Positions 1 through 57,991 of a DNA stretch of 57,991 nt are shown here, piece by piece; the first letter of the stretch is position 1, and each line of letters opens with the position of its first letter. Below the pieces are notes generated by a model, which was not told the DNA's origin, made no database searches, and worked only from the letters and a program-made list of their open reading frames with translations. Both the position numbers and the translations under genes were made by a program. Source of the stretch: Pseudogemmobacter lacusdianii (GTDB taxonomy: Bacteria; Pseudomonadota; Alphaproteobacteria; Rhodobacterales; Rhodobacteraceae). Location of the stretch: NCBI RefSeq assembly GCF_030848395.1, contig NZ_JAVDBT010000019.1:1-57991 (forward strand). Direction: 5' to 3'.

Positions 1-62
1 TCTGTCAGTCTCCTCGCGGAGCCTGAATCACGCCGCGAGTGGATAATCAATGGGTCCTGACC
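1..62 (-). mobile_element. 5' end of an IS5-type insertion sequence (left copy, transposase reads outward)
   Basis: These 62 bases are the exact reverse complement of the last 62 bases of the window. The element tip abuts CTAG at 63-66, which fits the YTAR target favoured by IS5-group elements. Read outward on the minus strand, the end carries GAGGAG eight bases before what would be an ATG at the window edge, so the transposase gene probably starts just outside. Only the tip is present. The family call rests on the target type and end structure, because no transposase sequence is in the window. Confidence 0.7.
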
Positions 63-67
63 CTAGA

Positions 68-1429
68 TCAGCTGCGGTGCAGATATTGGCCCGAGGGGCT
101 GGTGTAGGCGTCATCCAGAAGCTGGCCGTCTACGGCGATAGTGCGGCCGCGCAAGATGGTGCGGCAGGGCGCGCTTTGCATCGTAAGACCTTGATAAGGC
201 GTGTAATCCGAATGCGAAAGCTGGGTTTCATGGTCGATGGTGATCTGGCGGTCAGGGTCGACCACGACCAGATCGGCATCCATGCCAACGGCGATATCGC
301 CCTTGTTGGGGATCGAATAAAGCCGGGCCACATTTGCGCTGGTTGCAGCAGCAATCAGCTCAATCGGCAGGCTGCGCTTATGGACGCCTTCGTGCAACAG
401 CACCGGCAAAAGCGTGCCAATGCCGGGGAAGCCAGCGGTCGCGGTCCAGATGCTGTCGCCTTTGGTTGCCACTTTGCGCGGCACATGGTCCGAGCCGATC
501 GTGGTGATCAGCCCCTCGGCTACGCCTTCCCAAAGCGCCTCGACATCGGCTTGCTGGCGCAAGGGCGGGTTCACCTTGCCCAAGATGCCGCAACCGGCAT
601 CGCGGGTCAGCGAGAGGTAATGGCTGCAAGTCTCGATATGGACCGCCGGGCCGCCGCGCTTGCGCATCCGGCGCACGATCTCAAGGCTTTCGGCGCTGGA
701 CATATGGACGATGTTCACCGGGCAGCCGGTCTTTTCGCCGAAATACATCACACGGAAGACGTTCTCAGCCTCAAGGAAGCCGGGGCTTTGCTCGTCCCAA
801 ACCGCCAGATCATCGCGGCCCGCCTCTTTCAAGCGGGTGCGGAAATGCGGGATCACCTCGACATTCTCGCAATGCACGCCCACCACGCCGCCTCGGATCT
901 TGGCCGTGGTCTCCATCGCGGCGTAAAGCAGCCCGTCATCAACCTCGGTGAAGCCCTTGGCCTGACCGGCTTTGCCCTTATACATCAGGTAAACCTTGAC
1001 CGACGTTACGCCATGGGTCTGGGCGCAGACGGCAAGGCTTTGCAGTTGTTGGTGGCTGGTGATGCCGAAATGGAAGCCAAAGTCGATCAGGGACTGCGCC
1101 TGTCCGCGCTCTTTCCAAGGGCCGGTCGATTTCGTCAGATCATCCGAGCGGTGAAACGTCATCATCCCCGTCACGCCACCCAAAGCGGCCGAGCGGGATT
1201 CGGTCTGGAAATCGGTTTCGTTTGAGCCAAAACCGATGTGGGTATGGGGATCAATTAGCCCCGGCAGCACCCATTTGTCGCGGCAATCCACCACCTCACG
1301 CGCGGCAGGCTCTGCGCTTTGGCTGTAAATGCCGACGATCTTGCCCTTGCTGACCCCGATCGAGCCCTTGCGAAGGCCGCGGCCGGGAAAGACGATCTCG
1401 CCATCTTTCAACAGAAGATCCAAGGTCAT
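68..1429 (-). CDS. Hydantoinase/dihydropyrimidinase-like amidohydrolase
   Basis: This 453-residue protein of the D-hydantoinase/dihydroorotase/allantoinase branch of the amidohydrolases should hydrolyse a cyclic amide (hydantoin-, dihydropyrimidine- or dihydroorotate-like ring) with a binuclear metal site. All expected ligands are visible: HTH at 62-64, the lysine that is normally carbamylated at K145 (SVKVYL), H186 (VHCENV), H242 (VHMSS) and D314 (GSDHVPR). The length is typical for the family. The start overlaps the stop of the upstream aconitase homologue by ATGA, so the two are translationally coupled. The stop codon lies only two bases from the target site of the left IS, so the native downstream sequence has been lost. 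The substrate cannot be read from sequence. Confidence 0.9.
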   Translation of the reverse strand: MTLDLLLKDGEIVFPGRGLRKGSIGVSKGKIVGIYSQSAEPAAREVVDCRDKWVLPGLIDPHTHIGFGSNETDFQTESRSAALGGVTGMMTFHRSDDLTKSTGPWKERGQAQSLIDFGFHFGITSHQQLQSLAVCAQTHGVTSVKVYLMYKGKAGQAKGFTEVDDGLLYAAMETTAKIRGGVVGVHCENVEVIPHFRTRLKEAGRDDLAVWDEQSPGFLEAENVFRVMYFGEKTGCPVNIVHMSSAESLEIVRRMRKRGGPAVHIETCSHYLSLTRDAGCGILGKVNPPLRQQADVEALWEGVAEGLITTIGSDHVPRKVATKGDSIWTATAGFPGIGTLLPVLLHEGVHKRSLPIELIAAATSANVARLYSIPNKGDIAVGMDADLVVVDPDRQITIDHETQLSHSDYTPYQGLTMQSAPCRTILRGRTIAVDGQLLDDAYTSPSGQYLHRS

Positions 1430-4092
1430 GCTTGTGCATCCTTTTGCGCGGCAGGCGCTGCATCGCCCACGAAGTCATTCAAAACAGCGCGCAAAAGCCC
1501 GCCATTGCTGAGCAGCTGCCGCTCACTTTCGGTGGAGGCATCCAGCGTCACGGTGAAAGCGACCTCACCAGCCTGCACTTGCAAGGGCGCGCCGCGCGCG
1601 ATGGCATTGCGGATGCCGGTGATGGTGATCGGCTCTTGCCCCGTAAGGCCAAGCTGGCGCCAGCCCTCGCCGGGCTGGAAGCGCAGGGGCAAAATGCCCA
1701 AAGAGACAAGGTTCGAGCGGTGGATACGCTCAAAACTTTCGGCGATGACCGCCTGCACGCCCAAAAGGACAGAGCCTTTGGCCGCCCAATCGCGGCTGGA
1801 GCCGGTGCCGTATTCCTTGCCGCCAAGGACGACCAGGGGCAGGCCGCGGTGACGGTAGACCTCGGCCGCAGCGTGGACCGTCATCATCTCCATCTCCGGC
1901 AGAAGCCGGGTCACGCCGCCTTCAACCTCGGGGACGAGGAGGTTCTTGATCCGCAGATTGGCGAAGGTCGCGCGGGCCATCACCTCATGGTTGCAGCGCC
2001 GCGCCACATAGGTGTTGAAGGCCTGCCGCTCGATCCCCAGTGATTGCAGGTAAAGCCCTGCCGCGCTGTCCATCGGGATCTCGCCACCGGGCGAGATATG
2101 GTCGGTGGTGAGAGAGTCACCATAGGCGCCCAAAACCCGCGCGCCCGCGATCTCATCCGAACGATCGCCCGCGCCTGCGGCCTTATCGAAGAAGGGCGAG
2201 GGCAAGAGATAGCTCGAACTTGCATCCCAGGCAAAGCGCGGCCCGACCGGCGCTTGCAAGGATTGCCAAAGCTGGCTGCCCACGGTTTGCACCGGATTCG
2301 GGCTGGGCTGGGGTTTGGCCGCCGCCGCAACCAGCGCAGCCACAGTGTCATCGGCGGGCCAGAGATCGGCCAGCATCACCGGTTGCCCCTTGGCGTTCAG
2401 GCCAAGCGGTTCGGTTTCAAGGTCAATGTCGATCCGTCCTGCCAAGGCGAAAGCGATCACCAGAGGCGGCGACATGATGTAATTGGCGCGGATCTGGCGG
2501 TGGATCCGACCTTCGAAGTTGCGATTGCCTGAGAGCGCGGCCGCCGCCACAAGCTCGCCCTGGTCAATCGTCTCGGCCATCGCGGGCACCAGCGGGCCAG
2601 ATTTGCCGCCGCAGGTGGTGCAGCCATAACCGATGACGTGAAAGCCGATCTCGGCCAGCGCAGAAAGCAGGCCAAGTTCGTCCAGATAGCGCGCGACATT
2701 GCGCGAACCGGGCGCCAGCGACGTTTTCACATGGGCCGGAACCTGAAGGCCCAGTTCGGTGGCGCGTTTGGCAATAAGGCCGGCGGCGATCATCACCGAC
2801 GGGTTCGAGGTATTGGTGCAGGCCGTGATGGCGGCAATGGCCAAGGCGCCATGGGTAAGCCCTGATTGCGCTGCGGGTTTGGCCGCGAAACCGCCCTCGG
2901 TTTTGGAAAGCTCCAAGCGGCGACGGAAATCCTGCGCCACTTGCGGCAAAGCCAGCCGGTCCTGCGGGCGGGCCGGGCCAGCGACGCTGCGTTTGACCTC
3001 ACTCAGGTCAATCTCAATGACCCGCGAATAGCTGGGCTCGGGGGTGCTTGTTTCGCGCAAAAGGCCATTGGCGCGGCAATAGTCTTCGACAAAGCGCGCA
3101 TGTTCGGGCGAACGGGTCGCGTTGAGGTAGGTCAGCGTCTGCGCATCGACCGGGAAGAAGCCAGCGGTCGCCCCATATTCGGGCGCCATATTGGCCAGTG
3201 TCGCACGCTCCGGGACGGAAAGACTGCTGACGCCTTCGCCGATATATTCCACGATCGCCGCAATCACGCCTTCGGCGCGCAGCCTTTGGGTCGCCGTAAG
3301 TGCGAGATCGGTGGTGGTGACGCCCGGTCCAAGCCGGCCATTCAGCCGCAGGCCAACGACCTCCGGCATCGGATAGACATGCGGATAGCCCAGCATGGCG
3401 GCCTCGGCATCCAAGCCGCCAACGCCCCAGCCCAAAACGCCCAAGGCATTGACCATCGGGGTATGCGAGTCGCCACCCAAGACGAACTCGGGATGTGCCG
3501 TTTTCGTATGCTCTGGACCTGAAACCGCAATCACCGTGGCAATCTTCTCAAGATTGAGCTGGTGAATGATGCCTGAGCCCGGCGGATGCACGGTGATATT
3601 GTCAAAGGCCTGCTCGGCCCATTTCAAAAAGCGATACCGCTCATCATTGCGGTGAAATTCGACGGCAAGGTTCAAAGCTTCCGCATCTTTGGAACCGAAA
3701 TGGTCGACCTGAAGCGAATGGTCGACGATCACGTCGACCGGGACGCGGGGCTCAACCGTGAGCGGATCGCCACCAGCCGTGTCGACGGCGTCGCGCAAAG
3801 TGGCAATCCCCTGCAAGACTGGGATGCCGCTGGAATCGGGCAAGATCACCCGGGTGACATGCAGCGGAATGCCGCGCCCTTTGTTTTGCCGCCAGTTCAG
3901 CGCGCTTTGCAGGTCATCCTCTGTCGCGCCGCCCGAGGCCTGATGGCGCAGCAGGTTTTCCACCATGGTGCGGATGGCATAGGGCAGCGAGGCTAGGTCG
4001 ACGCCCCGCGCTGCCGCCTCTTGGTGAAGGCGGTGCAGGGCGACACTTGTGCCGGACAGGTGCAAATCTTGATGCGCCACGGTGAACTCCAT
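1426..4092 (-). CDS. Aconitase A-family hydratase with altered cluster-loop motif
   Basis: This 888-residue aconitase-superfamily enzyme should catalyse stereospecific dehydration/rehydration of a citrate-like acid on a [4Fe-4S] cluster. The cluster cysteines are C425 (ITACTNTSNPS), C491 and C494 (GYGCTTC), and the C-terminal swivel domain has GSSRDWAAKG. The loop after the last two cysteines reads CTTCGGKSG, where AcnA proteins normally read CTTCIGNSG. I chose the ATG at 4092 (MEFTVAH) because the 45 further in-frame codons fall in the AT-rich divergent promoter region and are not family-like. It is coupled to a hydantoinase-like gene and divergent from a methylisocitrate-lyase-like gene, which suggests a dedicated pathway rather than the TCA cycle, but housekeeping aconitase remains possible. 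Confidence 0.85.
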   Translation of the reverse strand: MEFTVAHQDLHLSGTSVALHRLHQEAAARGVDLASLPYAIRTMVENLLRHQASGGATEDDLQSALNWRQNKGRGIPLHVTRVILPDSSGIPVLQGIATLRDAVDTAGGDPLTVEPRVPVDVIVDHSLQVDHFGSKDAEALNLAVEFHRNDERYRFLKWAEQAFDNITVHPPGSGIIHQLNLEKIATVIAVSGPEHTKTAHPEFVLGGDSHTPMVNALGVLGWGVGGLDAEAAMLGYPHVYPMPEVVGLRLNGRLGPGVTTTDLALTATQRLRAEGVIAAIVEYIGEGVSSLSVPERATLANMAPEYGATAGFFPVDAQTLTYLNATRSPEHARFVEDYCRANGLLRETSTPEPSYSRVIEIDLSEVKRSVAGPARPQDRLALPQVAQDFRRRLELSKTEGGFAAKPAAQSGLTHGALAIAAITACTNTSNPSVMIAAGLIAKRATELGLQVPAHVKTSLAPGSRNVARYLDELGLLSALAEIGFHVIGYGCTTCGGKSGPLVPAMAETIDQGELVAAAALSGNRNFEGRIHRQIRANYIMSPPLVIAFALAGRIDIDLETEPLGLNAKGQPVMLADLWPADDTVAALVAAAAKPQPSPNPVQTVGSQLWQSLQAPVGPRFAWDASSSYLLPSPFFDKAAGAGDRSDEIAGARVLGAYGDSLTTDHISPGGEIPMDSAAGLYLQSLGIERQAFNTYVARRCNHEVMARATFANLRIKNLLVPEVEGGVTRLLPEMEMMTVHAAAEVYRHRGLPLVVLGGKEYGTGSSRDWAAKGSVLLGVQAVIAESFERIHRSNLVSLGILPLRFQPGEGWRQLGLTGQEPITITGIRNAIARGAPLQVQAGEVAFTVTLDASTESERQLLSNGGLLRAVLNDFVGDAAPAAQKDAQA

Positions 4093-4120
4093 TCTGCGGC
4101 TGACTATATGGATGGCGAGA

Positions 4121-4136
4121 TTGTGGTCAACAGTTT
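4121..4136 (+). promoter_or_regulatory. Candidate operator half of a paired motif
   Basis: TTGTGGTCAACAGTTT here and the reverse complement of 4215-4230 (TTAGTGTCAACACTTT) agree at 12 of 16 positions. They lie in opposite orientation in the 171-bp AT-rich gap between two divergent genes. A shared regulator, for instance the GntR protein encoded at 10260, is an inference from position only. Confidence 0.3.
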
Positions 4137-4214
4137 TTGGCGTATTATCTGCAATTATCGTGACAATTCCCGTAAATCTGTCTGCAAGTTGAAAAGTTTT
4201 AGGGCTTTTGTTTG

Positions 4215-4230
4215 AAAGTGTTGACACTAA
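4215..4230 (-). promoter_or_regulatory. Palindromic candidate operator
   Basis: The core AGTGT-TG-ACACT (4217-4228) is a perfect 5-2-5 inverted repeat 36 bases before the GTG start of the lyase-like gene. It has the GT-N2-AC centre often seen at GntR-family sites. It resembles the site at 4121-4136. No binding evidence is available. Confidence 0.35.
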
Positions 4231-4263
4231 TGGGCGTGCAAATTAAGGGAGGGCATCAAGTGG

Positions 4264-5235
4264 GTGCCTATGGGGGTGCCTGAGGCCGACCATGCAAAGA
4301 CTGGAACGGGTATGACCAAGATGACCGCCGCCCTGCGGCAGCTGATTAAGACATCGGATTTCCTTGTCTCGCCCGGCGTGTATGATGGCTATAGCGCGCG
4401 GCTGGCTGAGGCAGCGGGTTTTGCCTCTGCCTGCACGTCTGGCGCTGCGATCGCCAACTCTCTGCTGGGCGTTGAGGATCTTGGCTTCATGGGGCTGAGC
4501 GAGAATGTTGCGCATTGCCGCAATCTGGCGCGGGCGATCTCGATCCCGCTTACGGCCGATGCGGACAATGGCTATGGCAACCCGGTCAATGTGCATTTCA
4601 CCGTGCAACGCTTTGAAGAGGCGGGTGTTGCGGGGGTGAACTTGGAAGACCAAGTCAGTCCCAAGCGCTGCGGTCATATGCCCGGCAAGAACGTCGTGTC
4701 CTGTGATGAGATGGTTAAGAAAGTCGAGGCAGCCTGCCTTGCGCGCCGCGACGATGATTTTGTGATCATTGCGCGCACCGATTCTTTGGCTTTGGAGGGG
4801 ATCGAGGGTGCGGTTGCGCGGGTGAAAGCTTATGTCGCCGCCGGCGCCGATATGATCTTCCCCGATGCGGTGAAGTCGCGCGAGCAGATCGCCCGTATCG
4901 TTGAAGCCGCTGGCGATGTGCCTGTTACGGTGAATATGGGCTTTGGCATTCGGTCCCGCCCGACCACGCCGCTTTTCAGCATTCCCGAGCTGAAATCTCT
5001 GGGGGTGAAACGTGTCAGTCTGCCGCGTATGTTGCCTGCGGCCTCGATCAAGGCGATGACCTTGGTGTTGAAAGAGATGAAGACCGTGATCGAAACCGGT
5101 GTGCCGGTTGATCGGCCCGATCTCTTGGCCAGCATCGAGGATATTTGGAGCCTGATGGGCTTTGATGAGGCGCAAGAGTTGGAGCGCAAGCTCTTAACCA
5201 CGGCCGAACGGTCAGAACGCTATGGTGAGCAGTAA
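4264..5235 (+). CDS. Isocitrate lyase/2-methylisocitrate lyase superfamily enzyme
   Basis: This 323-residue protein of the isocitrate lyase/PEP mutase superfamily contains DADNGYGN (99-106, Mg-binding region) and EDQVSPKRCGH (128-138) with the catalytic cysteine C136 of C-C lyases. It lacks the EDK-x5-NS signature of true PEP mutase, so a retro-aldol cleavage such as (methyl)isocitrate or dimethylmalate lyase is more likely than phosphonate formation. CPEP mutases share the KRCGH motif and cannot be excluded. The GTG at 4264 is chosen because AAGGGAGGG lies about ten bases upstream; ATG at 4312 is the alternative. Its natural partner is the divergent aconitase homologue, since hydratase followed by lyase is a recurrent pair. 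The next gene starts one base after its stop. Confidence 0.88.
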   Translation: MPMGVPEADHAKTGTGMTKMTAALRQLIKTSDFLVSPGVYDGYSARLAEAAGFASACTSGAAIANSLLGVEDLGFMGLSENVAHCRNLARAISIPLTADADNGYGNPVNVHFTVQRFEEAGVAGVNLEDQVSPKRCGHMPGKNVVSCDEMVKKVEAACLARRDDDFVIIARTDSLALEGIEGAVARVKAYVAAGADMIFPDAVKSREQIARIVEAAGDVPVTVNMGFGIRSRPTTPLFSIPELKSLGVKRVSLPRMLPAASIKAMTLVLKEMKTVIETGVPVDRPDLLASIEDIWSLMGFDEAQELERKLLTTAERSERYGEQ

Positions 5236-5236
5236 G

Positions 5237-6625
5237 ATGGATCAGATCGGCCAGACACAGCTTTCGGAAATTCGGATTCCGAGTGATGTCTTGGAGGTCG
5301 ATCCCGAGGGCCATCTGCGGATCGACGGGCATCGCGCCAGCGATCTTGTCGCGCAATTCGGCTCGCCGCTATATGTGACGGTCGAAAGCACGCTGCGGCA
5401 AAATTGCCATAGCATCCTTGCGGCCTTCAACGCCCATTGGCCTGCCGGGGTTGAGGTCTTCTACGCGATCAAGACCAATAACACCTTGGCGATTAGGCAT
5501 ATTCTTAGCCAGGAGCAGATCGGCGGCGAATGCTTTGGGCTGAATGAATACCGCGCCACGCTGGAGAACGGCGTGCCGGGGGACCGGATCATTCTGAACG
5601 GCTCGGACAAATCGCGCGATGAGATCGCGCTGGCTTTGTCCCATGGCTCGGTGATCAACATCGACCATGAAGACGAAATTGCCGTCATTGCAGGGCTCAG
5701 CTCGGCGGCGCATCCCGCGCGGGTGAACCTGCGCATCAAGCTGCATTCCGAGGCCTTCGACCAGTTCGACAGCGCGTTTTTCAAATCCGCCGATAAGATC
5801 AGTGACGCTCTTGCAGCCTCAAAATGGGGCGCCTCCTTGCCCGAGGCGCTGCGCTTGGTGCAGCTGATCTTGGCCGAGCCGAGGCTGAAGCTGATCGGGC
5901 TTTCAAGCCATGTTGGCCGCTTCTCGAACCTGCCCGAGGCGGCGGCTGTGGGAGCGGCGGAGCTGGCGAAAGTGGCCATTGCGCTGCAAGCCGAGACCGG
6001 ATTCTGGCCCGAGGTTTTGGATCTTGGCGGCGGCTGGCCGCGTCAGCGCGAACCGGAATCGCGCCAATCGGCGATGAACCCGCATGCGATCGGGGATTAC
6101 GCCGCCGCCGTCGCGCAGGCGCTGACGCAGGCCCTTGGGGGGCGCCCGCTGCCAAAGCTTTGGCTGGAGCCGGGGCGCTATCTTGTTGGCAATGCGGTGC
6201 TTTTGCTGGGGCGCGTGGGGGCCGTACGCAAGGATCTTGGCCGGGTGTGGACCCATATGGATGCCAGCACCAACCATCTGATGCGCATTGAGACCAGCCG
6301 CAGTTGGTATCACGTTTTGCCCGCTGATCGGATGCACGCGCCTTATGAGGCGACCACCGATATCGTCGGCCCGACCTGCATCCCTTCGCTTCTGGCGGGC
6401 GGCCGCCCGATGCCCGACCTCAAGCGCGGCGATGTGGTCGCCTTTCTGGATGCGGGCATGTATGCCGAGGTTATCTCTAACCAATTCAACGGGATGCCGC
6501 GCCCGGCCAATGTCTTGGTCGCAGCGGGGCGGGCCGATCTTATCCGTCGCCGCGAGACCTATGCCGATATTTTCGGCACCCATCTTGTGCCCGACCATAT
6601 TGATGTGACCGCGACGAAACCATGA
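5237..6625 (+). CDS. Fold-type III PLP amino acid decarboxylase, DapDC-like (first of pair)
   Basis: This 462-residue alanine-racemase-fold PLP decarboxylase belongs to the diaminopimelate/ornithine decarboxylase group (LysA, NspC, BtrK, SbnH relatives). The PLP lysine is K79 in YAIKTN. The phosphate-binding glycine loop is LDLGGGWPRQ (261-270), EPGRYLVGN follows at 311, and the catalytic cysteine of the partner subunit is C381 (GPTCIPS). The usual DAGAYG is DAGMYAEV here, as in specialised homologues. ATG 5237 is preferred over 5222 because GGTGAG sits seven bases upstream of it, within the last codons of the lyase gene. It overlaps the next decarboxylase by ATGA. Lysine-pathway DapDC is unlikely given the duplication and the neighbours; the substrate is unknown. 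Confidence 0.88.
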   Translation: MDQIGQTQLSEIRIPSDVLEVDPEGHLRIDGHRASDLVAQFGSPLYVTVESTLRQNCHSILAAFNAHWPAGVEVFYAIKTNNTLAIRHILSQEQIGGECFGLNEYRATLENGVPGDRIILNGSDKSRDEIALALSHGSVINIDHEDEIAVIAGLSSAAHPARVNLRIKLHSEAFDQFDSAFFKSADKISDALAASKWGASLPEALRLVQLILAEPRLKLIGLSSHVGRFSNLPEAAAVGAAELAKVAIALQAETGFWPEVLDLGGGWPRQREPESRQSAMNPHAIGDYAAAVAQALTQALGGRPLPKLWLEPGRYLVGNAVLLLGRVGAVRKDLGRVWTHMDASTNHLMRIETSRSWYHVLPADRMHAPYEATTDIVGPTCIPSLLAGGRPMPDLKRGDVVAFLDAGMYAEVISNQFNGMPRPANVLVAAGRADLIRRRETYADIFGTHLVPDHIDVTATKP

Positions 6626-8019
6626 CACGCGCAGCCGAAACTGGTGCTGATCTTCTCAATCGGCTGAGCATCTTCAGCGACCGCTTGACGGTGGATGCAG
6701 CGGGGCAATTGGCCATCGCGGGCTACAGCGCCAGCGACCTTGTCGCGCAATATGGCTCTCCGCTGGTCGTCTCGGTCGAAGAGACGTTTGAAGCGAATTA
6801 CGCCCGCATCCTGACCGCCTTTTCGCAATGGTGGCGGGGAGAGGTGCGTGTGCTTTACTCTTTGAAGTGCAACAACAATCTGGCCATCCGCGCGCTGCTG
6901 TCGCTCTTGGGTGCAGGGGGGGATTGCTTTGGCGATGCCGAGCTGCGTGCAACGCTTGAGACTGGGACCGATAGGGCTCAGGTTGCGCTGAATGGCAGCG
7001 ACAAGACCGCGCAGCAAATCGCCGTTGCAATGGCCGCCGGGGTCACGATCAACATCGACGGCAGTGATGAGCTTGGTTTCATCGAAGAGATTCACCGCCA
7101 AACCGGGCTGGTGGCCAAGACCAACCTGCGCCTGAAGGTTCTGCCCGAAGAGCTGAACCACGTTATGCGGGGCTCGGGCCTGAAACACGGGGCGGGAGTT
7201 GAATCGGTGCGCAGGGCGAAATGGGGCTTTACCGAGCCTGCCGCCCTGCCGATCCTGCGCGATCTTCTTGCTTCGCCCGCCACGGATGTCACCGGGTTTT
7301 CCTGCCACATCGGCCATCTCTCCACCGATCCTTTGGCCTTTGCCGCGATCGCCGGGGCGTTTGGCGTCTTGGTGACCCGGCTGAGCCTTGCCACAGAGTT
7401 CCTGCCCAAGGTCTTGGACATTGGCGGCGGCTGGTCGCGCGAACGTGAGCCTGAGCAACGCGGCGATGATGTCGTCCTGACCCCGATCGAGGGCCAGGTC
7501 GAGGCCGCCGTCTCGGCACTGGAAGCGGCGATTGCGCCCTTGAACGTGACGCCCGCGCTTTGGGTCGAGCCGGGGCGCTATATCGTTGGCAATGCGCAGG
7601 TGCTGCTGGCCTCGGTCGGCGCGGTCAAAGAGGATGCGGGCCTGCGCTGGGTGCATCTCGACGCCAGCACCAACAATCTGCAACGGATCGAGACCGGCGG
7701 CTTCCGGCATGATCTTTTGCCCGCCAACCGGATGCTCGATCCGATGGATCAGCTCAGCCAGATCGTTGGCGGCACCTGCTTCCGCTCGGTCATCGGGGCG
7801 GATCGCGCCCTGCCATCTCTTTCACGCGGCGATCTGGTCGCTGTGCTGGACGCTGGCATGTATGCCGAGGTTTTCGCCAATCAATTCAACGGTGTGCCGC
7901 GCCCCGCTGGCGTGCTTTTGTGCAAGGACGGCAGCGTTGAACTGATCCGCAAGGCCGAGACCTATCAGGATATTTTCGGGCAGCACATCTTGCCGGCCCG
8001 CTTTGCCCCATCCCTCTAG
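6622..8019 (+). CDS. Fold-type III PLP amino acid decarboxylase, DapDC-like (second of pair)
   Basis: This 465-residue paralogue of the preceding gene has the same architecture: PLP lysine K82 in YSLKCNNN, stacking-His segment GFSCHIGHLS, glycine loop LDIGGGWSRE, EPGRYIVGN, and partner-site cysteine in GGTCFRS. Both proteins share the tail NQFNG(M/V)PRP and R(R/K)AETY(A/Q)DIFG, so they come from an old duplication, but they have diverged well beyond a recent copy. These enzymes place each active site at a dimer interface, so a heterodimer of the two products is possible. The ATG overlaps the previous stop by four bases. A strong AGGAG for the next small gene begins right at its stop. Confidence 0.88.
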   Translation: MTRAAETGADLLNRLSIFSDRLTVDAAGQLAIAGYSASDLVAQYGSPLVVSVEETFEANYARILTAFSQWWRGEVRVLYSLKCNNNLAIRALLSLLGAGGDCFGDAELRATLETGTDRAQVALNGSDKTAQQIAVAMAAGVTINIDGSDELGFIEEIHRQTGLVAKTNLRLKVLPEELNHVMRGSGLKHGAGVESVRRAKWGFTEPAALPILRDLLASPATDVTGFSCHIGHLSTDPLAFAAIAGAFGVLVTRLSLATEFLPKVLDIGGGWSREREPEQRGDDVVLTPIEGQVEAAVSALEAAIAPLNVTPALWVEPGRYIVGNAQVLLASVGAVKEDAGLRWVHLDASTNNLQRIETGGFRHDLLPANRMLDPMDQLSQIVGGTCFRSVIGADRALPSLSRGDLVAVLDAGMYAEVFANQFNGVPRPAGVLLCKDGSVELIRKAETYQDIFGQHILPARFAPSL

Positions 8020-8029
8020 GAGAAGACGC

Positions 8030-8236
8030 ATGTCCAACATCCCGCAAACCTTCTTTGCAGACCCCGTGACCGAGCGGCTGTTCCAATCCGTCGTTGCCTT
8101 GGCGGCCGAGGTGAATGTGTTGCGCGACCGCGTGGCGCGGCTAGAGGCGGGTGCAGAGGCTGCGCCGCAAGCCAATGCCGCCGCGGATGCCGATGCCTTT
8201 GTGCAGCATGTTTTTGGCGGCCTTGTCCAAGCCTAA
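8030..8236 (+). CDS. 68-residue coiled-coil protein, function unknown
   Basis: The small protein starts at an ATG preceded by AGGAGAAG. Residues 14-40 (ERLFQSVVALAAEVNVLRDR and on through VARLEAG) have hydrophobic heptad spacing typical of a short coiled coil. An Ala-rich linker and an amphipathic tail (DAFVQHVFGGL) follow. There is no signal peptide, Cys or metal motif. It sits inside the operon between the second decarboxylase and the methyltransferase, so co-translation with these enzymes is expected. A scaffold or subunit for one of them is a reasonable guess. I do not recognise a family. Confidence 0.75.
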   Translation: MSNIPQTFFADPVTERLFQSVVALAAEVNVLRDRVARLEAGAEAAPQANAAADADAFVQHVFGGLVQA

Positions 8237-8261
8237 GCCCTGATCAAGAGCGGAGCCTCTT

Positions 8262-9338
8262 ATGACTAATCCGAATTTCGCCCGTCTGCGTCTTGATGCC
8301 GAGACGCAATCCTACCAAGCCTTCATCGGTGCCTTCCGCAAGCTTTGGGCGGGTCCGCTCTATCGCTCTATGCGCGATGAGGCGGCTGCACTGCCGAACC
8401 AAGAGCCAGAGAATTTTGCGGCTTTTGAGGCGGAGTTGCACCAGCAGCCCAAGCACCAGTTCTTCGGCTGGCTTGAGCACAATCTTCAAAAGATGAAATA
8501 CGAGGGTCGTTGGGGCGTGGTCCCGGCGGCGAATGCGCAGCGCGATGAGATCGAGGCGCTGATGGCTGCCCCCGTCGGTGGCAATCGCCTGACTGAAGAT
8601 CCGGCCCTGCAATTGCCTGACTATTATGAAGAAAACGACTTCCATAACCACCCCGGTGGGTTGCGTGAAGACCCGCTGGCGGCGGTGATCTACCGCGAAA
8701 GCGCAAGCGCTGCGGGCGGCGTTGTCGGCAAAGCCGATCTGCATGCGCGCTATGTGCAGGCCCTTTTGGGCGACGCGAAAGTGAAGCGGGTGATCGACAT
8801 TGGGTGCGGCTTTGGGCGCAGCACCTTCTGCTTCACCAACGCGCTCCCCGAAGCCACGGCGGTGGGTGTGGACCTTTCGGGATCTTGCGTGCGTCTTTCT
8901 GCGCATCTGGCCGAAGGCCGCCCGGATGAGAACCGGGTGCATTTCGTGCAGGCCGATGGCGTGAAAGTGCCCTTTGCCGATGCAAGCTTTGACCTCTTCA
9001 CCTCGACCATGCTTTTGCATGAGATGCCGGCCGATGCGATCCGTGAGCTGATCGCAGAAGCCTTCCGCGTGCTCGAGCCGGGTGGCATCAGCTCGCACCT
9101 TGATTTCTTGCCGCCGCCGATCAACTTCCTGCGCGCGCTTTATCTTGGCCATTCGGATCGCAACGCTGAACCCTTCATGCGCGAACTGGCCGAGATGGAT
9201 ATGGTGGCCGAGCATGAGAAGGTCGGCTTCACCGATGTCGAGATCATCCCCTTTGCCGAAGATGATCAAGGTCTTGGCGAGAAGTGGCGCCTGCCTTGGA
9301 CCATCATCCGCGCCCGCAAACCCGCGGAGGCAAAGTGA
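8262..9338 (+). CDS. SAM-dependent class I methyltransferase with unusual N-terminal domain
   Basis: The 358-residue protein has a Rossmann methyltransferase core starting near residue 175, with motif I VIDIGCGFGRS (177-187), an acidic motif II GVDLS, and TMLLHEM followed by FRVLEPGG in the motif IV/post-IV positions. The first 170 residues form a separate helical, aromatic-rich domain that may shape the substrate pocket and that I do not recognise. The start ATG follows GCGGAG. The stop TGA shares its last base with the ATG of the alpha/beta-hydrolase gene. Context suggests methylation of a small polar molecule made or consumed by the operon; N-, O- or C-methylation cannot be told from sequence. 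Confidence 0.85.
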   Translation: MTNPNFARLRLDAETQSYQAFIGAFRKLWAGPLYRSMRDEAAALPNQEPENFAAFEAELHQQPKHQFFGWLEHNLQKMKYEGRWGVVPAANAQRDEIEALMAAPVGGNRLTEDPALQLPDYYEENDFHNHPGGLREDPLAAVIYRESASAAGGVVGKADLHARYVQALLGDAKVKRVIDIGCGFGRSTFCFTNALPEATAVGVDLSGSCVRLSAHLAEGRPDENRVHFVQADGVKVPFADASFDLFTSTMLLHEMPADAIRELIAEAFRVLEPGGISSHLDFLPPPINFLRALYLGHSDRNAEPFMRELAEMDMVAEHEKVGFTDVEIIPFAEDDQGLGEKWRLPWTIIRARKPAEAK

Positions 9339-10174
9339 TGGCAACCCCGACCATCCGTCGCGGCTTTGTCGATGTTCCCGGCGGTCAGGTGCATTACCGC
9401 ACCGCCGGCGAACAGACCGGCATCCCACTGATCTTGATGCATCCCTCGCCCGGTTCGGGGCTGATGCTAAAGCCGCTTTTGCAGGCAATGGGCGCTAAAC
9501 GCTGGACGATTGCGCTGGACACGCGCGGCAATGGCGATTCCTCGCCGCTGTCGGGCACGCCTGAAATCGCCGATTTCGCCAATGCCACATGGCAGGCGAT
9601 TGACGCGCTTGGCATCGAAGAATGCTGCCTGCTGGGCACCCATACCGGTGCCTCGATCGCGACCGAGGCCTCGATCCAGCAGCCCGCCCGCGTGCGGCGG
9701 CTGATCATCGACAATATGGGTCTGTGGGACAGCACGCAGCGCCAGAACCATATCGATCATAACTCTCCCACCATCAAACCCGACATGATGGGCAGTCAGT
9801 TCAATTGGGCTTGGCACTATTGCCGCGACCAATATCTCTTCGCGCCTTGGTATCAGCGCAAAGAGGCCAACCGCCGCCATATCGACATGCCCGAGCCCGA
9901 GGTTCTGCATGAATTTGTGGTCGAGGTGCTGAAAGCGCTTGAGACCTATAACATGTCTTACTCGGCCGCGGCGCGGTTCGCGAAGCGCGACCGCTTGCCT
10001 CTTGTCAGCGTTAACACCATGGTGTCTTCCAGCGAACGCGATCCATTGAAGCGGTATCTCGATGAGTTGCACAGTTTGGTGCCCGGTTCGGTCAAGGCGA
10101 TTGTGGGCGATCTGGAAACGGTCGATGGCGCCCTTGCTGCGGCTGAAATTTACGAAGCGTTTATTTCGCGTTAA
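9338..10174 (+). CDS. Alpha/beta-hydrolase-fold protein with His in place of the nucleophilic Ser
   Basis: The 278-residue protein has the alpha/beta-hydrolase fold. The N-terminal HPSPGSG resembles an oxyanion loop, and DTRGNGDS is the usual DxRGxGxS strand-4 signature. The nucleophile elbow reads G100-T-H-T-G104, putting H102 where Ser, Cys or Asp should be. The C-terminus also lacks an obvious catalytic Asp/His pair (it ends GDLETVDGALAAAEIYEAF). Either it uses non-classical chemistry or it is a non-hydrolytic relative. It is coupled to the methyltransferase by TGATG and is the last enzyme of the run before the GntR regulator. Confidence 0.82.
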   Translation: MATPTIRRGFVDVPGGQVHYRTAGEQTGIPLILMHPSPGSGLMLKPLLQAMGAKRWTIALDTRGNGDSSPLSGTPEIADFANATWQAIDALGIEECCLLGTHTGASIATEASIQQPARVRRLIIDNMGLWDSTQRQNHIDHNSPTIKPDMMGSQFNWAWHYCRDQYLFAPWYQRKEANRRHIDMPEPEVLHEFVVEVLKALETYNMSYSAAARFAKRDRLPLVSVNTMVSSSERDPLKRYLDELHSLVPGSVKAIVGDLETVDGALAAAEIYEAFISR

Positions 10175-10259
10175 TCGATAGCGGTTGCGGCGGCCAAAGT
10201 TGTAAAAGCAGGGCCGCCGTAGCACCACAGTCGGCAGTCTATAGAAACAGGCGAATGCA

Positions 10260-10928
10260 TTGAGCAGCACAGAGATCGCGCAGGCGGACGAAAATTCATC
10301 GGTGCCGCGCAGTGATACGCGGGGCGATGAGGTCTTTGATAAGATCCTTAACATGATCTTGACCTGCGAGTTGCCGCCCGGCGCCTTCGTCAATGAGTCC
10401 ACCCTTGCCACCGCTTTCGGCGTCAGCCGTGGCCCCGTGCGTGAGGCGATCCGGCGGCTGCAAGGTATTCAGCTGGTCACACGCGAACCTTACGTTCGCG
10501 CGCGCGTCGTCACCTTGACCCGCCGCGGCGTGGTCGAGCTGTTCGAAACCCGCGAGGCCTTGGAGGGCTTTTCATGCCGTTTGGCCGCCCAGAACATGAC
10601 CGATGTGAAAATCCTTGCGCTGGAGCAGGATGTCGAACGGGCCCGCCAGCCCGACGCAGCGCCGTTCGATTTCCATGAGCGGATCGTGCGCGAAGGCGGC
10701 AATCAGCGGATCATCAGTATCCTTTGCGGCGACCTTTACCATTTGCTGCGGATCTATCGTCGCATGTCGGGTGCCGTGCCCGAACGTAAGGAAGTGGCCT
10801 CGCACGAGCATTGGCAAATCATCCGAGCGCTGAAGATCCGCGAGGCTGAGCTGGCGGAATCCCTTATGCGGTCTCACATCCGCCGCGCCAGCGAGCAAAT
10901 TCTCAGCAGCGGCAGCTTTGAAGACTAA
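10260..10928 (+). CDS. GntR-family regulator, FadR/FCD subfamily
   Basis: This 222-residue regulator has an N-terminal winged helix (about 20-90) with the GntR signature FGVSRGPVREAIRRLQ. A C-terminal all-helical FCD ligand domain follows, with likely metal or acid-binding residues in FDFHERIVREGGN, HEHWQII and RSHIRRA. The frame opens with TTG at 10260; an upstream ATG (10254) is out of frame and stops at once. It follows the hydrolase gene by 85 bases and is the obvious candidate for local control of the 4264-10174 genes, probably responding to a carboxylic acid. FCD regulators usually repress catabolic operons, which is a mild argument for a degradative pathway. Confidence 0.82.
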   Translation: MSSTEIAQADENSSVPRSDTRGDEVFDKILNMILTCELPPGAFVNESTLATAFGVSRGPVREAIRRLQGIQLVTREPYVRARVVTLTRRGVVELFETREALEGFSCRLAAQNMTDVKILALEQDVERARQPDAAPFDFHERIVREGGNQRIISILCGDLYHLLRIYRRMSGAVPERKEVASHEHWQIIRALKIREAELAESLMRSHIRRASEQILSSGSFED

Positions 10929-10995
10929 TCGAGACGCCGGGTATTGTCAGAGGAACCGCTTGAACGGGGCGGCGCGGGGTATAAGCCATCGCCGA

Positions 10996-11186
10996 ATGAC
11001 CAGACCTCTTCCTTTCGCTCTTTCAACACCAGTCGTGAGATCATTTGCCTAGCGGCGATGGTCTGGATTCGGTTTCCGCTTTTGGTGCGAAACGTCGACG
11101 ATGTGCTGCATGATCGTGGGATCGAGGTCAGCCACGAAATGGTGCGGTTCTGGTGGAACAGGTTTGGCGCGAAGTTTGCCGCTTAA
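10996..11186 (+). pseudogene. IS6-family transposase remnant (frameshifted, truncated)
   Basis: ATG at 10996 opens MTRPLPF. A shift of frame near 11017 then continues as RSFNTSREIICLAAMVWIRF, and on through RNVDDVLHDRGIEVSHE to MVRFWWNRFGAKFAA and a stop at 11186. This is the N-terminal zinc-finger/HTH part of IS6/IS26-like transposases. The DDE domain is absent. The frameshift and truncation mean it is inactive. It marks the left side of a mobile-element scar directly after the GntR gene. Confidence 0.75.
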
Positions 11187-11356
11187 CCGCCGGCATTGGT
11201 AGGGCAATCGGAGACTGGTTTCTATTCATCTAACAACGCCATCTAGTATCGAAACCATGCAAGACTGACGTGTGCGCGGCAAATTCCAGACAGTGCATAG
11301 GGTCGGCGTCTGAAAGGGTGCTTCGTTTGTTTGTGTTGTTATAGCGCGCTGAGCTC
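11187..11356. other. Gap within the mobile-element scar, no gene seen
   Basis: These bases lie between the IS6 remnant and the recombinase tail. No plausible gene, RNA or clear inverted repeat was found. They are probably debris of earlier insertions. Confidence 0.5.
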
Positions 11357-11686
11357 TCAGGCTCCGAATCTAGTGGCGCGATGGATCAGCACAATGGCCG
11401 TTCGGTGAAGGCCCAATCCTGCCCCCGCAACCAAAGAATCCGACCTCCACCCAATCGAACCCCCGAGCTTTGCCGGGGGTCTTTTGTTATCCGCATTCAT
11501 CAGATGCAAAATCCCTGCCAAATCACCAATAAGTTCAATGTCATGCTTCGCAGGCGTGGTCGGATCAGGGATCATGCGGATCTCATCGATCAGGCTGCGC
11601 AGGATGTTCGAGGCTTCAAACCGCAGGCCCTCGTCATAAAGGGCGGTCGACAGCAGTTCGACCTCTTCGCTGTAGCGTGCCGCCAT
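11357..11686 (-). pseudogene. C-terminal tail of a site-specific recombinase
   Basis: The frame encodes YSEEVELLSTALYDEGL, ASNILRSLIDEIRMIPD, HDIELIGDLAGILHLM and a closing LVAGAGLGLHRT. I associate this pattern with the C-terminal ends of large serine recombinases of phages and integrative elements (coiled region then a terminal VAGAG). The catalytic N-terminal domain is missing. The frame opens close to the left inverted repeat of the IS3 element, which suggests that element or a deletion cut it. The identification is from memory of the motif and is moderate. Confidence 0.55.
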
Positions 11687-11734
11687 GCTGGGATGTGAAC
11701 CGCGCCGGGTTTGCCGGAGGCTGATTGACGTTAG

Positions 11735-12677
11735 TTACGCGGCCATGGCTTCAGTTTCCAGAGGTGCATAGAAGTTGGCCTCGGCTTCTGCGGGCGGGAT
11801 GTTCCCTATGGGCTCGAGAAGACGGCGGTTGTTGAACCAGTCCACCCATTCGAGCGTCGCGTATTCCACGGCTTCCAAGCTGCGCCATGGGCCACGGCGG
11901 TGGATGACCTCAGCCTTGAACAGGCCATTGATCGTCTCGGCCAAGGCGTTGTCGTAACTGTCGCCGACGCTGCCAACCGAGGGTTCGATACCAGCCTCCG
12001 CCAAGCGCTCAGTGTAGCGAATAGACAGGTATTGCGAGCCCCTGTCGCTGTGGTGGTGAGCCATTGTGGCGCCATTGGTTCAAGCCCAATGGCGAACGCC
12101 CCATGCCCTTTCCCGGGCGGCGATCATGCACCGCCTGTTCCAGGGCATCCAGAACGAACCCCGCATGCGCCGAACTGCTGACGCGCCAGCCAACGATCTT
12201 GCGAGCATAGGCATCGATGACAAAGGCGACATAGACGAAACCCTTCCAGGTGGCGACATAGGTGAAATCCGACACCCACAGCATGTTCGGGGCCGGAACG
12301 CGGAACTGGCGGTTCACCTTGTCCAGTGGACGGGGGGCTTTCTTGTCCGGGACCGTCGTCCTGTGCGGCTTGCCGCGGATAATGCCCTGAATACCCATGC
12401 TCTTCATCAGCCGTGCCATCGTGCATCGCGCGACATCGAAGCCCTCACGGCCAAGCTGTCGCCAGACCTTCCGGACGCCGTAGACCCGCCAGTTCTCTTC
12501 GAAGACCCGAAGGATCTCGGGGCGCAGAGCCTCGTCCCGGCGCGCCCGATCCGACAGCCGCGCCGGATCGGCCCGCTTGGCCAGATGTTCATAATAGGTG
12601 GACAGGGCAATCGGCAGCACGCTGCAAATCGGCTCGACCCCGTGCGCATCCCGATGCGCGTCGATAAAACCCACCAT
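11735..12677 (-). pseudogene. IS3-family orfB (DDE integrase domain), frameshifted
   Basis: OrfB opens near 12677 with [18 protein letters not shown]. It contains the HTH_21-like region (YGVRKVWRQL), the first catalytic Asp in WVSDFTYVATWKGF and the second in FVIDAYARK. It changes frame after RRPGKGM at about 12104, and resumes from 12064 as HHSDRGSQYLS with the later E segment GDSYDNALAETINGLFK. The two parts are offset by one frame, matching a net 3n+1 insertion of about 40 bases containing a hairpin. The protein cannot be made without recoding. Confidence 0.85.
12065..12104. repeat. About 40-bp hairpin insertion inside orfB (copy 1)
   Basis: The sequence contains a perfect stem-loop at 12070-12094, CGCCATTGG-TTCAAGC-CCAATGGCG. 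It breaks the orfB frame and is flanked by CCAT on both sides (12061-12064 and 12101-12104), which could be a target duplication. A closely similar sequence lies in the opposite orientation inside orfA at about 12755-12799. The seven-base loop fits the tRNA T-loop pattern TTCRANY. Confidence 0.6.
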
Positions 12678-13077
12678 CACTTCGACCGGCGGTCGAGCCG
12701 CTACAGGCAGTGCTCGAAGCAGTGCCGCTCTGCCTTTCGCACCATCGCAAAATATGCGTTCGCCAGTGGGCTTGAACCAGTGGCGCCTGCACTGGCTCAC
12801 CCTTGCGAAGGATCTCATTCGCCTGGCGCAGCTCGCGGTTCTCGCGTTCCAGCGCCTTCATCTTCTCGGCCATCTCGCTGGAGACGCCCGGACGCTTGCC
12901 GCTATCAACCTCGGCCTTCTTGACCCAATCGTTCAAGGTCTGCGGCGCGCACCCGATCTTCGCCGAAATCGACATGACCGCCTGCCACCGCGATCCATGC
13001 TGACCCTCATTGTCCAGGACCAACCGCACCGCGCGTTCACGCACTTCCGGAGAAAACTTGTTCGTTGCCTTGCTCAT
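12589..13077 (-). pseudogene. IS3-family orfA (HTH protein), interrupted near its 3' end
   Basis: OrfA starts at 13077 after GGAG with [20 protein letters not shown]. It has a typical HTH ([18 protein letters not shown]) and leucine-zipper end ([18 protein letters not shown]). After ILRK the expected ASAYFAMAELDRRSK is broken: an inserted segment encodes [14 protein letters not shown], then YFAM appears in another frame. A second insertion of about 43 bases precedes the recognisable LDRRSK and stop. The normal frameshift junction to orfB is therefore destroyed. Confidence 0.8.
12755..12799. repeat. Hairpin insertion inside orfA (copy 2, inverted relative to copy 1)
   Basis: Read on the minus strand this contains GGCGCCACTGGTTCAAGC followed by CCACTGGCGAACGC. 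This is the same unit as copy 1 (AGCCA.TG, GGCGCCA.TGG, TTCAAGC, CCA.TGGCGAACGC) with only a few substitutions. Its stem has one central C-C mismatch. It sits between codons for ILRK and AYFAM in orfA. Confidence 0.6.
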
Positions 13078-13176
13078 GATGCTCCACCTTACTCAGGAGT
13101 TGGAGCCTCCGACAAACCCGGCGCGGTTTAGGTCACTCTTAACTTCGACAGCCCAGTTTTCCAAAATAGCCACCTG

Positions 13177-13300
13177 CGGCAGGCGGATACCGAGATTGAA
13201 GCCGAGTTGCGCCGAGTTAAGAAAGAGCTAGCGCGCGCAATTTAGGAGCGCGACATCCTAAAAAAGTCTGTTCTTCGGTGAACCAGTTTCGCTTCATCTC
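13177..13300 (+). pseudogene. Remnant of a second IS3-family orfA
   Basis: The plus strand reads ADTEIEAELRRVKKELARAI, an in-frame stop, then ERDILKKS. This is the leucine-zipper end of another IS3-type OrfA (normally EERDILKKAAAYFA). There is no start and no integrase part. It lies just outside the right end of the intact-ended IS3 element. Confidence 0.6.
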
Positions 13301-13527
13301 TGGTTCTCTCATGTAGGCCAGAGTCTAAATCAAACTGGATTAGCTCCGAGGGGGCAGCGTCACGGGCAAGAACTCATTATTTCTGCTCGGACATCCCGCG
13401 GTGGTCGTGGCGCTCCTATGACGAATTTGCCCTGAAGGCCATCCTTCTAAGTCAACGAAAAAGGACGCAGCATTAAGGCGTGGAATCAAACATATAAGCG
13501 ACCCTCAGCTCTTGCGACGGCAAGGCT
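13301..13527. other. Unassigned gap before the LysR gene
   Basis: I found no convincing gene, repeat or terminator here. It may be further insertion-sequence debris, since it follows an IS3 remnant. Confidence 0.4.
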
Positions 13528-14448
13528 TCAACGTATCGGTGTCACGGCCTGCGAAAACGCATTTTGCGCCTCGGCGGTGTCGCGGACGGCTTTCATGAAC
13601 AATCGCAATGTGGCCGTGGGGGCGATCTTGCGGGGCATCAAGAATTGCGCGTCATAGCGGAACTCAGGCTCAAAAGGCACCGGCACCAAAGGCACCGGTA
13701 GATAGCCGATGATGGGAAAGGTGCTCATGAGCGCGACGCCTTTGAAGTGATGCGCCAGCCAAAGCGCCGCTTCGCCCGAAGACGCCTCCAGCATCTCGCG
13801 GGGGGTGGCGCCTTCGCTTAAGAGCTGACGCTCGATAAAGGCGCGTGAGCCGTGGCGCCGCGTCAGCAAGACCAGTTTTTCATCAATCAGATCGGCAGGA
13901 TACGCCACTGCCTTTTGCGCAAGCTTGGTGCTGGGCGAGGCAAAGCAGTACAGCCGCGCGCGGCGAAAATTTATGCTGACGAGGTTCGGACTGCGCTGCT
14001 GGGTGTCGGTGATACCGATATCCAGATCTTCTTCATTCAGCGCGTCCAAGATCACCGGGGTCGAGCGGATCTCAAGCCGGATTTGGCACTCCGGCATCAG
14101 GCTGGCAAAGCGGCCAAGCGCCTCGGGGATAAACCCATGGGCGAAAAATGGCGGCGCGCCGACCCGGAGCACGGATGGCCCAAGGTTGGGGGGCACTGCC
14201 GGTCCGTTTGCCGCCGACAACACGGCATTTGCTTGTTGTAAAACGCCCTGAGCGGCAGCGGTCGGCAACAGATTGCGGCCCACCCGGTCAAAGAGCAACT
14301 TGCCGGTTTTGCGCTCAAACGACGCCAGCATCCGCGAAGCGGCAGGCTGGCTTAACCCAAGCCGATCCGCGGCGGCGGTCACGGTGCCCAGCTCCATCAC
14401 CTGTTGGAACAGCCACAGCTCTCGCAGGGTCCAGTCAGGATATTCCAT
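13528..14448 (-). CDS. LysR-family transcriptional regulator
   Basis: The 306-residue LysR protein has an N-terminal HTH (TLRELWLFQQVMELGTVTAA, then ADRLGLSQPAASRMLASFE). A periplasmic-binding-like effector domain extends to the C-terminus. The start at 14448 is chosen because GGAGG lies seven bases upstream; the longer frame (14469) has no such signal. It is divergent from the hydrolase and dipeptide-type ABC transporter genes and shares an 81-bp intergenic region with them that contains a good inverted repeat, so it probably controls them. Its own 3' end borders the mobile-element scar. The effector is unknown. Confidence 0.88.
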   Translation of the reverse strand: MEYPDWTLRELWLFQQVMELGTVTAAADRLGLSQPAASRMLASFERKTGKLLFDRVGRNLLPTAAAQGVLQQANAVLSAANGPAVPPNLGPSVLRVGAPPFFAHGFIPEALGRFASLMPECQIRLEIRSTPVILDALNEEDLDIGITDTQQRSPNLVSINFRRARLYCFASPSTKLAQKAVAYPADLIDEKLVLLTRRHGSRAFIERQLLSEGATPREMLEASSGEAALWLAHHFKGVALMSTFPIIGYLPVPLVPVPFEPEFRYDAQFLMPRKIAPTATLRLFMKAVRDTAEAQNAFSQAVTPIR

Positions 14449-14465
14449 GCGAGCGCCTCCGTTAT

Positions 14466-14484
14466 TCATGCACTTTATGCATGA
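14466..14484. promoter_or_regulatory. LysR-type operator candidate
   Basis: TCATGCA-CTTTA-TGCATGA is a perfect 7-5-7 inverted repeat midway between the divergent LysR and hydrolase starts. It fits the T-N11-A layout of LysR-family sites. A further GCATGA half-site lies at about 14510. Confidence 0.55.
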
Positions 14485-14529
14485 TTATAAGATTTGATGA
14501 TGTAACAAAAGCATGAAAAACGCAGGGCC

Positions 14530-15318
14530 ATGTCTGATGTCCACACTCCTCCCCCCCTGATCGCGCTCTGGCCCGGAGCAGAGGTCGTTTTTGACCGCGC
14601 CTGGCTGTCGCTGCCCGATGGGCGCGCGGGCGAGTTGTCGGATCTTGCGCTGGATCCTGCGGCGCTTGCTGATCTGCCATTGGTGATTTTCCAGACCGGA
14701 TCGACCGACCGCGGGCAGGATAAGGCGGTGGCGCAGTGGTTTAATGGGCTGGGGCTGGCCTTTCTGGCGCCGCGCAGCCATCTGGTGCCAAACCGGATCA
14801 GCTATCAGTCGCCCGCGCCGATGGAGGTCTATCAGCGGGTGCATGACCTGCGCCGCAAAGAGATCGATTATTGCCTTTATCGGCTTCAAAAGGCGGGATT
14901 GTTCGACCTTGATCGCCTTGCGGTGATTGGGCTGTCTGAAGGGGCGGTGGCTGCGGCAACTTGGCGCCCCCAGCGTAATTGCCCCCGCGTTATCCTCGCC
15001 TGGTCGATGGAAGATAGTTACTTCGGCCGCGACATGACATTCCCGCACGACATCAACTGTCCGATCCTGAACGTGATCGGCGCCAAGGACCCATTCTTTG
15101 GCGCGCAGGGATCCTTGGCCAGTACCGACCAGGTGATCGGACATGGGGCCGAGGTCTTGGCTGATTACCCCAATACCAAGGTCATCCTTTACCCCAATTG
15201 CGGACACCGCGTGGCCGATGATCCGCAATGCGAAGCTGATGTCGTGAATTTTGTTGTTCAGCACTTGGCTCCAGCAGGGCTGTGCCGCCCCAAGAACCCC
15301 CAACAAAGGACTGCGTGA
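14530..15318 (+). CDS. Alpha/beta hydrolase, dienelactone-hydrolase/prolyl-peptidase type
   Basis: The 262-residue cytoplasmic hydrolase has an intact catalytic triad: nucleophile elbow GLSEGA, acid in GAKDPFFG, and histidine in NCGHRV. No signal peptide is present. It is the first gene of the LysR-controlled run, and its stop TGA overlaps the ATG of the substrate-binding protein. It may therefore cleave an ester, lactone or peptide bond in the imported compound. The start ATG has only a weak ribosome-binding site. Confidence 0.82.
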   Translation: MSDVHTPPPLIALWPGAEVVFDRAWLSLPDGRAGELSDLALDPAALADLPLVIFQTGSTDRGQDKAVAQWFNGLGLAFLAPRSHLVPNRISYQSPAPMEVYQRVHDLRRKEIDYCLYRLQKAGLFDLDRLAVIGLSEGAVAAATWRPQRNCPRVILAWSMEDSYFGRDMTFPHDINCPILNVIGAKDPFFGAQGSLASTDQVIGHGAEVLADYPNTKVILYPNCGHRVADDPQCEADVVNFVVQHLAPAGLCRPKNPQQRTA

Positions 15319-16922
15319 TGAAGAAACTTTCGACTGCTGCCTTGCTCGCCGTCGCGTTGAGCGCCTCGCCGCTTGCGGCCGACACCCTTCGCGTCGGCCT
15401 CGCCGCCGGGCCAAGCTCGCTGGACCCGCATTTCCACAACATCGCGACCAACAACGCGATGATGCGCAACGTCTTTGACCGTCTGGTCCATATGGACGCG
15501 AATATGCGTCTGGTCCCGGCGCTGGCGGAAAGCTGGACCCCGATCGACGAGACCACCTGGGAAATCAAACTGCGCGCCGGCGTGACGTTCCACGATGGCA
15601 CCGATTTTGAGGCCAGCGACGTGATCTACTCGGTCGAGCGCATCCCGAGCGTGCCGAATTCGCCCTCGGCCTTCACCAAATTCGTCAAGTCCATCGAAGC
15701 CATCGAAGTCGTCGATGATCTGACTTTGCGCATCAAAACCTCCGGCCCGGTGCCGCTGCTGGCCAGCGATCTGGCGCAATTCTCGATCGTGTCGAAACAA
15801 TCGGCGGAAGCCTATCTGGCAGCCAACCCCTCGGCTGCCGCCTCGATCACCGAGATCGACAGCGCCGCCTTCAACTCGGGCGCGCTGGCGATTGGCACCG
15901 GCCCGTTTAGCGTGACCAAATGGGCCCCGGAAGAGACCCTGCATCTGGCGCGCAACGACGCTTATTGGGGCGACAAGCCGCATTTTGAGGCCGCTGAACT
16001 GCGTCCGATCCAGAACGATGCTGCCCGCCTTGCGGCGCTGCAATCGGGGGATGTCGATCTGATCGACGCGCTGCCAACCTCGGACGCGGGCAAGATCCGC
16101 GAAGACGCCAAATTCACCGTCTTCGAGAAGCCCTCGAACCTCGCGATCTATCTCCACATGGATACCGAGCGCGACGACACCCCCTTCGTCACTGCCAATG
16201 ACGGTTCCAAGATCCAGAACCCGCTGAAGGATGTTCGCGTCCGTGAAGCGCTTTCGCTCGCGATCAACCGCGAAGGCATTGCCCGCGCGATCATGGATGG
16301 CGCGGCCAAACCCGCAGGCCAGCTCTTGGATGTCGGTTTTGCCGGTGCCTCTGAGAACCTGCCCGCGCCCGCCTATGACGCGAACCGCGCCAAGGAACTG
16401 CTGACCGAAGCTGGCTTCCCCGAGGGCTTCAAGATTACGCTGCAAACCTCGAACGACCGCTATGTCAACGACGAGAAGGTCGCCCTTGCCATCGCGCAGA
16501 ATCTGACCCGCATCGGCATCACCACTGCAGTGCAGGCCGAGACCAAAGCCACCTATTTCGGCAATGCCTCGAAACAGGCCTATTCCTTCATGCTCTTGGG
16601 CTGGGGGTCCTCGACCGGCGAGCAGGGCTCGTCGCTGGAAGCGCTGCTCCACAGCTATGACGAGGAAAATGCTTCGGGTTCAGCCAATCGCGGTCGCTTC
16701 TCGGACGCCAAGTTCGACGGCATGATCACCGAGGCGATGCAGACGCTGGATGAAGCCGAGCGCAACGCCAAGGCGGCTGCAGCGGCGGAATACGGCATCG
16801 GCGAGCAGCACGGCCTGATCCCGATCCATTTCCAAAACAACCTCTGGGCTGCGCGCAAAGGCATCACCTTCGAACCGCGTGCTGACGCCTACACCATCAT
16901 CGACACCGCCGCGGCTGAATAA
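15318..16922 (+). CDS. ABC transporter substrate-binding protein, family 5 (dipeptide/opine type)
   Basis: The 534-residue periplasmic SBP of the DppA/OppA/NikA class starts with a Sec signal peptide (MKKLSTAALLAVALSASPLAA, cleavage likely after LAA-D), followed by TLRVGLAAGPSSLDPHF, the normal family start. The ATG overlaps the hydrolase stop (TGATG). The large two-lobe family binds peptides, opines, haem, nickel or small glycosides; the ligand is not predictable here. A strong hairpin follows the stop, as is common between SBP and permease genes. Confidence 0.9.
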   Translation: MKKLSTAALLAVALSASPLAADTLRVGLAAGPSSLDPHFHNIATNNAMMRNVFDRLVHMDANMRLVPALAESWTPIDETTWEIKLRAGVTFHDGTDFEASDVIYSVERIPSVPNSPSAFTKFVKSIEAIEVVDDLTLRIKTSGPVPLLASDLAQFSIVSKQSAEAYLAANPSAAASITEIDSAAFNSGALAIGTGPFSVTKWAPEETLHLARNDAYWGDKPHFEAAELRPIQNDAARLAALQSGDVDLIDALPTSDAGKIREDAKFTVFEKPSNLAIYLHMDTERDDTPFVTANDGSKIQNPLKDVRVREALSLAINREGIARAIMDGAAKPAGQLLDVGFAGASENLPAPAYDANRAKELLTEAGFPEGFKITLQTSNDRYVNDEKVALAIAQNLTRIGITTAVQAETKATYFGNASKQAYSFMLLGWGSSTGEQGSSLEALLHSYDEENASGSANRGRFSDAKFDGMITEAMQTLDEAERNAKAAAAAEYGIGEQHGLIPIHFQNNLWAARKGITFEPRADAYTIIDTAAAE

Positions 16923-16943
16923 GCTCGCCTTATCCCGACCAAC

Positions 16944-16967
16944 AGGGGGGCCAAAAGGCCCCCCTGA
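16944..16967. terminator. Intercistronic hairpin after the binding-protein gene
   Basis: CAGGGGGGCC-AAAA-GGCCCCCCTG forms a perfect 10-bp stem with a four-base loop, without a following T-run. It lies between the SBP stop and the permease start. It probably stabilises the SBP mRNA or attenuates read-through. Confidence 0.75.
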
Positions 16968-16986
16968 ACACAGAGAGCCCCTAGCC

Positions 16987-17961
16987 ATGCTGCAGTTTTT
17001 GGTAAGACGCCTGTTGCAAGCCGTCGGCGTGCTTGCGGTGATGTCACTGCTCGTCTTCGTCGGCGTTTTTGCCATCGGCAACCCCGTAGATGTTATGATC
17101 GACCCCGCCGCCAGCGAGGCAGAACGCCAAGCGGCCATCGTGGCGCTCGGCCTCGATCAGCCGATGTGGCGCCAATATCTGACCTTCGTGGGCAATGCGC
17201 TTCAGGGCGATATGGGCAAGAGCTTTGTCTATAACCAATCCGCGTCTGAGTTGATCTTGTCGCGTCTGCCCGCGACCTTTGAACTTGCCGTCATGGCCAT
17301 GCTGATCGCGGTGGCGATTGGTCTGCCGATGGGGCTTTGGGCCGGGCTGAAACCCGGATCCTGGGCCGACCGTCTTTTGATGACGATCTCGATCTTCATG
17401 TTCTCGCTGCCGACCTTTTGGGTGGGGCTGCTGCTTATCATGGGCTTTGCGGTGACGCTTGGCTGGCTGCCCTCAGGCGGGCGCGGCGAGACGCGCGAGC
17501 TTTTCGGCGTGCCCTTCGCCTTCCTGACCTGGGATGGTTTCCAGCATCTGCTGCTGCCCGCCTTCAACCTCGCGCTCTTCAAGCTGGCGCTGGTGCTGCG
17601 CATGGTGCGCGGCGGCGTGCGCGAACAGATGACCTCGGATTATGTGGCCTTTGCCCGCGCCAAGGGCGTGTCCGAGACCCGGATCGTGTTCAAACATGTG
17701 CTGCGCAACATCATGCTGCCAGTGATCACCGTGATGGGGCTTGAGTTCGGCAATATCCTCGCCTTCGCGGTGGTGACCGAGTCAATCTACGCTTGGCCGG
17801 GCATGGGCAAGCTGTTGATCAACGCGATCACCGTGCTCGATCGTCCTGTGATCGTGGCTTACCTGATGATCACCGTCTTCATCTTCATCGTGATCAACCT
17901 GATCGTCGATCTGACCTACACGCTGCTTGATCCGCGCGTGCGGACCGGAGGCGCGAAATGA
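16987..17961 (+). CDS. ABC transporter permease, DppB/OppB type
   Basis: The 324-residue inner-membrane permease starts with the typical MLQFLVRRLLQAVGVLAVMS. Several transmembrane segments follow, and the conserved EAA-type loop ARAKGVSETRIVFKHVLRN contacts the ATPases. ATG 16987 was chosen at the family's usual N-terminus; the longer upstream frame crosses the intercistronic hairpin. It overlaps the next permease gene by ATGA. Confidence 0.93.
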   Translation: MLQFLVRRLLQAVGVLAVMSLLVFVGVFAIGNPVDVMIDPAASEAERQAAIVALGLDQPMWRQYLTFVGNALQGDMGKSFVYNQSASELILSRLPATFELAVMAMLIAVAIGLPMGLWAGLKPGSWADRLLMTISIFMFSLPTFWVGLLLIMGFAVTLGWLPSGGRGETRELFGVPFAFLTWDGFQHLLLPAFNLALFKLALVLRMVRGGVREQMTSDYVAFARAKGVSETRIVFKHVLRNIMLPVITVMGLEFGNILAFAVVTESIYAWPGMGKLLINAITVLDRPVIVAYLMITVFIFIVINLIVDLTYTLLDPRVRTGGAK

Positions 17962-18869
17962 GCGGAAATATTCCCGTGACGAAGCCCCCCTTCAGCCAGA
18001 CCCCGATGGGAGAGCTGGTGAGCGACTTCACCGCCAACCCCTTTGCGGTTCTGGGCTTCTTTGGCCTTTTGGCGGTGATCATCTGCGCGATCTTCGCCCC
18101 CTATATCGCGCCGCAAAACCCCTATGATCTGATGACCCTCGACTTCATGGACGGCAACCTGCCGCCCGGATCAACGGGGGGCATGGGGCAGGTCTTCATG
18201 CTCGGCACCGATGATCAGGGCCGTGATGTCTGGTCCTCGATCCTCTACGGGTTGCGCACTTCGCTGGCGGTGGGCGCGGCTTCGGCCTTCATCGCCTTTG
18301 GCATCGGCTGTATCGTTGGCTTGATCGCGGCCTATGCGGGCGGTCTCACAGACACGCTCATCATGCGTTTGGTGGAACTCCAGCTGTCCTTCCCCGCGAT
18401 CCTCATCGCCATGATCCTTGTTGCGGTGCTGGGGCAGGGGACGGACAAGATCATCCTCGCGCTGGTGGCGGTGCAATGGGCCTATTACGCCCGCACCATC
18501 CGTGGCCTCGCGCTGGTCGAAAAGGGCCGCGAATATATCGAGGCCACGCATGTGCTGGGCTTCAGCCACTTCCGCATCGTGCTGCGGCACCTGCTGCCGA
18601 ACTGCATCCCGCCGCTGATCGTGATCGTGACCATGCAGGTGGCCTCGGCCATTGCGCTGGAAGCCACGCTTTCCTTCCTCGGCATCGGCCTGCCGCTCAC
18701 CGAGCCCTCGCTCGGCCAACAGATCGCCAATGGCTACGGCTATATGCAGGCGGGCCGCTATTGGCTGAGCATCTTCCCCGGGGTGGCGCTTCTCTTCACC
18801 ATCGTCTCGCTGAACTTGGTGGGTGACCATCTGCGCGACATCCTCAACCCCAAGACCCGGAGGCAGTGA
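17958..18869 (+). CDS. ABC transporter permease, DppC/OppC type
   Basis: The 303-residue second permease has the N-terminal OppC-type domain (FTANPFAVLGFFGLLAVIIC), DDQGRDVWSSILYGLRTSL, and an EAA loop ATHVLGFSHFRIVLRHLLPN. It pairs with the preceding permease to form the membrane channel. Its ATG overlaps the preceding stop by four bases, and its stop overlaps the first ATPase start. Confidence 0.93.
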   Translation: MSGNIPVTKPPFSQTPMGELVSDFTANPFAVLGFFGLLAVIICAIFAPYIAPQNPYDLMTLDFMDGNLPPGSTGGMGQVFMLGTDDQGRDVWSSILYGLRTSLAVGAASAFIAFGIGCIVGLIAAYAGGLTDTLIMRLVELQLSFPAILIAMILVAVLGQGTDKIILALVAVQWAYYARTIRGLALVEKGREYIEATHVLGFSHFRIVLRHLLPNCIPPLIVIVTMQVASAIALEATLSFLGIGLPLTEPSLGQQIANGYGYMQAGRYWLSIFPGVALLFTIVSLNLVGDHLRDILNPKTRRQ

Positions 18870-19840
18870 TGTTGCTGGAAATCAAGAACCTTGAAGTGGT
18901 CTTTCCGATGCGGCAGGGCGATCTGCGCGTGTTGCACGGGATCGATCTTGCAGTTGAGAAGGGCGAGATCCTTGGACTTGTCGGCGAAAGCGGCTCGGGC
19001 AAATCGGTGCTTTCAAAGGCGGTGATGGGGCTTTTGGCCAAACCGGGGCGCGCCTCGGGCGGTGAGATCCTGTTCCAAGGCCAAGACCTTCTCAAAGCCG
19101 ATGCGAAGGCGCTGCGGTCTTTGCGCGGCAACCGGATCGCGATGATCTTCCAAGATCCGATGGCGACGCTGAATCCGGTGCTGCGCATCGATGCGCAGAT
19201 GCTGGAGGCCGTGCAAGGCCACCGCAAGATGCCGAGCGCCGAGGCGCGCCGTCTCTGCATCGAGGCCCTGCGCAAGGTGGGCATCCCCGCGCCGGAAGAG
19301 CGCTTCCTCAACTATCCCCACCAGCTTTCGGGTGGTATGCGCCAGCGGATCGCCATTGCGACGGCGCTTTTGAATGACCCCGATCTGATCCTCGCCGATG
19401 AGGCGACGACCGCTTTGGACGTGACCATTCAGGCGCAGATCCTCTCGGAAATGAAGGCGCTTTGCCGCGAAAGCGGGACGGCGCTGGTCTGGGTGACCCA
19501 TGATCTGGCGGTGGTGTCGGGCATCGCAGACCGCATTGCGGTGATGTATGCGGGCCGGATCGTCGAATGCGGCCCAACCCAAGAGGTGCTGTCGCGCCCC
19601 AAACACCCCTATACCCAAGGGCTGTTGGATTCGGTGCCTTCGGCCGCCCAGCGAGGTCAAGATCTGCGTCAAATCCCCGGACTGATGCCATCCCCCTCGG
19701 CCTTGCCGCCGGGTTGCGCCTTTAACCCGCGCTGTCTCCGCGCAAAAGAGGCCTGCCGCAGCAACCAGCCGGTGATGACGCAGACCCCGACCGGCGCATT
19801 CGCCTGCTTTAACCCGTTGTCCGAAGGAGACCGCGCATGA
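18869..19840 (+). CDS. ABC transporter ATPase, DppD/OppD type
   Basis: The 323-residue ATPase has Walker A GESGSGKS, the Q-loop in MIFQDPMATLNP, ABC signature LSGGMRQR, Walker B DLILADEATTALD, and the OppD-type C-terminal CxFxxRC extension (GCAFNPRCLRAKEAC) that binds Fe-S in some relatives. The ATG at 18869 (the A of the previous stop) is preferred to the in-frame GTG one codon upstream. It overlaps the next gene by ATGA. Confidence 0.93.
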   Translation: MLLEIKNLEVVFPMRQGDLRVLHGIDLAVEKGEILGLVGESGSGKSVLSKAVMGLLAKPGRASGGEILFQGQDLLKADAKALRSLRGNRIAMIFQDPMATLNPVLRIDAQMLEAVQGHRKMPSAEARRLCIEALRKVGIPAPEERFLNYPHQLSGGMRQRIAIATALLNDPDLILADEATTALDVTIQAQILSEMKALCRESGTALVWVTHDLAVVSGIADRIAVMYAGRIVECGPTQEVLSRPKHPYTQGLLDSVPSAAQRGQDLRQIPGLMPSPSALPPGCAFNPRCLRAKEACRSNQPVMTQTPTGAFACFNPLSEGDRA

Positions 19841-20820
19841 CCGCCCCCCTTCTTTCTGTTCGCAACCTGGGGCGCAAATTCGTGCAGAAACCCTCGGCGG
19901 TGGCGGTCGCGGCGTCGCTTCTGACCACCGGCAAGCGCCCGGTGCAAAAGGCCGTGCGCGCGGTCAACGACATCAGCTTTGATCTGGGCCCGGGCGAGGC
20001 GCTTGGCTTGGTGGGTGAATCTGGTTGCGGCAAATCGACGGTGGCCCGCCTGATCACCGGGCTGATCACGCCCGACCAAGGGGCGATCACCTATAAAGGG
20101 GAAACCCTTGCCGCGATGGCGCGCAAAGATCGGCTTAAAATCCAGATGGTGTTCCAAGATCCGCTGGGTTCTCTGGATCCTCGCATGCGGCTTGGCGATC
20201 AAATTGCCGAAGGGGTGCGGGTGCATAACATCGTACCGGCGGCTGAACTGAAGGACTATCTTGCGGGCATCTTCGCCGATTGCGGCATTGACCCGGTGCT
20301 GGCGCAGCGCTATCCGCACCAAGTCTCGGGCGGGCAGCGGCAACGCTTTGGCATCGCCCGGGCCTTGGCGATGAAGCCCGATCTGGTGATCTGCGATGAA
20401 CCGGTGGCGGCACTCGACGTCTCGATCCAAGCCCAAGTGATCAACCTCTTGGCACGGCTGCGGCGCGAACGGGGGCTGTCCTACATCTTCATCAGCCATG
20501 ACCTGAACGTGGTGCGCCACCTCTGTGACCGGGTGGCGGTGATGTATCTGGGCAAGCTCATCGAGATCGGTGACGCCGCCGAAGTGCTCAGCGATCCGCG
20601 CCACCCCTATACAAGCGCGCTTGGCGACGCCGCCCCGCGCGTCACGCTGGATGCGCAGGAGTTCCGCGCGATCAAGGGCGAGATCCCCTCGCCGCTGAAC
20701 CCGCCCAAGGGTTGTTTCTTCAATCCGCGCTGCAGCCTCGCGACGGATCTCTGTCGCAGCGAAGCGCCAGAGCTGCGCGATCTGGGCGCGCGCAAAGTGG
20801 CCTGTCACACCCCGCTCTAA
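19837..20820 (+). CDS. ABC transporter ATPase, DppF/OppF type
   Basis: The 327-residue second ATPase has Walker A GESGCGKST, MVFQDPLGSLDPRM, signature VSGGQRQR, Walker B VICDEPVAALD, and a C-terminal GCFFNPRCSLATDLC extension. It completes the five-component transporter (SBP, two permeases, two ATPases). It is the last gene of the operon; a strong hairpin follows at 20831. Confidence 0.93.
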   Translation: MTAPLLSVRNLGRKFVQKPSAVAVAASLLTTGKRPVQKAVRAVNDISFDLGPGEALGLVGESGCGKSTVARLITGLITPDQGAITYKGETLAAMARKDRLKIQMVFQDPLGSLDPRMRLGDQIAEGVRVHNIVPAAELKDYLAGIFADCGIDPVLAQRYPHQVSGGQRQRFGIARALAMKPDLVICDEPVAALDVSIQAQVINLLARLRRERGLSYIFISHDLNVVRHLCDRVAVMYLGKLIEIGDAAEVLSDPRHPYTSALGDAAPRVTLDAQEFRAIKGEIPSPLNPPKGCFFNPRCSLATDLCRSEAPELRDLGARKVACHTPL

Positions 20821-20830
20821 CATGACACTA

Positions 20831-20863
20831 CTCAAACGCCCGCCGCTCCGGCGGGCGTTTGAG
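20831..20863. terminator. Terminator after the peptide-type ABC operon
   Basis: A perfect 15-bp stem, CTCAAACGCCCGCCG and its complement, is separated by CTC and starts 11 bases after the operon's last stop. There is no long T-run, but its position and strength fit the end of transcription. Confidence 0.75.
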
Positions 20864-21103
20864 TCTGCGACGACTTTGGACTATGGGTGGCGAGCCCTTA
20901 AGGCAAGCGGGGCACTCGCAAAGCTGCGCTGGGCAAAAGGATCAGCAAACCGTTCGGGCGGATTGCTTGCCCGACGAAGGTTCTGCAAACCGCCCGATGG
21001 ATTTGTCGATGGGGGCGGGGCGAACCCGCCGCAGCCCTTAGCTAAATGACGACAAGGGGTTAACTGTCGAAGGCATAACCGGCCTCCCGCCCCGTATTGG
21101 TGT
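20864..21103. other. Non-coding gap with short imperfect repeats
   Basis: The region has two imperfect copies of a segment containing GCAAACCG, at about 20945 and 20982. It also has open frames on both strands that look composition-driven. I recognise no gene in it. Confidence 0.4.
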
Positions 21104-21403
21104 TTACTGCGCGGCTTTGGCGGCGGCGTCACGGGCGGCTTTGGCCGCGGCTTGCTCTTCTGCGTCCAGTTTGCCGTCTCCATTGGCGTCAACTTTTCTA
21201 AAGTTCGCCTCAATGACCTCCGGCTGCGCCTTTGCCAAACGCTCTCCAAAGTCAGCGTGGCGCAGTTCGCCAGCTTCCATCCACTCTTGCAGGCTCACAT
21301 TGCCATCTAGGTCCGTGTCGAATGGGTGGTTCTCGCTCTGAGCGAAGCTGGGCGAGGCGGAAGCGAGGCCAGCGGTCAGGGCAATCGTGTAGGCTAGGCG
21401 CAT
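21104..21403 (-). CDS. Secreted EF-hand calcium-binding protein
   Basis: The 99-residue protein has a Sec signal peptide (MRLAYTIALTAGLASASPSFA) and two EF-hand loops. The first is DTDLDGNVSLQEW and the second DANGDGKLDAEE, each with acidic residues at positions 1, 3, 5 and 12. The C-terminal tail is Ala/Lys rich (KAARDAAAKAAQ). It is expected to be periplasmic and to bind calcium; its partner is unknown. It stands alone, oriented against the ABC operon. Confidence 0.82.
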   Translation of the reverse strand: MRLAYTIALTAGLASASPSFAQSENHPFDTDLDGNVSLQEWMEAGELRHADFGERLAKAQPEVIEANFRKVDANGDGKLDAEEQAAAKAARDAAAKAAQ

Positions 21404-22073
21404 TGCGGTACTCTATAGATAACGATGAGACATTGTTTGGTCGCCTGTCCCGCCCCGACGCAGACTGGCTTTGCAGCCGAAAAGGCGATCGAAAAAGGGG
21501 CAGAAAGTGCAGCTCTGAGGGAAAACAACTTAGAGCTGTGCAGGCGCTCTCAATGCAGTCACGCGCTGTTTGCAAAGGCCGCTGGGAGAGGGATGCCAGT
21601 CGGCTTCTGCGCGGTTCTGTCCTCTGTCGCGCGGAGGAAGCAGCCAGATCGAATATAAAGCTGATCCGCCTGTTCATCGCCATTTGACGGGTAAGCCTGC
21701 TTCGCCATTCCATCTGGCCGTCAGGGCAGGGGGGGGGCCATCGAGGCGGAAGCGCGCTTCGATCCTGCAGTTGCCGCAGCCACTGAGCGGGCCCTCGGTA
21801 TTCGAAATTTCAAATATTAAAATTTAATTTCATTTTGCTTGACCAGCCACTGCGCCGCCAGAATAGTGGTGCAGAACGTGCAGGGCGTTCGTCCAAGTCA
21901 AAGCATGTCTGCGGGGGGGGGGCATTTCATCGGGATGGTCGGACCTCTAGATCTCGTGAACTTTTTTAACGGCCAAAGTTCAGTTCCTATACCCCGGCGC
22001 GGCGGTTCATCTGCACGAGCATCCAGACTATGCCGCTCTAAAGTTAGAAAAAAATTGGAAGATTGACTTTGAT
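21404..22073. other. 670-bp region without a recognisable gene; contains two poly-G tracts
   Basis: Open frames here lack family signatures and ribosome-binding sites. G-runs of nine (21729-21737) and ten (21913-21922) bases stand out. An AT-rich stretch (about 21795-21840) and the last 100 bases before 22074 could hold promoters for the following genes. Confidence 0.5.
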
Positions 22074-22910
22074 ATGACCACCTTACCCCCCCCTCACGCG
22101 AAGCGCGACCTCACGGGCAAAACCTCTCTGATGCTGATGCTTGCCGATCCGGTTGCGCATATTCGTGGCTCGGCTCTGATCAATGATCGGTTTGCGGCAT
22201 TGGGCCATGATGCGGTCATCGCACCATTACATGTCACGCCGTCAGACTTGCCGGCTTTGGTCGCAGCAGTCCGGCTGATGCAGAACGTGGCGGGCTTGGG
22301 GGTTACGATCCCGCATAAGATCTCGGTGATGCCGCATCTCGATGCCGTGACCGAGGCCGCGCAGCGGGTCGGTGCGGTGAATTTCGTGCGCCGCGATCCG
22401 GATGGGCGGCTGATTGGCACCAATACCGATGGTGCCGGGTTTGTGGCAGGGCTGAACGCTGCTGGCATCGCCATAAGCAATCAAACCGCGGTTATGGCCG
22501 GGGCAGGTGGCGTGGCGCGGGCCATCGCGTTTTCACTGGCCGAAGCCGGCCTGCGCGAGTTGCGCATCTTGAACCGCGATTATGACAAAGCAAGCGCGCT
22601 GGCCCAAGCGGTCCACGCCGCCTTCCCGACCTGTGCGGCAAGTGCCATCAAATCCGAGGATAGCCCGCAAACCCCTGATTTGGCGATCAATGCCACCTCG
22701 CTCGGGATGGCCGAAGGGGACGCGCTGCCGATGCCAATCAGCTGGCTTGCGGCGAAAACCGCGGCGGTTGAGGTCGTGGTGAACCCGGCCCAAACCGCCT
22801 TTTTGATCGCAGCCGAAGCGCTTGGCTGCCGCACGCTTGAGGGCGCCGCCATGCTGCGGCCCCAGCCCGATCTGGTGGCCGAATTCTTCGGCCTGCCGCT
22901 CTCATCCTAA
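22074..22910 (+). CDS. Shikimate dehydrogenase-like oxidoreductase (first of tandem pair)
   Basis: The 278-residue AroE/YdiB-family protein has the catalytic lysine in GVTIPHKI, the partner aspartate in GTNTDGAGF, and an NADP-type Rossmann segment AGAGGVARAIAFSLAEAGL. The usual shikimate-binding serine motif at the N-terminus (PVxHSxSP) is changed to PVAHIRGSA, so shikimate itself may not be the substrate. It lies six bases upstream of a second, divergent member of the same family. A role in quinate/shikimate-like or other hydroxyacid metabolism linked to the transporter is possible. The start is followed by a proline-rich leader. Confidence 0.85.
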   Translation: MTTLPPPHAKRDLTGKTSLMLMLADPVAHIRGSALINDRFAALGHDAVIAPLHVTPSDLPALVAAVRLMQNVAGLGVTIPHKISVMPHLDAVTEAAQRVGAVNFVRRDPDGRLIGTNTDGAGFVAGLNAAGIAISNQTAVMAGAGGVARAIAFSLAEAGLRELRILNRDYDKASALAQAVHAAFPTCAASAIKSEDSPQTPDLAINATSLGMAEGDALPMPISWLAAKTAAVEVVVNPAQTAFLIAAEALGCRTLEGAAMLRPQPDLVAEFFGLPLSS

Positions 22911-22916
22911 CCTCTA

Positions 22917-23732
22917 ATGAAGAAAGTCATCGCTGTGCAAATCACCGGAGAAACGGATCTTTTCTACATCGTCGGCTCGCCAGTGCGGCATTTCCGCTCG
23001 CCCGGCCTGTTCACCGCGCAATTTGCCGCGAAGGGCCGCGATGCGGTTGCCGCGCCCTTGCATGTCTTGCCGCAAGACCTGCCGGCGGCATTGGAATTTG
23101 TGCGCCGGACCGACAATATCAAAGGCCTGTGCATGACCATCCCGCATAAGATCGCGGCGGCGGCTCTGGTCGATCAGCGCACCCCGGCTGCCGAGCGGAC
23201 CGGCTCGGTCAACTTCATCCGGCGCGAATCCGACGGCACTTTGACCGGCCATAACATCGATGGCGAAGGCTTTATGCGCGGCTTGGTGGGCACAGGCTTT
23301 GACCCCGCAGGGGCCAAGGTCATTCAGATCGGCTCGGGTGGGGTGGGGCGTGCCATTGCCTTCTCCTTGGCGGCTGCTGGCATTGCCAGCCTGACCCTCA
23401 TCAACCGCAATGTGGAAAAAGCCGCCACGCTTGCGGCCGAGGTTGAGGCCGCGACCGGCGTGCCTTGCCGCGCCTTGGCAGCGGATGAGGCGGCCCCGCT
23501 GGCCGAAGCCGATCTGGTGGTGAATGCGACATCCTTGGGCATGGGCGGGGAGGGCGGATCGCCGCTGGCCTTGGCCGGATTGCGGTCCAGTGCCACCGTC
23601 GCCGATGTGGTGATCTCGGCCACCGACACGCCCTTCACGGCTGAAGCGCGCGCGCTTGGCTGCCGCGTGATGCAAGGCGGCGCCATGCTCGCCCCACAGA
23701 TCGAGCTTTGCGAAGAGTTCCTCTACGGCTGA
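22917..23732 (+). CDS. Shikimate dehydrogenase-like oxidoreductase (second of tandem pair)
   Basis: The 271-residue paralogue of the preceding gene has the catalytic lysine in MTIPHKI, the aspartate in NIDGEGF, and a Rossmann motif GSGGVGRAIAFSLAAAGIAS. The N-terminal ligand segment reads PVRHFRSPGL, so it keeps SP but not the first serine of the canonical motif. Both copies keep Lys/Asp and the cofactor loop and differ mainly in the substrate lobe, which argues for two related reactions or a heterodimer rather than redundancy. Confidence 0.85.
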   Translation: MKKVIAVQITGETDLFYIVGSPVRHFRSPGLFTAQFAAKGRDAVAAPLHVLPQDLPAALEFVRRTDNIKGLCMTIPHKIAAAALVDQRTPAAERTGSVNFIRRESDGTLTGHNIDGEGFMRGLVGTGFDPAGAKVIQIGSGGVGRAIAFSLAAAGIASLTLINRNVEKAATLAAEVEAATGVPCRALAADEAAPLAEADLVVNATSLGMGGEGGSPLALAGLRSSATVADVVISATDTPFTAEARALGCRVMQGGAMLAPQIELCEEFLYG

Positions 23733-23893
23733 AGCCATCACTTTCGTCGTCACGGACTGTCGCAAGTCAAGCTCCGTGACGGCCCATCAAGCCAAAGGCG
23801 CGCGGGGGGGCGAAGCGCGCCTGCGCGCCATTTTGTCCGGCATGCCCCGATACTGAGCGGCCGCCGACACGCAAGCTGAGGGAGGAGAATGCA

Positions 23894-24706
23894 TTGGGAT
23901 TTTTGAACTATAAGGTGCGGCCGCGGATTTTGGTGGTGGGCAATGGTCACAGCTATGACCGCACCGCCTTCATGGCGATGTTTGAAAGCTTTACCGGCAT
24001 GGAATGCTTTTTGGTCGAACATCCTTTGGCCGAGCAAGTCCTGAACCCGCAAAGTCTGGCCGATGTCGATGCGGTCGTGCTTTACGACATGCCCGGTGGC
24101 GATCCTTGGGCCGGCGATGGCTATCAGGTTGAACCCTCGGCCGCTTTGAAAGCCGGCTTGCCCGCCATGCTAGAGGCTGGGATTCCCATCGTCGCCCTGC
24201 ATCACGCGATCGCCGCTTGGACGACCTGGCCCGAATATGCCGAGGCTTTGGGCGGGGCCTTGTTCCATTTCCCCGGCAAGCTGCGCGGCAAAGAGGTGCC
24301 GGATGGTGGCACCCGCGCCGGGCTTGCCATGACCATCACCGCCGAAGATGCCTCCCATCCGCTTTTCAAAGGGTTGCCCCCCAGCTTCACCCTGACCGAC
24401 GAGGCCTATTTGATGGAGGTCTTTGAAGACAGCGTGGATGTGGTGGCCCGCAGCGATGTCGAATATTCCTGCCGCAACCTCTATTCGCTGAAACTTGCCA
24501 TGACAGGCGAGCGGCGCTCCAATCGCGGCTGGGAGCGGCCCGATGGCAGCAATGCTGTGGTTTGGACCAAGCGCTCCGGGCGCTCGGCCTTGGCCTATAT
24601 CCAGCCGGGCCATGACGATGCGGCCTATGCGAACCCGCATTATCGCCAGCTTGTGCGCAATGCGATTGAATGGGTGATCTCGGAAAGTGATCGCAGCAAT
24701 GGCTGA
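23894..24706 (+). CDS. ThuA-like domain protein
   Basis: The 270-residue protein of the ThuA-like (trehalose-utilisation, class-I glutamine amidotransferase-like fold) family begins with KVRPRILVVGNGHSYDRTAF and has VVLYDMPGGD and a GIPIVALHHAIAAW strand-turn. The amidotransferase cysteine is absent; a His pair stands at that turn. A TTG start at 23894 is inferred because GGGAGGAG lies at the right distance, whereas the ATG at 23890 is out of frame and stops after five codons. The biochemical role of the family is poorly known; members are found in sugar and polyol catabolic clusters. It overlaps the glutathione transferase start. Confidence 0.78.
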   Translation: MGFLNYKVRPRILVVGNGHSYDRTAFMAMFESFTGMECFLVEHPLAEQVLNPQSLADVDAVVLYDMPGGDPWAGDGYQVEPSAALKAGLPAMLEAGIPIVALHHAIAAWTTWPEYAEALGGALFHFPGKLRGKEVPDGGTRAGLAMTITAEDASHPLFKGLPPSFTLTDEAYLMEVFEDSVDVVARSDVEYSCRNLYSLKLAMTGERRSNRGWERPDGSNAVVWTKRSGRSALAYIQPGHDDAAYANPHYRQLVRNAIEWVISESDRSNG

Positions 24707-25340
24707 TATGGAGCTGCTGATCTCGGTGGGGCCGAACCCACGGGCCGTGCGCTTTTTCATGGCGGAGAACGGCCTGACGCTTCCCGAGCGGGTGATTGAC
24801 CTGCCGGGAGGTGAGAACCGACGGGCGGAATTTCTGGCGATCAATCCGGCGGGCCAATTGCCGGTGCTGCTTTTGGCTGACGGCTCTGCAATCGCTGAGG
24901 CGCCGGTGATCTGCAACTATCTGGCCGAGCATTTCGGCACCCCGGCTTTGACGGGGGACACCCCGCGCGCGCGCGCCGAAATCCAGATGTGGCTGCGCCG
25001 GGTTGAGCAGCATTACACCTCGGTGCTGACGGCAGCCTTCCGCTACGGGCCCGGATTGGCGGTGTTTTCAAACCGGGTCCGCTGCCTTCCCGAGGCAGCC
25101 GAGGGGATGGCGGCGCTGGTGAAAGATGGTGAAGCATGGCTGAATGCTCAGCTGGCGGAACGTGAATGGTTGGCCAATGACCGCCTCACGCTCGTCGATA
25201 TAGTGTTGTTTTGCTTCGTAGATTTCGCCGAGAAACGCGCCGGATTGCCCTTGGACAGCTCAAACATCCACCTTGCCAAATGGAAAGAGCGCGTCGCTGC
25301 GCGACCTGGCGCAACTTTAACCGAGGCTTTGCCGCGCTAG
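24699..25340 (+). CDS. Glutathione S-transferase family protein
   Basis: The 213-residue two-domain protein has an N-terminal thioredoxin-like domain with LLISVGPNPRAVRFFMAENG, the conserved cis-proline segment GQLPVLLL and the acidic-Ser-like AEAPVICNYLAEHF. The C-terminal helical domain has the family's hydrophobic staple region NDRLTLVDIVLF. It overlaps the ThuA-like gene by eight bases if ATG 24699 is used (24708 is the alternative), so they are co-translated. It may conjugate or dehalogenate an intermediate, or act as an isomerase. Confidence 0.85.
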   Translation: MADMELLISVGPNPRAVRFFMAENGLTLPERVIDLPGGENRRAEFLAINPAGQLPVLLLADGSAIAEAPVICNYLAEHFGTPALTGDTPRARAEIQMWLRRVEQHYTSVLTAAFRYGPGLAVFSNRVRCLPEAAEGMAALVKDGEAWLNAQLAEREWLANDRLTLVDIVLFCFVDFAEKRAGLPLDSSNIHLAKWKERVAARPGATLTEALPR

Positions 25341-25383
25341 CTTTGGCGCGCGGGTTGATGTGGATTTAGGCGGATCGCTGAGT

Positions 25384-25411
25384 GGGGCCGGGTCGAGATC
25401 GACCCGGCCCC
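25384..25411. terminator. Bidirectional terminator hairpin
   Basis: GGGGCCGGGTCG-AGAT-CGACCCGGCCCC forms a perfect 12-bp stem between the convergent GST and cupin genes. It is followed by TTACT on the plus strand. Confidence 0.75.
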
Positions 25412-25529
25412 TTACTCGAACCTGCGTTAACCTCTACGCCATTTGTCGCTTGATCGGAGATGATCAAAGCCCTTTGCGTCTTGGCCCAACACTCTGCGAC
25501 AGCGCCGCCTGTGATCGACCGTGCGCCGC

Positions 25530-25901
25530 TCAGGCTGGCGGGTTACTTGCCCAACCCGCAGGGGTGATTGCGAAAAAGGCCGTGGCCAAGCCTTTGCTCC
25601 GATAGATCAGCTCGGTGCCCGCAGGCAGCCAGATCGTATCGCCCGGCTCCAGTCGATGCGTGACATCGCCTACCACCACTTCGAACAGATCTTCGCAGGC
25701 ATGACAGAACAGGATCTCGTCATACCAAACCGTGAAGGGCAGCTCGGAATCGCGGAAATAGACGACGCCGCCAGACATGCTGGCCCCCGTTAGGTCATTG
25801 AACAATTCATTCGGAGAACAGCCGCGCGGGCTGAAGGGTTTTGCATCGAGATCAGCAAGTTTGTACAGGCTCGGGCTCAGCGTAGGCGTGGTATCGGTCA
25901 T
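25530..25901 (-). CDS. Single-domain cupin protein (EutQ-like)
   Basis: The 123-residue cupin carries a beta-barrel core with VWYDEILFCHACEDLFEVVV, GDVTHRLEPGDTIWLPAGTE and a closing strand YRSKGLATAFFAIT. Residues around H and E in the first motif could bind a metal. AAGGAAA precedes the ATG. It lies 52 bases downstream of the flavoenzyme on the same strand and is probably its operon partner. Similar cupins sit beside amine-catabolic genes, where they may act as isomerases or small-molecule binders. No exact function can be given. Confidence 0.8.
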   Translation of the reverse strand: MTDTTPTLSPSLYKLADLDAKPFSPRGCSPNELFNDLTGASMSGGVVYFRDSELPFTVWYDEILFCHACEDLFEVVVGDVTHRLEPGDTIWLPAGTELIYRSKGLATAFFAITPAGWASNPPA

Positions 25902-25953
25902 TCTTTTTCCTTGGAAAGTTTGGCGGCCCTTCGGGGCCGCCCATGCAGTGAGA

Positions 25954-28044
25954 TCAGTGGAAATCTTCCATCGCGTCGAGATCCTCGAGCGAATGGACCA
26001 CAAGCCGCTCGCGGCGGAAGCCGACGCCTTCGCGTTTCGGCATGTCAAACTCGCGGGCGAATTTATGGCCCGAGTAGACGGCCTCGGCCATGGTGCCCGG
26101 CGACCAAGCATCGCCAACCTGCGTGACACCGACCTTGCCCGCCAAGACCTCGGCGCGTTGCGAGATGGCATCAAACAAGGCCGAGCCGGGTTTGCGCATC
26201 CCAACCACGACCACCGCATCCGCCGCAACATCCTGCGCCGCATGGGTGTGCAATTGGGTCAATTGTGCCTGCCCTGCGGTGATCGAGGTCACGATGTGAT
26301 GGGTGACCATCTTCACCCCCAGATCGCTCAGGCGGCGATAAACCATTGATTTCTCGCCGGTAAAGCGCAGCATATTCGACACATCGCTGTCAGATGTGAC
26401 CAAAGTCACCTCTGCGCCGGCCAGCTTCAGCGCCTCGGCGATGACGCCGCCCATGATGTAGGATTCTTCATCATAGACGATGACATTGCCGGTGATCGAA
26501 ACCCCCGCCATCACATCATCGGGCGTATAGACCCGCGCATCAGCGGTCCGAGGAATGGCGGTGCGGTTGAAGCGGCCAATGCCGTCATCCATCCATTTGG
26601 CCCCATCGGCGACGACGATATGGTCGAAGTCATGGCCTTCAAGATCCTCGGCCGAGACGGGATTGCCCAGATAAGTGGTCACATTCGGCAGCTTGTGCAG
26701 CTGGCCAATCCGGTAATCCGCAACCCGGCGATAAGAGGACAGGCCCGGCAGGCGCGACTCGCGCAACGACCGCCCGCCAAGCTCTTTGTCGCCTTCAAAC
26801 AAGGTGACCTCATAGCCACGCTTGCCCAAGGTCACCGCGGTTTCAAGCCCCGAAGGCCCGCCGCCGATCACAAGGAACTTCTTCTCCGAGCGTTTGCGCG
26901 GGAATTTCTCCGGGTGCCAGCCGCGCCGCCATTCTTCGCCCACGGTTGGGTTCTGCGTGCAGCGGATCGGGCCGCCAGCATTCTTGGTCATCAGGCAAAT
27001 GTTGCAGCCCACACATTCGCGGATATCCTCGATCCGGTTCTCGCGGATCTTATTGGGCAGGAAGGGATCGGCGATCGAAGGCCGCGCCGCACCGATCATG
27101 TCGAGATGGCCTTTGCGGATCAGCGACACCATCCGGTCGGGCGAGGTGTAGCGGCCAACCCCCACCACAGGCTTGGTCGTCACCTGTTTCACAAAGGCAG
27201 TGAAGGGCTCTTGGAAGCCTTCATCGGTGAAGCGCGCCGTCATCATGTCAAAATCGCAATCGTTGACATTGACGTCCCAAAGGTCGGGCATCTCGCCCAA
27301 GGTCTCGACCACGCGGCGGCCGTCATCGGTGCAGGTGAAGCCATCTGCCCCGACCAACTCATCGGTGCCAAAGCGGATGGCAACGGCGCAATCGTCGCCA
27401 ACCTCTTGCTTGGTGTCCTCCAGCAGTTCGCGCAAGAAGCGGACACGGTTGACGAATTCCCCGCCGTATTCGTCGCGGCGCATCTGGTTCATCTTGGGCG
27501 ACAAGAGATCATAGGCCAGACCGATGGCATGGCTGGCGTAGACATAGATGATGTCAAAGCCGATATCGCGGGCGCGCCGGGCGGCTGCACGGTGGTAATC
27601 ACGGATCTCTTTAAGATCCTCACGCGTGGCTTGGCGCACCATCGAGGGCAAATTGTTCACAAAGCGCGGCATCGCCGAGATCGGACGCTCGCGGCTCATC
27701 CGGTTGTGCGAAACGCTGCCGCCATGACCCAGTTCCACCCCGGCCAGCGCTTTTTGCCGATGCACCGCATCGACCATCAGCCGCATCCCCGGCAAGTCGC
27801 TGTCATCCCAGATATTCTCGATCGAGAAGGGATACGAATCTGCGGTCGGGTGAACCATGCAGATTTCGGTATTGATCACCCCCCAACCACCCTCGGCCTT
27901 CACCTCGCGGAATTTGGCGGTGGATTGCGGCATGGTGGTGCCCATGCCGGTGCAATGGGGCACTTGATAAAAGCGGTTCGGCGCGACTTTCGGGCCGATC
28001 TGCACCGGCTCAAACAGGATTTTATAGCGATCATCGGTCTGCAT
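25954..28044 (-). CDS. Trimethylamine-dehydrogenase-type iron-sulfur flavoprotein
   Basis: The 696-residue protein combines an N-terminal old-yellow-enzyme barrel, a 4Fe-4S site C344-x2-C347-x2-C350-x11-C362, and a C-terminal ADP-binding domain starting VIGGGPSGLETAVTLGKRGY. This is the layout of TMADH, dimethylamine and histamine dehydrogenases. C31 (VPHCTG) matches the cysteine that holds FMN covalently in TMADH. Y169 and H172 (YASH) match the TMADH active-site pair. It should oxidatively demethylate or deaminate an amine and pass electrons to an acceptor. ATG 28044 follows GGAG; the longer frame has no support. It is divergent from a GlxA-type activator. Confidence 0.9.
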   Translation of the reverse strand: MQTDDRYKILFEPVQIGPKVAPNRFYQVPHCTGMGTTMPQSTAKFREVKAEGGWGVINTEICMVHPTADSYPFSIENIWDDSDLPGMRLMVDAVHRQKALAGVELGHGGSVSHNRMSRERPISAMPRFVNNLPSMVRQATREDLKEIRDYHRAAARRARDIGFDIIYVYASHAIGLAYDLLSPKMNQMRRDEYGGEFVNRVRFLRELLEDTKQEVGDDCAVAIRFGTDELVGADGFTCTDDGRRVVETLGEMPDLWDVNVNDCDFDMMTARFTDEGFQEPFTAFVKQVTTKPVVGVGRYTSPDRMVSLIRKGHLDMIGAARPSIADPFLPNKIRENRIEDIRECVGCNICLMTKNAGGPIRCTQNPTVGEEWRRGWHPEKFPRKRSEKKFLVIGGGPSGLETAVTLGKRGYEVTLFEGDKELGGRSLRESRLPGLSSYRRVADYRIGQLHKLPNVTTYLGNPVSAEDLEGHDFDHIVVADGAKWMDDGIGRFNRTAIPRTADARVYTPDDVMAGVSITGNVIVYDEESYIMGGVIAEALKLAGAEVTLVTSDSDVSNMLRFTGEKSMVYRRLSDLGVKMVTHHIVTSITAGQAQLTQLHTHAAQDVAADAVVVVGMRKPGSALFDAISQRAEVLAGKVGVTQVGDAWSPGTMAEAVYSGHKFAREFDMPKREGVGFRRERLVVHSLEDLDAMEDFH

Positions 28045-28327
28045 CGACATCTCCGGCATAGGCTGTGCTGCGGGAAAAGATTGGGACGGTCGGCTTCCAA
28101 AAATCGGGGCCCTCGCGTCCAACCCTGTGCCGCAGGCGTGGCTGACGGATGGTTGATAGCAGTCCAAAATCGCGGCAATATTTCCAGAATCGTCAAAAAT
28201 ATTTCCGTAATGGTAGAGAATGCTGTGCAGTTTGGCAGGTCTGCTTTACGGGGGGCAGGAAAGCGGCGCGTCTCTGATCCCGCGCCACCGACCTTGATTT
28301 AGGATTTCGTGGCTGGGACATGAGAAG

Positions 28328-29305
28328 ATGATCCGCGTTGCTTTGGTGAATATTGGTGAAATCTCGCTCTACACCGCCTTGCTGGTGATCGAGCCATTTC
28401 GCGCGGCAAACCGGTTAAGCGACAGGGATGCCTACAGCATCAGCCTGCTGTCCTCGGATCATCCGGTTCAGGTGACGATCCCCGGATTTTCCATCCCGAC
28501 CTTGCCGATCCGCGAGGCGCAGGGCCAGTTTGATGTGATCCTTGTGCTGTCGTGCTATGAATGCCCGCCTCAGCAATGGCGGCCGGCACTCGCTTGGGTC
28601 AAAGCCCAGGAAAGACACGGGGCGCTGATTGGCGCGCTGGACAATGCGGTGATGTATTTTGCCATCTCGGGGCTGCTCGATGGCTACCGCGTGGCGGCGC
28701 ATTGGGCCTTGCACAGCGTTCTTGAGGAGAAGTTCGCCGCGATCACCTTGGTCGACAAGCGGTTCGAGATTGACCGAAAGCGCGCAACCTCGCCCGGCCA
28801 TATGGCGGCCGTCGACCTGTCGCTTGAGGTCATCGAGCAGATGTCTGGCGGGGCACTGACGCGTGCGGTGCGCAATGACATCATCTATCCCGAACGGCCC
28901 GAGCAAACCCAATCGCAGGTGCAAGACATCTACGCGCGCAATCCTTACATGAGCCAAGGCCTGCGCAAGGTCATCGAGGCCATGAAGCAGAATATCTGTC
29001 CGCCCTTAGCCCTGTCAGAGATTGCGGACCTTGCCGAGATGGAACCACGCGCCATGCAGCGCGCTTTCCTGCGGATGTTCGGCCAATCGCCCAAGCAGTA
29101 TTACACCACCCTAAGGCTGCAGCAGGCGCGGGGCATGCTGCAGTTCAGCGACATGAATGTGCATGACATCGCCTCGGCCGTCGGCTTCAGCAGCTATGCA
29201 GGCTTTTTCAAATCGTTCCGGTCACGATTTGGCAGCTCTCCCACCGATTGCCGCAAAGACTTTCAAGAGGGCCAGTCCCTACCAAATGGCCGCAGAGTCT
29301 ATTGA
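28328..29305 (+). CDS. GlxA-family AraC-type transcriptional regulator
   Basis: The 325-residue regulator has an N-terminal DJ-1/PfpI-like (GATase1) domain of about 190 residues. Two AraC helix-turn-helix motifs follow (LALSEIADLAEMEPRAMQRA and MNVHDIASAVGFSSYAGFFK). The class includes GbdR, CdhR and SouR, which activate catabolism of betaine, carnitine and sarcosine. It is encoded divergently from the TMADH-like gene, so it probably activates it in response to a quaternary or methylated amine. The 283-bp intergenic region should contain its sites. Confidence 0.88.
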   Translation: MIRVALVNIGEISLYTALLVIEPFRAANRLSDRDAYSISLLSSDHPVQVTIPGFSIPTLPIREAQGQFDVILVLSCYECPPQQWRPALAWVKAQERHGALIGALDNAVMYFAISGLLDGYRVAAHWALHSVLEEKFAAITLVDKRFEIDRKRATSPGHMAAVDLSLEVIEQMSGGALTRAVRNDIIYPERPEQTQSQVQDIYARNPYMSQGLRKVIEAMKQNICPPLALSEIADLAEMEPRAMQRAFLRMFGQSPKQYYTTLRLQQARGMLQFSDMNVHDIASAVGFSSYAGFFKSFRSRFGSSPTDCRKDFQEGQSLPNGRRVY

Positions 29306-29321
29306 GCGCACCGCAAAGTCC

Positions 29322-29930
29322 TTAGCCGCGCGCAATCGCGATAAGCTGCTGCAACTCGGCAAGGCTTTGGCGGCCAAACCGGCCATCATTGCCCGCGATG
29401 AACGTCGGCGTCCCGCTGAGCCCCATGTGATCGCCAAGATCCATCGACTGCCAGATATGGCCCGAGACATCGTCGCTGTTCATGTCGCGCTTCAGCTGCG
29501 CGGTATCAAGCCCCAGATCGCCCGCGATCCGAAGCGCCGCATCTATGTTCAGTCCGCGCTTGGCCGACAGCAGGCCGTGATGCATCTGCCAGTATTTCTT
29601 CTGCTTCAGGCTGGCCAGTGACACCCGCGCCAGCTCTTCCGAGCTGGGCCGCAGCACCGGCCATTCGCGCAGCACGATCCGTAGGTTTTTATCCCCAGCG
29701 ATCAGCTTTTGCAAAAGTGGCGGCACCTCGCGGCAAATCGGACAATTGTAATCAAAGAACTCGGTCAGAGTGACATCGCCCTTGGGATTGCCCAAGACGG
29801 GCGAGAAGGGTTGCCGTTCAATGGCTTCACGCAGCTCGGCTGGCATCTCGTTGTCATTGGCAAGGACCGGAGTGGCCGCAACAAGGCCTGCCGCACTGGC
29901 GGTCAGCAGAAGGTTACGTCTTGTCAGCAT
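29322..29930 (-). CDS. DsbA-family thiol-disulfide oxidoreductase, periplasmic
   Basis: The 202-residue exported protein has a thioredoxin fold. The N-terminus MLTRRNLLLTASAAGLVAA is twin-arginine-like. The active site is C63-P-I-C66 in FFDYNCPICREV, and the cis-proline loop is LSGTPTF. It resembles the DsbA/Com1 type that oxidises or isomerises disulfides. It lies convergent to the GlxA gene and divergent from the persulfide operon. Confidence 0.87.
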   Translation of the reverse strand: MLTRRNLLLTASAAGLVAATPVLANDNEMPAELREAIERQPFSPVLGNPKGDVTLTEFFDYNCPICREVPPLLQKLIAGDKNLRIVLREWPVLRPSSEELARVSLASLKQKKYWQMHHGLLSAKRGLNIDAALRIAGDLGLDTAQLKRDMNSDDVSGHIWQSMDLGDHMGLSGTPTFIAGNDGRFGRQSLAELQQLIAIARG

Positions 29931-30110
29931 CTTTCGGCCCCCAAATCGCCTGTCATTCCCAAAACCCGCGCCCCGCTCCGCGCGTGGCGGGATTTGTCTT
30001 TATCGCTTGTTAAGGGTTTGTCGTCTCAGACAGGAAAAAGCCAGAGTGGACAGGTCACGACGGCGTGTGAAAGCGGGGCAGGGCCTCGTAAGGACAGCTG
30101 CGTTCTTATT

Positions 30111-30128
30111 ATTGCAAATTAATGCAAT
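30111..30128. promoter_or_regulatory. Operator candidate for the BigR/SqrR-type repressor
   Basis: ATTGCA-AATTAA-TGCAAT is a perfect 6-6-6 inverted repeat in an AT-rich patch 63 bases before the persulfide dioxygenase gene. ArsR-family repressors of this type autoregulate such operons from AT-rich palindromes overlapping the promoter. Confidence 0.55.
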
Positions 30129-30190
30129 CGTACTATTTAAGGCATCGTGCGGCGCAGCTAAAGCGCAATAGGCGGCAGAAAGAGTAAGCA

Positions 30191-31072
30191 ATGATCCAGA
30201 CACCCGAAGTGACAGGCTTTTACGACCCCCGTACCTTCTCGGTGCAATATGTGGTCGCCGATCCGGACAGCAAGCTCTGCGCGATCATTGATCCGGTGTT
30301 GGATTTTGACGAAAAGTCCGGTCAGACCGACACGATGAACGCCGATAAGATCCTGCAATTCGTGGCTGAAAAAGGCTATCGGGTTCAATGGGTTCTCGAC
30401 ACCCACCCCCATGCTGACCACTTCTCGGCGGCCTCTTACTTGAAGGCAAAAACCGGCGCGCCTATCGCCATTGGTGAAAAGGTGCGCGAGGTGCAAAAGC
30501 TGTGGAAGGGCTTTTACAACTGGCCCGACTTCCCCGAAGACGGCCGCCAATGGGACAAGCTTTTCGCCGATGGTGAGCGTTTCAAGCTGGGCAATATCGA
30601 CGCCCGCGTCATGCTTTCGCCGGGCCATACGCTGGCCTCGGTGACCTATGTGATCGGAGATGCGGCTTTCGTGCATGATACGTTGTTCATGCCCGACAGC
30701 GGCACCGCGCGGGCCGATTTCCCTGGCGGCTCGGCCAAGGCGCTTTGGGACAGCATTCAGGCGATCCTTGCTTTGCCCGACGCCACGCGGCTTTTCACCG
30801 GCCATGATTACCAGCCGGGCGGACGCGAGCCTTTGTGGGAAAGCACCGTGGCCGAGCAGAGGGCCAAGAACAGCCATATCTCGGTCCATCTGACCGAAGC
30901 GGCCTATATCGCCGCCCGCGAGGCCCGCGATGCGACCCTGCCAATGCCGAAACTGATCCTGCATGCTTTGCAGATCAACACCAATGCTGGCCGCCTGCCA
31001 GAGCCGGAAGCCAATGGGCGGCGCTATCTGAAAATCCCGCTCGATCTTCTCAGCGCGCCTTGGGGGAGCTGA
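30191..31072 (+). CDS. Metallo-beta-lactamase-fold persulfide dioxygenase-like protein (Blh/ETHE1 type)
   Basis: The 293-residue MBL-fold protein has metal ligands H72, H74, D76 and H77 in THPHADHFSAAS, a further His in SPGHTLASV, and GHDYQP near residue 204. It resembles the Blh proteins of bigR operons, which oxidise glutathione persulfide to sulfite. It heads the operon with the BigR/SqrR-type repressor and two membrane proteins. The ATG at 30191 follows AGAGTAAGCA, a modest binding site. It is expected to detoxify sulfide-derived persulfides. Confidence 0.88.
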   Translation: MIQTPEVTGFYDPRTFSVQYVVADPDSKLCAIIDPVLDFDEKSGQTDTMNADKILQFVAEKGYRVQWVLDTHPHADHFSAASYLKAKTGAPIAIGEKVREVQKLWKGFYNWPDFPEDGRQWDKLFADGERFKLGNIDARVMLSPGHTLASVTYVIGDAAFVHDTLFMPDSGTARADFPGGSAKALWDSIQAILALPDATRLFTGHDYQPGGREPLWESTVAEQRAKNSHISVHLTEAAYIAAREARDATLPMPKLILHALQINTNAGRLPEPEANGRRYLKIPLDLLSAPWGS

Positions 31073-31076
31073 CGCC

Positions 31077-31430
31077 ATGACCACCGCCATCGACAGCCTG
31101 CTGCCTGAAACGCAGCCCCTGCAAGCCCGCGCCGCCGAGGCGACACGCTTTCTTAAGCTCTTGGCCAATCAAGACCGCTTGATGGTGGTCTGTGCGCTTG
31201 TCACCGGTGAGCGTTCGGTCCGCGATTTGGAAGACAGTCTTGGCATCCGCCAGCCCGGCCTTAGCCAGCAGATCGCTGGTCTGCGCGAGGCGGGGATCAT
31301 CCAAGGCCGCAAGGCTGGCAAACACATCTTCTACCACTTGGCCGATCCCAAAGCGGCCGAGGTTGTCGCAACGCTGTATCGGCTGTTCTGCGCGCCCGGG
31401 GCGGCAGAGAAAGAGGGTTCAAATGACTGA
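31077..31430 (+). CDS. BigR/SqrR-type persulfide-responsive ArsR repressor
   Basis: The 117-residue winged-helix ArsR protein has the recognition region SVRDLEDSLGIRQPGLSQQI. It has two cysteines, C39 (MVVCALV) and C105 (RLFCAP), placed like the redox pair that forms a tetrasulfide link in SqrR (C41/C107) and a disulfide in BigR. It lies four bases after the dioxygenase gene and overlaps the next gene by eight bases. It should repress the operon until persulfides modify the cysteines. Confidence 0.9.
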   Translation: MTTAIDSLLPETQPLQARAAEATRFLKLLANQDRLMVVCALVTGERSVRDLEDSLGIRQPGLSQQIAGLREAGIIQGRKAGKHIFYHLADPKAAEVVATLYRLFCAPGAAEKEGSND

Positions 31431-31851
31431 ATTCACACCCATCTTGTCTTTGGCAGGGGGCGCGATGATCGGGCTTTCTGCGGTTTTGCTCATGGCTTTG
31501 CATGGCCGCATCGCCGGGATCAGCGGCATGCTGCAAGGCCTCTTGCCGCCCTTCGCCAAGGATTGGGGATGGCGCGCGGCCTTCCTTGTCGGCGCGATCT
31601 TCGCCCCGGTGCTGATCTTGGTCATGACCGGCTGGCGCCCCGCATTTGACGCTTCGACCCCAACGCTTTGGCTGGTGATCGGCGGTTTGATCGTTGGCGC
31701 GGGCGTGCAACTGGCCTCGGGCTGCACCTCGGGTCACGGGATTTGCGGGATGTCGCGGCTTTCGGCGCGCTCCATCGTTGCAACGCTCAGCTTCATGATC
31801 TCCACCGCGGTCACCGTCTATGTGATCCGCCACATCATCGGAGGCTTCTAA
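31423..31851 (+). CDS. YeeE/YedE-family membrane protein, first half
   Basis: The 142-residue membrane protein has about four hydrophobic segments and the family's cysteine motif GAGVQLASGCTSGHGICGMS, which in YeeE relays thiosulfate through the membrane. Together with the next gene it corresponds to the PmpA/PmpB two-part version found in bigR operons. It probably moves a sulfur species, outward or inward. The start at 31423 overlaps the repressor stop. Confidence 0.87.
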   Translation: MTEFTPILSLAGGAMIGLSAVLLMALHGRIAGISGMLQGLLPPFAKDWGWRAAFLVGAIFAPVLILVMTGWRPAFDASTPTLWLVIGGLIVGAGVQLASGCTSGHGICGMSRLSARSIVATLSFMISTAVTVYVIRHIIGGF

Positions 31852-31854
31852 GCC

Positions 31855-32271
31855 ATGCGCGTCTTTTCCGCTTTGCTGATCGGCCTCATCTTCGGGGCAG
31901 GCATCGCTGTCTCGGGCATGATTAACCCGGCCAAGATCTTCAATTTCTTCGATATTGCCGGCACATGGGATCCGTCCTTGGCCTTCGTGATGGGGGGCGC
32001 GCTGGTCGTCACCTTCATCGGCTACCGCTTGGTCTGGCGCCGGCAACGCCCGGTCTTCGACAGCCAATTCCACCTGCCGACCCGCAAGGATCTTGACCCT
32101 GCGCTGATCGGCGGCGCGGCGCTTTTCGGCATTGGCTGGGGCATCGCGGGCTTTTGCCCCGGTGGTGCGATCCCCGCCCTAGGCTTGGGCGAGGCTCAGG
32201 CCTTCATCTTCGTGGCCGCCATGCTGGCCGGTCTTTGGGGCATGCGCCTTTTGCGCAGCTTGAAAGGCTAA
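31855..32271 (+). CDS. YeeE/YedE-family membrane protein, second half
   Basis: The 138-residue partner of the preceding gene has AGIAVSGMINPAKIFNFFDI near the N-terminus, hydrophobic helices, and ALFGIGWGIAGFCPGGAIPA containing the second family cysteine. It starts four bases after the first half. The two proteins are expected to assemble as one pore. It is the last gene of the persulfide operon. Confidence 0.87.
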   Translation: MRVFSALLIGLIFGAGIAVSGMINPAKIFNFFDIAGTWDPSLAFVMGGALVVTFIGYRLVWRRQRPVFDSQFHLPTRKDLDPALIGGAALFGIGWGIAGFCPGGAIPALGLGEAQAFIFVAAMLAGLWGMRLLRSLKG

Positions 32272-32385
32272 GCCTATGTCGCTGGATCTGAAATTCTGTC
32301 TCGCGCGAAGGCCATCCGGCTTTGGAGGCGCAATCGGCAATAAACCTCTGGGGCGCAGGATAAAGAGTTCCGCAACATCAATCAC

Positions 32386-33705
32386 TTAGTCGCGCGCCGC
32401 TAAGGCTTTTGGCGCCTCACTCAGTGCGGCACTGACCAACTGTTTCAGCGCCTCCTTTTGCGCACGCGCTGGGCCGGTAAGATCCAGCGTGGCCAGCGAA
32501 AGCCGCTCTGCCGCATCCTGCCTTGCGATGGCAAAATGCTGGCAAAGCGGCTCGGCTGGCAGATCGGCGTGATGGGGGTAAAGCAGCATCACGTTTTGGC
32601 AGTTGTAAAGCTGCGCATAGGCCATCAGCTGATAGACATCAGACTGCGCAACGCCTTGCTTAGGGTCATTAATCCGCGGCACGATCCGCTTCCATTTCGT
32701 ATCGATGACCATTACGACACGGTCGTCTTGCCAGACAAGAATATCCGGCTTGGTGCGAAACCGCCCGTTGTCTCCTTCATAAAGGCAGTCGCGTTGACCA
32801 GTTTGCGCGCGGACCCGCAGCCCCGAGCCTGCCAGCGCTTGGGACAACAGCCGCGCAACAAACTTCTCAAAAAGCACATTCATTTCAAAGAGAAGCGCAT
32901 GACCTTCGACCGCGCCGCCGCTGGTTTGCTGATGGCGCTCTATCAGGAACAGCCGCGCCAGCGCCAAAAGATCGCGCCAGCGCTGGTTTGAGCGGTCAAG
33001 GGTGATCTGCTCCCACCGCAAAGCCTTTGGCGCCACCTGCGCGACATCGGCATAGACAAAGCCCAACTCGCGCAGGCTGCGCTGGTTGTCCGGTGCCTGT
33101 GCCAGCCGGGTCAGCTTGGCGATCGTGGCGCGCATCACTTGGTTCAATGCGATATCGGGTGAAAGCGCGTCAAACCGACAGGCAAGCCGTTGCGGCGACA
33201 CCGCAAGCACCGAGAATTGCCGGGTGACATCAAGCCGTCCCCGCAGCGTGGTAAGGTCTTCTTCTTGCTCAATATAGTGGCGCGGCATGCCGATCCGGAC
33301 CGCATCGGTCAGCTTGTTGCAAAAGAGCCGGATCATCAGCTCAAGCACTGTGTCGCGCTGCCAAGCAAGCGACGTCATGGCTCCCGTATCAATGGGCAGC
33401 TCGTGCACCGTGCTTAGCATATGGATCAGCCGCTGGCGCAGGCGCGCCTCGCTCACGGGCCCTTCGCCGGCGCCTTCAATCTTGGGCAGAATTTCCAATT
33501 GGCAGTCCGAGGTCGCCAAAACCCCAACCACACCGCGCGCGCGCAGCCCTTTGCGTCCGTGCTCAAGCACCCCCTCACCACTTTTGCCCGCAAAGCGTGA
33601 GCCGCGCGCCAGCGCCGCCAGCCTGTCGGCTTGGCCCTGCGGCAAGCTCTCGTTGTCCAAGCCGTAATCGATGCGCTGCCATTCGCGGATGGTGCGGCGG
33701 ATCAT
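32386..33705 (-). CDS. mcrC: McrC-type nuclease subunit of a type IV restriction system
   Basis: The 439-residue McrC-family protein has a C-terminal PD-(D/E)xK nuclease domain with KPDILVWQDDRVVMVIDTKW (Asp, then Asp-Thr-Lys as metal-binding core). It should cut DNA when bound to the McrB GTPase ring at modified cytosines. Its ATG overlaps the McrB stop by four bases, so the complex is made together. A downstream gap to 32271 is only 114 bases. Confidence 0.9.
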   Translation of the reverse strand: MIRRTIREWQRIDYGLDNESLPQGQADRLAALARGSRFAGKSGEGVLEHGRKGLRARGVVGVLATSDCQLEILPKIEGAGEGPVSEARLRQRLIHMLSTVHELPIDTGAMTSLAWQRDTVLELMIRLFCNKLTDAVRIGMPRHYIEQEEDLTTLRGRLDVTRQFSVLAVSPQRLACRFDALSPDIALNQVMRATIAKLTRLAQAPDNQRSLRELGFVYADVAQVAPKALRWEQITLDRSNQRWRDLLALARLFLIERHQQTSGGAVEGHALLFEMNVLFEKFVARLLSQALAGSGLRVRAQTGQRDCLYEGDNGRFRTKPDILVWQDDRVVMVIDTKWKRIVPRINDPKQGVAQSDVYQLMAYAQLYNCQNVMLLYPHHADLPAEPLCQHFAIARQDAAERLSLATLDLTGPARAQKEALKQLVSAALSEAPKALAARD

Positions 33706-35891
33706 GGGGCCAGAAGTCTTTCGTAGTCAAAGCCTTCGTCTTCGCCGCGCAGCGCCCATCGGTACCGCAAAGCCGCGTCGCTCTCTTCAAACCCCGGAGG
33801 CGCTTTCAGCCGCTCGCGCGTCAAAAAGCCCCCTTTGATTGGTCCCTCATGTGGTTCCAGATCGCCCAGAACGGCCGCGCTCTTCGCCCAATCCTCAAAG
33901 AAATACTCGGCCAGCAGCGGGATCACCTTGTGGCGCATCACCGCATCCACGTCCCTGCGCGAGGTGCAGCTGGTGAAATAGGCATGCCCGATCTGGTGCT
34001 CGCGGTCGTAAAGATATTCGATCCGCGCGTTCATCCTTTCCAGCAAAAGCGGCAGGTTAAGCCCGGTCTCCGCAGCGGCCTGCGCCAGCACCGAAGGCTT
34101 TGGCATCATCTCCCGAAAGCTGAACCGCCGCCGCAACGCCGTATCGAGAAGCGCGATCGAGCGGTCAGCCGTGTTCATCGTGCCAAGGATGTGCAGATTG
34201 GACGGCACCCCGAAATGATCCCCCGAATAGGGCAGTTGCAGCGTCAAGGCATTGGCTTGTCCAAGCCGCTTGTCAGGCTCAAGCAAAGTGATCAACTCGC
34301 CGAAAACCTTGGAAATATTGGCCCGGTTGATCTCATCAATGATCAGCACAAAGGCCTGAGGGTCGGTCTTTGCTTCGGGAAGGGAGCTGTTGAGATAGCG
34401 CTCAAGCGCCGTGACGTTAAGGCCGTCTTGGCGCAGGCGGTAGATTGTGGGCTGGATGAAGTTGGTATGGTAGATCTCATGCACGGGCACGCCGTCAAGG
34501 TTCAGCCACAGCCAGCGCACCTTACGCCTATGGCTAAATCTGCCGTCAGGACGCGGGACATATTCGTAATCGCCAATGACCTCACCAATGGCCCGGATCA
34601 GGGAGTTTCCTTTTGAGACTACGATAATATCGTTAATGCTCAGGCGGTTGCGGAAGGTGTCGGTGTGCAGAACTTGGCCCGATTGCGACGTTACTGGCCC
34701 TTCCAGTTTGCCCTCGCTCTGGCAGGTCTCAAGGATGGCGGCTGCGCTGGAATATTTGTCTGCCGACCAGTCGATGTCTTCCCAGTCAAGATATGTGTAG
34801 CCGTCCTTGATCGCCGCGTCGAAAACATCGGAATCCACCGTGCCATGTGCGCGGCCAATCGACATTTTGAACACCTGCCGACCGGCAAGCGAGACCGCAT
34901 TTTCTCCATGCACCGGCCCGCGATTGTCCTGTGCGCGCTTGGCGATGCGGCGGAAAATGCCGGGCTTGGTTTCAAGCCGGAACCCGGTGCCTTCAGCCCC
35001 ATCCCCCGCGTCGGTCGTCGGCTGGCGGCCTTCGATGAACTCTTCGTAGGAGAGTGACTGATGGAAGGTGACGAACGCGATCCGCTCTTCGCTCACCAAC
35101 CGCTGATAGGCGGCCATAACAGCCGCACGATCCTCAGGCACTGGCTCACCGCAGAGCCGCAAAGCCTCGGCAGCCGTCGCATAGGTCTTGCCGGTGCCGG
35201 GGGGGCCATAAAGGATCAAGTTTACGGGCAAGGGCGATGTGTTGCCCGTCGCGGGCCCCCTTTGCTCGGTGATCGAGGCTTCTAAAGCGGGCGGGCTGAC
35301 ACCATCGCTGCGCAGATCAAAGCGAAACACCGTGGCCGAGCTTTGATCCGCGCCCTTTTGCTCGGGCGCTGGCACTTGTGCCAATTCTTGAAACTTCGGG
35401 CCTGCCAAGGCTTGGCAAATATTCGGCCAAGCTTGGTTCAAACCAAGCGCATCGTTCACATCGCGGACCAAAACCTCGGTGTGACTGTGACCGGCCTCGC
35501 GGCCTGTCTCGATATATTGCTCTAAAACATATTGGCGTATGCGGTCGGCGTCCTTGCCCGAGACGGGCGGCTCGCCGGCCAGGAAGCGGCCATATTGCGC
35601 AAGCCAGCTGCCCCAGTTGGACAGCCGGTTCAGCGGTTTGGTCGACTCCGGCATCAAAATCCGGTAATCCTGCCCACCTTGGCGCGCATTCTGGCGCATC
35701 GCCTTTAGACGGTCGCGCAGGCTGGCAAAGCGGTCGGCCTGCCAAGCGGCGTCAAGATCCTGATAGGGCATCCCAAGCTCCGCAAGGTTGCGCTCGATCA
35801 CCCGCATGGCTTGGCTTCGGGTGGTGCGGCCTGCCTCGGTCTGCGCGGCGCCTTGGCCCAGCCAAATCTTATACGCTTCAAGCTTGCTCAT
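33702..35891 (-). CDS. mcrB: McrB-type AAA+ GTPase with an EVE-like domain inserted in the AAA+ module
   Basis: The 729-residue protein has Walker A GPPGTGKT (229-236), Walker B LIIDEINRAN (516-525) and the McrB signature TMNTADRS (571-578). Between the two Walker motifs lies an insert at roughly 338-487 (VFKMSIG, KDGYTYLDWEDIDWSADKY, NDIIVVSKGNSLIRAIGEVI) that looks like an EVE/PUA-type modified-base reader. Residues 1-170 form another, unassigned domain with DYRILMPESTKPLNRLSNW, perhaps a DNA-binding head. It works with the McrC nuclease to cleave DNA carrying modified bases, probably phage DNA. Confidence 0.9.
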   Translation of the reverse strand: MSKLEAYKIWLGQGAAQTEAGRTTRSQAMRVIERNLAELGMPYQDLDAAWQADRFASLRDRLKAMRQNARQGGQDYRILMPESTKPLNRLSNWGSWLAQYGRFLAGEPPVSGKDADRIRQYVLEQYIETGREAGHSHTEVLVRDVNDALGLNQAWPNICQALAGPKFQELAQVPAPEQKGADQSSATVFRFDLRSDGVSPPALEASITEQRGPATGNTSPLPVNLILYGPPGTGKTYATAAEALRLCGEPVPEDRAAVMAAYQRLVSEERIAFVTFHQSLSYEEFIEGRQPTTDAGDGAEGTGFRLETKPGIFRRIAKRAQDNRGPVHGENAVSLAGRQVFKMSIGRAHGTVDSDVFDAAIKDGYTYLDWEDIDWSADKYSSAAAILETCQSEGKLEGPVTSQSGQVLHTDTFRNRLSINDIIVVSKGNSLIRAIGEVIGDYEYVPRPDGRFSHRRKVRWLWLNLDGVPVHEIYHTNFIQPTIYRLRQDGLNVTALERYLNSSLPEAKTDPQAFVLIIDEINRANISKVFGELITLLEPDKRLGQANALTLQLPYSGDHFGVPSNLHILGTMNTADRSIALLDTALRRRFSFREMMPKPSVLAQAAAETGLNLPLLLERMNARIEYLYDREHQIGHAYFTSCTSRRDVDAVMRHKVIPLLAEYFFEDWAKSAAVLGDLEPHEGPIKGGFLTRERLKAPPGFEESDAALRYRWALRGEDEGFDYERLLAP

Positions 35892-36245
35892 ACTGCGGCC
35901 CGACCCTGCCTGATGCCCTTGCGCGGTGCCGCAAGGGGTGTGCTTTTGCGCACCACACTATCGTCGATTTCGCGTCTGTGAAGCCGCATTGCCACGGCCC
36001 GTGGCGGAAGAGCTTGTTGGATTGCCTCTAAGGCGAAGCCGCGGTGGCGTCGACGGCGGCAGGTATGAAGGACATCGCCCTGTCTGCGGCGATGTAAAAG
36101 GGGCGGGGCAGGGGGACCTGCCGCGCCCAATTCCGACGAGAGCCTGCCCTTGCGCCAGCGTCAGGGCAGAAGGGCGCCGAGAGCGCGGCAAGGGCCGGCC
36201 CCTTCAACCAGTGCTAAGGCGCAGATGCGTGGCCTTTGAAAAGGC
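35892..36245. other. 354-bp gap between mcrB and the fasciclin gene, no gene seen
   Basis: This should hold the mcrBC promoter (adjacent to 35891) and the end of the fasciclin transcript. Several imperfect GC-rich hairpins are visible (for example around 36190-36215). Open frames here have no family features. Confidence 0.5.
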
Positions 36246-36803
36246 TTAGCTTTTCGGCAGCAGCACCTTGTCGATCACATGGATGACGCCGTTCGACTGC
36301 ATCACATCGGCGATGGTGACGGTGGCAACGCCGCCGGTCTCATCGGTCAAAGTCACCATGCCATCCTTGGCCTCAGCGGTGAGTTTGCAGCCGCCAAGGG
36401 TCTCAATCACATGTGCGCCGCCATCATCGGCCACCATCTTTTGCACATCGGCCGCCAAGGCCTTCGTCCCCACCACATGGCAGGTCAGCACCTTGGTCAA
36501 AGCCTCTTTGCTTTCGGGCTTCAGCAGAGTCTCGACCGTGCCTGCTGGCAAAGCGTCAAAGGCAGCGTTGGTCGGCGCGAAAACGGTGAACGGGCCTTCG
36601 CCTTGCAGCGTCTCCACCAGACCGGCGGCTTTCACAGCGGCAACCAAAGTGGTGTGGTCGGCGGAATTGACGGCATTTTCGACGATGTTTTTATCGGCGA
36701 ACATCGCCGCACCACCCACTTTGGGATTGTCTTGTGCCAAAGCGGAACCCGCGGCGGTCAGAGCGAAACAGCCAGCGAAAAGAGCCTTCGTGATCGTGTT
36801 CAT
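36246..36803 (-). CDS. Secreted fasciclin (FAS1) domain protein
   Basis: The 185-residue exported protein has a Sec signal (MNTITKALFAGCFALTAAGSALA). One FAS1 domain follows with the H1 motif FTVFAPTNAAFDALP and the terminal NGVIHVIDKVLLP. FAS1 proteins mediate adhesion or bind small molecules. GGAGG lies six bases before the ATG. It follows the ECF sigma/anti-sigma pair on the same strand, so it may be one of its targets; GAAAC-N18-CGTC upstream (about 36845-36871, minus strand) resembles an ECF promoter only loosely. Confidence 0.88.
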   Translation of the reverse strand: MNTITKALFAGCFALTAAGSALAQDNPKVGGAAMFADKNIVENAVNSADHTTLVAAVKAAGLVETLQGEGPFTVFAPTNAAFDALPAGTVETLLKPESKEALTKVLTCHVVGTKALAADVQKMVADDGGAHVIETLGGCKLTAEAKDGMVTLTDETGGVATVTIADVMQSNGVIHVIDKVLLPKS

Positions 36804-36939
36804 AGCGTTCCTCCAAGTGATGGTCTCCTCATGCTTGAGGGACGCTAGAAGGAACGGAGCCAGTTTCGGAAAAGTTGCGGTTGCCGAAAGCGATCGTAAG
36901 GAAAATTAATAAGTTTTTGATAATAAATGTATTTTTCAC

Positions 36940-37647
36940 TCAAACTTCTTGCAGATCACCCAAGGCCACAACTGGGCCGCTCGGCTGATCGGTTGGAGAG
37001 CCGCCCAAAGGCTCAAGGCTGATCGCCAGATGCGATTGACTGGTCAGCATCGGGCGCAGACGGTCGTCCATCGCCATACGCGCGGTCGCACCGGTCGGGA
37101 TCACGCCCAACGACACCGGCGCGTCATCGCCTTGCAGCACCCAAAGCTGGAAGACCTGCCCCTCAGGCACCGCCCCCGCCAGATGCGCCAAGCGCACCAT
37201 GCCGGTGCTGGCGTCATAGACGGCCATGTAATGCACCTCGCTCGCCTCGGCGGAAAGTGAGGCCATCACGGTCGAGGGGGCCTGCGGTAAGGGGCGCTGC
37301 AAGGGCAAGACCAGCGCCAGCACCAAAGCGGCAGTGGCCCCCGCTGCCAGCCCGCGCCACAGCGCCAGATTGGCCCAGAAGCCAGCCTTCTGCGGCCCAG
37401 CCACCCCGAACAAATGGCGATCCAGCGCCGCTTTGACATTGGGCGGCAGATCTTGCGGCAGATAGCCCTCGGCCATCGGCGCAAACCGCTCTTCCCAAGC
37501 CAAGACCGCCTTGGCAAAAGCCGGATCAATCTCGAGCCGACGGGCCAAAGCCGCCAGTTCGCTGCCCGGCAGAAGCCCCAGCGCATATTCCGCCGCCAAC
37601 AGATCGTCTTCGCCCTCTTGTGCGGGGCCCGGCTCGGTCATGCTCAT
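36940..37647 (-). CDS. Anti-sigma factor of the RskA/ChrR-K type, membrane anchored
   Basis: The 235-residue protein has an N-terminal anti-sigma segment (DDLLAAEYALGLLPGSELAA) and one transmembrane helix near 100-125 (GLAAGATAALVLALVLPL). A periplasmic RskA-type beta domain follows, with YDASTGMVRLAHLAG, QVFQLWVL and GATARMAM. It should hold the adjacent sigma factor at the membrane until a signal releases it. Its ATG overlaps the sigma gene stop by four bases. Confidence 0.9.
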   Translation of the reverse strand: MSMTEPGPAQEGEDDLLAAEYALGLLPGSELAALARRLEIDPAFAKAVLAWEERFAPMAEGYLPQDLPPNVKAALDRHLFGVAGPQKAGFWANLALWRGLAAGATAALVLALVLPLQRPLPQAPSTVMASLSAEASEVHYMAVYDASTGMVRLAHLAGAVPEGQVFQLWVLQGDDAPVSLGVIPTGATARMAMDDRLRPMLTSQSHLAISLEPLGGSPTDQPSGPVVALGDLQEV

Positions 37648-38198
37648 CGCTCCAGACACTCCTTCAGCCGCATCAACCCGCGCCGCAACCAACTGCGGAT
37701 GGTGTTGAGCGGGACGGCATGGCGGGCGGCCAGCTCAGCATAGCTGTCGCCCTGCATATAGGCCGAGCGCAAGGCACTGGCCCGGTCGGCCTCCAGCTCA
37801 CCCAAACAGCCCTCAAGCTGGCGGTTTTGATCCGCCGCAACCGCCATGGCCTCGGGGCCGGGCGCGGGGTCGCGGATCTCCAATGCCGCATCATCCAAGC
37901 CCCCCGCCGCCTCGCGCCGCGCCCGCAGCCGATCGATGGCATGGTGGCGCGCCACCGCGATCAGCCAAGTCATTGGGCTTTGCCCGGTGACGGCAAAGCG
38001 ATCTGCCTTCAGCCAAATCTTGACATAGACCTCTTGCACCGCCTCTTCCGCCTCGGCCCTGTTTTGCAAGACACGCAAACAGGTGCCAAAAAGTTTCGCC
38101 GAGGTGGCGGCATAAAGCGCATCAAAGGCTTTGCGGTCGCGCAAGGCGACCCGCAGGATGAGGGCGCCGATCTCTTCAGGAGCAGTGTCGAACGGCAT
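37644..38198 (-). CDS. ECF-type RNA polymerase sigma factor
   Basis: The 184-residue sigma-70 family factor contains only regions 2 and 4. Region 2 has FGTCLRVLQNRAEAEEAVQE and VYVKIWLKADRF; region 4 has LRSAYMQGDSYAELAARHAV and LNTIRSWLRRGLMRLKECL. It is coupled to a membrane anti-sigma factor of RskA type, the usual pairing for envelope or oxidative stress response (SigK-like). The fasciclin gene downstream is a possible target. Confidence 0.92.
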   Translation of the reverse strand: MPFDTAPEEIGALILRVALRDRKAFDALYAATSAKLFGTCLRVLQNRAEAEEAVQEVYVKIWLKADRFAVTGQSPMTWLIAVARHHAIDRLRARREAAGGLDDAALEIRDPAPGPEAMAVAADQNRQLEGCLGELEADRASALRSAYMQGDSYAELAARHAVPLNTIRSWLRRGLMRLKECLER

Positions 38199-38269
38199 GG
38201 ACCCTCCGCAAAGCGCGTGGCGGTAAGATGCAACGCCGCGGCGGGCGGCGCAAGCGCTGGGCTGTAGCG

Positions 38270-38698
38270 CTAGCCTGCGTCCGCTGGGTGATCATGGCTG
38301 CAAAGCGCGTGATTTCCCAGCGTCTCAATCACCCGGCAATCCGAGATTGCGCCATGCGCGCCTTGCGCCACCATGCGCTGCAACTCCGCCCGCAGAGCCG
38401 TCAGCCGCGAAATCCGCGCATTCACCGCCTGTAATTGCCGTTTGGCGATCCCATCCGCCGCCGCACAAGGCTGTGAGGGGTCATCCGAAAGGCTCAAAAG
38501 CTCGCGGATCGCCTCCAAGGGAAAGCCCAATTCGCGGGCGTGGCGGATGAAAGCCAGCCTTTCCTGCTCGGATTTGCCGTAAAGCCGCTGGTTGCCCGCG
38601 CTACGTCCGGGCTCGGGCAATAGGCCGATTTGCTCGTAATACCGGATGGTTGGCACCTTAACCCCGGTCGCCGCACTTAGCTTGCCGATGGGAAGCAT
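38270..38698 (-). CDS. MerR-family metal regulator, ZntR/CadR-like
   Basis: The 142-residue MerR protein has an N-terminal winged helix (IGKLSAATGVKVPTIRYYEQ), a dimerisation helix, and metal-binding residues C78, C121, H130, C133, H135 and H137 at the C-terminal side. This Cys/His-rich tail suits Zn/Cd/Pb sensing. The start at 38698 matches the family N-terminus; the longer upstream open frame runs through the ATPase gene and is not real. It is divergent from the metal ATPase and shares a 19-bp-spacer promoter with it. Confidence 0.9.
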   Translation of the reverse strand: MLPIGKLSAATGVKVPTIRYYEQIGLLPEPGRSAGNQRLYGKSEQERLAFIRHARELGFPLEAIRELLSLSDDPSQPCAAADGIAKRQLQAVNARISRLTALRAELQRMVAQGAHGAISDCRVIETLGNHALCSHDHPADAG

Positions 38699-38709
38699 GA
38701 TGAAACCTC

Positions 38710-38740
38710 TTGCAGCTCTAGTTGCTAGAGCAATTAGGGT
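38710..38740 (+). promoter_or_regulatory. MerR-type promoter of the metal ATPase gene
   Basis: TTGCAG (-35-like, 38710-38715), a 19-bp spacer and TAGGGT (-10-like, 38735-38740) are visible. The spacer holds the perfect dyad CTCTAG-TTG-CTAGAG. A long spacer with a central dyad is the hallmark of MerR-activated promoters. Confidence 0.7.
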
Positions 38741-38791
38741 CTGATTCGATGAAAACAAGGGTCGGGCCGGATTGGGTCCGGAAGTGTTGCG

Positions 38792-41044
38792 ATGCGTGAA
38801 ACGATTTCCGAAGGGCAGCCGGGCGATCTGGCCCCGCAGATGCAGCGCCATGAATGGCATGTGACGGGCATGGATTGTGCCTCCTGCACGGTGAAAGTCA
38901 CCCGCGCGGTTCAGCGCTTGCCGGGTGTCACCGGCGTGAACGTGGCGCTGATGGCCGAGCGTCTCTCGGCCGATCTTGCCCCCGGCAGCGCGCCGGAGGC
39001 GGTCGAGGCGGTGGTGCGCCAATTGGGCTATCAGATCACGCCAAGGGCCAAGGCAGCCGAAGCGCTGGGCGACCACAAAGACCACGCGCATAACCACGGC
39101 GGCAGCCATGCGCCGCATGGGGCAGGGCATAGCCACAGCCATGATGACCCCGCCGATCGTGGCAAAAGCTGGTATCAAACCGCCAAGGGACGGCTGGTGA
39201 TCGTCACCTTCCTCCTCCTCGCAACCGCTTGGGGGATCGAGCTTTTCACCCCCTTCGAACATGGCGCTTGGGCCTTTATCGCCGCTTGCGTGATCGGCGT
39301 CGCCCCAGTGGCGCGCCGCGCTTGGGCCGCGTTGCGGATGGGCCAGCCCTTCACCATCGAAAGCCTGATGACCATCGCCGCCATCGGTGCTTTGTTCATT
39401 GGTGCTGCGGAAGAAGCCGCCCTTGTCGTCTTCCTCTTCGCGGTGGGCGAGGTCTTGGAAGGCGTTGCCGCCAACAAGGCTCGCGACGGCATCCGCGCCT
39501 TGGCCGCTTTGGTCCCGAAAACTGCTCTTTTGGAAGAGAACGGGCAAACCGTTGAGATCCCTGCAGAAACCCTGCAAATCGGCCAGATCGTTTTGGTCCG
39601 TCCCGGCGACCGTCTGCCCGCGGATGGTGAGATCGTCGAGGGAACCTCTGGCATTGATGAAAGCCCGGTGACCGGCGAAAGCGTGCCGGTGACCAAGGGG
39701 CCGGGCGATCCGGTCTTTGCCGGATCCATCAATGCCGAGGCCGCTTTGCGCCTCCGCGTCACCAAAACCGCCGCCGATAACACCATCTCCCGCATCATCC
39801 GCTTGGTCGAAGAGGCCGAAGAGGCCCGCGCGCCGACCGAGCGGTTTATCGACCGTTTCAGCCGCTGGTATATGCCCGCAATCACGGGCCTTGCGGCGCT
39901 CGTGATCCTGATCCCGCCGCTCTTTTTCGGCCAAGATTGGGGCACTTGGACCTATCGTGGCCTCGCCCTTTTGCTGATCGGCTGCCCCTGCGCCTTGGTG
40001 ATCTCGGTCCCGGCCTCCATCGCTTCGGCGCTTTCGGCAGGCGCAAAGCGCGGGCTCTTGATGAAGGGCGGTGCTGTGATCGAGGCGGCGGCGCGCATCC
40101 AGCAGGTCGCCTTTGATAAGACCGGCACGCTGACGCTAGGCCGCCCGGTGGTGATCGATATTATCCCCGCTGAAGGCATTGATCGCACAGAACTTCTTGC
40201 TGTAGCGGGTGGGGTGGAGACTGGCTCCAGTCACCCGCTTGCCCAAGCGATCCTGCGCGCTTTGCTCACCGAAGGCGTCACCGCGCATCCCGCCCGCGAC
40301 GCCCGCGCGCTGCCCGGTAAGGGTGCCGAGGCCGTAGTCTCAGGGGGGACCGCTTGGGTCACCTCACCCAGCCATGCAGCCACCAAGGGCGGCATCAGGC
40401 CCGAGATGAAGACCCTCGCCGCAAGGCTTGAAGGCGAGGGCAAAACCGTCGTCGCGGTCTTTCGAAAGGACCAGCCCTTGGGCCTTCTGGCGATGCGCGA
40501 CCAACCCCGCGCCGATGCGGCCGCCGCTATGGCACAGCTGCAAAGGCTGGGCGTCACCGCCACCATGCTCACCGGCGACAATCCTCGCACGGCCGATGCG
40601 ATCGCCAGCAGCCTTGGCATGGAGTTCCGCGCCCAGATGCTGCCCGAAGATAAGCTTGAGGCGATCCGGGCGATGCAGGCCAAAGGTGGCGTGATGATGA
40701 TCGGCGATGGCATCAACGACGCCCCGGCGCTGAAACAGGCCGGAGTGGGGGTGGCAATGGGCTCGGGCACCGATGTGGCGCTGGAAACCGCCGATGCGGC
40801 GATCCTGCGCGACCGGGTGGCGGATGTGCCAACGTTGATCCGCCTTGCCCGCGCCACCATGGGCAATATCCGCCAAAACGTGACGCTCGCTTTGGGCCTG
40901 AAAGCGGTGTTTTTGGTGACTTCGGTCTTCGGCATCACCGGGCTTTGGATCGCCATTCTGGCCGATACCGGGGCCACGGTGCTGGTGACGCTGAACGCCT
41001 TGCGGCTCTTGCGCTATAACCCAGAGGAGCAGACGCAATCGTAA
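38792..41044 (+). CDS. zntA: P1B-type Zn/Cd/Pb-exporting ATPase
   Basis: The 750-residue ATPase has an N-terminal HMA domain with GMDCASC (C29, C32). A His-rich stretch at 92-118 with nine histidines follows, then transmembrane helices, the CPC metal site at 398-400, the phosphorylation site DKTGT at 442-446, and GDGINDAPALKQAGVGVAMG. It exports divalent soft metals from the cytoplasm. It is regulated by the divergent MerR protein. A bidirectional terminator follows. Confidence 0.92.
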   Translation: MRETISEGQPGDLAPQMQRHEWHVTGMDCASCTVKVTRAVQRLPGVTGVNVALMAERLSADLAPGSAPEAVEAVVRQLGYQITPRAKAAEALGDHKDHAHNHGGSHAPHGAGHSHSHDDPADRGKSWYQTAKGRLVIVTFLLLATAWGIELFTPFEHGAWAFIAACVIGVAPVARRAWAALRMGQPFTIESLMTIAAIGALFIGAAEEAALVVFLFAVGEVLEGVAANKARDGIRALAALVPKTALLEENGQTVEIPAETLQIGQIVLVRPGDRLPADGEIVEGTSGIDESPVTGESVPVTKGPGDPVFAGSINAEAALRLRVTKTAADNTISRIIRLVEEAEEARAPTERFIDRFSRWYMPAITGLAALVILIPPLFFGQDWGTWTYRGLALLLIGCPCALVISVPASIASALSAGAKRGLLMKGGAVIEAAARIQQVAFDKTGTLTLGRPVVIDIIPAEGIDRTELLAVAGGVETGSSHPLAQAILRALLTEGVTAHPARDARALPGKGAEAVVSGGTAWVTSPSHAATKGGIRPEMKTLAARLEGEGKTVVAVFRKDQPLGLLAMRDQPRADAAAAMAQLQRLGVTATMLTGDNPRTADAIASSLGMEFRAQMLPEDKLEAIRAMQAKGGVMMIGDGINDAPALKQAGVGVAMGSGTDVALETADAAILRDRVADVPTLIRLARATMGNIRQNVTLALGLKAVFLVTSVFGITGLWIAILADTGATVLVTLNALRLLRYNPEEQTQS

Positions 41045-41065
41045 CGATGTAGAATTATGTAAAGT

Positions 41066-41096
41066 AAAGGCCCCCATCCGAACGATGGGGGCCTTT
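41066..41096. terminator. Bidirectional terminator between the metal ATPase and cysA
   Basis: AAAGGCCCCCAT-CCGAACG-ATGGGGGCCTTT forms a perfect 12-bp stem flanked by A/T on both sides. It lies between convergent genes. Confidence 0.85.
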
Positions 41097-41119
41097 GAAA
41101 TGTGCGAAATCTGCAAGCC

Positions 41120-41851
41120 CTAAGCCGAGATAAACTCACGCACGAAGTCGCTCGCAGGCCGCGCGCGGATATCGGCAGGCTTGCCGATCTGCTCAATCCG
41201 CCCGCCGGTTTGCGAGCCAGACATCACCACCACCAGATCGGCCAGCTCCATCGCCTCGTCTTGGTCGTGCGTGACAAAGACCGTGGTCAGCCCGGTCTCA
41301 TCATGGATATCGCGCAGGCCCTGCCGCAGCTCTTTGCGCACCTTGGCATCCAAAGCGCCAAAGGGCTCATCGAGCAAAAGCATCCTTGGCTCAATCGCCA
41401 GCGCCCGCGCCAAAGCCACCCTTTGCCGCTGCCCGCCCGAAAGCTGCGTCGGATAACGAGGGCCGATCTCGGGCAGTTGGATCAGCTCCAAAAGCTTTTG
41501 CACCCGCCGCGCGATCTCGGCTTTCGGCGGACGGCTCGCCCGTGGCCGCGCCTTCAAGCCGTAAGCGATGTTTTCAAACACCGTCATATGCCGGAAAAGC
41601 GCGTAAGACTGGAACACGAACCCCGCCCGCCGCTCTTGCACCGTCAGCCCGGTCGCATCCACCCCATCAAAGCGCACCCGGCCCGAGGTTGGAAACTCCA
41701 AACCGCCAAGGATCCGCAGCAAGGTGGTTTTCCCCGAGCCCGAAGGCCCCAGCAAAGCCACCAAAGCCCCAGAAGGGATCGAGAGGGACACCGGCGCCAA
41801 AGCCGCAGTGGTGCCAAATTGTTTCGAGATTTCATCGATTTCGATATGCAT
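41120..41851 (-). CDS. cysA: Sulfate/thiosulfate ABC transporter ATPase, short form
   Basis: The 243-residue ATPase has Walker [30 protein letters not shown], signature LSGGQRQR and Walker [13 protein letters not shown], all typical of CysA. It ends at about residue 243, whereas many CysA proteins reach about 350 with a C-terminal regulatory (TOBE) part; that domain is missing here. AGGAG lies eight bases before ATG 41851. It is the last gene of the sulfate operon. Confidence 0.9.
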
Positions 41852-41861
41852 GGGTGTTCTC

Positions 41862-42731
41862 CTAATGCCGGCGCGCGCTGGCAAGCTGATCGGCATGGCG
41901 GATCTCAAGGGCGGTTTTCAGAAGCAGGGTGACAAGGGCCAGAAGGGTCAGCACAGCGGCCATGCTGAAGGCCGCGACCGAGAGATATTCGTTGTAGCTC
42001 ATCTCAATCGTGATCGGCATGGTCGCGGTCTGGCCGCGAATTTTGCCGGAAACCACGGCGACGGCGCCAAATTCCCCCATCGCGCGGGCGTTGCACAGAA
42101 GCACGCCATAGAGGAGAGCCCAGCGGATATTCGGCAAAGTCACCGTCCAAAAGGTGCGCCAACCGCTGGCCCCCAAAGTCAAAGCCGCCTCTTCCTCGGC
42201 GCGGCCTTGCTCGACCATCACCGGGATCAGTTCGCGCGCGACGAAGGGGAAGGTCACAAACATCGTGGCCAAAGCGATGCCCGGAAGCGCGAAGACGATC
42301 GGATAGCCATTGGCCACCAGCCAGCCGCCCGCCCAGGAATTTGCGCCAAACATCAAGACGATGCAAAGACCCGCCACCACGGGTGAGACCGAGAAGGGCA
42401 GGTCGATCAAGGTGATCAAAAACGCCTTTCCCCGGAAATCGAACTTGGTGATGAACCAAGCCGCCGCGATGCCAAAGGCGGCGTTCAGCGGCACCGAGAT
42501 CGCGGCAATCATCAAGGTCAGCTTGATTGCAGCCAAAGCGTCCCGGTTGCCAAGGCTTTTGATCGCCGCCCACCAGCCCTTGGATAAAGCCTCGGCAAAG
42601 ACCACCAACAAAGGCGCGAACACCAAGATCCCAAGGCCGATCACGGCAACCCCGATCATCGTCCAACGGGCAGCGGGGCTTTCTTCGGTGGCCGAGCGGA
42701 AGCGGCCTTCATAGGGGGTGATATCAGACAT
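41862..42731 (-). CDS. cysW: Sulfate/thiosulfate ABC transporter permease CysW
   Basis: The 289-residue inner-membrane permease has [20 protein letters not shown]-like first helix content ([18 protein letters not shown]), an EAA loop [20 protein letters not shown], and [16 protein letters not shown], the CysW hallmark. ATG 42731 is chosen because GGAGG lies seven bases upstream; it overlaps the CysT stop by eight bases. It pairs with CysT. Confidence 0.92.
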
Positions 42732-43575
42732 GACCAATCCTCCTGCGGCTCCAAACCCCGATCAGGTTGATCACCAAAAGCATCGCAAAGCTGATCAAAA
42801 GCATCGCAATCCCAATGGCCGAGGCCTCGTTATATTTGAATTCTTCCAACTGGATAACGATCAGCAGCGGCGCGATTTCGGTCACCAGTGGGATATTGCC
42901 GGCAATGAAAATGACCGAGCCATATTCACCCACCGCCCGCGCCAGCGACAAGGCAAAGCCAGTCAAGGCGGCGGGCATCAGCATCGGCAGGATCACCCGG
43001 CGGATCGTGTGCAGCCGACTGGCCCCCAAAGTGGCCGAGGCTTCTTCAACCTCGCGCTCGATCTCTTCGACCACGGGCTGCACGGTGCGGGTGACGAAGG
43101 GCAGGCCGACAAAGACCAGCGCCAGGAAAATGCCCCATTGGCTATAGGCGATCTTCCAGCCGATCTCTTTCGCCAAAGCGCCAAACACCCCGTTCGGCGC
43201 ATAAAGCGCGGTCAAGGCAATGCCCGCCACCGCCGTCGGCAAGGCAAAGGGCAGATCCACCGCCGCATCCAACAGCCGCCGCCCCGGAAAGCGGTAGCGC
43301 ACCAGAACCCAAGCCAGAAGCACGCCAAAGATCAGATTGAAAAGCGCCGCCAAAAGCGACAGCCGGAACGACAGATACAGCGCCCGCCACACCCGCTCGC
43401 GGTTCACCGTCTCCCAGATCCCCGCCAGACCAAAGCTGGCGCCTTTCAGCAAAAGCGCGCCAATCGGCAGCAGGACGATGATCGAAATCATCGTCAGCGT
43501 GATCCCCATCGAAAGGCCCAAGCCGGGCATCGGTGATCGGTGGATTAAGGGGCGGCGGGTCACAGTTCGGTGCAT
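42724..43575 (-). CDS. cysT: Sulfate/thiosulfate ABC transporter permease CysT
   Basis: The 283-residue permease has the CysT features PGLGLSMGITLTMISIIVLL, VDLPFALPTAVAGIALTALY, an EAA loop EEASATLGASRLHTIRRVIL and ARAVGEYGSVIFIAGN. It forms the membrane channel with CysW. It lies 76 bases after the binding-protein gene, separated by a stable hairpin. Confidence 0.93.
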   Translation of the reverse strand: MHRTVTRRPLIHRSPMPGLGLSMGITLTMISIIVLLPIGALLLKGASFGLAGIWETVNRERVWRALYLSFRLSLLAALFNLIFGVLLAWVLVRYRFPGRRLLDAAVDLPFALPTAVAGIALTALYAPNGVFGALAKEIGWKIAYSQWGIFLALVFVGLPFVTRTVQPVVEEIEREVEEASATLGASRLHTIRRVILPMLMPAALTGFALSLARAVGEYGSVIFIAGNIPLVTEIAPLLIVIQLEEFKYNEASAIGIAMLLISFAMLLVINLIGVWSRRRIGHV

Positions 43576-43613
43576 CGGCGTCTCATTTCACGGGGGAAGG
43601 GGGCGGCGAAAAA

Positions 43614-43643
43614 GGGGCCGGTGGCGTAACCCACACCGGCCCC
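43614..43643. terminator. Intercistronic hairpin downstream of the sulfate-binding protein gene
   Basis: GGGGCCGGTG and CACCGGCCCC form a perfect 10-bp stem with a ten-base loop, eight bases after the binding-protein stop. It probably protects the upstream mRNA or attenuates expression of the permease genes. Confidence 0.7.
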
Positions 43644-43651
43644 GAACGTGC

Positions 43652-44758
43652 TTATTTCGCGATATAGATCTGGTCGAAGATGCCACCATCGCCGAAATGC
43701 TCGGGCTGCACTTTCGCCCAGCCGCCGAAATGCGAGATATCCACCAGTTCCAGATCGGGGAAGCGCGCCACATCATCGGGATTGGCCGCCGACGTGTCCC
43801 AACCGCGATAAAAGTTTTTATAAACAATGGCCTGACCTTCCGGGGTGTAAAGGAAGGTCAGATAGGCCTCCGCGACTTTGCGCTGCTCTTCGGTCTTGAT
43901 ATTGGCCTCGACGATCGCAATCGGCGGCTCGGCCAGCACGGAGACCGAAGGCACCACGATGTCGAACTGATCCTCGCCAAGCTCTTGCAGCGCCAGATAA
44001 GCCTCATTCTCCCAAGCCAGAAGCACATCGCCGGTGCCGCGCTGGGCGAAAGTGTTGGTCGAGCCGCGCGCCCCGGAATCCAAGACCGGCACATGCTCAA
44101 ACAGCTCTTTCACAAAGGCCTGCGGGTCTTGGCCGTTCTTTTCCGCCCAAGCCCAAGCCGCCAGATAGTTCCAACGCGCCCCGCCCGAGGTTTTGGGATT
44201 GGGCGTGATCACTTCAACCCCGTCAGCGACCAAATCACCCCAATCTTTCAGACCCTTAGGGTTACCCTCGCGCACCAGAAACACGATGGTCGAGGTATAG
44301 GGGCTGGAATTATGCGGCAATTTCGACTGCCAATCCTCCGGCAATTTGCCCGCTTCGGCGATCCTGTCGATGTCCGAGGCCAAGGCCAGCGTCACCACAT
44401 GCGCCTCAAGCCCGTCGATCACCGCCCGCGCTTGGCTGCCCGAGCCGCCGTGGCTGGTCTCAATCTCAACCGCCGGATTGCCTTGCGCTTCCCACCAGGC
44501 GGCAAAGCTTTCATTCACCTCGCGGTAAAGCTCCCGCGTCGGATCGTAGCTCACGTTCAGCAGGGTCTGAGCGCCCGAAGGTGCGGCGCTAAACGCCAGC
44601 AATGCCAAGGCAATAGCGCTTGCAGCGCCCTTCAGCCCCGCCACCGGCCAGCCGGTCCAGCGGCGCGCGCCATCGGCGATGGTCAACCGCCCGTCGCCAT
44701 GTTGCGCCACAATCGCGCCCTGCGCCAAGACGGTCCCGGCCAGTTTAATCGTCGCCAT
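43652..44758 (-). CDS. Sulfate-binding periplasmic protein with extended N-terminus
   Basis: The 368-residue protein belongs to the Sbp/CysP family: [20 protein letters not shown] opens the mature domain, and [18 protein letters not shown]-type segments ([18 protein letters not shown]), [20 protein letters not shown] and [11 protein letters not shown] are diagnostic. The hydrophobic signal ([18 protein letters not shown]) is preceded by about 38 extra residues. The ATG at 44758 has GGGAGAG upstream; a GTG at 44644 would give a normal signal peptide. It captures sulfate for the CysTWA transporter. Confidence 0.9.
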
Positions 44759-45054
44759 GTTACTCTCCCTATCTGCCGGCGCGGCAGCTGCATCAGCGGC
44801 GCGCGGCGTGAAGTTCCAGAAGGACTGAAGCCCGGGGACGGTCAGCAAAAGCGGCAATGCTGTCACCCTGATCTCCTTGGTCAAACCTGCCCCGGCGGTC
44901 AGTGTTCCGGGTCTGGCTTAATAACGACAGGAGTGGTCGAGTATTGCAACGGAATATTGACGCCTAATTTAATCGTGATTTTAGAAGGAAATTCTCAGCG
45001 CGACTCCAACGGATCGCGGCGGGATCTTCGCCAAATTATAAGGCTGTCAGGGGC

Positions 45055-45519
45055 TTACGCCTGTTCCGGCGCGCCCAGAACCTGATCGGCAATGCTGCCT
45101 TGCCGCATCATATCTTCCAAAGTCAGCGACTCGATGATCAGAAGATAGGACCAGAACACCTCGGCAAAGACCTTGCGGATGCGGCAGCTGGCCTCATCGG
45201 TGCAATCCTCGCAGCGTTGATAGGCGCGGCGCGACAGGCAGGGCAGGGGGGCAATCGGCCCGTCAATCGTGCGCAGAAGCTCCGAGATCGACACATCCGC
45301 CGGCCGCTTGATCATGCTATAGCCGCCCGAACGTCCGCGGGTCGAGGCGATCACGCCAGCATTGCGCACTTCCAGCAAAATATGCTCCAAAAACCGCTTG
45401 GGCGTGCCCGAGCGTCTGGCAATCTCTTCGATTGTCAGCGCCTGAGGTTGGGCTTTGCCCGCCTCATCGGCCAGTGCCAGCAGCGCCTTCAGCGCATATT
45501 TCATCTTCTGCGTGATCAT
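45055..45519 (-). CDS. Rrf2-family regulator with cysteine cluster (CymR/IscR-like)
   Basis: The 154-residue Rrf2 protein has the winged HTH LTIEEIARRSGTPKRFLEHI and GRSGGYSM. It has a cysteine group CLSRRAYQRCEDCTDEASC that could bind an Fe-S cluster or sense thiols. It lies upstream of the sulfate operon on the same strand with a 296-bp AT-richer gap, so control of sulfate uptake in response to cysteine or sulfur status is likely, as for CymR. Iron-responsive roles (RirA) are not excluded. Confidence 0.87.
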   Translation of the reverse strand: MITQKMKYALKALLALADEAGKAQPQALTIEEIARRSGTPKRFLEHILLEVRNAGVIASTRGRSGGYSMIKRPADVSISELLRTIDGPIAPLPCLSRRAYQRCEDCTDEASCRIRKVFAEVFWSYLLIIESLTLEDMMRQGSIADQVLGAPEQA

Positions 45520-45671
45520 ATCCCAGCGTTACGATGAGCATAGACGAGAATCAATGTCGGCTTTGCGGGTTTAGCGGCTTTCTGATTATACACGATAGAG
45601 GCGCTAGACATTTGCTGGTTTGTCTGCATTCTAACGTCACCCGCCCTTAGTGCCGGAAAGGAAGCAGCCCA

Positions 45672-46145
45672 ATGACCGCTCTGGACCTCATCGACCGCAA
45701 GATCGTGGCCGAGCTGATGGAAGACGCCACCCAGCCGATCGCGCGCATCGCCGACCGCGCCGGGCTGTCGCAGACCCCGGCATGGAAGCGCATCCAAAAG
45801 CTTGAAACCACCGGGGTCATCACCCGCCGCGTGGCTTTGGCCGATCCCGCCAAGCTCGGCTTTGGCCTTACCGTCTTTGTCGGCATCGAGGCGCCCGACC
45901 ATTCCGCCGAATGGCGTGAGGCGTTTCTGGCGGCGGTGGAATCGATCCCCGAGATCATGGAATCTTGGCGGATGGCGGGCGAGATGGACTATCTTTTGCG
46001 CGTCGCGGTGCCGGATATGGCGGCCTATGACGGGCTTTATAAGCGGCTCACCGATGCGGTGGCGATCAAGAATGTCACCAGCCATTTCGCGATGGAGCGG
46101 ATGAAGTTCACAACCGCTTACCCCGTAGACGTCAAAAACCGCTAA
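45672..46145 (+). CDS. Lrp/AsnC-family transcriptional regulator
   Basis: The 157-residue Lrp-type protein has an N-terminal HTH (DLIDRKIVAELMEDATQPIA, ARIADRAGLSQTPAWKRIQK). A C-terminal RAM amino-acid-sensing domain contains the WRMAGEMDYLLRVAVPDMAA strand pair. GGAAAGGAAG precedes the ATG. It may regulate the small membrane protein gene 175 bases downstream or an amino-acid pathway elsewhere; nothing in the window settles its effector. Confidence 0.9.
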   Translation: MTALDLIDRKIVAELMEDATQPIARIADRAGLSQTPAWKRIQKLETTGVITRRVALADPAKLGFGLTVFVGIEAPDHSAEWREAFLAAVESIPEIMESWRMAGEMDYLLRVAVPDMAAYDGLYKRLTDAVAIKNVTSHFAMERMKFTTAYPVDVKNR

Positions 46146-46320
46146 GAAAACCTGCCGAGCGGAGAATAATTTTTCCCAGAGCGGCAAAATTCGCACAAGA
46201 TTAATCACGAGTATCTTGCTAGATTAACTGTGACGAGTCGACGACGGCCTTGGTTTCCGGATCGATCTGCCCCGATCCCCTTAGGCCCCGCCGGCGCTGC
46301 CCGTCATGTAGGAGCCAAAG

Positions 46321-46476
46321 ATGAACCGTCTTTTCCGTCAACCTGATCGCGGCCCGCTCGGCTATGCCGCGCTGGCGATCTTCGTTTTGGCCTATCTCTT
46401 TGCTGTCGCGCTGATCGTGGCGCCGGGCCAGATCCTGCCCAAGCCCTCGGCTGCCGTCTACGAAACCGCTGAATAA
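46321..46476 (+). CDS. 51-residue single-helix membrane protein (small paralogue A)
   Basis: The frame opens at ATG 46321, eight bases after TAGGAG. It encodes a short basic N-terminus (MNRLFRQPDRG), one transmembrane helix (YAALAIFVLAYLFAVALIVA) and a PGQILPKPS tail. It is similar to the small protein at 52894-53043: both have an aromatic-Ala-Tyr centre (F/I-x-x-AY) and LI(V/L)(A/T)P at the end of the helix. It stands convergent to tonB. No known family comes to mind; a subunit of an inner-membrane complex of the Ton or haem system is a guess. Confidence 0.72.
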   Translation: MNRLFRQPDRGPLGYAALAIFVLAYLFAVALIVAPGQILPKPSAAVYETAE

Positions 46477-46500
46477 GACCACCACCAGATAAGGCCTGCG

Positions 46501-46529
46501 CCGCCCCTTTTCCCGTAGGGAAGGGGCGG
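46501..46529. terminator. Terminator between the small membrane protein gene and tonB
   Basis: A stem of CCGCCCC, two bulged T and CCC pairs with GGGAAGGGGCGG around a GTA loop. It lies between convergent genes. Confidence 0.6.
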
Positions 46530-46557
46530 CGCGGCGCGTTTCGGCAGCGATGTCGGC

Positions 46558-47397
46558 TCAGCTGCCGATCTGGAAGGAATAGCTCACCGTGGCGCCGCTT
46601 GGCGTCGGACCAAAGGGCCCCGACTTGCGCACCGCATCCAGTGCTGCACCATCAAGCTTGCTGTCGCCAGAGCTTTGCAAAATCTGCACCGAGGCCAACC
46701 CACCATTTGCCGCAATGGTCAGCCCGACCAGTGCCGTGCCACGGCCCTTGATCCGGCGGGTTTTCTTCTGAATCTTCTTAAAGACCGAGGTCTGATAGGC
46801 CTTGGGCGAGACATTCGAGCCGCCCTGCGCCTTGCCCGCCTTGGCGCCGGTGGCCGCGGCTTTGGCATCGGCCTGAACGCTGTCTTTCTCGGTTTTCTCG
46901 GCCTTTTTCGGCGCTTCCGCGACCTCTCTGGGCTTCTCGGCCTTCTTCTTCGGCTTGGGCTCAGGTTTCGGTTCGGGCCTTTTCTCAGCCTTCTTCACCG
47001 GCTCAACCGGCTTTTCTTCCACCTTTTCTGGCTCCACCGGCTCTTCGGGGGGCGGCGGCAAAGCCAGATCGGCAACGGCGGGCGTTTCGATCTTTGGCAA
47101 GCTCAAGGGCGTGTGGAAGGGCTTTTCTGGCGGCAGTTCCTCGGCAATCTCAGGCGGCGGTGCCTCATCGGGCAAAGCCGCCTGCTGGTTGACCTCATCC
47201 ATCACCTCGGGGGCTTCTTCCGCCACAGCTGCCACCGTCGGTGCGCTTGATGGCAGCATCGACAGGTCCAGCATCATCGGCGCATCCGTCACCCGGCTTT
47301 GCTGCACCATTGCCAGTGCCGCAGCACCCGACAGCAAAGCCGCCGAGGAGGCACCCGCCAAAAGCCAACCGATAAACCGCGAAGGAGCCGCACTCAT
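46558..47397 (-). CDS. tonB: TonB energy-transducing protein
   Basis: The 279-residue protein has an N-terminal membrane anchor (GWLLAGASSAALLSGAAALA). A long Pro/Glu/Lys-rich spacer (about 80-185, with PVEPEKVEEKPVEPVKKAEK) follows. The C-terminal TonB domain (YQTSVFKKIQKKTRRIKGRG, then LDGAALDAVRKSGPFGPTPS) contacts outer-membrane receptors. It follows ExbD with a short overlap and links the ExbB/ExbD motor to haem or siderophore receptors. No receptor gene is in the window. Confidence 0.9.
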   Translation of the reverse strand: MSAAPSRFIGWLLAGASSAALLSGAAALAMVQQSRVTDAPMMLDLSMLPSSAPTVAAVAEEAPEVMDEVNQQAALPDEAPPPEIAEELPPEKPFHTPLSLPKIETPAVADLALPPPPEEPVEPEKVEEKPVEPVKKAEKRPEPKPEPKPKKKAEKPREVAEAPKKAEKTEKDSVQADAKAAATGAKAGKAQGGSNVSPKAYQTSVFKKIQKKTRRIKGRGTALVGLTIAANGGLASVQILQSSGDSKLDGAALDAVRKSGPFGPTPSGATVSYSFQIGS

Positions 47398-47804
47398 TGC
47401 GCGCCCTCCAATCCAACCAAGGCCACCTTCAGATAGCCCGCGGCGCGCAAGGCGTCCAAAACCCCCATCAATGCGCCGTAATCGATGCTGCGATCGGCGC
47501 GCAGGAAGACCGGCGTGTCGCGCTTGCCGCCGGTTTCTGCATCCAGAGCTGCGGCCAAAGCGGCTGTATCCAGCGCGGTTTCATGCAGCATCAGGCTGCG
47601 ATCCGCGGTGAAGGTCAGCCACAAAGGCTCATCGGGGCGGTCGGTGCTGGGCGCGGTTGAACCGGGCAGATCCACGGCGATATCCACCGTCGACAAAGGC
47701 GCTGCCACCATGAAAACAATCAGCAAAACTAGGATAACGTCGATGAAAGGCGTGACGTTGATCTCGCTCAGCTCGCTCTCGCCTTCGTCCAGCTTGACCG
47801 CCAT
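47394..47804 (-). CDS. exbD: ExbD biopolymer transport protein
   Basis: The 136-residue protein has a short cytoplasmic start and one transmembrane helix with the essential Asp in INVTPFIDVILVLLIVFMVA. A periplasmic domain follows (PVFLRADRSIDYGALMGVLD). Its ATG lies one base after the ExbB stop, and its stop overlaps the TonB start. It forms the proton-driven motor with ExbB. Confidence 0.92.
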   Translation of the reverse strand: MAVKLDEGESELSEINVTPFIDVILVLLIVFMVAAPLSTVDIAVDLPGSTAPSTDRPDEPLWLTFTADRSLMLHETALDTAALAAALDAETGGKRDTPVFLRADRSIDYGALMGVLDALRAAGYLKVALVGLEGAQ

Positions 47805-47805
47805 C

Positions 47806-48753
47806 TTAGGCCTCCATCCGCGCATCCAGCGCCTGGCTGAAGCGGCGCAGCACCTCGGCGGTGCCATCGGCCAGCTTGTGGCGATAGGCGGTGATCCGGC
47901 GCTGGCAGCGGTTGTACAAGAGCACGGCCGGGATCGCGGCAACAAGGCCAATGCCGGTGGCCAAAAGCGCCTCGGCAATGCCCGGTGCCACCACCGAAAG
48001 GCTGGTGGTCTTGGTGGCGGCAATCGCCAAGAAGCTGTTCATGATGCCGAAAACCGTGCCGAACAGCCCGACAAACGGCGCGACCGACCCGATCGAGGCC
48101 AAAAGCCCAGTGCTGCCGCGCAGCTCTTGCACCGCACCCGCCTCAATCCGTTCCAGCGACAGATCCAGACGTCCGCGGGCCGAGGCGCGCAGATCCGCGG
48201 TCAAAGGCTTCGGCAGTTCGGCCAGCTCCGCCGCCGCCGCCCGGATGCTCAGCGCCAAGGGGCCATTGCCTTCGGTCAAGGCAAGCCCCTCGCTGGCGCG
48301 CAAAGCCGCATGGGTCTTGGCCAGACGCGCAAAGGCCAGTTGGAACTCAACCATTTTAAACAGGAAAATCGTCAGCACCGCGAAGATCGAGGCCGCAAGC
48401 AGCGCCATCACCGCCTGCACCACCGGATGCGCCATCAACACAAGGCTCATCAAATCGGTCTCAACATGCGGCGCGGCAGGTTGCGGATCGCTCACCGGCA
48501 AAGCAGGGGCGGCGGCCGGTGCAGCCTCTTGTGCTGCGGCAGCCTCAGCCTCAGTCTCTGGTGCGACCGGCGCCTCGGTCGCGGGCAGAGCCACGCTCGG
48601 CGTCTCAGTGGCAGGGGCAGCCAGCTCCGGCGCGCTCGTGGACACTTCTGGCGTTGCAGCCTCTTGCGCCCAAGCGCCCCCGGACAAGGCCATTAACCCA
48701 ACCAGACCGGCAGTTGCAGTCAAGCGCAGCTTCGCGGGGGTGATCTTCAACAT
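47806..48753 (-). CDS. exbB: ExbB biopolymer transport protein with long N-terminal extension
   Basis: The 315-residue MotA/TolQ/ExbB protein has a signal-like N-terminus ([19 protein letters not shown]). A periplasmic Ala/Pro/Glu-rich extension of about 80 residues precedes the three-helix core, with [20 protein letters not shown] and [23 protein letters not shown] 48753 is chosen because GAGG lies six bases upstream. It heads exbB-exbD-tonB and diverges from hmuS, with an iron-box candidate between. Confidence 0.9.
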
Positions 48754-48969
48754 CTCTTGCCTCAAGCCGGGGCCAATCTCCGGCATTTACCGCCAAATTT
48801 CGGCGCCTGCGCCGAATGTTTCCGGCAGGTCCGCGCCAAAATGCGGCCAGTTTTCCATCTCCCAGCGCCTGCTCTCAAAGCAGAGGAGGCAACCACTGGA
48901 ACGCTCGCAGGGCTTCTACCTTTCGCGTGCGCCGGGCTTATGGGCTAGGGCTGGCCGTAGAAGATTCTG

Positions 48970-48984
48970 ACTTGAACTGTCAGG
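48970..48984. promoter_or_regulatory. Iron-responsive operator candidate (TGA-N9-TCA)
   Basis: TGA-CTTGAACTG-TCA lies between the divergent exbB and hmuS genes. TGA-N9-TCA is the described core of RirA-type iron boxes in alphaproteobacteria. A TTCTAGAA palindrome at 48994-49001 could be a further Irr-like site. Confidence 0.5.
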
Positions 48985-49125
48985 AGTGCGCTTCTAGAAA
49001 TGCCTACTGTAATTGTCAAGTATCTGAGCCCCCGCAAGGGGCCCTTAGAATAAGGCAAATTCCGCCCGCGCCCCAGCCGCCGCCAGTGACGCGCGTATCC
49101 AAATGGACCACTGGAAGGACATGTC

Positions 49126-50163
49126 ATGGCCAAACTGGCCCCTGAGCAGATTCGCGCCGCCCGTTCCGAGAATATGAAAGCCCGCGCCCGGGATTTCGCT
49201 ATGGTGCAAGGCATCACCGAGGCGGATCTGGTCGCGGCCTATGTCGGCCAGACCGCCACCGCGATCGTCGCCGACCCAGACCGGCTGTTGCCTTGGGTGG
49301 GCAAGCTTGGCGATGTCATGGCACTGACCCGCAACGCGCATTGCGTGCATGAACGGCGCGGCACTTACCTTGATTACCGCACCGGCGCCTTTGCTGCGAT
49401 GGTGCTTGGGCCCGAGATTGATCTGCGGGTCTTCGGCAAGCATTGGGTGCATGCCTATGCGGTGGAAGAGCCGGGCGAGAATGGCCCGCGCCGCAGCCTG
49501 CAAGTCTTTGATGCCGCAGGCGATGCTGTGCATAAAGTTTGGCTGAATGCCGAGTCTGACCACGGGCCTTGGGCCGATCTCCTCGCCAATATGCGCCTGC
49601 CCGAGCAGTCCGACAGGCTCACGCTCACGGAACCCAAACCAGCTGATCCCGCCAAGGGTGAGCCCGACCAAGCCGCCGGGCTGCGCCAGGCTTGGGACGC
49701 GATGACCGACACCCATCAATTCATCGGCATGACCCGCGATCAAGGCGTCAACCGCCTCGGCGCCTACCGGATTGCCGGCGCGCCCTATGCCGAACGGCTT
49801 GACCCGAAATCCGTGACGCTGACCCTTGAACGCGCCGCCGAGGGCCAGATCCCGGTGATGATCTTCGTTGGCAATATGGGCTGCATCCAGATCCACGGCG
49901 GTCCGATCGAAAAGGTTATGCCGATGGGGCCTTGGATCAACGTCATGGATCCGCGCTTCAACCTGCACCTGCGCACCGACCGTCTGGCCGAGGTTTACCG
50001 CGTCTGGAAACCCACCCGCACCGGCGATGTCTTCAGCGTCGAAGGTTTTGCCGCGGATGGAGAACTGATCTTGCAGATCTTCGGTTACCGCAAAGACACG
50101 CCCGCCGAGCCGTGGAATGCCCTCGTCGCAGAGCTGCCCGCACTGGAAGAGGTGCAAGCATGA
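49126..50163 (+). CDS. hmuS: Haem-handling/degrading protein HmuS
   Basis: The 345-residue cytoplasmic HemS/HmuS/ChuX-family protein consists of two homologous halves. The first half has DVMALTRNAHCVHERRGTYL, with the haem-binding His in the first half. The second contains FVGNMGCIQIHGGPIEKV and WINVMDPRFNLHLR, the conserved signature. It accepts haem from HmuUV and stores or degrades it. The ATG follows GGAAGGACATGTC. It overlaps hmuT by ATGA, forming a single haem-uptake operon. Confidence 0.92.
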   Translation: MAKLAPEQIRAARSENMKARARDFAMVQGITEADLVAAYVGQTATAIVADPDRLLPWVGKLGDVMALTRNAHCVHERRGTYLDYRTGAFAAMVLGPEIDLRVFGKHWVHAYAVEEPGENGPRRSLQVFDAAGDAVHKVWLNAESDHGPWADLLANMRLPEQSDRLTLTEPKPADPAKGEPDQAAGLRQAWDAMTDTHQFIGMTRDQGVNRLGAYRIAGAPYAERLDPKSVTLTLERAAEGQIPVMIFVGNMGCIQIHGGPIEKVMPMGPWINVMDPRFNLHLRTDRLAEVYRVWKPTRTGDVFSVEGFAADGELILQIFGYRKDTPAEPWNALVAELPALEEVQA

Positions 50164-51014
50164 TGCGCTTTCCCAAACCCGCGCTTATGGCGCTTGCTCT
50201 TGCCAATCTTGGTCTTCCGGCGCTTGCCGAAAGCCAAGAGCGGCTGATCGCGCTTGGCGGCTCGGTCACGGAAATCGTTGTGCTTTTGGGCGAGGAAGGC
50301 CGCCTTGTGGCGCGCGATTCCACCTCGACCTATCCGCCCAGCGTCGAGGCGCTGCCCGATGTGGGCTATATCCGCGCGCTCTCGCCGGAAAATGTGTTGG
50401 CGCTTAACCCCGCCCTGATCATCGCCGATGGCGACGCCGGTCCGCCCGCCGCCGTCGAGGTGCTGCAATCCGCCGGTATCCCCTTTGCGGTGATGCCGGT
50501 GACGCATGACGCCGATGGCATCCCTGCCAAAATCACCGCTGTGGGGCAGGCTCTCGGCAAGCCCGAGGAAGGCGCCACTTTGGCCGCTTCGGTCTCCGCC
50601 GGTCTTGAGGCCGCGAAGATCCGCGCCGCCGCAGTGCCGGTCAAAAAGAAAGTCCTTTTCCTGCTGTCGATGAACGGCGGCAAGCTGATGGCTGGGGGAG
50701 AGGGGTCTTCCGCCGAAGGTATCATTGAGCTCGCAGGCGGAGAAAACGCCGCAGTCGGTTTCCAAGGCTATAAGCCCATCACCGACGAGGCGATCATCGC
50801 CGCGGCCCCCGATGTCATCTTGATGATGGACCGCGAGGGCGATCTTGCCGCGGCCGATGCCGAGGTTGTCGCCCATCCTGCTTTGGGCGAGACCCCGGCG
50901 GGCAAAACCGGCGCGATCATCCGGATGGACGGGCTTCTCCTTCTGGGCTTCGGCCCGCGCACGCCCGAAGCCGCCGAACAACTTTATCAAGCGCTCTATG
51001 GGGTTAAAGGGTAA
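50160..51014 (+). CDS. hmuT: Haem-binding periplasmic protein HmuT
   Basis: The 284-residue class III SBP has a Sec signal (MMRFPKPALMALALANLGLP, cleaved near ALA). The mature start RLIALGGSVTEIVVLLGEEG is typical of HmuT/BtuF, and a haem-ligand tyrosine may lie in STYPPSVEALPDVGYIR. The ATGATG at 50160/50163 makes the exact start ambiguous; 50160 overlaps the hmuS stop. It delivers haem to HmuU. Confidence 0.9.
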   Translation: MMRFPKPALMALALANLGLPALAESQERLIALGGSVTEIVVLLGEEGRLVARDSTSTYPPSVEALPDVGYIRALSPENVLALNPALIIADGDAGPPAAVEVLQSAGIPFAVMPVTHDADGIPAKITAVGQALGKPEEGATLAASVSAGLEAAKIRAAAVPVKKKVLFLLSMNGGKLMAGGEGSSAEGIIELAGGENAAVGFQGYKPITDEAIIAAAPDVILMMDREGDLAAADAEVVAHPALGETPAGKTGAIIRMDGLLLLGFGPRTPEAAEQLYQALYGVKG

Positions 51015-51018
51015 CCAG

Positions 51019-52083
51019 ATGACTGCGCTTGCCTCCTCACGCGCCCGGCCGGGCCTGCGGCCTGTGCCTTACGGGCTGACCGCAGGGCTGATCCTGCTGG
51101 TGCTTGCCGCATCGATCCTGTCGCTCACCTCTGGCGCGGCGGGCCTTGGGCTTGGCACCTTGCTCAAAGCCCCCTTCAGTGCCGAGGGGCTCACGCTGCG
51201 CGATAAGGTGGTCCTCTATGACATCCGCCTGCCGCGTCTGGTGATGGGGCTTGCGGTGGGGGCAGCGCTCGCCGTTTCGGGCGTGCTGTTGCAGGGGCTG
51301 TTCCGCAATCCGCTGGCCGATCCGGGCATCGTTGGCATCGGGGCAGGGGCCGGTCTTGGTGCGGTGATGGCGATCGTTCTGGGCAGCTTCCTGCCGCTGT
51401 GGATGGCCGATCTCATCGGTGCGCATCTGGTGCCCTTTGCGGCCTTCTTCGGCGGTTGGGCCGCGACGTTGCTCCTTTACCGCGCCGCCACCGCCGGGGG
51501 GCGCACCGATGTTGCGACCATGCTCTTGGCGGGCATTGCGCTGGGCGCTTTGGCGGGGGCGGTCACCGGGGTGATGGTCTATATGGCCGATGACAAACAG
51601 CTGCGCGATCTGACCTTCTGGGGCATGGGCTCGCTTGCGGGCGCCACTTGGGGCAGGCTCGCCGCCGCTTTGCCGCTGATCCTTTTGGTGCTTTTGATCG
51701 CGCCGGGTTTGGCACGCGGCCTTAACGCGCTGGCCTTGGGCGAGGCGCAGGCCGCGCATCTGGGCCACAACGTGCAAAGCGTGAAGCGCCGTGCGATTTT
51801 CGGCGCCGCCGCCGCGACGGGGGCCGCTGTAGCGGTCTCGGGTGGCATCGGCTTTGTCGGCATCGTGGTGCCGCACCTGTTGCGCCTTGCGATGGGCCCC
51901 GATCACCGGCTTCTCCTGCCGCATTCCGCACTGCTTGGCGCTGGGCTCTTGGTGCTGGCCGATCTTGCCTCTCGCTCGATCGTCGCCCCGGCCGAGCTGC
52001 CCATCGGCATTCTCACCGCGCTCTTCGGCGCCCCCTTCTTCCTTTGGATCCTTCTGCGCCAGAAGGGCGCGCTTCGTGGTTAA
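51019..52083 (+). CDS. hmuU: Haem ABC transporter permease HmuU (FecCD family)
   Basis: The 354-residue permease has multiple transmembrane helices and the FecCD motif RLPRLVMGLAVGAALAVSGV, then LFRNPLADPGIVGIGAGAGL and GIGFVGIVVPHLLRLAMGPD near the cytoplasmic loop that docks to the ATPase. It starts four bases after the hmuT stop. Confidence 0.93.
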   Translation: MTALASSRARPGLRPVPYGLTAGLILLVLAASILSLTSGAAGLGLGTLLKAPFSAEGLTLRDKVVLYDIRLPRLVMGLAVGAALAVSGVLLQGLFRNPLADPGIVGIGAGAGLGAVMAIVLGSFLPLWMADLIGAHLVPFAAFFGGWAATLLLYRAATAGGRTDVATMLLAGIALGALAGAVTGVMVYMADDKQLRDLTFWGMGSLAGATWGRLAAALPLILLVLLIAPGLARGLNALALGEAQAAHLGHNVQSVKRRAIFGAAAATGAAVAVSGGIGFVGIVVPHLLRLAMGPDHRLLLPHSALLGAGLLVLADLASRSIVAPAELPIGILTALFGAPFFLWILLRQKGALRG

Positions 52084-52863
52084 ATGCTTGAAATAACGGA
52101 CATCTACGCCAGCCTTGCCAAGCGTGAGGTGCTGCATGGCATCAGCCTGACCGCGAAAGCCGGTCAGGTTTTGGCCATTTGCGGCCCCAATGGCGCCGGC
52201 AAAAGCACGCTTCTCAAAGCCGCTTTGGGCGAGATCCCCGCCCGCGGTGACGTCAAGCTCAACGGCCAATCCACCGCCAAGGCCAAAGCCTCGGATCTCG
52301 CCCGCCAGCGCGCCGTTCTGCCGCAAGACACCCAAGTCGCCTTCGCCTTCACCGTGGCCGAGATCGTTGCGATGGGCCAAGAGGCCGGAGATTTCGCCGC
52401 CGAGCCGGGGCTGATCGAGGCCGCTCTGGCCGCGGTTGGTCTGGCCAATCATGCCACGCGCCCTTTCCAAACCCTTTCAGGCGGCGAGCGGCAGCGCAGC
52501 CATCTCGCCCGCGCTTTGGCGCAGGTCTGGCAACCCATCGGCCCGCAAGGTCCGCGTTGGCTCTTCTTGGATGAGCCGGTCGCCAGCCTTGATCTTGGCC
52601 ATCAGCTGCAAGTCATGCGGCTGGCCCGTGCCTATGCCGATCAGGGCGGCGGCGTTGTCGCCGTGATGCATGACCTGAACCTTTCGGCCATGTTCGCCGA
52701 CCGCATGGCCTTCATCATCGACGGCCGTCTCGCCGCCGAAGGCACCCCGGCCGAGGTGCTGACTGCCCCGCTTCTTGAGCGGGCCTATGGCTGCAAGGTG
52801 GCGATGAACACCGCCCCGCAAAGCGGGCCGTGGTTCCTCCCACAAGCCTGCGATCAGGCATAA
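52084..52863 (+). CDS. hmuV: Haem ABC transporter ATPase HmuV
   Basis: The 259-residue ATPase has Walker A GPNGAGKST, signature LSGGERQRSHLARALAQV, Walker B WLFLDEPVASLD and switch His in VAVMHDLNLSAMFADR. The start codon directly follows the hmuU stop. It completes HmuTUV. A strong hairpin comes right after its stop. Confidence 0.93.
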   Translation: MLEITDIYASLAKREVLHGISLTAKAGQVLAICGPNGAGKSTLLKAALGEIPARGDVKLNGQSTAKAKASDLARQRAVLPQDTQVAFAFTVAEIVAMGQEAGDFAAEPGLIEAALAAVGLANHATRPFQTLSGGERQRSHLARALAQVWQPIGPQGPRWLFLDEPVASLDLGHQLQVMRLARAYADQGGGVVAVMHDLNLSAMFADRMAFIIDGRLAAEGTPAEVLTAPLLERAYGCKVAMNTAPQSGPWFLPQACDQA

Positions 52864-52889
52864 AGCGCCCCTGAGCAGGGGGCGCTTTA
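52861..52889. terminator. Terminator shared by hmuV and the convergent small gene
   Basis: TAAAGCGCCCC and GGGGCGCTTTA form a perfect 11-bp stem with a seven-base loop. It begins within the hmuV stop codon and ends five bases before the stop of the gene on the opposite strand. Confidence 0.85.
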
Positions 52890-52893
52890 TGCC

Positions 52894-53043
52894 TTAGTCT
52901 ATGGCCTGCAGCGCCCCTGGGGGCGGCGCATGCAACAGCTCTTTCGGAGTTAAGATCAGCCCCACCATCGCGACATAAGCGATGATAAAGAGCACGGCGG
53001 CAGCAATGGCATATGAGCGCCGGGGCGGCGATGTTGCAGACAT
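52894..53043 (-). CDS. 49-residue single-helix membrane protein (small paralogue B)
   Basis: On the minus strand ATG 53043 follows GGAG at seven bases. It encodes MSATSPPRRS, one transmembrane helix (YAIAAAVLFIIAYVAMVGLI) and LTPKELLHAPPPGALQAID. It matches the small protein at 46321-46476 in length, helix position, the AY centre of the helix and the P-K/G-x-L-L/P tail. The two lie outside each end of the tonB-exbDB/hmuSTUV block, both convergent to it. Confidence 0.72.
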   Translation of the reverse strand: MSATSPPRRSYAIAAAVLFIIAYVAMVGLILTPKELLHAPPPGALQAID

Positions 53044-53263
53044 CTCGGGGCTCCGTTCTGGGCAACTAGGGAAAGATCACAGGTCCGAACCCTCTCAACA
53101 TATCACGGAGACTGTTCCGAAGTCCGCTGTTCTTCAGGTTGTATCTAGGATCATTATCTCCTGTTTCTGGGCATGGGCGGAAAAACTTCCCACTGCTGGG
53201 CGCGCAAAGCTGTACAAATGAACAATAGGACAAGGCGCTTTGCGGTGATTCTTAGGCAAAGCA

Positions 53264-53293
53264 AAGGCCGGTTCACTTTCGCGAACCGGCCTT
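53264..53293. terminator. Terminator downstream of metG
   Basis: AAGGCCGGTTC and GAACCGGCCTT form a perfect 11-bp stem with an eight-base loop, 37 bases past the metG stop on the minus strand. Confidence 0.8.
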
Positions 53294-53329
53294 ACCATTG
53301 TCTTAACGCTGAAGCTTGAAAGCGCAGGC

Positions 53330-55048
53330 TCAGTCGCGCTTGCCGGCAAAGCGCTGCTGCCATTCCGCGCGCTCTTCATCAGTGATCTTGCGGAACAAAT
53401 TCTCAGGCACTTCAAAGGCATGGCCTGCCGGCAGCGCCGACATCGCCGCCGCCACATCATCGGGCCAAGACCAATCGTCCGAGCCCATCGCCTTCATCAT
53501 CACGGCTGCTGCATCCGGGATGAAGGGCTGCGACAGCACCGCGTAGACCCGGATCAGGTTCAACGACAGCCGGATCATCGTCTGAGCCGCCTCGGGGTCG
53601 GTCTTCACCACCGACCAAGGCGCCGCCGATTGCAGATATTCGTTGCCGATCACCCAGATGCCGCGCAACTCAGTCGCCGCTTTGCGGACCTCCATCGCCT
53701 CCATGCAGGCCGCATAATCGGCAATCCGCGTGCGCAGATCCTCGATCAGCCGCAGCTCTTGCTCGCCATACATGCCGCCCGCCGGAACCTCGGTGCCAAA
53801 TTTCGAAGCGCAGAACTTCGTCACCCGGCTGACAAGGTTGCCCAAGACATCCGCCAGATCCTTATTCACCGACACTTGGAAATTCTCCCAAGTGAACTCG
53901 GAATCCGAGCTTTCGGGCGCATGGGACAAGAGCCACCAGCGCCAGTAATCGGCCGGAAGGATCGACAAAGCCTGATCCATGAACACGCCGCGCCCGCGCG
54001 AGGTTGAGAATTGGCCACCATCATAGTTCAGGTAATTGAACGACTTAAGGTAATCGACCAGCTTCCACGGCTCGCCCGAGCCCAAGATCGTCACCGGGAA
54101 AGACAGGGTGTGGAAGGGCACGTTATCCTTGCCCATGAACTGGTAATAGGTGACGTCATCGGCGCCCTTATCGGTGCGCCACCACCGCTCCCATTCCGCA
54201 TCGGGCTTGCCATTGGCATCGGCCCATTCCGCGGTCCCGGCGATATATTCGATCGGCGCGTCGAACCAGACGTAGAAGACCTTGCCTTCCATCCCCGGCC
54301 AAGGCTCATCGCCTTTTTGCACCGGAATGCCCCAATGCAGATCGCGGGTGATGCCACGGTCTTGCAGGCCTTCGCCATCATCCAGCCATTTCAGCGCGAT
54401 CGAGGTGGTCAGCACCGGCCAATCGGTTTTCGAGGTGATCCAATCGCGCAGCTGTTGGCGCATCTCGGATTGGCGCAGGTAAAGATGCTTGGTCTCGCGC
54501 ACCTCCAAATTGGTCGAGCCCGAGATGGTCGAGCGCGCATCGATCAGATCGGTCGGGTCCAGCTGCTTGGTGCAATTGTCGCATTGATCGCCGCGCGCCG
54601 AGTCATAGCCGCAATTGGGGCAGGTGCCCTCAATATAGCGGTCGGGAAGGAAGCGGCCGTCATCGATCGAATAGACTTGGCTCTCCGAGACCTCTTTTAT
54701 CAGGCCTTGCTCGTCCAACCGCGCCGCGAAGGCTTGGGTCAGGCGGTGGTTGCGTTGGCTGGACGAGCGGCCAAAATGGTCAAACGACAGCCGGAAGCCG
54801 CGGGCCAATTCCGCCTGCACCTCATGCATCTCAGCACAATATTCATCGACCGGCTTGCCGGCCTTTGCCGCGGCCAATTCCGCCGGAGTGCCATGCTCAT
54901 CGGTGGCACAGATGAACATCACCTCATGGCCGCGCGCGCGCATATAGCGGGCGAAAAGGTCTGCCGGCAGCTGGCTGCCGACCAGATTGCCCAGATGCTT
55001 GATGCCGTTGATGTAAGGAATGGCGGAGGTGACGAGAATCCGTGCCAT
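53330..55048 (-). CDS. metG: Methionyl-tRNA synthetase
   Basis: The 572-residue class I synthetase has the HIGH-like motif in [12 protein letters not shown], a zinc-binding insert [28 protein letters not shown] and the KMSKS-equivalent [10 protein letters not shown]. The C-terminal anticodon-binding domain contains [14 protein letters not shown] and ends without a dimerisation domain. It charges tRNA-Met and is an essential housekeeping gene. The start at 55048 ([20 protein letters not shown]) matches the family N-terminus. Confidence 0.95.
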
Positions 55049-55165
55049 GAGGGCCTCCAAATGCAAGTTTGCGCCCGTTTAAACTAAGGCGTTGCAAAGG
55101 GCCAGATGCTTGCGCCGCTGCTGATGTGCTTGGCGCGCAGCAGCCTGACCAAAGCCAGACGTGAT

Positions 55166-55198
55166 CCATACGCTTGCCATACGTTCGCCATACGCTTG
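55166..55198. repeat. Three 11-bp tandem repeats upstream of the aldo/keto reductase gene
   Basis: Units CCATACGCTTG, CCATACGTTCG and CCATACGCTTG follow one another without gaps, so the copies are one helical turn apart. They end 47 bases before the ATG of the reductase. Spacing suggests cooperative protein binding on one DNA face. Confidence 0.7.
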
Positions 55199-55245
55199 TC
55201 TGTGCCGCTCCAACGGCTAATCTGGCGGTCCAGAAGGAGAGAACG

Positions 55246-56286
55246 ATGAAGATGATCCCGCTTGGCGAAACCGGCCTGACCGTGACGGAGATTTGCCTCG
55301 GCACGATGACTTGGGGCAGCCAAAACACGGAAAGCGAGGGCCATGCGCAGGCCGATATGGCGCTTGATCATGGGGTTACCTTCTGGGACACCGCCGAGAT
55401 GTACCCTGTGGCCCCGGTAAAGGCCGAAACCGCAGGCGATACCGAAGCGATCATCGGCTCTTGGCTGGCCGCGCGCGGGGGGCGTGATCGGCTGGTTCTG
55501 GCCACGAAGATCGTTGGCAAGGGAGAGGTGATCCGCCCCGGTGAGGTGATCACCGGCCGGCAAATGCGCGCCTCGCTTGAGGCGTCTTTGCGGCGTTTAG
55601 GCACTGATTACATTGATCTTTATCAACTGCATTGGCCCAACCGTGGCAGCTATCACTTCCGCAAACATTGGGATTTTGCGCCGGTGCATGTCGACCGCGC
55701 AGCCGAGACGGCCCATATGGAAGATGTGCTGGCGACCGCCAAAGCCTTGGTGGATGAGGGCAAGATCCGCGCCATTGGTCTGTCCAATGAGACCGTCTGG
55801 GGTGCTGGGCGCTGGCTGCATCTGGCGGAAAGCCTCGGCCTGCCGCGGATGGCGACAATTCAGAATGAATACAACCTCTTGTGCCGCCAGTTCGACACCG
55901 ATTGGGCCGAGTTCTCGATTGCCGAGAATGTGCCGCTCTTGGCCTATTCACCACTGGCGGCGGGGCTTTTGTCGGGCAAATATGCCGGGGATGTGACGCC
56001 CGAGCATACCCGCCGCAGCCGCGTGCCTGACCTTGGCGGCCGTATCACTGCCCAAGTTTTCCCCGCCGTCGCGGCCTATCTGGGCATCGCCGCGCGCCAC
56101 GACCTTGACCCCTGCCAAATGGCCATCGCCTTCTGTCGCACCCGGCCTTTCACCACGATCCCGATCATCGGCGCCACCTCACTAGAGCAGTTGAAGGTAA
56201 ACCTCGGTGCGGCGGATTTGGTGCTGTCGGAGGAGGTTTTGGAGGAGATCCGCGCCGTGCGCCGCGATCATCCGATGCCGTTCTAA
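55246..56286 (+). CDS. Aldo/keto reductase, Tas-like
   Basis: The 346-residue NADP(H)-dependent AKR has the catalytic Asp and Tyr in FWDTAEMYP, the Lys in LVLATKIVG, the His in YQLHWPNR, and the closing cofactor segment IPIIGATSLEQLKVNL. The ATG follows GAAGGAGA. It resembles Tas/YajO-type enzymes that reduce aldehydes and ketones. Its promoter lies in the 197-bp gap after metG (divergent), which contains three 11-bp tandem repeats. A hairpin with T-run follows. Confidence 0.9.
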   Translation: MKMIPLGETGLTVTEICLGTMTWGSQNTESEGHAQADMALDHGVTFWDTAEMYPVAPVKAETAGDTEAIIGSWLAARGGRDRLVLATKIVGKGEVIRPGEVITGRQMRASLEASLRRLGTDYIDLYQLHWPNRGSYHFRKHWDFAPVHVDRAAETAHMEDVLATAKALVDEGKIRAIGLSNETVWGAGRWLHLAESLGLPRMATIQNEYNLLCRQFDTDWAEFSIAENVPLLAYSPLAAGLLSGKYAGDVTPEHTRRSRVPDLGGRITAQVFPAVAAYLGIAARHDLDPCQMAIAFCRTRPFTTIPIIGATSLEQLKVNLGAADLVLSEEVLEEIRAVRRDHPMPF

Positions 56287-56309
56287 ATGTTCGAATAGGT
56301 CAAAGAATA

Positions 56310-56335
56310 ACGGCGCCCCACCCCTAGGGCGCCGT
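56310..56335. terminator. Terminator between the aldo/keto reductase gene and manC
   Basis: ACGGCGCCC and GGGCGCCGT form a 9-bp stem with an eight-base loop. It is followed by AATTTT on the plus strand and TTATTC on the minus strand, between convergent genes. Confidence 0.8.
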
Positions 56336-56352
56336 AATTTTGTAGATTAAGT

Positions 56353-57828
56353 TCAACCCTTAGCGCCTTGGCCCCGGGCATAGACATCGTCGTAGCGGGT
56401 GATGTCATCTTCGCCAAAATAGCTGCCGGTTTGCACTTCGATCAGCACCATCGGCAGCTTACCGGGGTTTTGCAGCCGGTGAACTGAGCCGATCGGGATA
56501 TAGACCGACTGGTTCTCATAAACGAGCAACTCACGCTCATCGATGGTCACACGGGCGGTGCCTTCGACCACGATCCAATGCTCGGAGCGGTGCATATGCG
56601 ATTGCAGCGACAGCGCCGCACCGGGGTTCACATGGATGCGCTTGACCTGAAACCGGTCACCATTGGCAAGGCTTTCATACCAGCCCCAGGGCCGGTAGTC
56701 GCGGGGCAGGGTTTCGGCCTGCCGAGCGCGGCGGGCTTTCAGCACCGCCACCGCTTGTTTCACATCCTGAGCCCGGTTGGCCGAAGCCACCAGCACCGCA
56801 TCGGGCGTGGCAATGGCGATGATGTCGGTAAGGCCAATTCCCACCAGCTCAACCGCTTCGGATTCCGAGCGCAACAAGGTGTCGCGGCAGTCAATTGCTG
56901 TTGCGTGGCTTGAGGTTACCACCCCCGCTGCATCCGGCGTCCCTTGCCGCCAAACCGCATCCCAGCCCCCCAGATCGGACCAGCCCTCCGAGAAGGGGAC
57001 CACCGAAAGGTTCGTTGCTTTCTCCATCACGGCATAGTCGATCGAGACATCCTGAACCCCGTCCCAAGCCTCGGGATCCAAACGTAAAAAGCCCAAATCG
57101 TTGCGGCCTAGTTCAAGCGCTTTGCGCACCTTTTGCAGCATCTCGGGCGCAAACTTTTCGTAAGCAGTGATGAGATCTCTGACTCTGAAAAGGAAGATGC
57201 CAGCGTTCCACAGGAAGTTACCCTGCGCCACCATCTCTGCCGCCCGCACCGCATCGGGCTTTTCGACGAAGCGCGAGAGCGGCACCGCTTCACTTTGGCT
57301 TTCTGCTGCCAGCTCAAGATAGCCATAACCGATCTCAGCCCGGTCCGGTGTGATGCCAAACGTCACGATCTGTCCCGTCCGCAAAGCCGGCAGCCCGCGT
57401 CTGACGGCGGCGCGAAATGCTTGCGGGTTCGGGATCTCATGGTCTGAGGGGGCGACCAAAGCCACGGCTTCTGGATCGCTTTGCGCAAGATGCAGCGCCG
57501 CCGCCAAAACCGCCGGAGCGGTGTTGCGCGCGGCCGGCTCGATCAAGATCGGCCCGGGATCGATGCCCACGCGGGCCAGCTGCTCGGTCACCACAAAGCG
57601 GTAGTCCGATCCTGTGACAACAACCGGGCGGGCAAAGGCTGTCGTGGCCTCCTGGCCCGAAAGCCGCTGGGCCGAGGCTTGGAACAGGCTGACCCCACCG
57701 ACCATCAGCGCAAATTGCTTGGGATAGCTCTTGCGCGACAGCGGCCAGAGCCGCGTACCGGAGCCGCCACAAAGAAGGATCGGCGTGATCTGTTGAAGGG
57801 GCTCAACGGCCATGCTTTGAAGGTCCAT
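56353..57828 (-). CDS. manC: Bifunctional mannose-1-phosphate guanylyltransferase/mannose-6-phosphate isomerase
   Basis: The 491-residue protein has an N-terminal nucleotidyltransferase domain with LLCGGSGTRLWPLSRKSYPK, EPAARNTAPAVLAAA, FVEKPD and NAGIFLFRV. A C-terminal type II isomerase cupin carries GAALSLQSHMHRSEHWIVVE. It makes GDP-mannose for exopolysaccharide or LPS. The start at 57828 could also be the ATG at 57813. The gene stands alone; other polysaccharide genes may lie beyond the IS, whose target site is about 98 bases upstream of the start. Confidence 0.93.
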   Translation of the reverse strand: MDLQSMAVEPLQQITPILLCGGSGTRLWPLSRKSYPKQFALMVGGVSLFQASAQRLSGQEATTAFARPVVVTGSDYRFVVTEQLARVGIDPGPILIEPAARNTAPAVLAAALHLAQSDPEAVALVAPSDHEIPNPQAFRAAVRRGLPALRTGQIVTFGITPDRAEIGYGYLELAAESQSEAVPLSRFVEKPDAVRAAEMVAQGNFLWNAGIFLFRVRDLITAYEKFAPEMLQKVRKALELGRNDLGFLRLDPEAWDGVQDVSIDYAVMEKATNLSVVPFSEGWSDLGGWDAVWRQGTPDAAGVVTSSHATAIDCRDTLLRSESEAVELVGIGLTDIIAIATPDAVLVASANRAQDVKQAVAVLKARRARQAETLPRDYRPWGWYESLANGDRFQVKRIHVNPGAALSLQSHMHRSEHWIVVEGTARVTIDERELLVYENQSVYIPIGSVHRLQNPGKLPMVLIEVQTGSYFGEDDITRYDDVYARGQGAKG

Positions 57829-57929
57829 TCGGTAAAGCGGCGCTTCTGCGGTTCACTGCCGGGTTTTGCGGCCAGATGACCCGATGGGGAAACGCGGATC
57901 AACTGTTTTTTAGCGCATGGCCGGGTTAG

Positions 57930-57991
57930 GGTCAGGACCCATTGATTATCCACTCGCGGCGTGATTCAGGCTCCGCGAGGAGACTGACAGA
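57930..57991 (+). mobile_element. 5' end of an IS5-type insertion sequence (right copy, transposase reads outward)
   Basis: These bases are the exact reverse complement of positions 1-62. The tip GGTCAGGACCC abuts TTAG (57926-57929), which fits the YTAR target rule. GAGGAG at 57977-57982 is followed after eight bases by an A at the window edge that would begin an ATG. The same IS end therefore flanks both sides in inverted orientation. Confidence 0.7.

Follow-up and report, generated by a model that had tools for sequence, protein, structure and literature searches.

Positions 68-10928 of the window, by which we mean the whole stretch of 57,991 nucleotides of Pseudogemmobacter lacusdianii analyzed here (contig G000:C11 in full), hold a set of nine genes that is conserved though rare. 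With evenly balanced confidence, we read this set as an operon whose induction would allow the breakdown of a ring compound that contains nitrogen and has a di- or tricarboxylic skeleton. Gene content, synteny, clade-specific active sites and recurrent partners were observed directly in the genomes compared. The parts belong to known families; what appears to be undescribed is their combination, along with two of the clades and three proteins.

All nine open reading frames are present and intact, none with an internal stop (Table 1). A first-pass annotation of this DNA had assigned the genes to families and described two tightly coupled divergent transcription units with a FadR-type regulator. 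The families were borne out by Pfam and NCBIfam domain matches and the regulator by its GntR and FCD domains. The coupling is evident from overlaps of 1-14 bp (hyd/acn 4 bp, lyase/DC1 14 bp, DC1/DC2 4 bp, MT/ABH 1 bp) and from gaps of 10 bp between DC2 and the small gene, 25 bp between the latter and MT, and 85 bp between ABH and GntR. The size of the divergent gap depends on the starts chosen. The acn ORF extends to 4227, the ATG at 4092 being the start that matches the Gemmobacter acn; the lyase ORF opens at GTG 4264 and its likeness to the Gemmobacter lyase starts at ATG 4312. The promoter gap of 171 bp given earlier holds with starts at 4092 and 4264, but grows to 219 bp if the lyase starts at 4312; between the longest ORFs 36 bp are left. 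The sigma-70-like site in this region is one site and a consensus match only. For ABH, most analyses began at codon 2 (9341). No importer is encoded inside 68-10928. The contig ends at bp 1 next to hyd, and on the other side of the locus an insertion sequence-like stretch was recognized by eye at about 11.7-13.1 kb.

Table 1. Features of the nine-gene locus and the basis of their assignment.
Feature	Position	Strand	Basis
hyd, hydantoinase/dihydroorotase-family cyclic amidohydrolase (predicted ring opening)	68..1429	-	Pfam Amidohydro_1, TIGR02033, PDB 1gkp
acn, divergent-clade aconitase-family isomerase/hydratase	1426..4092	-	domain match, motif comparison
Divergent promoter region between two transcription units	4093..4311		sigma-70-like site, - strand, 4130-4103
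lyase, isocitrate lyase/PEP mutase-family C-C lyase with FGIRxR insertion	4312..5235	+	domain match; KRCGH, D-A-D present
DC1, LysA-like fold-III PLP decarboxylase (Orn/DAP decarboxylase domains)	5222..6625	+	domain match, residue alignment
DC2, LysA-like fold-III PLP decarboxylase, 46% identical to DC1	6622..8019	+	domain match, residue alignment
68-aa protein (small), family adjoining the methyltransferase family	8030..8236	+	profile search of methyltransferase loci
MT, class I SAM-dependent methyltransferase-like protein, conserved N-terminal D-x-H..PG motif	8262..9338	+	domain match, alignment
ABH, alpha/beta-hydrolase fold, 278 aa, GTHTG (His replaces nucleophilic Ser)	9338..10174	+	domain match, alignment
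GntR/FadR (FCD) regulator, TTG start	10260..10928	+	domain match; kept in core loci

A Gemmobacter MAG (L007) holds the whole nine-gene set with order and orientation unchanged, at identities to the window of 82% for hyd, 75% for acn, 88% for lyase, 79% for DC1, 78% for DC2, 72% for the small protein, 83% for MT, 84% for ABH and 78% for GntR. Since gene order is kept in this independent genome, the set is not a chance assembly. On the hyd side the MAG continues with an isochorismatase-family gene followed by PotA/PotB-like ABC genes. Homologues of all nine (51-65% identity) also lie on the Antarctobacter plasmid NZ_CP022543 within 24,616-47,995 (23.4 kb), arranged in two blocks: lyase-GntR divergent from acn-NTF2-like-hyd-isochorismatase, and, 11.5 kb away, DC1-DC2-small-MT-ABH. 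Two ABC importers and other genes separate the blocks. The genes are thus not scattered in these two homologous neighborhoods, Gemmobacter being syntenic and Antarctobacter keeping the set within 23.4 kb.

The complete set is rare. At E 1e-70 DC1 was detected in 1 of 390 genomes of the order, the own genome only, and at 1e-58 in 3 of 385 genomes sampled from the class, the own genome included; in each of the two others a single DC1-like gene was seen in the stretch read, which for one of them is a 4.3-kb contig. MT relatives are found in 22/385 class genomes at 1e-25 and the lyase clade in 9/385 at 1e-68, again with the own genome included. DC1 was also matched by 170 plasmid records; in the 40 listed, identity rose above 32% in Antarctobacter (56%) and Microvirga (45%) only.

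Parts of the set recur on their own. The stretches read from Shinella and from genome G484 contain a core of GntR, lyase, acn, hyd and an isochorismatase-family amidase but not the decarboxylase/methyltransferase block. On the plasmid of Shinella sp. WSC3-e, acn-hyd-isochorismatase is divergent from GntR-lyase (identity to the window 57% for hyd, 55% for acn, 69% for lyase and 58% for GntR; the isochorismatase is 77% identical to that of Gemmobacter L007). It is accompanied by ABC importers, ALDH, a class III aminotransferase, an FAD protein and MmgE/PrpD, and no DC, small, MT or ABH match lies within the 36.9 kb read. G484 shows acn-NTF2-hyd-isochorismatase together with GntR and lyase in the 37 kb read. 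The single gene set proposed at first therefore stands as far as Gemmobacter and Antarctobacter are concerned, but it is a separable mosaic.

Other arrangements were seen elsewhere. G634 combines lyase-GntR-acn-NTF2 with small and MT; its opposite flank carries a class III aminotransferase and HyuA/HyuB. G764 contains isochorismatase, HyuA/HyuB, lyase, LeuCD, small, MT and NTF2, and on N. resinovorum pSA1 a stretch of 49 kb brings together relatives of hyd, HyuAB, isochorismatase, lyase, MT, small and ABH. As HyuA/HyuB take the place of hyd in G634 and G764, a ring-opening amide hydrolase recurs despite the change of family. Among loci of lower hyd identity, Variovorax and M. nodulans have MmgE/PrpD pairs with an FAD protein (M. 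nodulans also a lyase), Natrinema has LeuCD with HMG-CoA-lyase and CoA-transferase, and Hydrogenophaga a PrpB-type lyase. In G448 the lyase lies beside MaoC-type hydratases, with no aconitase relative in the 20 kb read. Transporter genes adjoin the core in Gemmobacter, Antarctobacter, Shinella, G484 and G634. The recurring theme is a ring amide hydrolase, an isochorismatase-family amidase, a hydratase/isomerase, a C-C lyase, an importer and a regulator, though one part or another was not seen in some of the loci read.

The acn product scored 1019 bits against the AcnA model TIGR01341, above its cutoff of 945, so that plain aconitase activity is conceivable, and 719 bits against the AcnD model (cutoff 1420). 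Its Fe-S cysteines are conserved, as are the arginine motifs that were compared. At the Fe-S cysteines, CTTCGGK replaces the CTTCIGN of canonical AcnA, and the clade as a whole is marked by the changes CIGN to C[GS]GK, TDSH to [GC]DSH and MMRG to M[AT]R[AV]. These changes were present in 6/6 core loci and in none of the five other aconitases compared, among them the AcnA of the same genome (45% identical to acn). In a tree of 11 sequences the six core aconitases form one clade (support 0.999). The lyase reached 245 bits against TIGR02317 (PrpB), below the cutoff of 354, and has the catalytic K-R-C-G-H loop (PKRCGH) and the metal-site aspartates (D-A-D). A four-residue insertion, mostly FG-x-R-x-R, is found in 14 of 22 lyases compared, including all six core loci, and is absent from PrpB; its first Arg is missing in 3/14. 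A hydratase paired with a (methyl)isocitrate lyase, as postulated by the first reading, was thus recovered as a recurring pair with common clade-specific active-site changes.

The hyd product matched TIGR02033 (D-hydantoinase/dihydropyrimidinase) with 282 bits, below the cutoff of 393. Its best PDB match is the hydantoinase 1gkp (E 1e-57); by inspection of this alignment HxH, Lys, His, His and Asp are kept, which we take to be the ligands of the binuclear metal site. An isochorismatase-family gene lies within about 10 kb of hyd in each of nine plasmid records examined; together with Aminobacter MDW-2 and SR38 these make up the 11 records that match hyd at 1e-75. The window, which begins beside hyd, contains no such gene, and a search without positive control found none in its own assembly; the amidase belongs to the core and would lie off this contig. 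The isochorismatase of L007 has N-carbamoylsarcosine amidohydrolase as best PDB match (E 1e-35) and also matches 3ot4/3uao (E 4e-18), listed as putative isochorismatase and presumably a structure of the maleamate amidase family.

DC1 and DC2 scored 259 and 231 bits against TIGR01048 (LysA, cutoff 298), and weakly, with 63 and 34 bits, against the model of the N-citrylornithine decarboxylase FslC (cutoff 500). With LysA and the D-ornithine/D-lysine decarboxylase DokD they share fold III and the catalytic Lys, His and Cys: K84, H230 and C386, which we take to be the PLP lysine, the stacking histidine and the catalytic cysteine, are invariant in 10/10 aligned decarboxylase rows. They differ from both in that the Glu of the CE motif (CI and CF here) and the Tyr of RPxxY (RIETS and RIETG) are missing, presumably the residues that contact the distal end of the substrate in LysA. 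They further differ in their tandem arrangement as old paralogs, the orthologs grouping across three species (support 0.990 and 0.999), and in scoring below the family cutoffs. The two amino acid decarboxylations assigned to DC1 and DC2 are predictions. Because the genome holds its own AcnA and a separate LysA-like gene, acn and the two decarboxylases are extra, divergent copies.

Three proteins of the block have unusual features. The SAM site of MT comprises motif I (DIGCGFG) and the acidic D204 in the window, motif I being degenerate in some relatives. Across 35 aligned family members, hits with <220 aligned residues having been excluded beforehand, P119, H128, Y144, G185, H253-E254, E266 and R269 are invariant. 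An AlphaFold model of MT from a two-row alignment (pLDDT 33) was discarded. The 68-aa protein, scanned as a 77-aa ORF from 8003, gave no match in Pfam or NCBIfam. A profile trained on five members (1.5-kb flanks, E 1e-3) detected it beside MT in 11 of 27 independent MT loci, in comparison to 0 of 35 control loci (677 kb); with the two training loci, one of which matched, the count is 12/29. In 16/27 loci no small partner was detected within the 1.5-kb flanks, some of which were shorter, and the control locus L040, which has an MT relative, gave no small-protein match either.

At the nucleophile elbow of ABH a His is found in 14 of 16 aligned sequences, the window included, besides one Ser and one Ala; hits with <190 aligned residues were excluded, and near-identical pairs in L040 and L052 mean that not all 16 are independent. 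No conserved C-terminal catalytic His was seen in aligned positions 250-276. In G417, G547 and G721, genomes of one family, 27, 25 and 32 matches were counted. Given the His elbow and the missing C-terminal His, the serine-less state is a family trait that does not reflect decay, and hydrolysis by a serine mechanism is unlikely. The 'serine-less hydrolase' of the first-pass annotation belongs to this His-elbow family and probably does not act as a serine hydrolase.

For the catabolic reading we infer the direction of breakdown, the order of steps and every substrate. The ring compound would enter the cell through an importer, and the hydantoinase-like enzyme would open a cyclic ureide or imide. 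The isochorismatase resembling N-carbamoylsarcosine amidase, the next gene in relatives, may strip the carbamoyl or amide nitrogen, after which the resulting amino acid could be handled by PLP enzymes. At some step the ring compound would be modified by MT together with the 68-aa protein, and by the His-elbow protein. The aconitase-like enzyme would then hydrate or isomerize the resulting acid, and the lyase would cleave it by a retro-aldol reaction of the methylisocitrate lyase type toward central metabolism, the operon being under putative control of the GntR protein. A ring-opening step is proposed because hyd and HyuAB replace one another beside one lyase family and a neighboring amidase, the hydration and cleavage endgame because the acn and lyase clades are paired, and an amino acid product because the window carries DC1/DC2 and the Shinella and G634 loci carry class III aminotransferases. 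Against this reading count the separability of the core, the G448 lyase with its MaoC hydratases, the isochorismatase and importer missing from the locus, the acn score above the AcnA cutoff, the MT loci in which no small partner was detected, and the fact that the window set includes no FAD-dependent oxidoreductase able to make the alkene for the hydratase; such an oxidoreductase is present in the loci of G484, Variovorax and M. nodulans, and the FAD protein of Shinella is of the monooxygenase type.

The same genes could instead form two unrelated modules with substrates of their own, the core on the one hand and DC1, DC2, small, MT and ABH on the other. The 11.5 kb between the Antarctobacter blocks, the bare cores of Shinella and G484 and the MT and ABH relatives found without the core in several loci would fit this. 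We nevertheless hold it to be unlikely, as the blocks are interleaved in one operon in the window and Gemmobacter, where lyase overlaps DC1. In addition, G634 and G764 again have MT/small in company with lyase and a ring amide hydrolase, and in N. resinovorum hyd, isochorismatase and lyase are joined by MT, small and ABH. A further question is which ring is opened. Hyd might open a substituted maleimide or succinimide, with the isochorismatase as half-amidase of the maleamate amidase type and acn and lyase acting on a dialkylmaleate/malate as in the nicotinate endgame. In favor of this version, dialkylmaleates fit aconitase and lyase chemistry directly, and it agrees with the 3ot4/3uao match and with the extra carboxylate that the clade-specific Lys of acn and the Arg loop of the lyase suggest. 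The far stronger match to carbamoylsarcosine amidase favors a ureide, and an imide would leave the PLP amino acid enzymes of the operon unexplained, so that we consider the imide version unlikely.

LysA-like decarboxylases are known from citrate siderophore pathways (FslC). Biosynthesis of a small molecule such as a citrate-based metallophore would fit the weak FslC matches, and biosynthetic clusters often contain a methyltransferase, a small protein and an unusual hydrolase. We consider it distinctly improbable: the family matches listed for the window proteins, up to 25 each for three of them, include no synthetase, and in the Antarctobacter and Shinella stretches read neither synthetase nor exporter is annotated beside the sets, which have ABC importers and the FadR-type regulator instead, in Shinella also ALDH, aminotransferase, FAD protein and MmgE/PrpD. 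That spare housekeeping copies (AcnA, LysA, PrpB, dihydropyrimidinase) were captured on an island is consistent with known families throughout, with the acn score above the AcnA cutoff and with the insertion sequence-like stretch. It is hard to reconcile with scores below the LysA, PrpB and hydantoinase cutoffs, active-site changes present in all six core aconitases and absent from the five others compared, the loss of LysA substrate residues in both decarboxylases and the conserved synteny, which makes it the remotest of the readings. AGE or polyamine catabolism was also considered and set aside.

Three known systems resemble the catabolic reading in part. Nicotinate fermentation in Eubacterium barkeri ends with enamidase, dimethylmaleate hydratase and 2,3-dimethylmalate lyase. 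In both systems an amidohydrolase cleaves a cyclic amide and is followed by a hydratase of the aconitase superfamily and a lyase of the ICL/PEPM family, as far as the present set can be predicted, but the E. barkeri hydratase has two subunits, whereas a single-chain AcnA-like enzyme is found here; the four-residue lyase insertion is a further difference, and the present set adds PLP decarboxylases, a methyltransferase and the His-elbow protein. None of the family matches listed for the set is a nicotinate dehydrogenase, 6-hydroxynicotinate reductase or methyleneglutarate mutase. The methylcitrate cycle (AcnD/AcnB and PrpB) likewise pairs an aconitase-family with a methylisocitrate lyase-family enzyme. 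The present set differs in having no PrpC-type synthase among its nine genes, in scoring below the AcnD and PrpB cutoffs and in the coupling to ring amide hydrolases. Hydantoin and creatinine are degraded by hydantoinase or HyuAB together with N-carbamoylsarcosine amidohydrolase. Ring opening with an isochorismatase-family carbamoyl amidase and the interchange of hyd and HyuAB between related loci are common to both; the coupling to aconitase and lyase is not, and by this coupling the released amino acid would need a polycarboxylic skeleton.

In line with the earlier claim that no known pathway matches, a literature search for the gene set returned no matching description, which is weak evidence of absence as subscription journals were thinly covered. 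With the same thin coverage, nothing was found on GxHxG (His-elbow) hydrolases, on the Sphingomonas JE1 plasmid or on the accessions. The main text of the Shinella acesulfame paper (PMC11500405) does not contain aconit, hydantoin, porphyrin, hydroxymethylbilane or the plasmid name, and names isocitrate once, for the glyoxylate cycle.

The boldest candidate substrates are maleimides derived from tetrapyrroles, for instance hematinic acid, within an undescribed aerobic route mineralizing cyclic imides or ureides of tricarboxylate skeleton, a speculation that we think quite improbable. An imide would be converted via the half-amide to a methyl-homoaconitate-type triacid and further to methyl-homoisocitrate, which a homologue of the methylcitrate endgame would cleave to pyruvate and glutarate; two uncharacterized enzyme types, the His-elbow alpha/beta-hydrolase and the methyltransferase with its dedicated small protein, would take part. 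The idea is a lead, taken from neighbors of the Shinella core, namely a hemC with full score (333 bits, cutoff 164) and an aminotransferase resembling HemL, and from HbpS-like heme-binding genes near the G634 and Aminobacter sets.

If the catabolic reading is true, ring amide hydrolase, isochorismatase amidase, aconitase-superfamily enzyme and ICL/PEPM-family lyase would constitute a recurrent unnamed catabolic module with lineage-specific front ends, an example of how automatic labels such as AcnA, LysA and dihydroorotase may be misleading here. It would also provide a substrate class for three protein families, the His-elbow alpha/beta-hydrolases, the methyltransferase family and its small partner.

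Sulfate-type ABC transporter genes, recognized by eye from translations, lie about 30 kb from the nine-gene cluster in the window but directly downstream of it in the Gemmobacter locus (L007), which on this reading by eye points to a rearrangement or insertion between the two.

Features recognized in the window and in related loci
Feature	Locus	Position	Strand	Basis
Overlapping ORFs resembling an IS3-family transposase pair	window	11735-13077	-	by eye only
LysR-type gene and oligopeptide-type ABC transporter operon	window	13528-20820		by eye, translations
Sulfate-type ABC transporter genes	window	41120-44884		by eye, translations
Sulfate-type ABC transporter genes	Gemmobacter L007	16122-18559		by eye, translations
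Hydroxymethylbilane synthase (hemC), full score	Shinella plasmid L079	3636-4568		

In the window itself the transposase-like ORFs are located just downstream of the cluster, which is also adjoined by the LysR-type gene and the oligopeptide-type transporter operon. The plasmid-borne hemC of Shinella adjoins the core cluster and has a HemL-like aminotransferase as neighbor. Two of the loci carrying methyltransferase relatives (L041 and L043) share, beside the methyltransferase, proteins named by eye as creatinase/ectoine-hydrolase-like M24, AhpD-like and TIGR04076-like.

The His-elbow alpha/beta-hydrolase family reached 27, 25 and 32 matches in genomes G417, G547 and G721, respectively. Many of these sit two per open frame of about 570 aa, suggesting that tandem fused copies are among them.

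Two agmatinase-type ureohydrolases together with amino acid ABC genes were found in each case near a DC1-like decarboxylase in Microvirga (L006, genes named by eye) and near a relative of the isochorismatase in Neorhizobium (L096). These surroundings hint at guanidino or ureido substrates.
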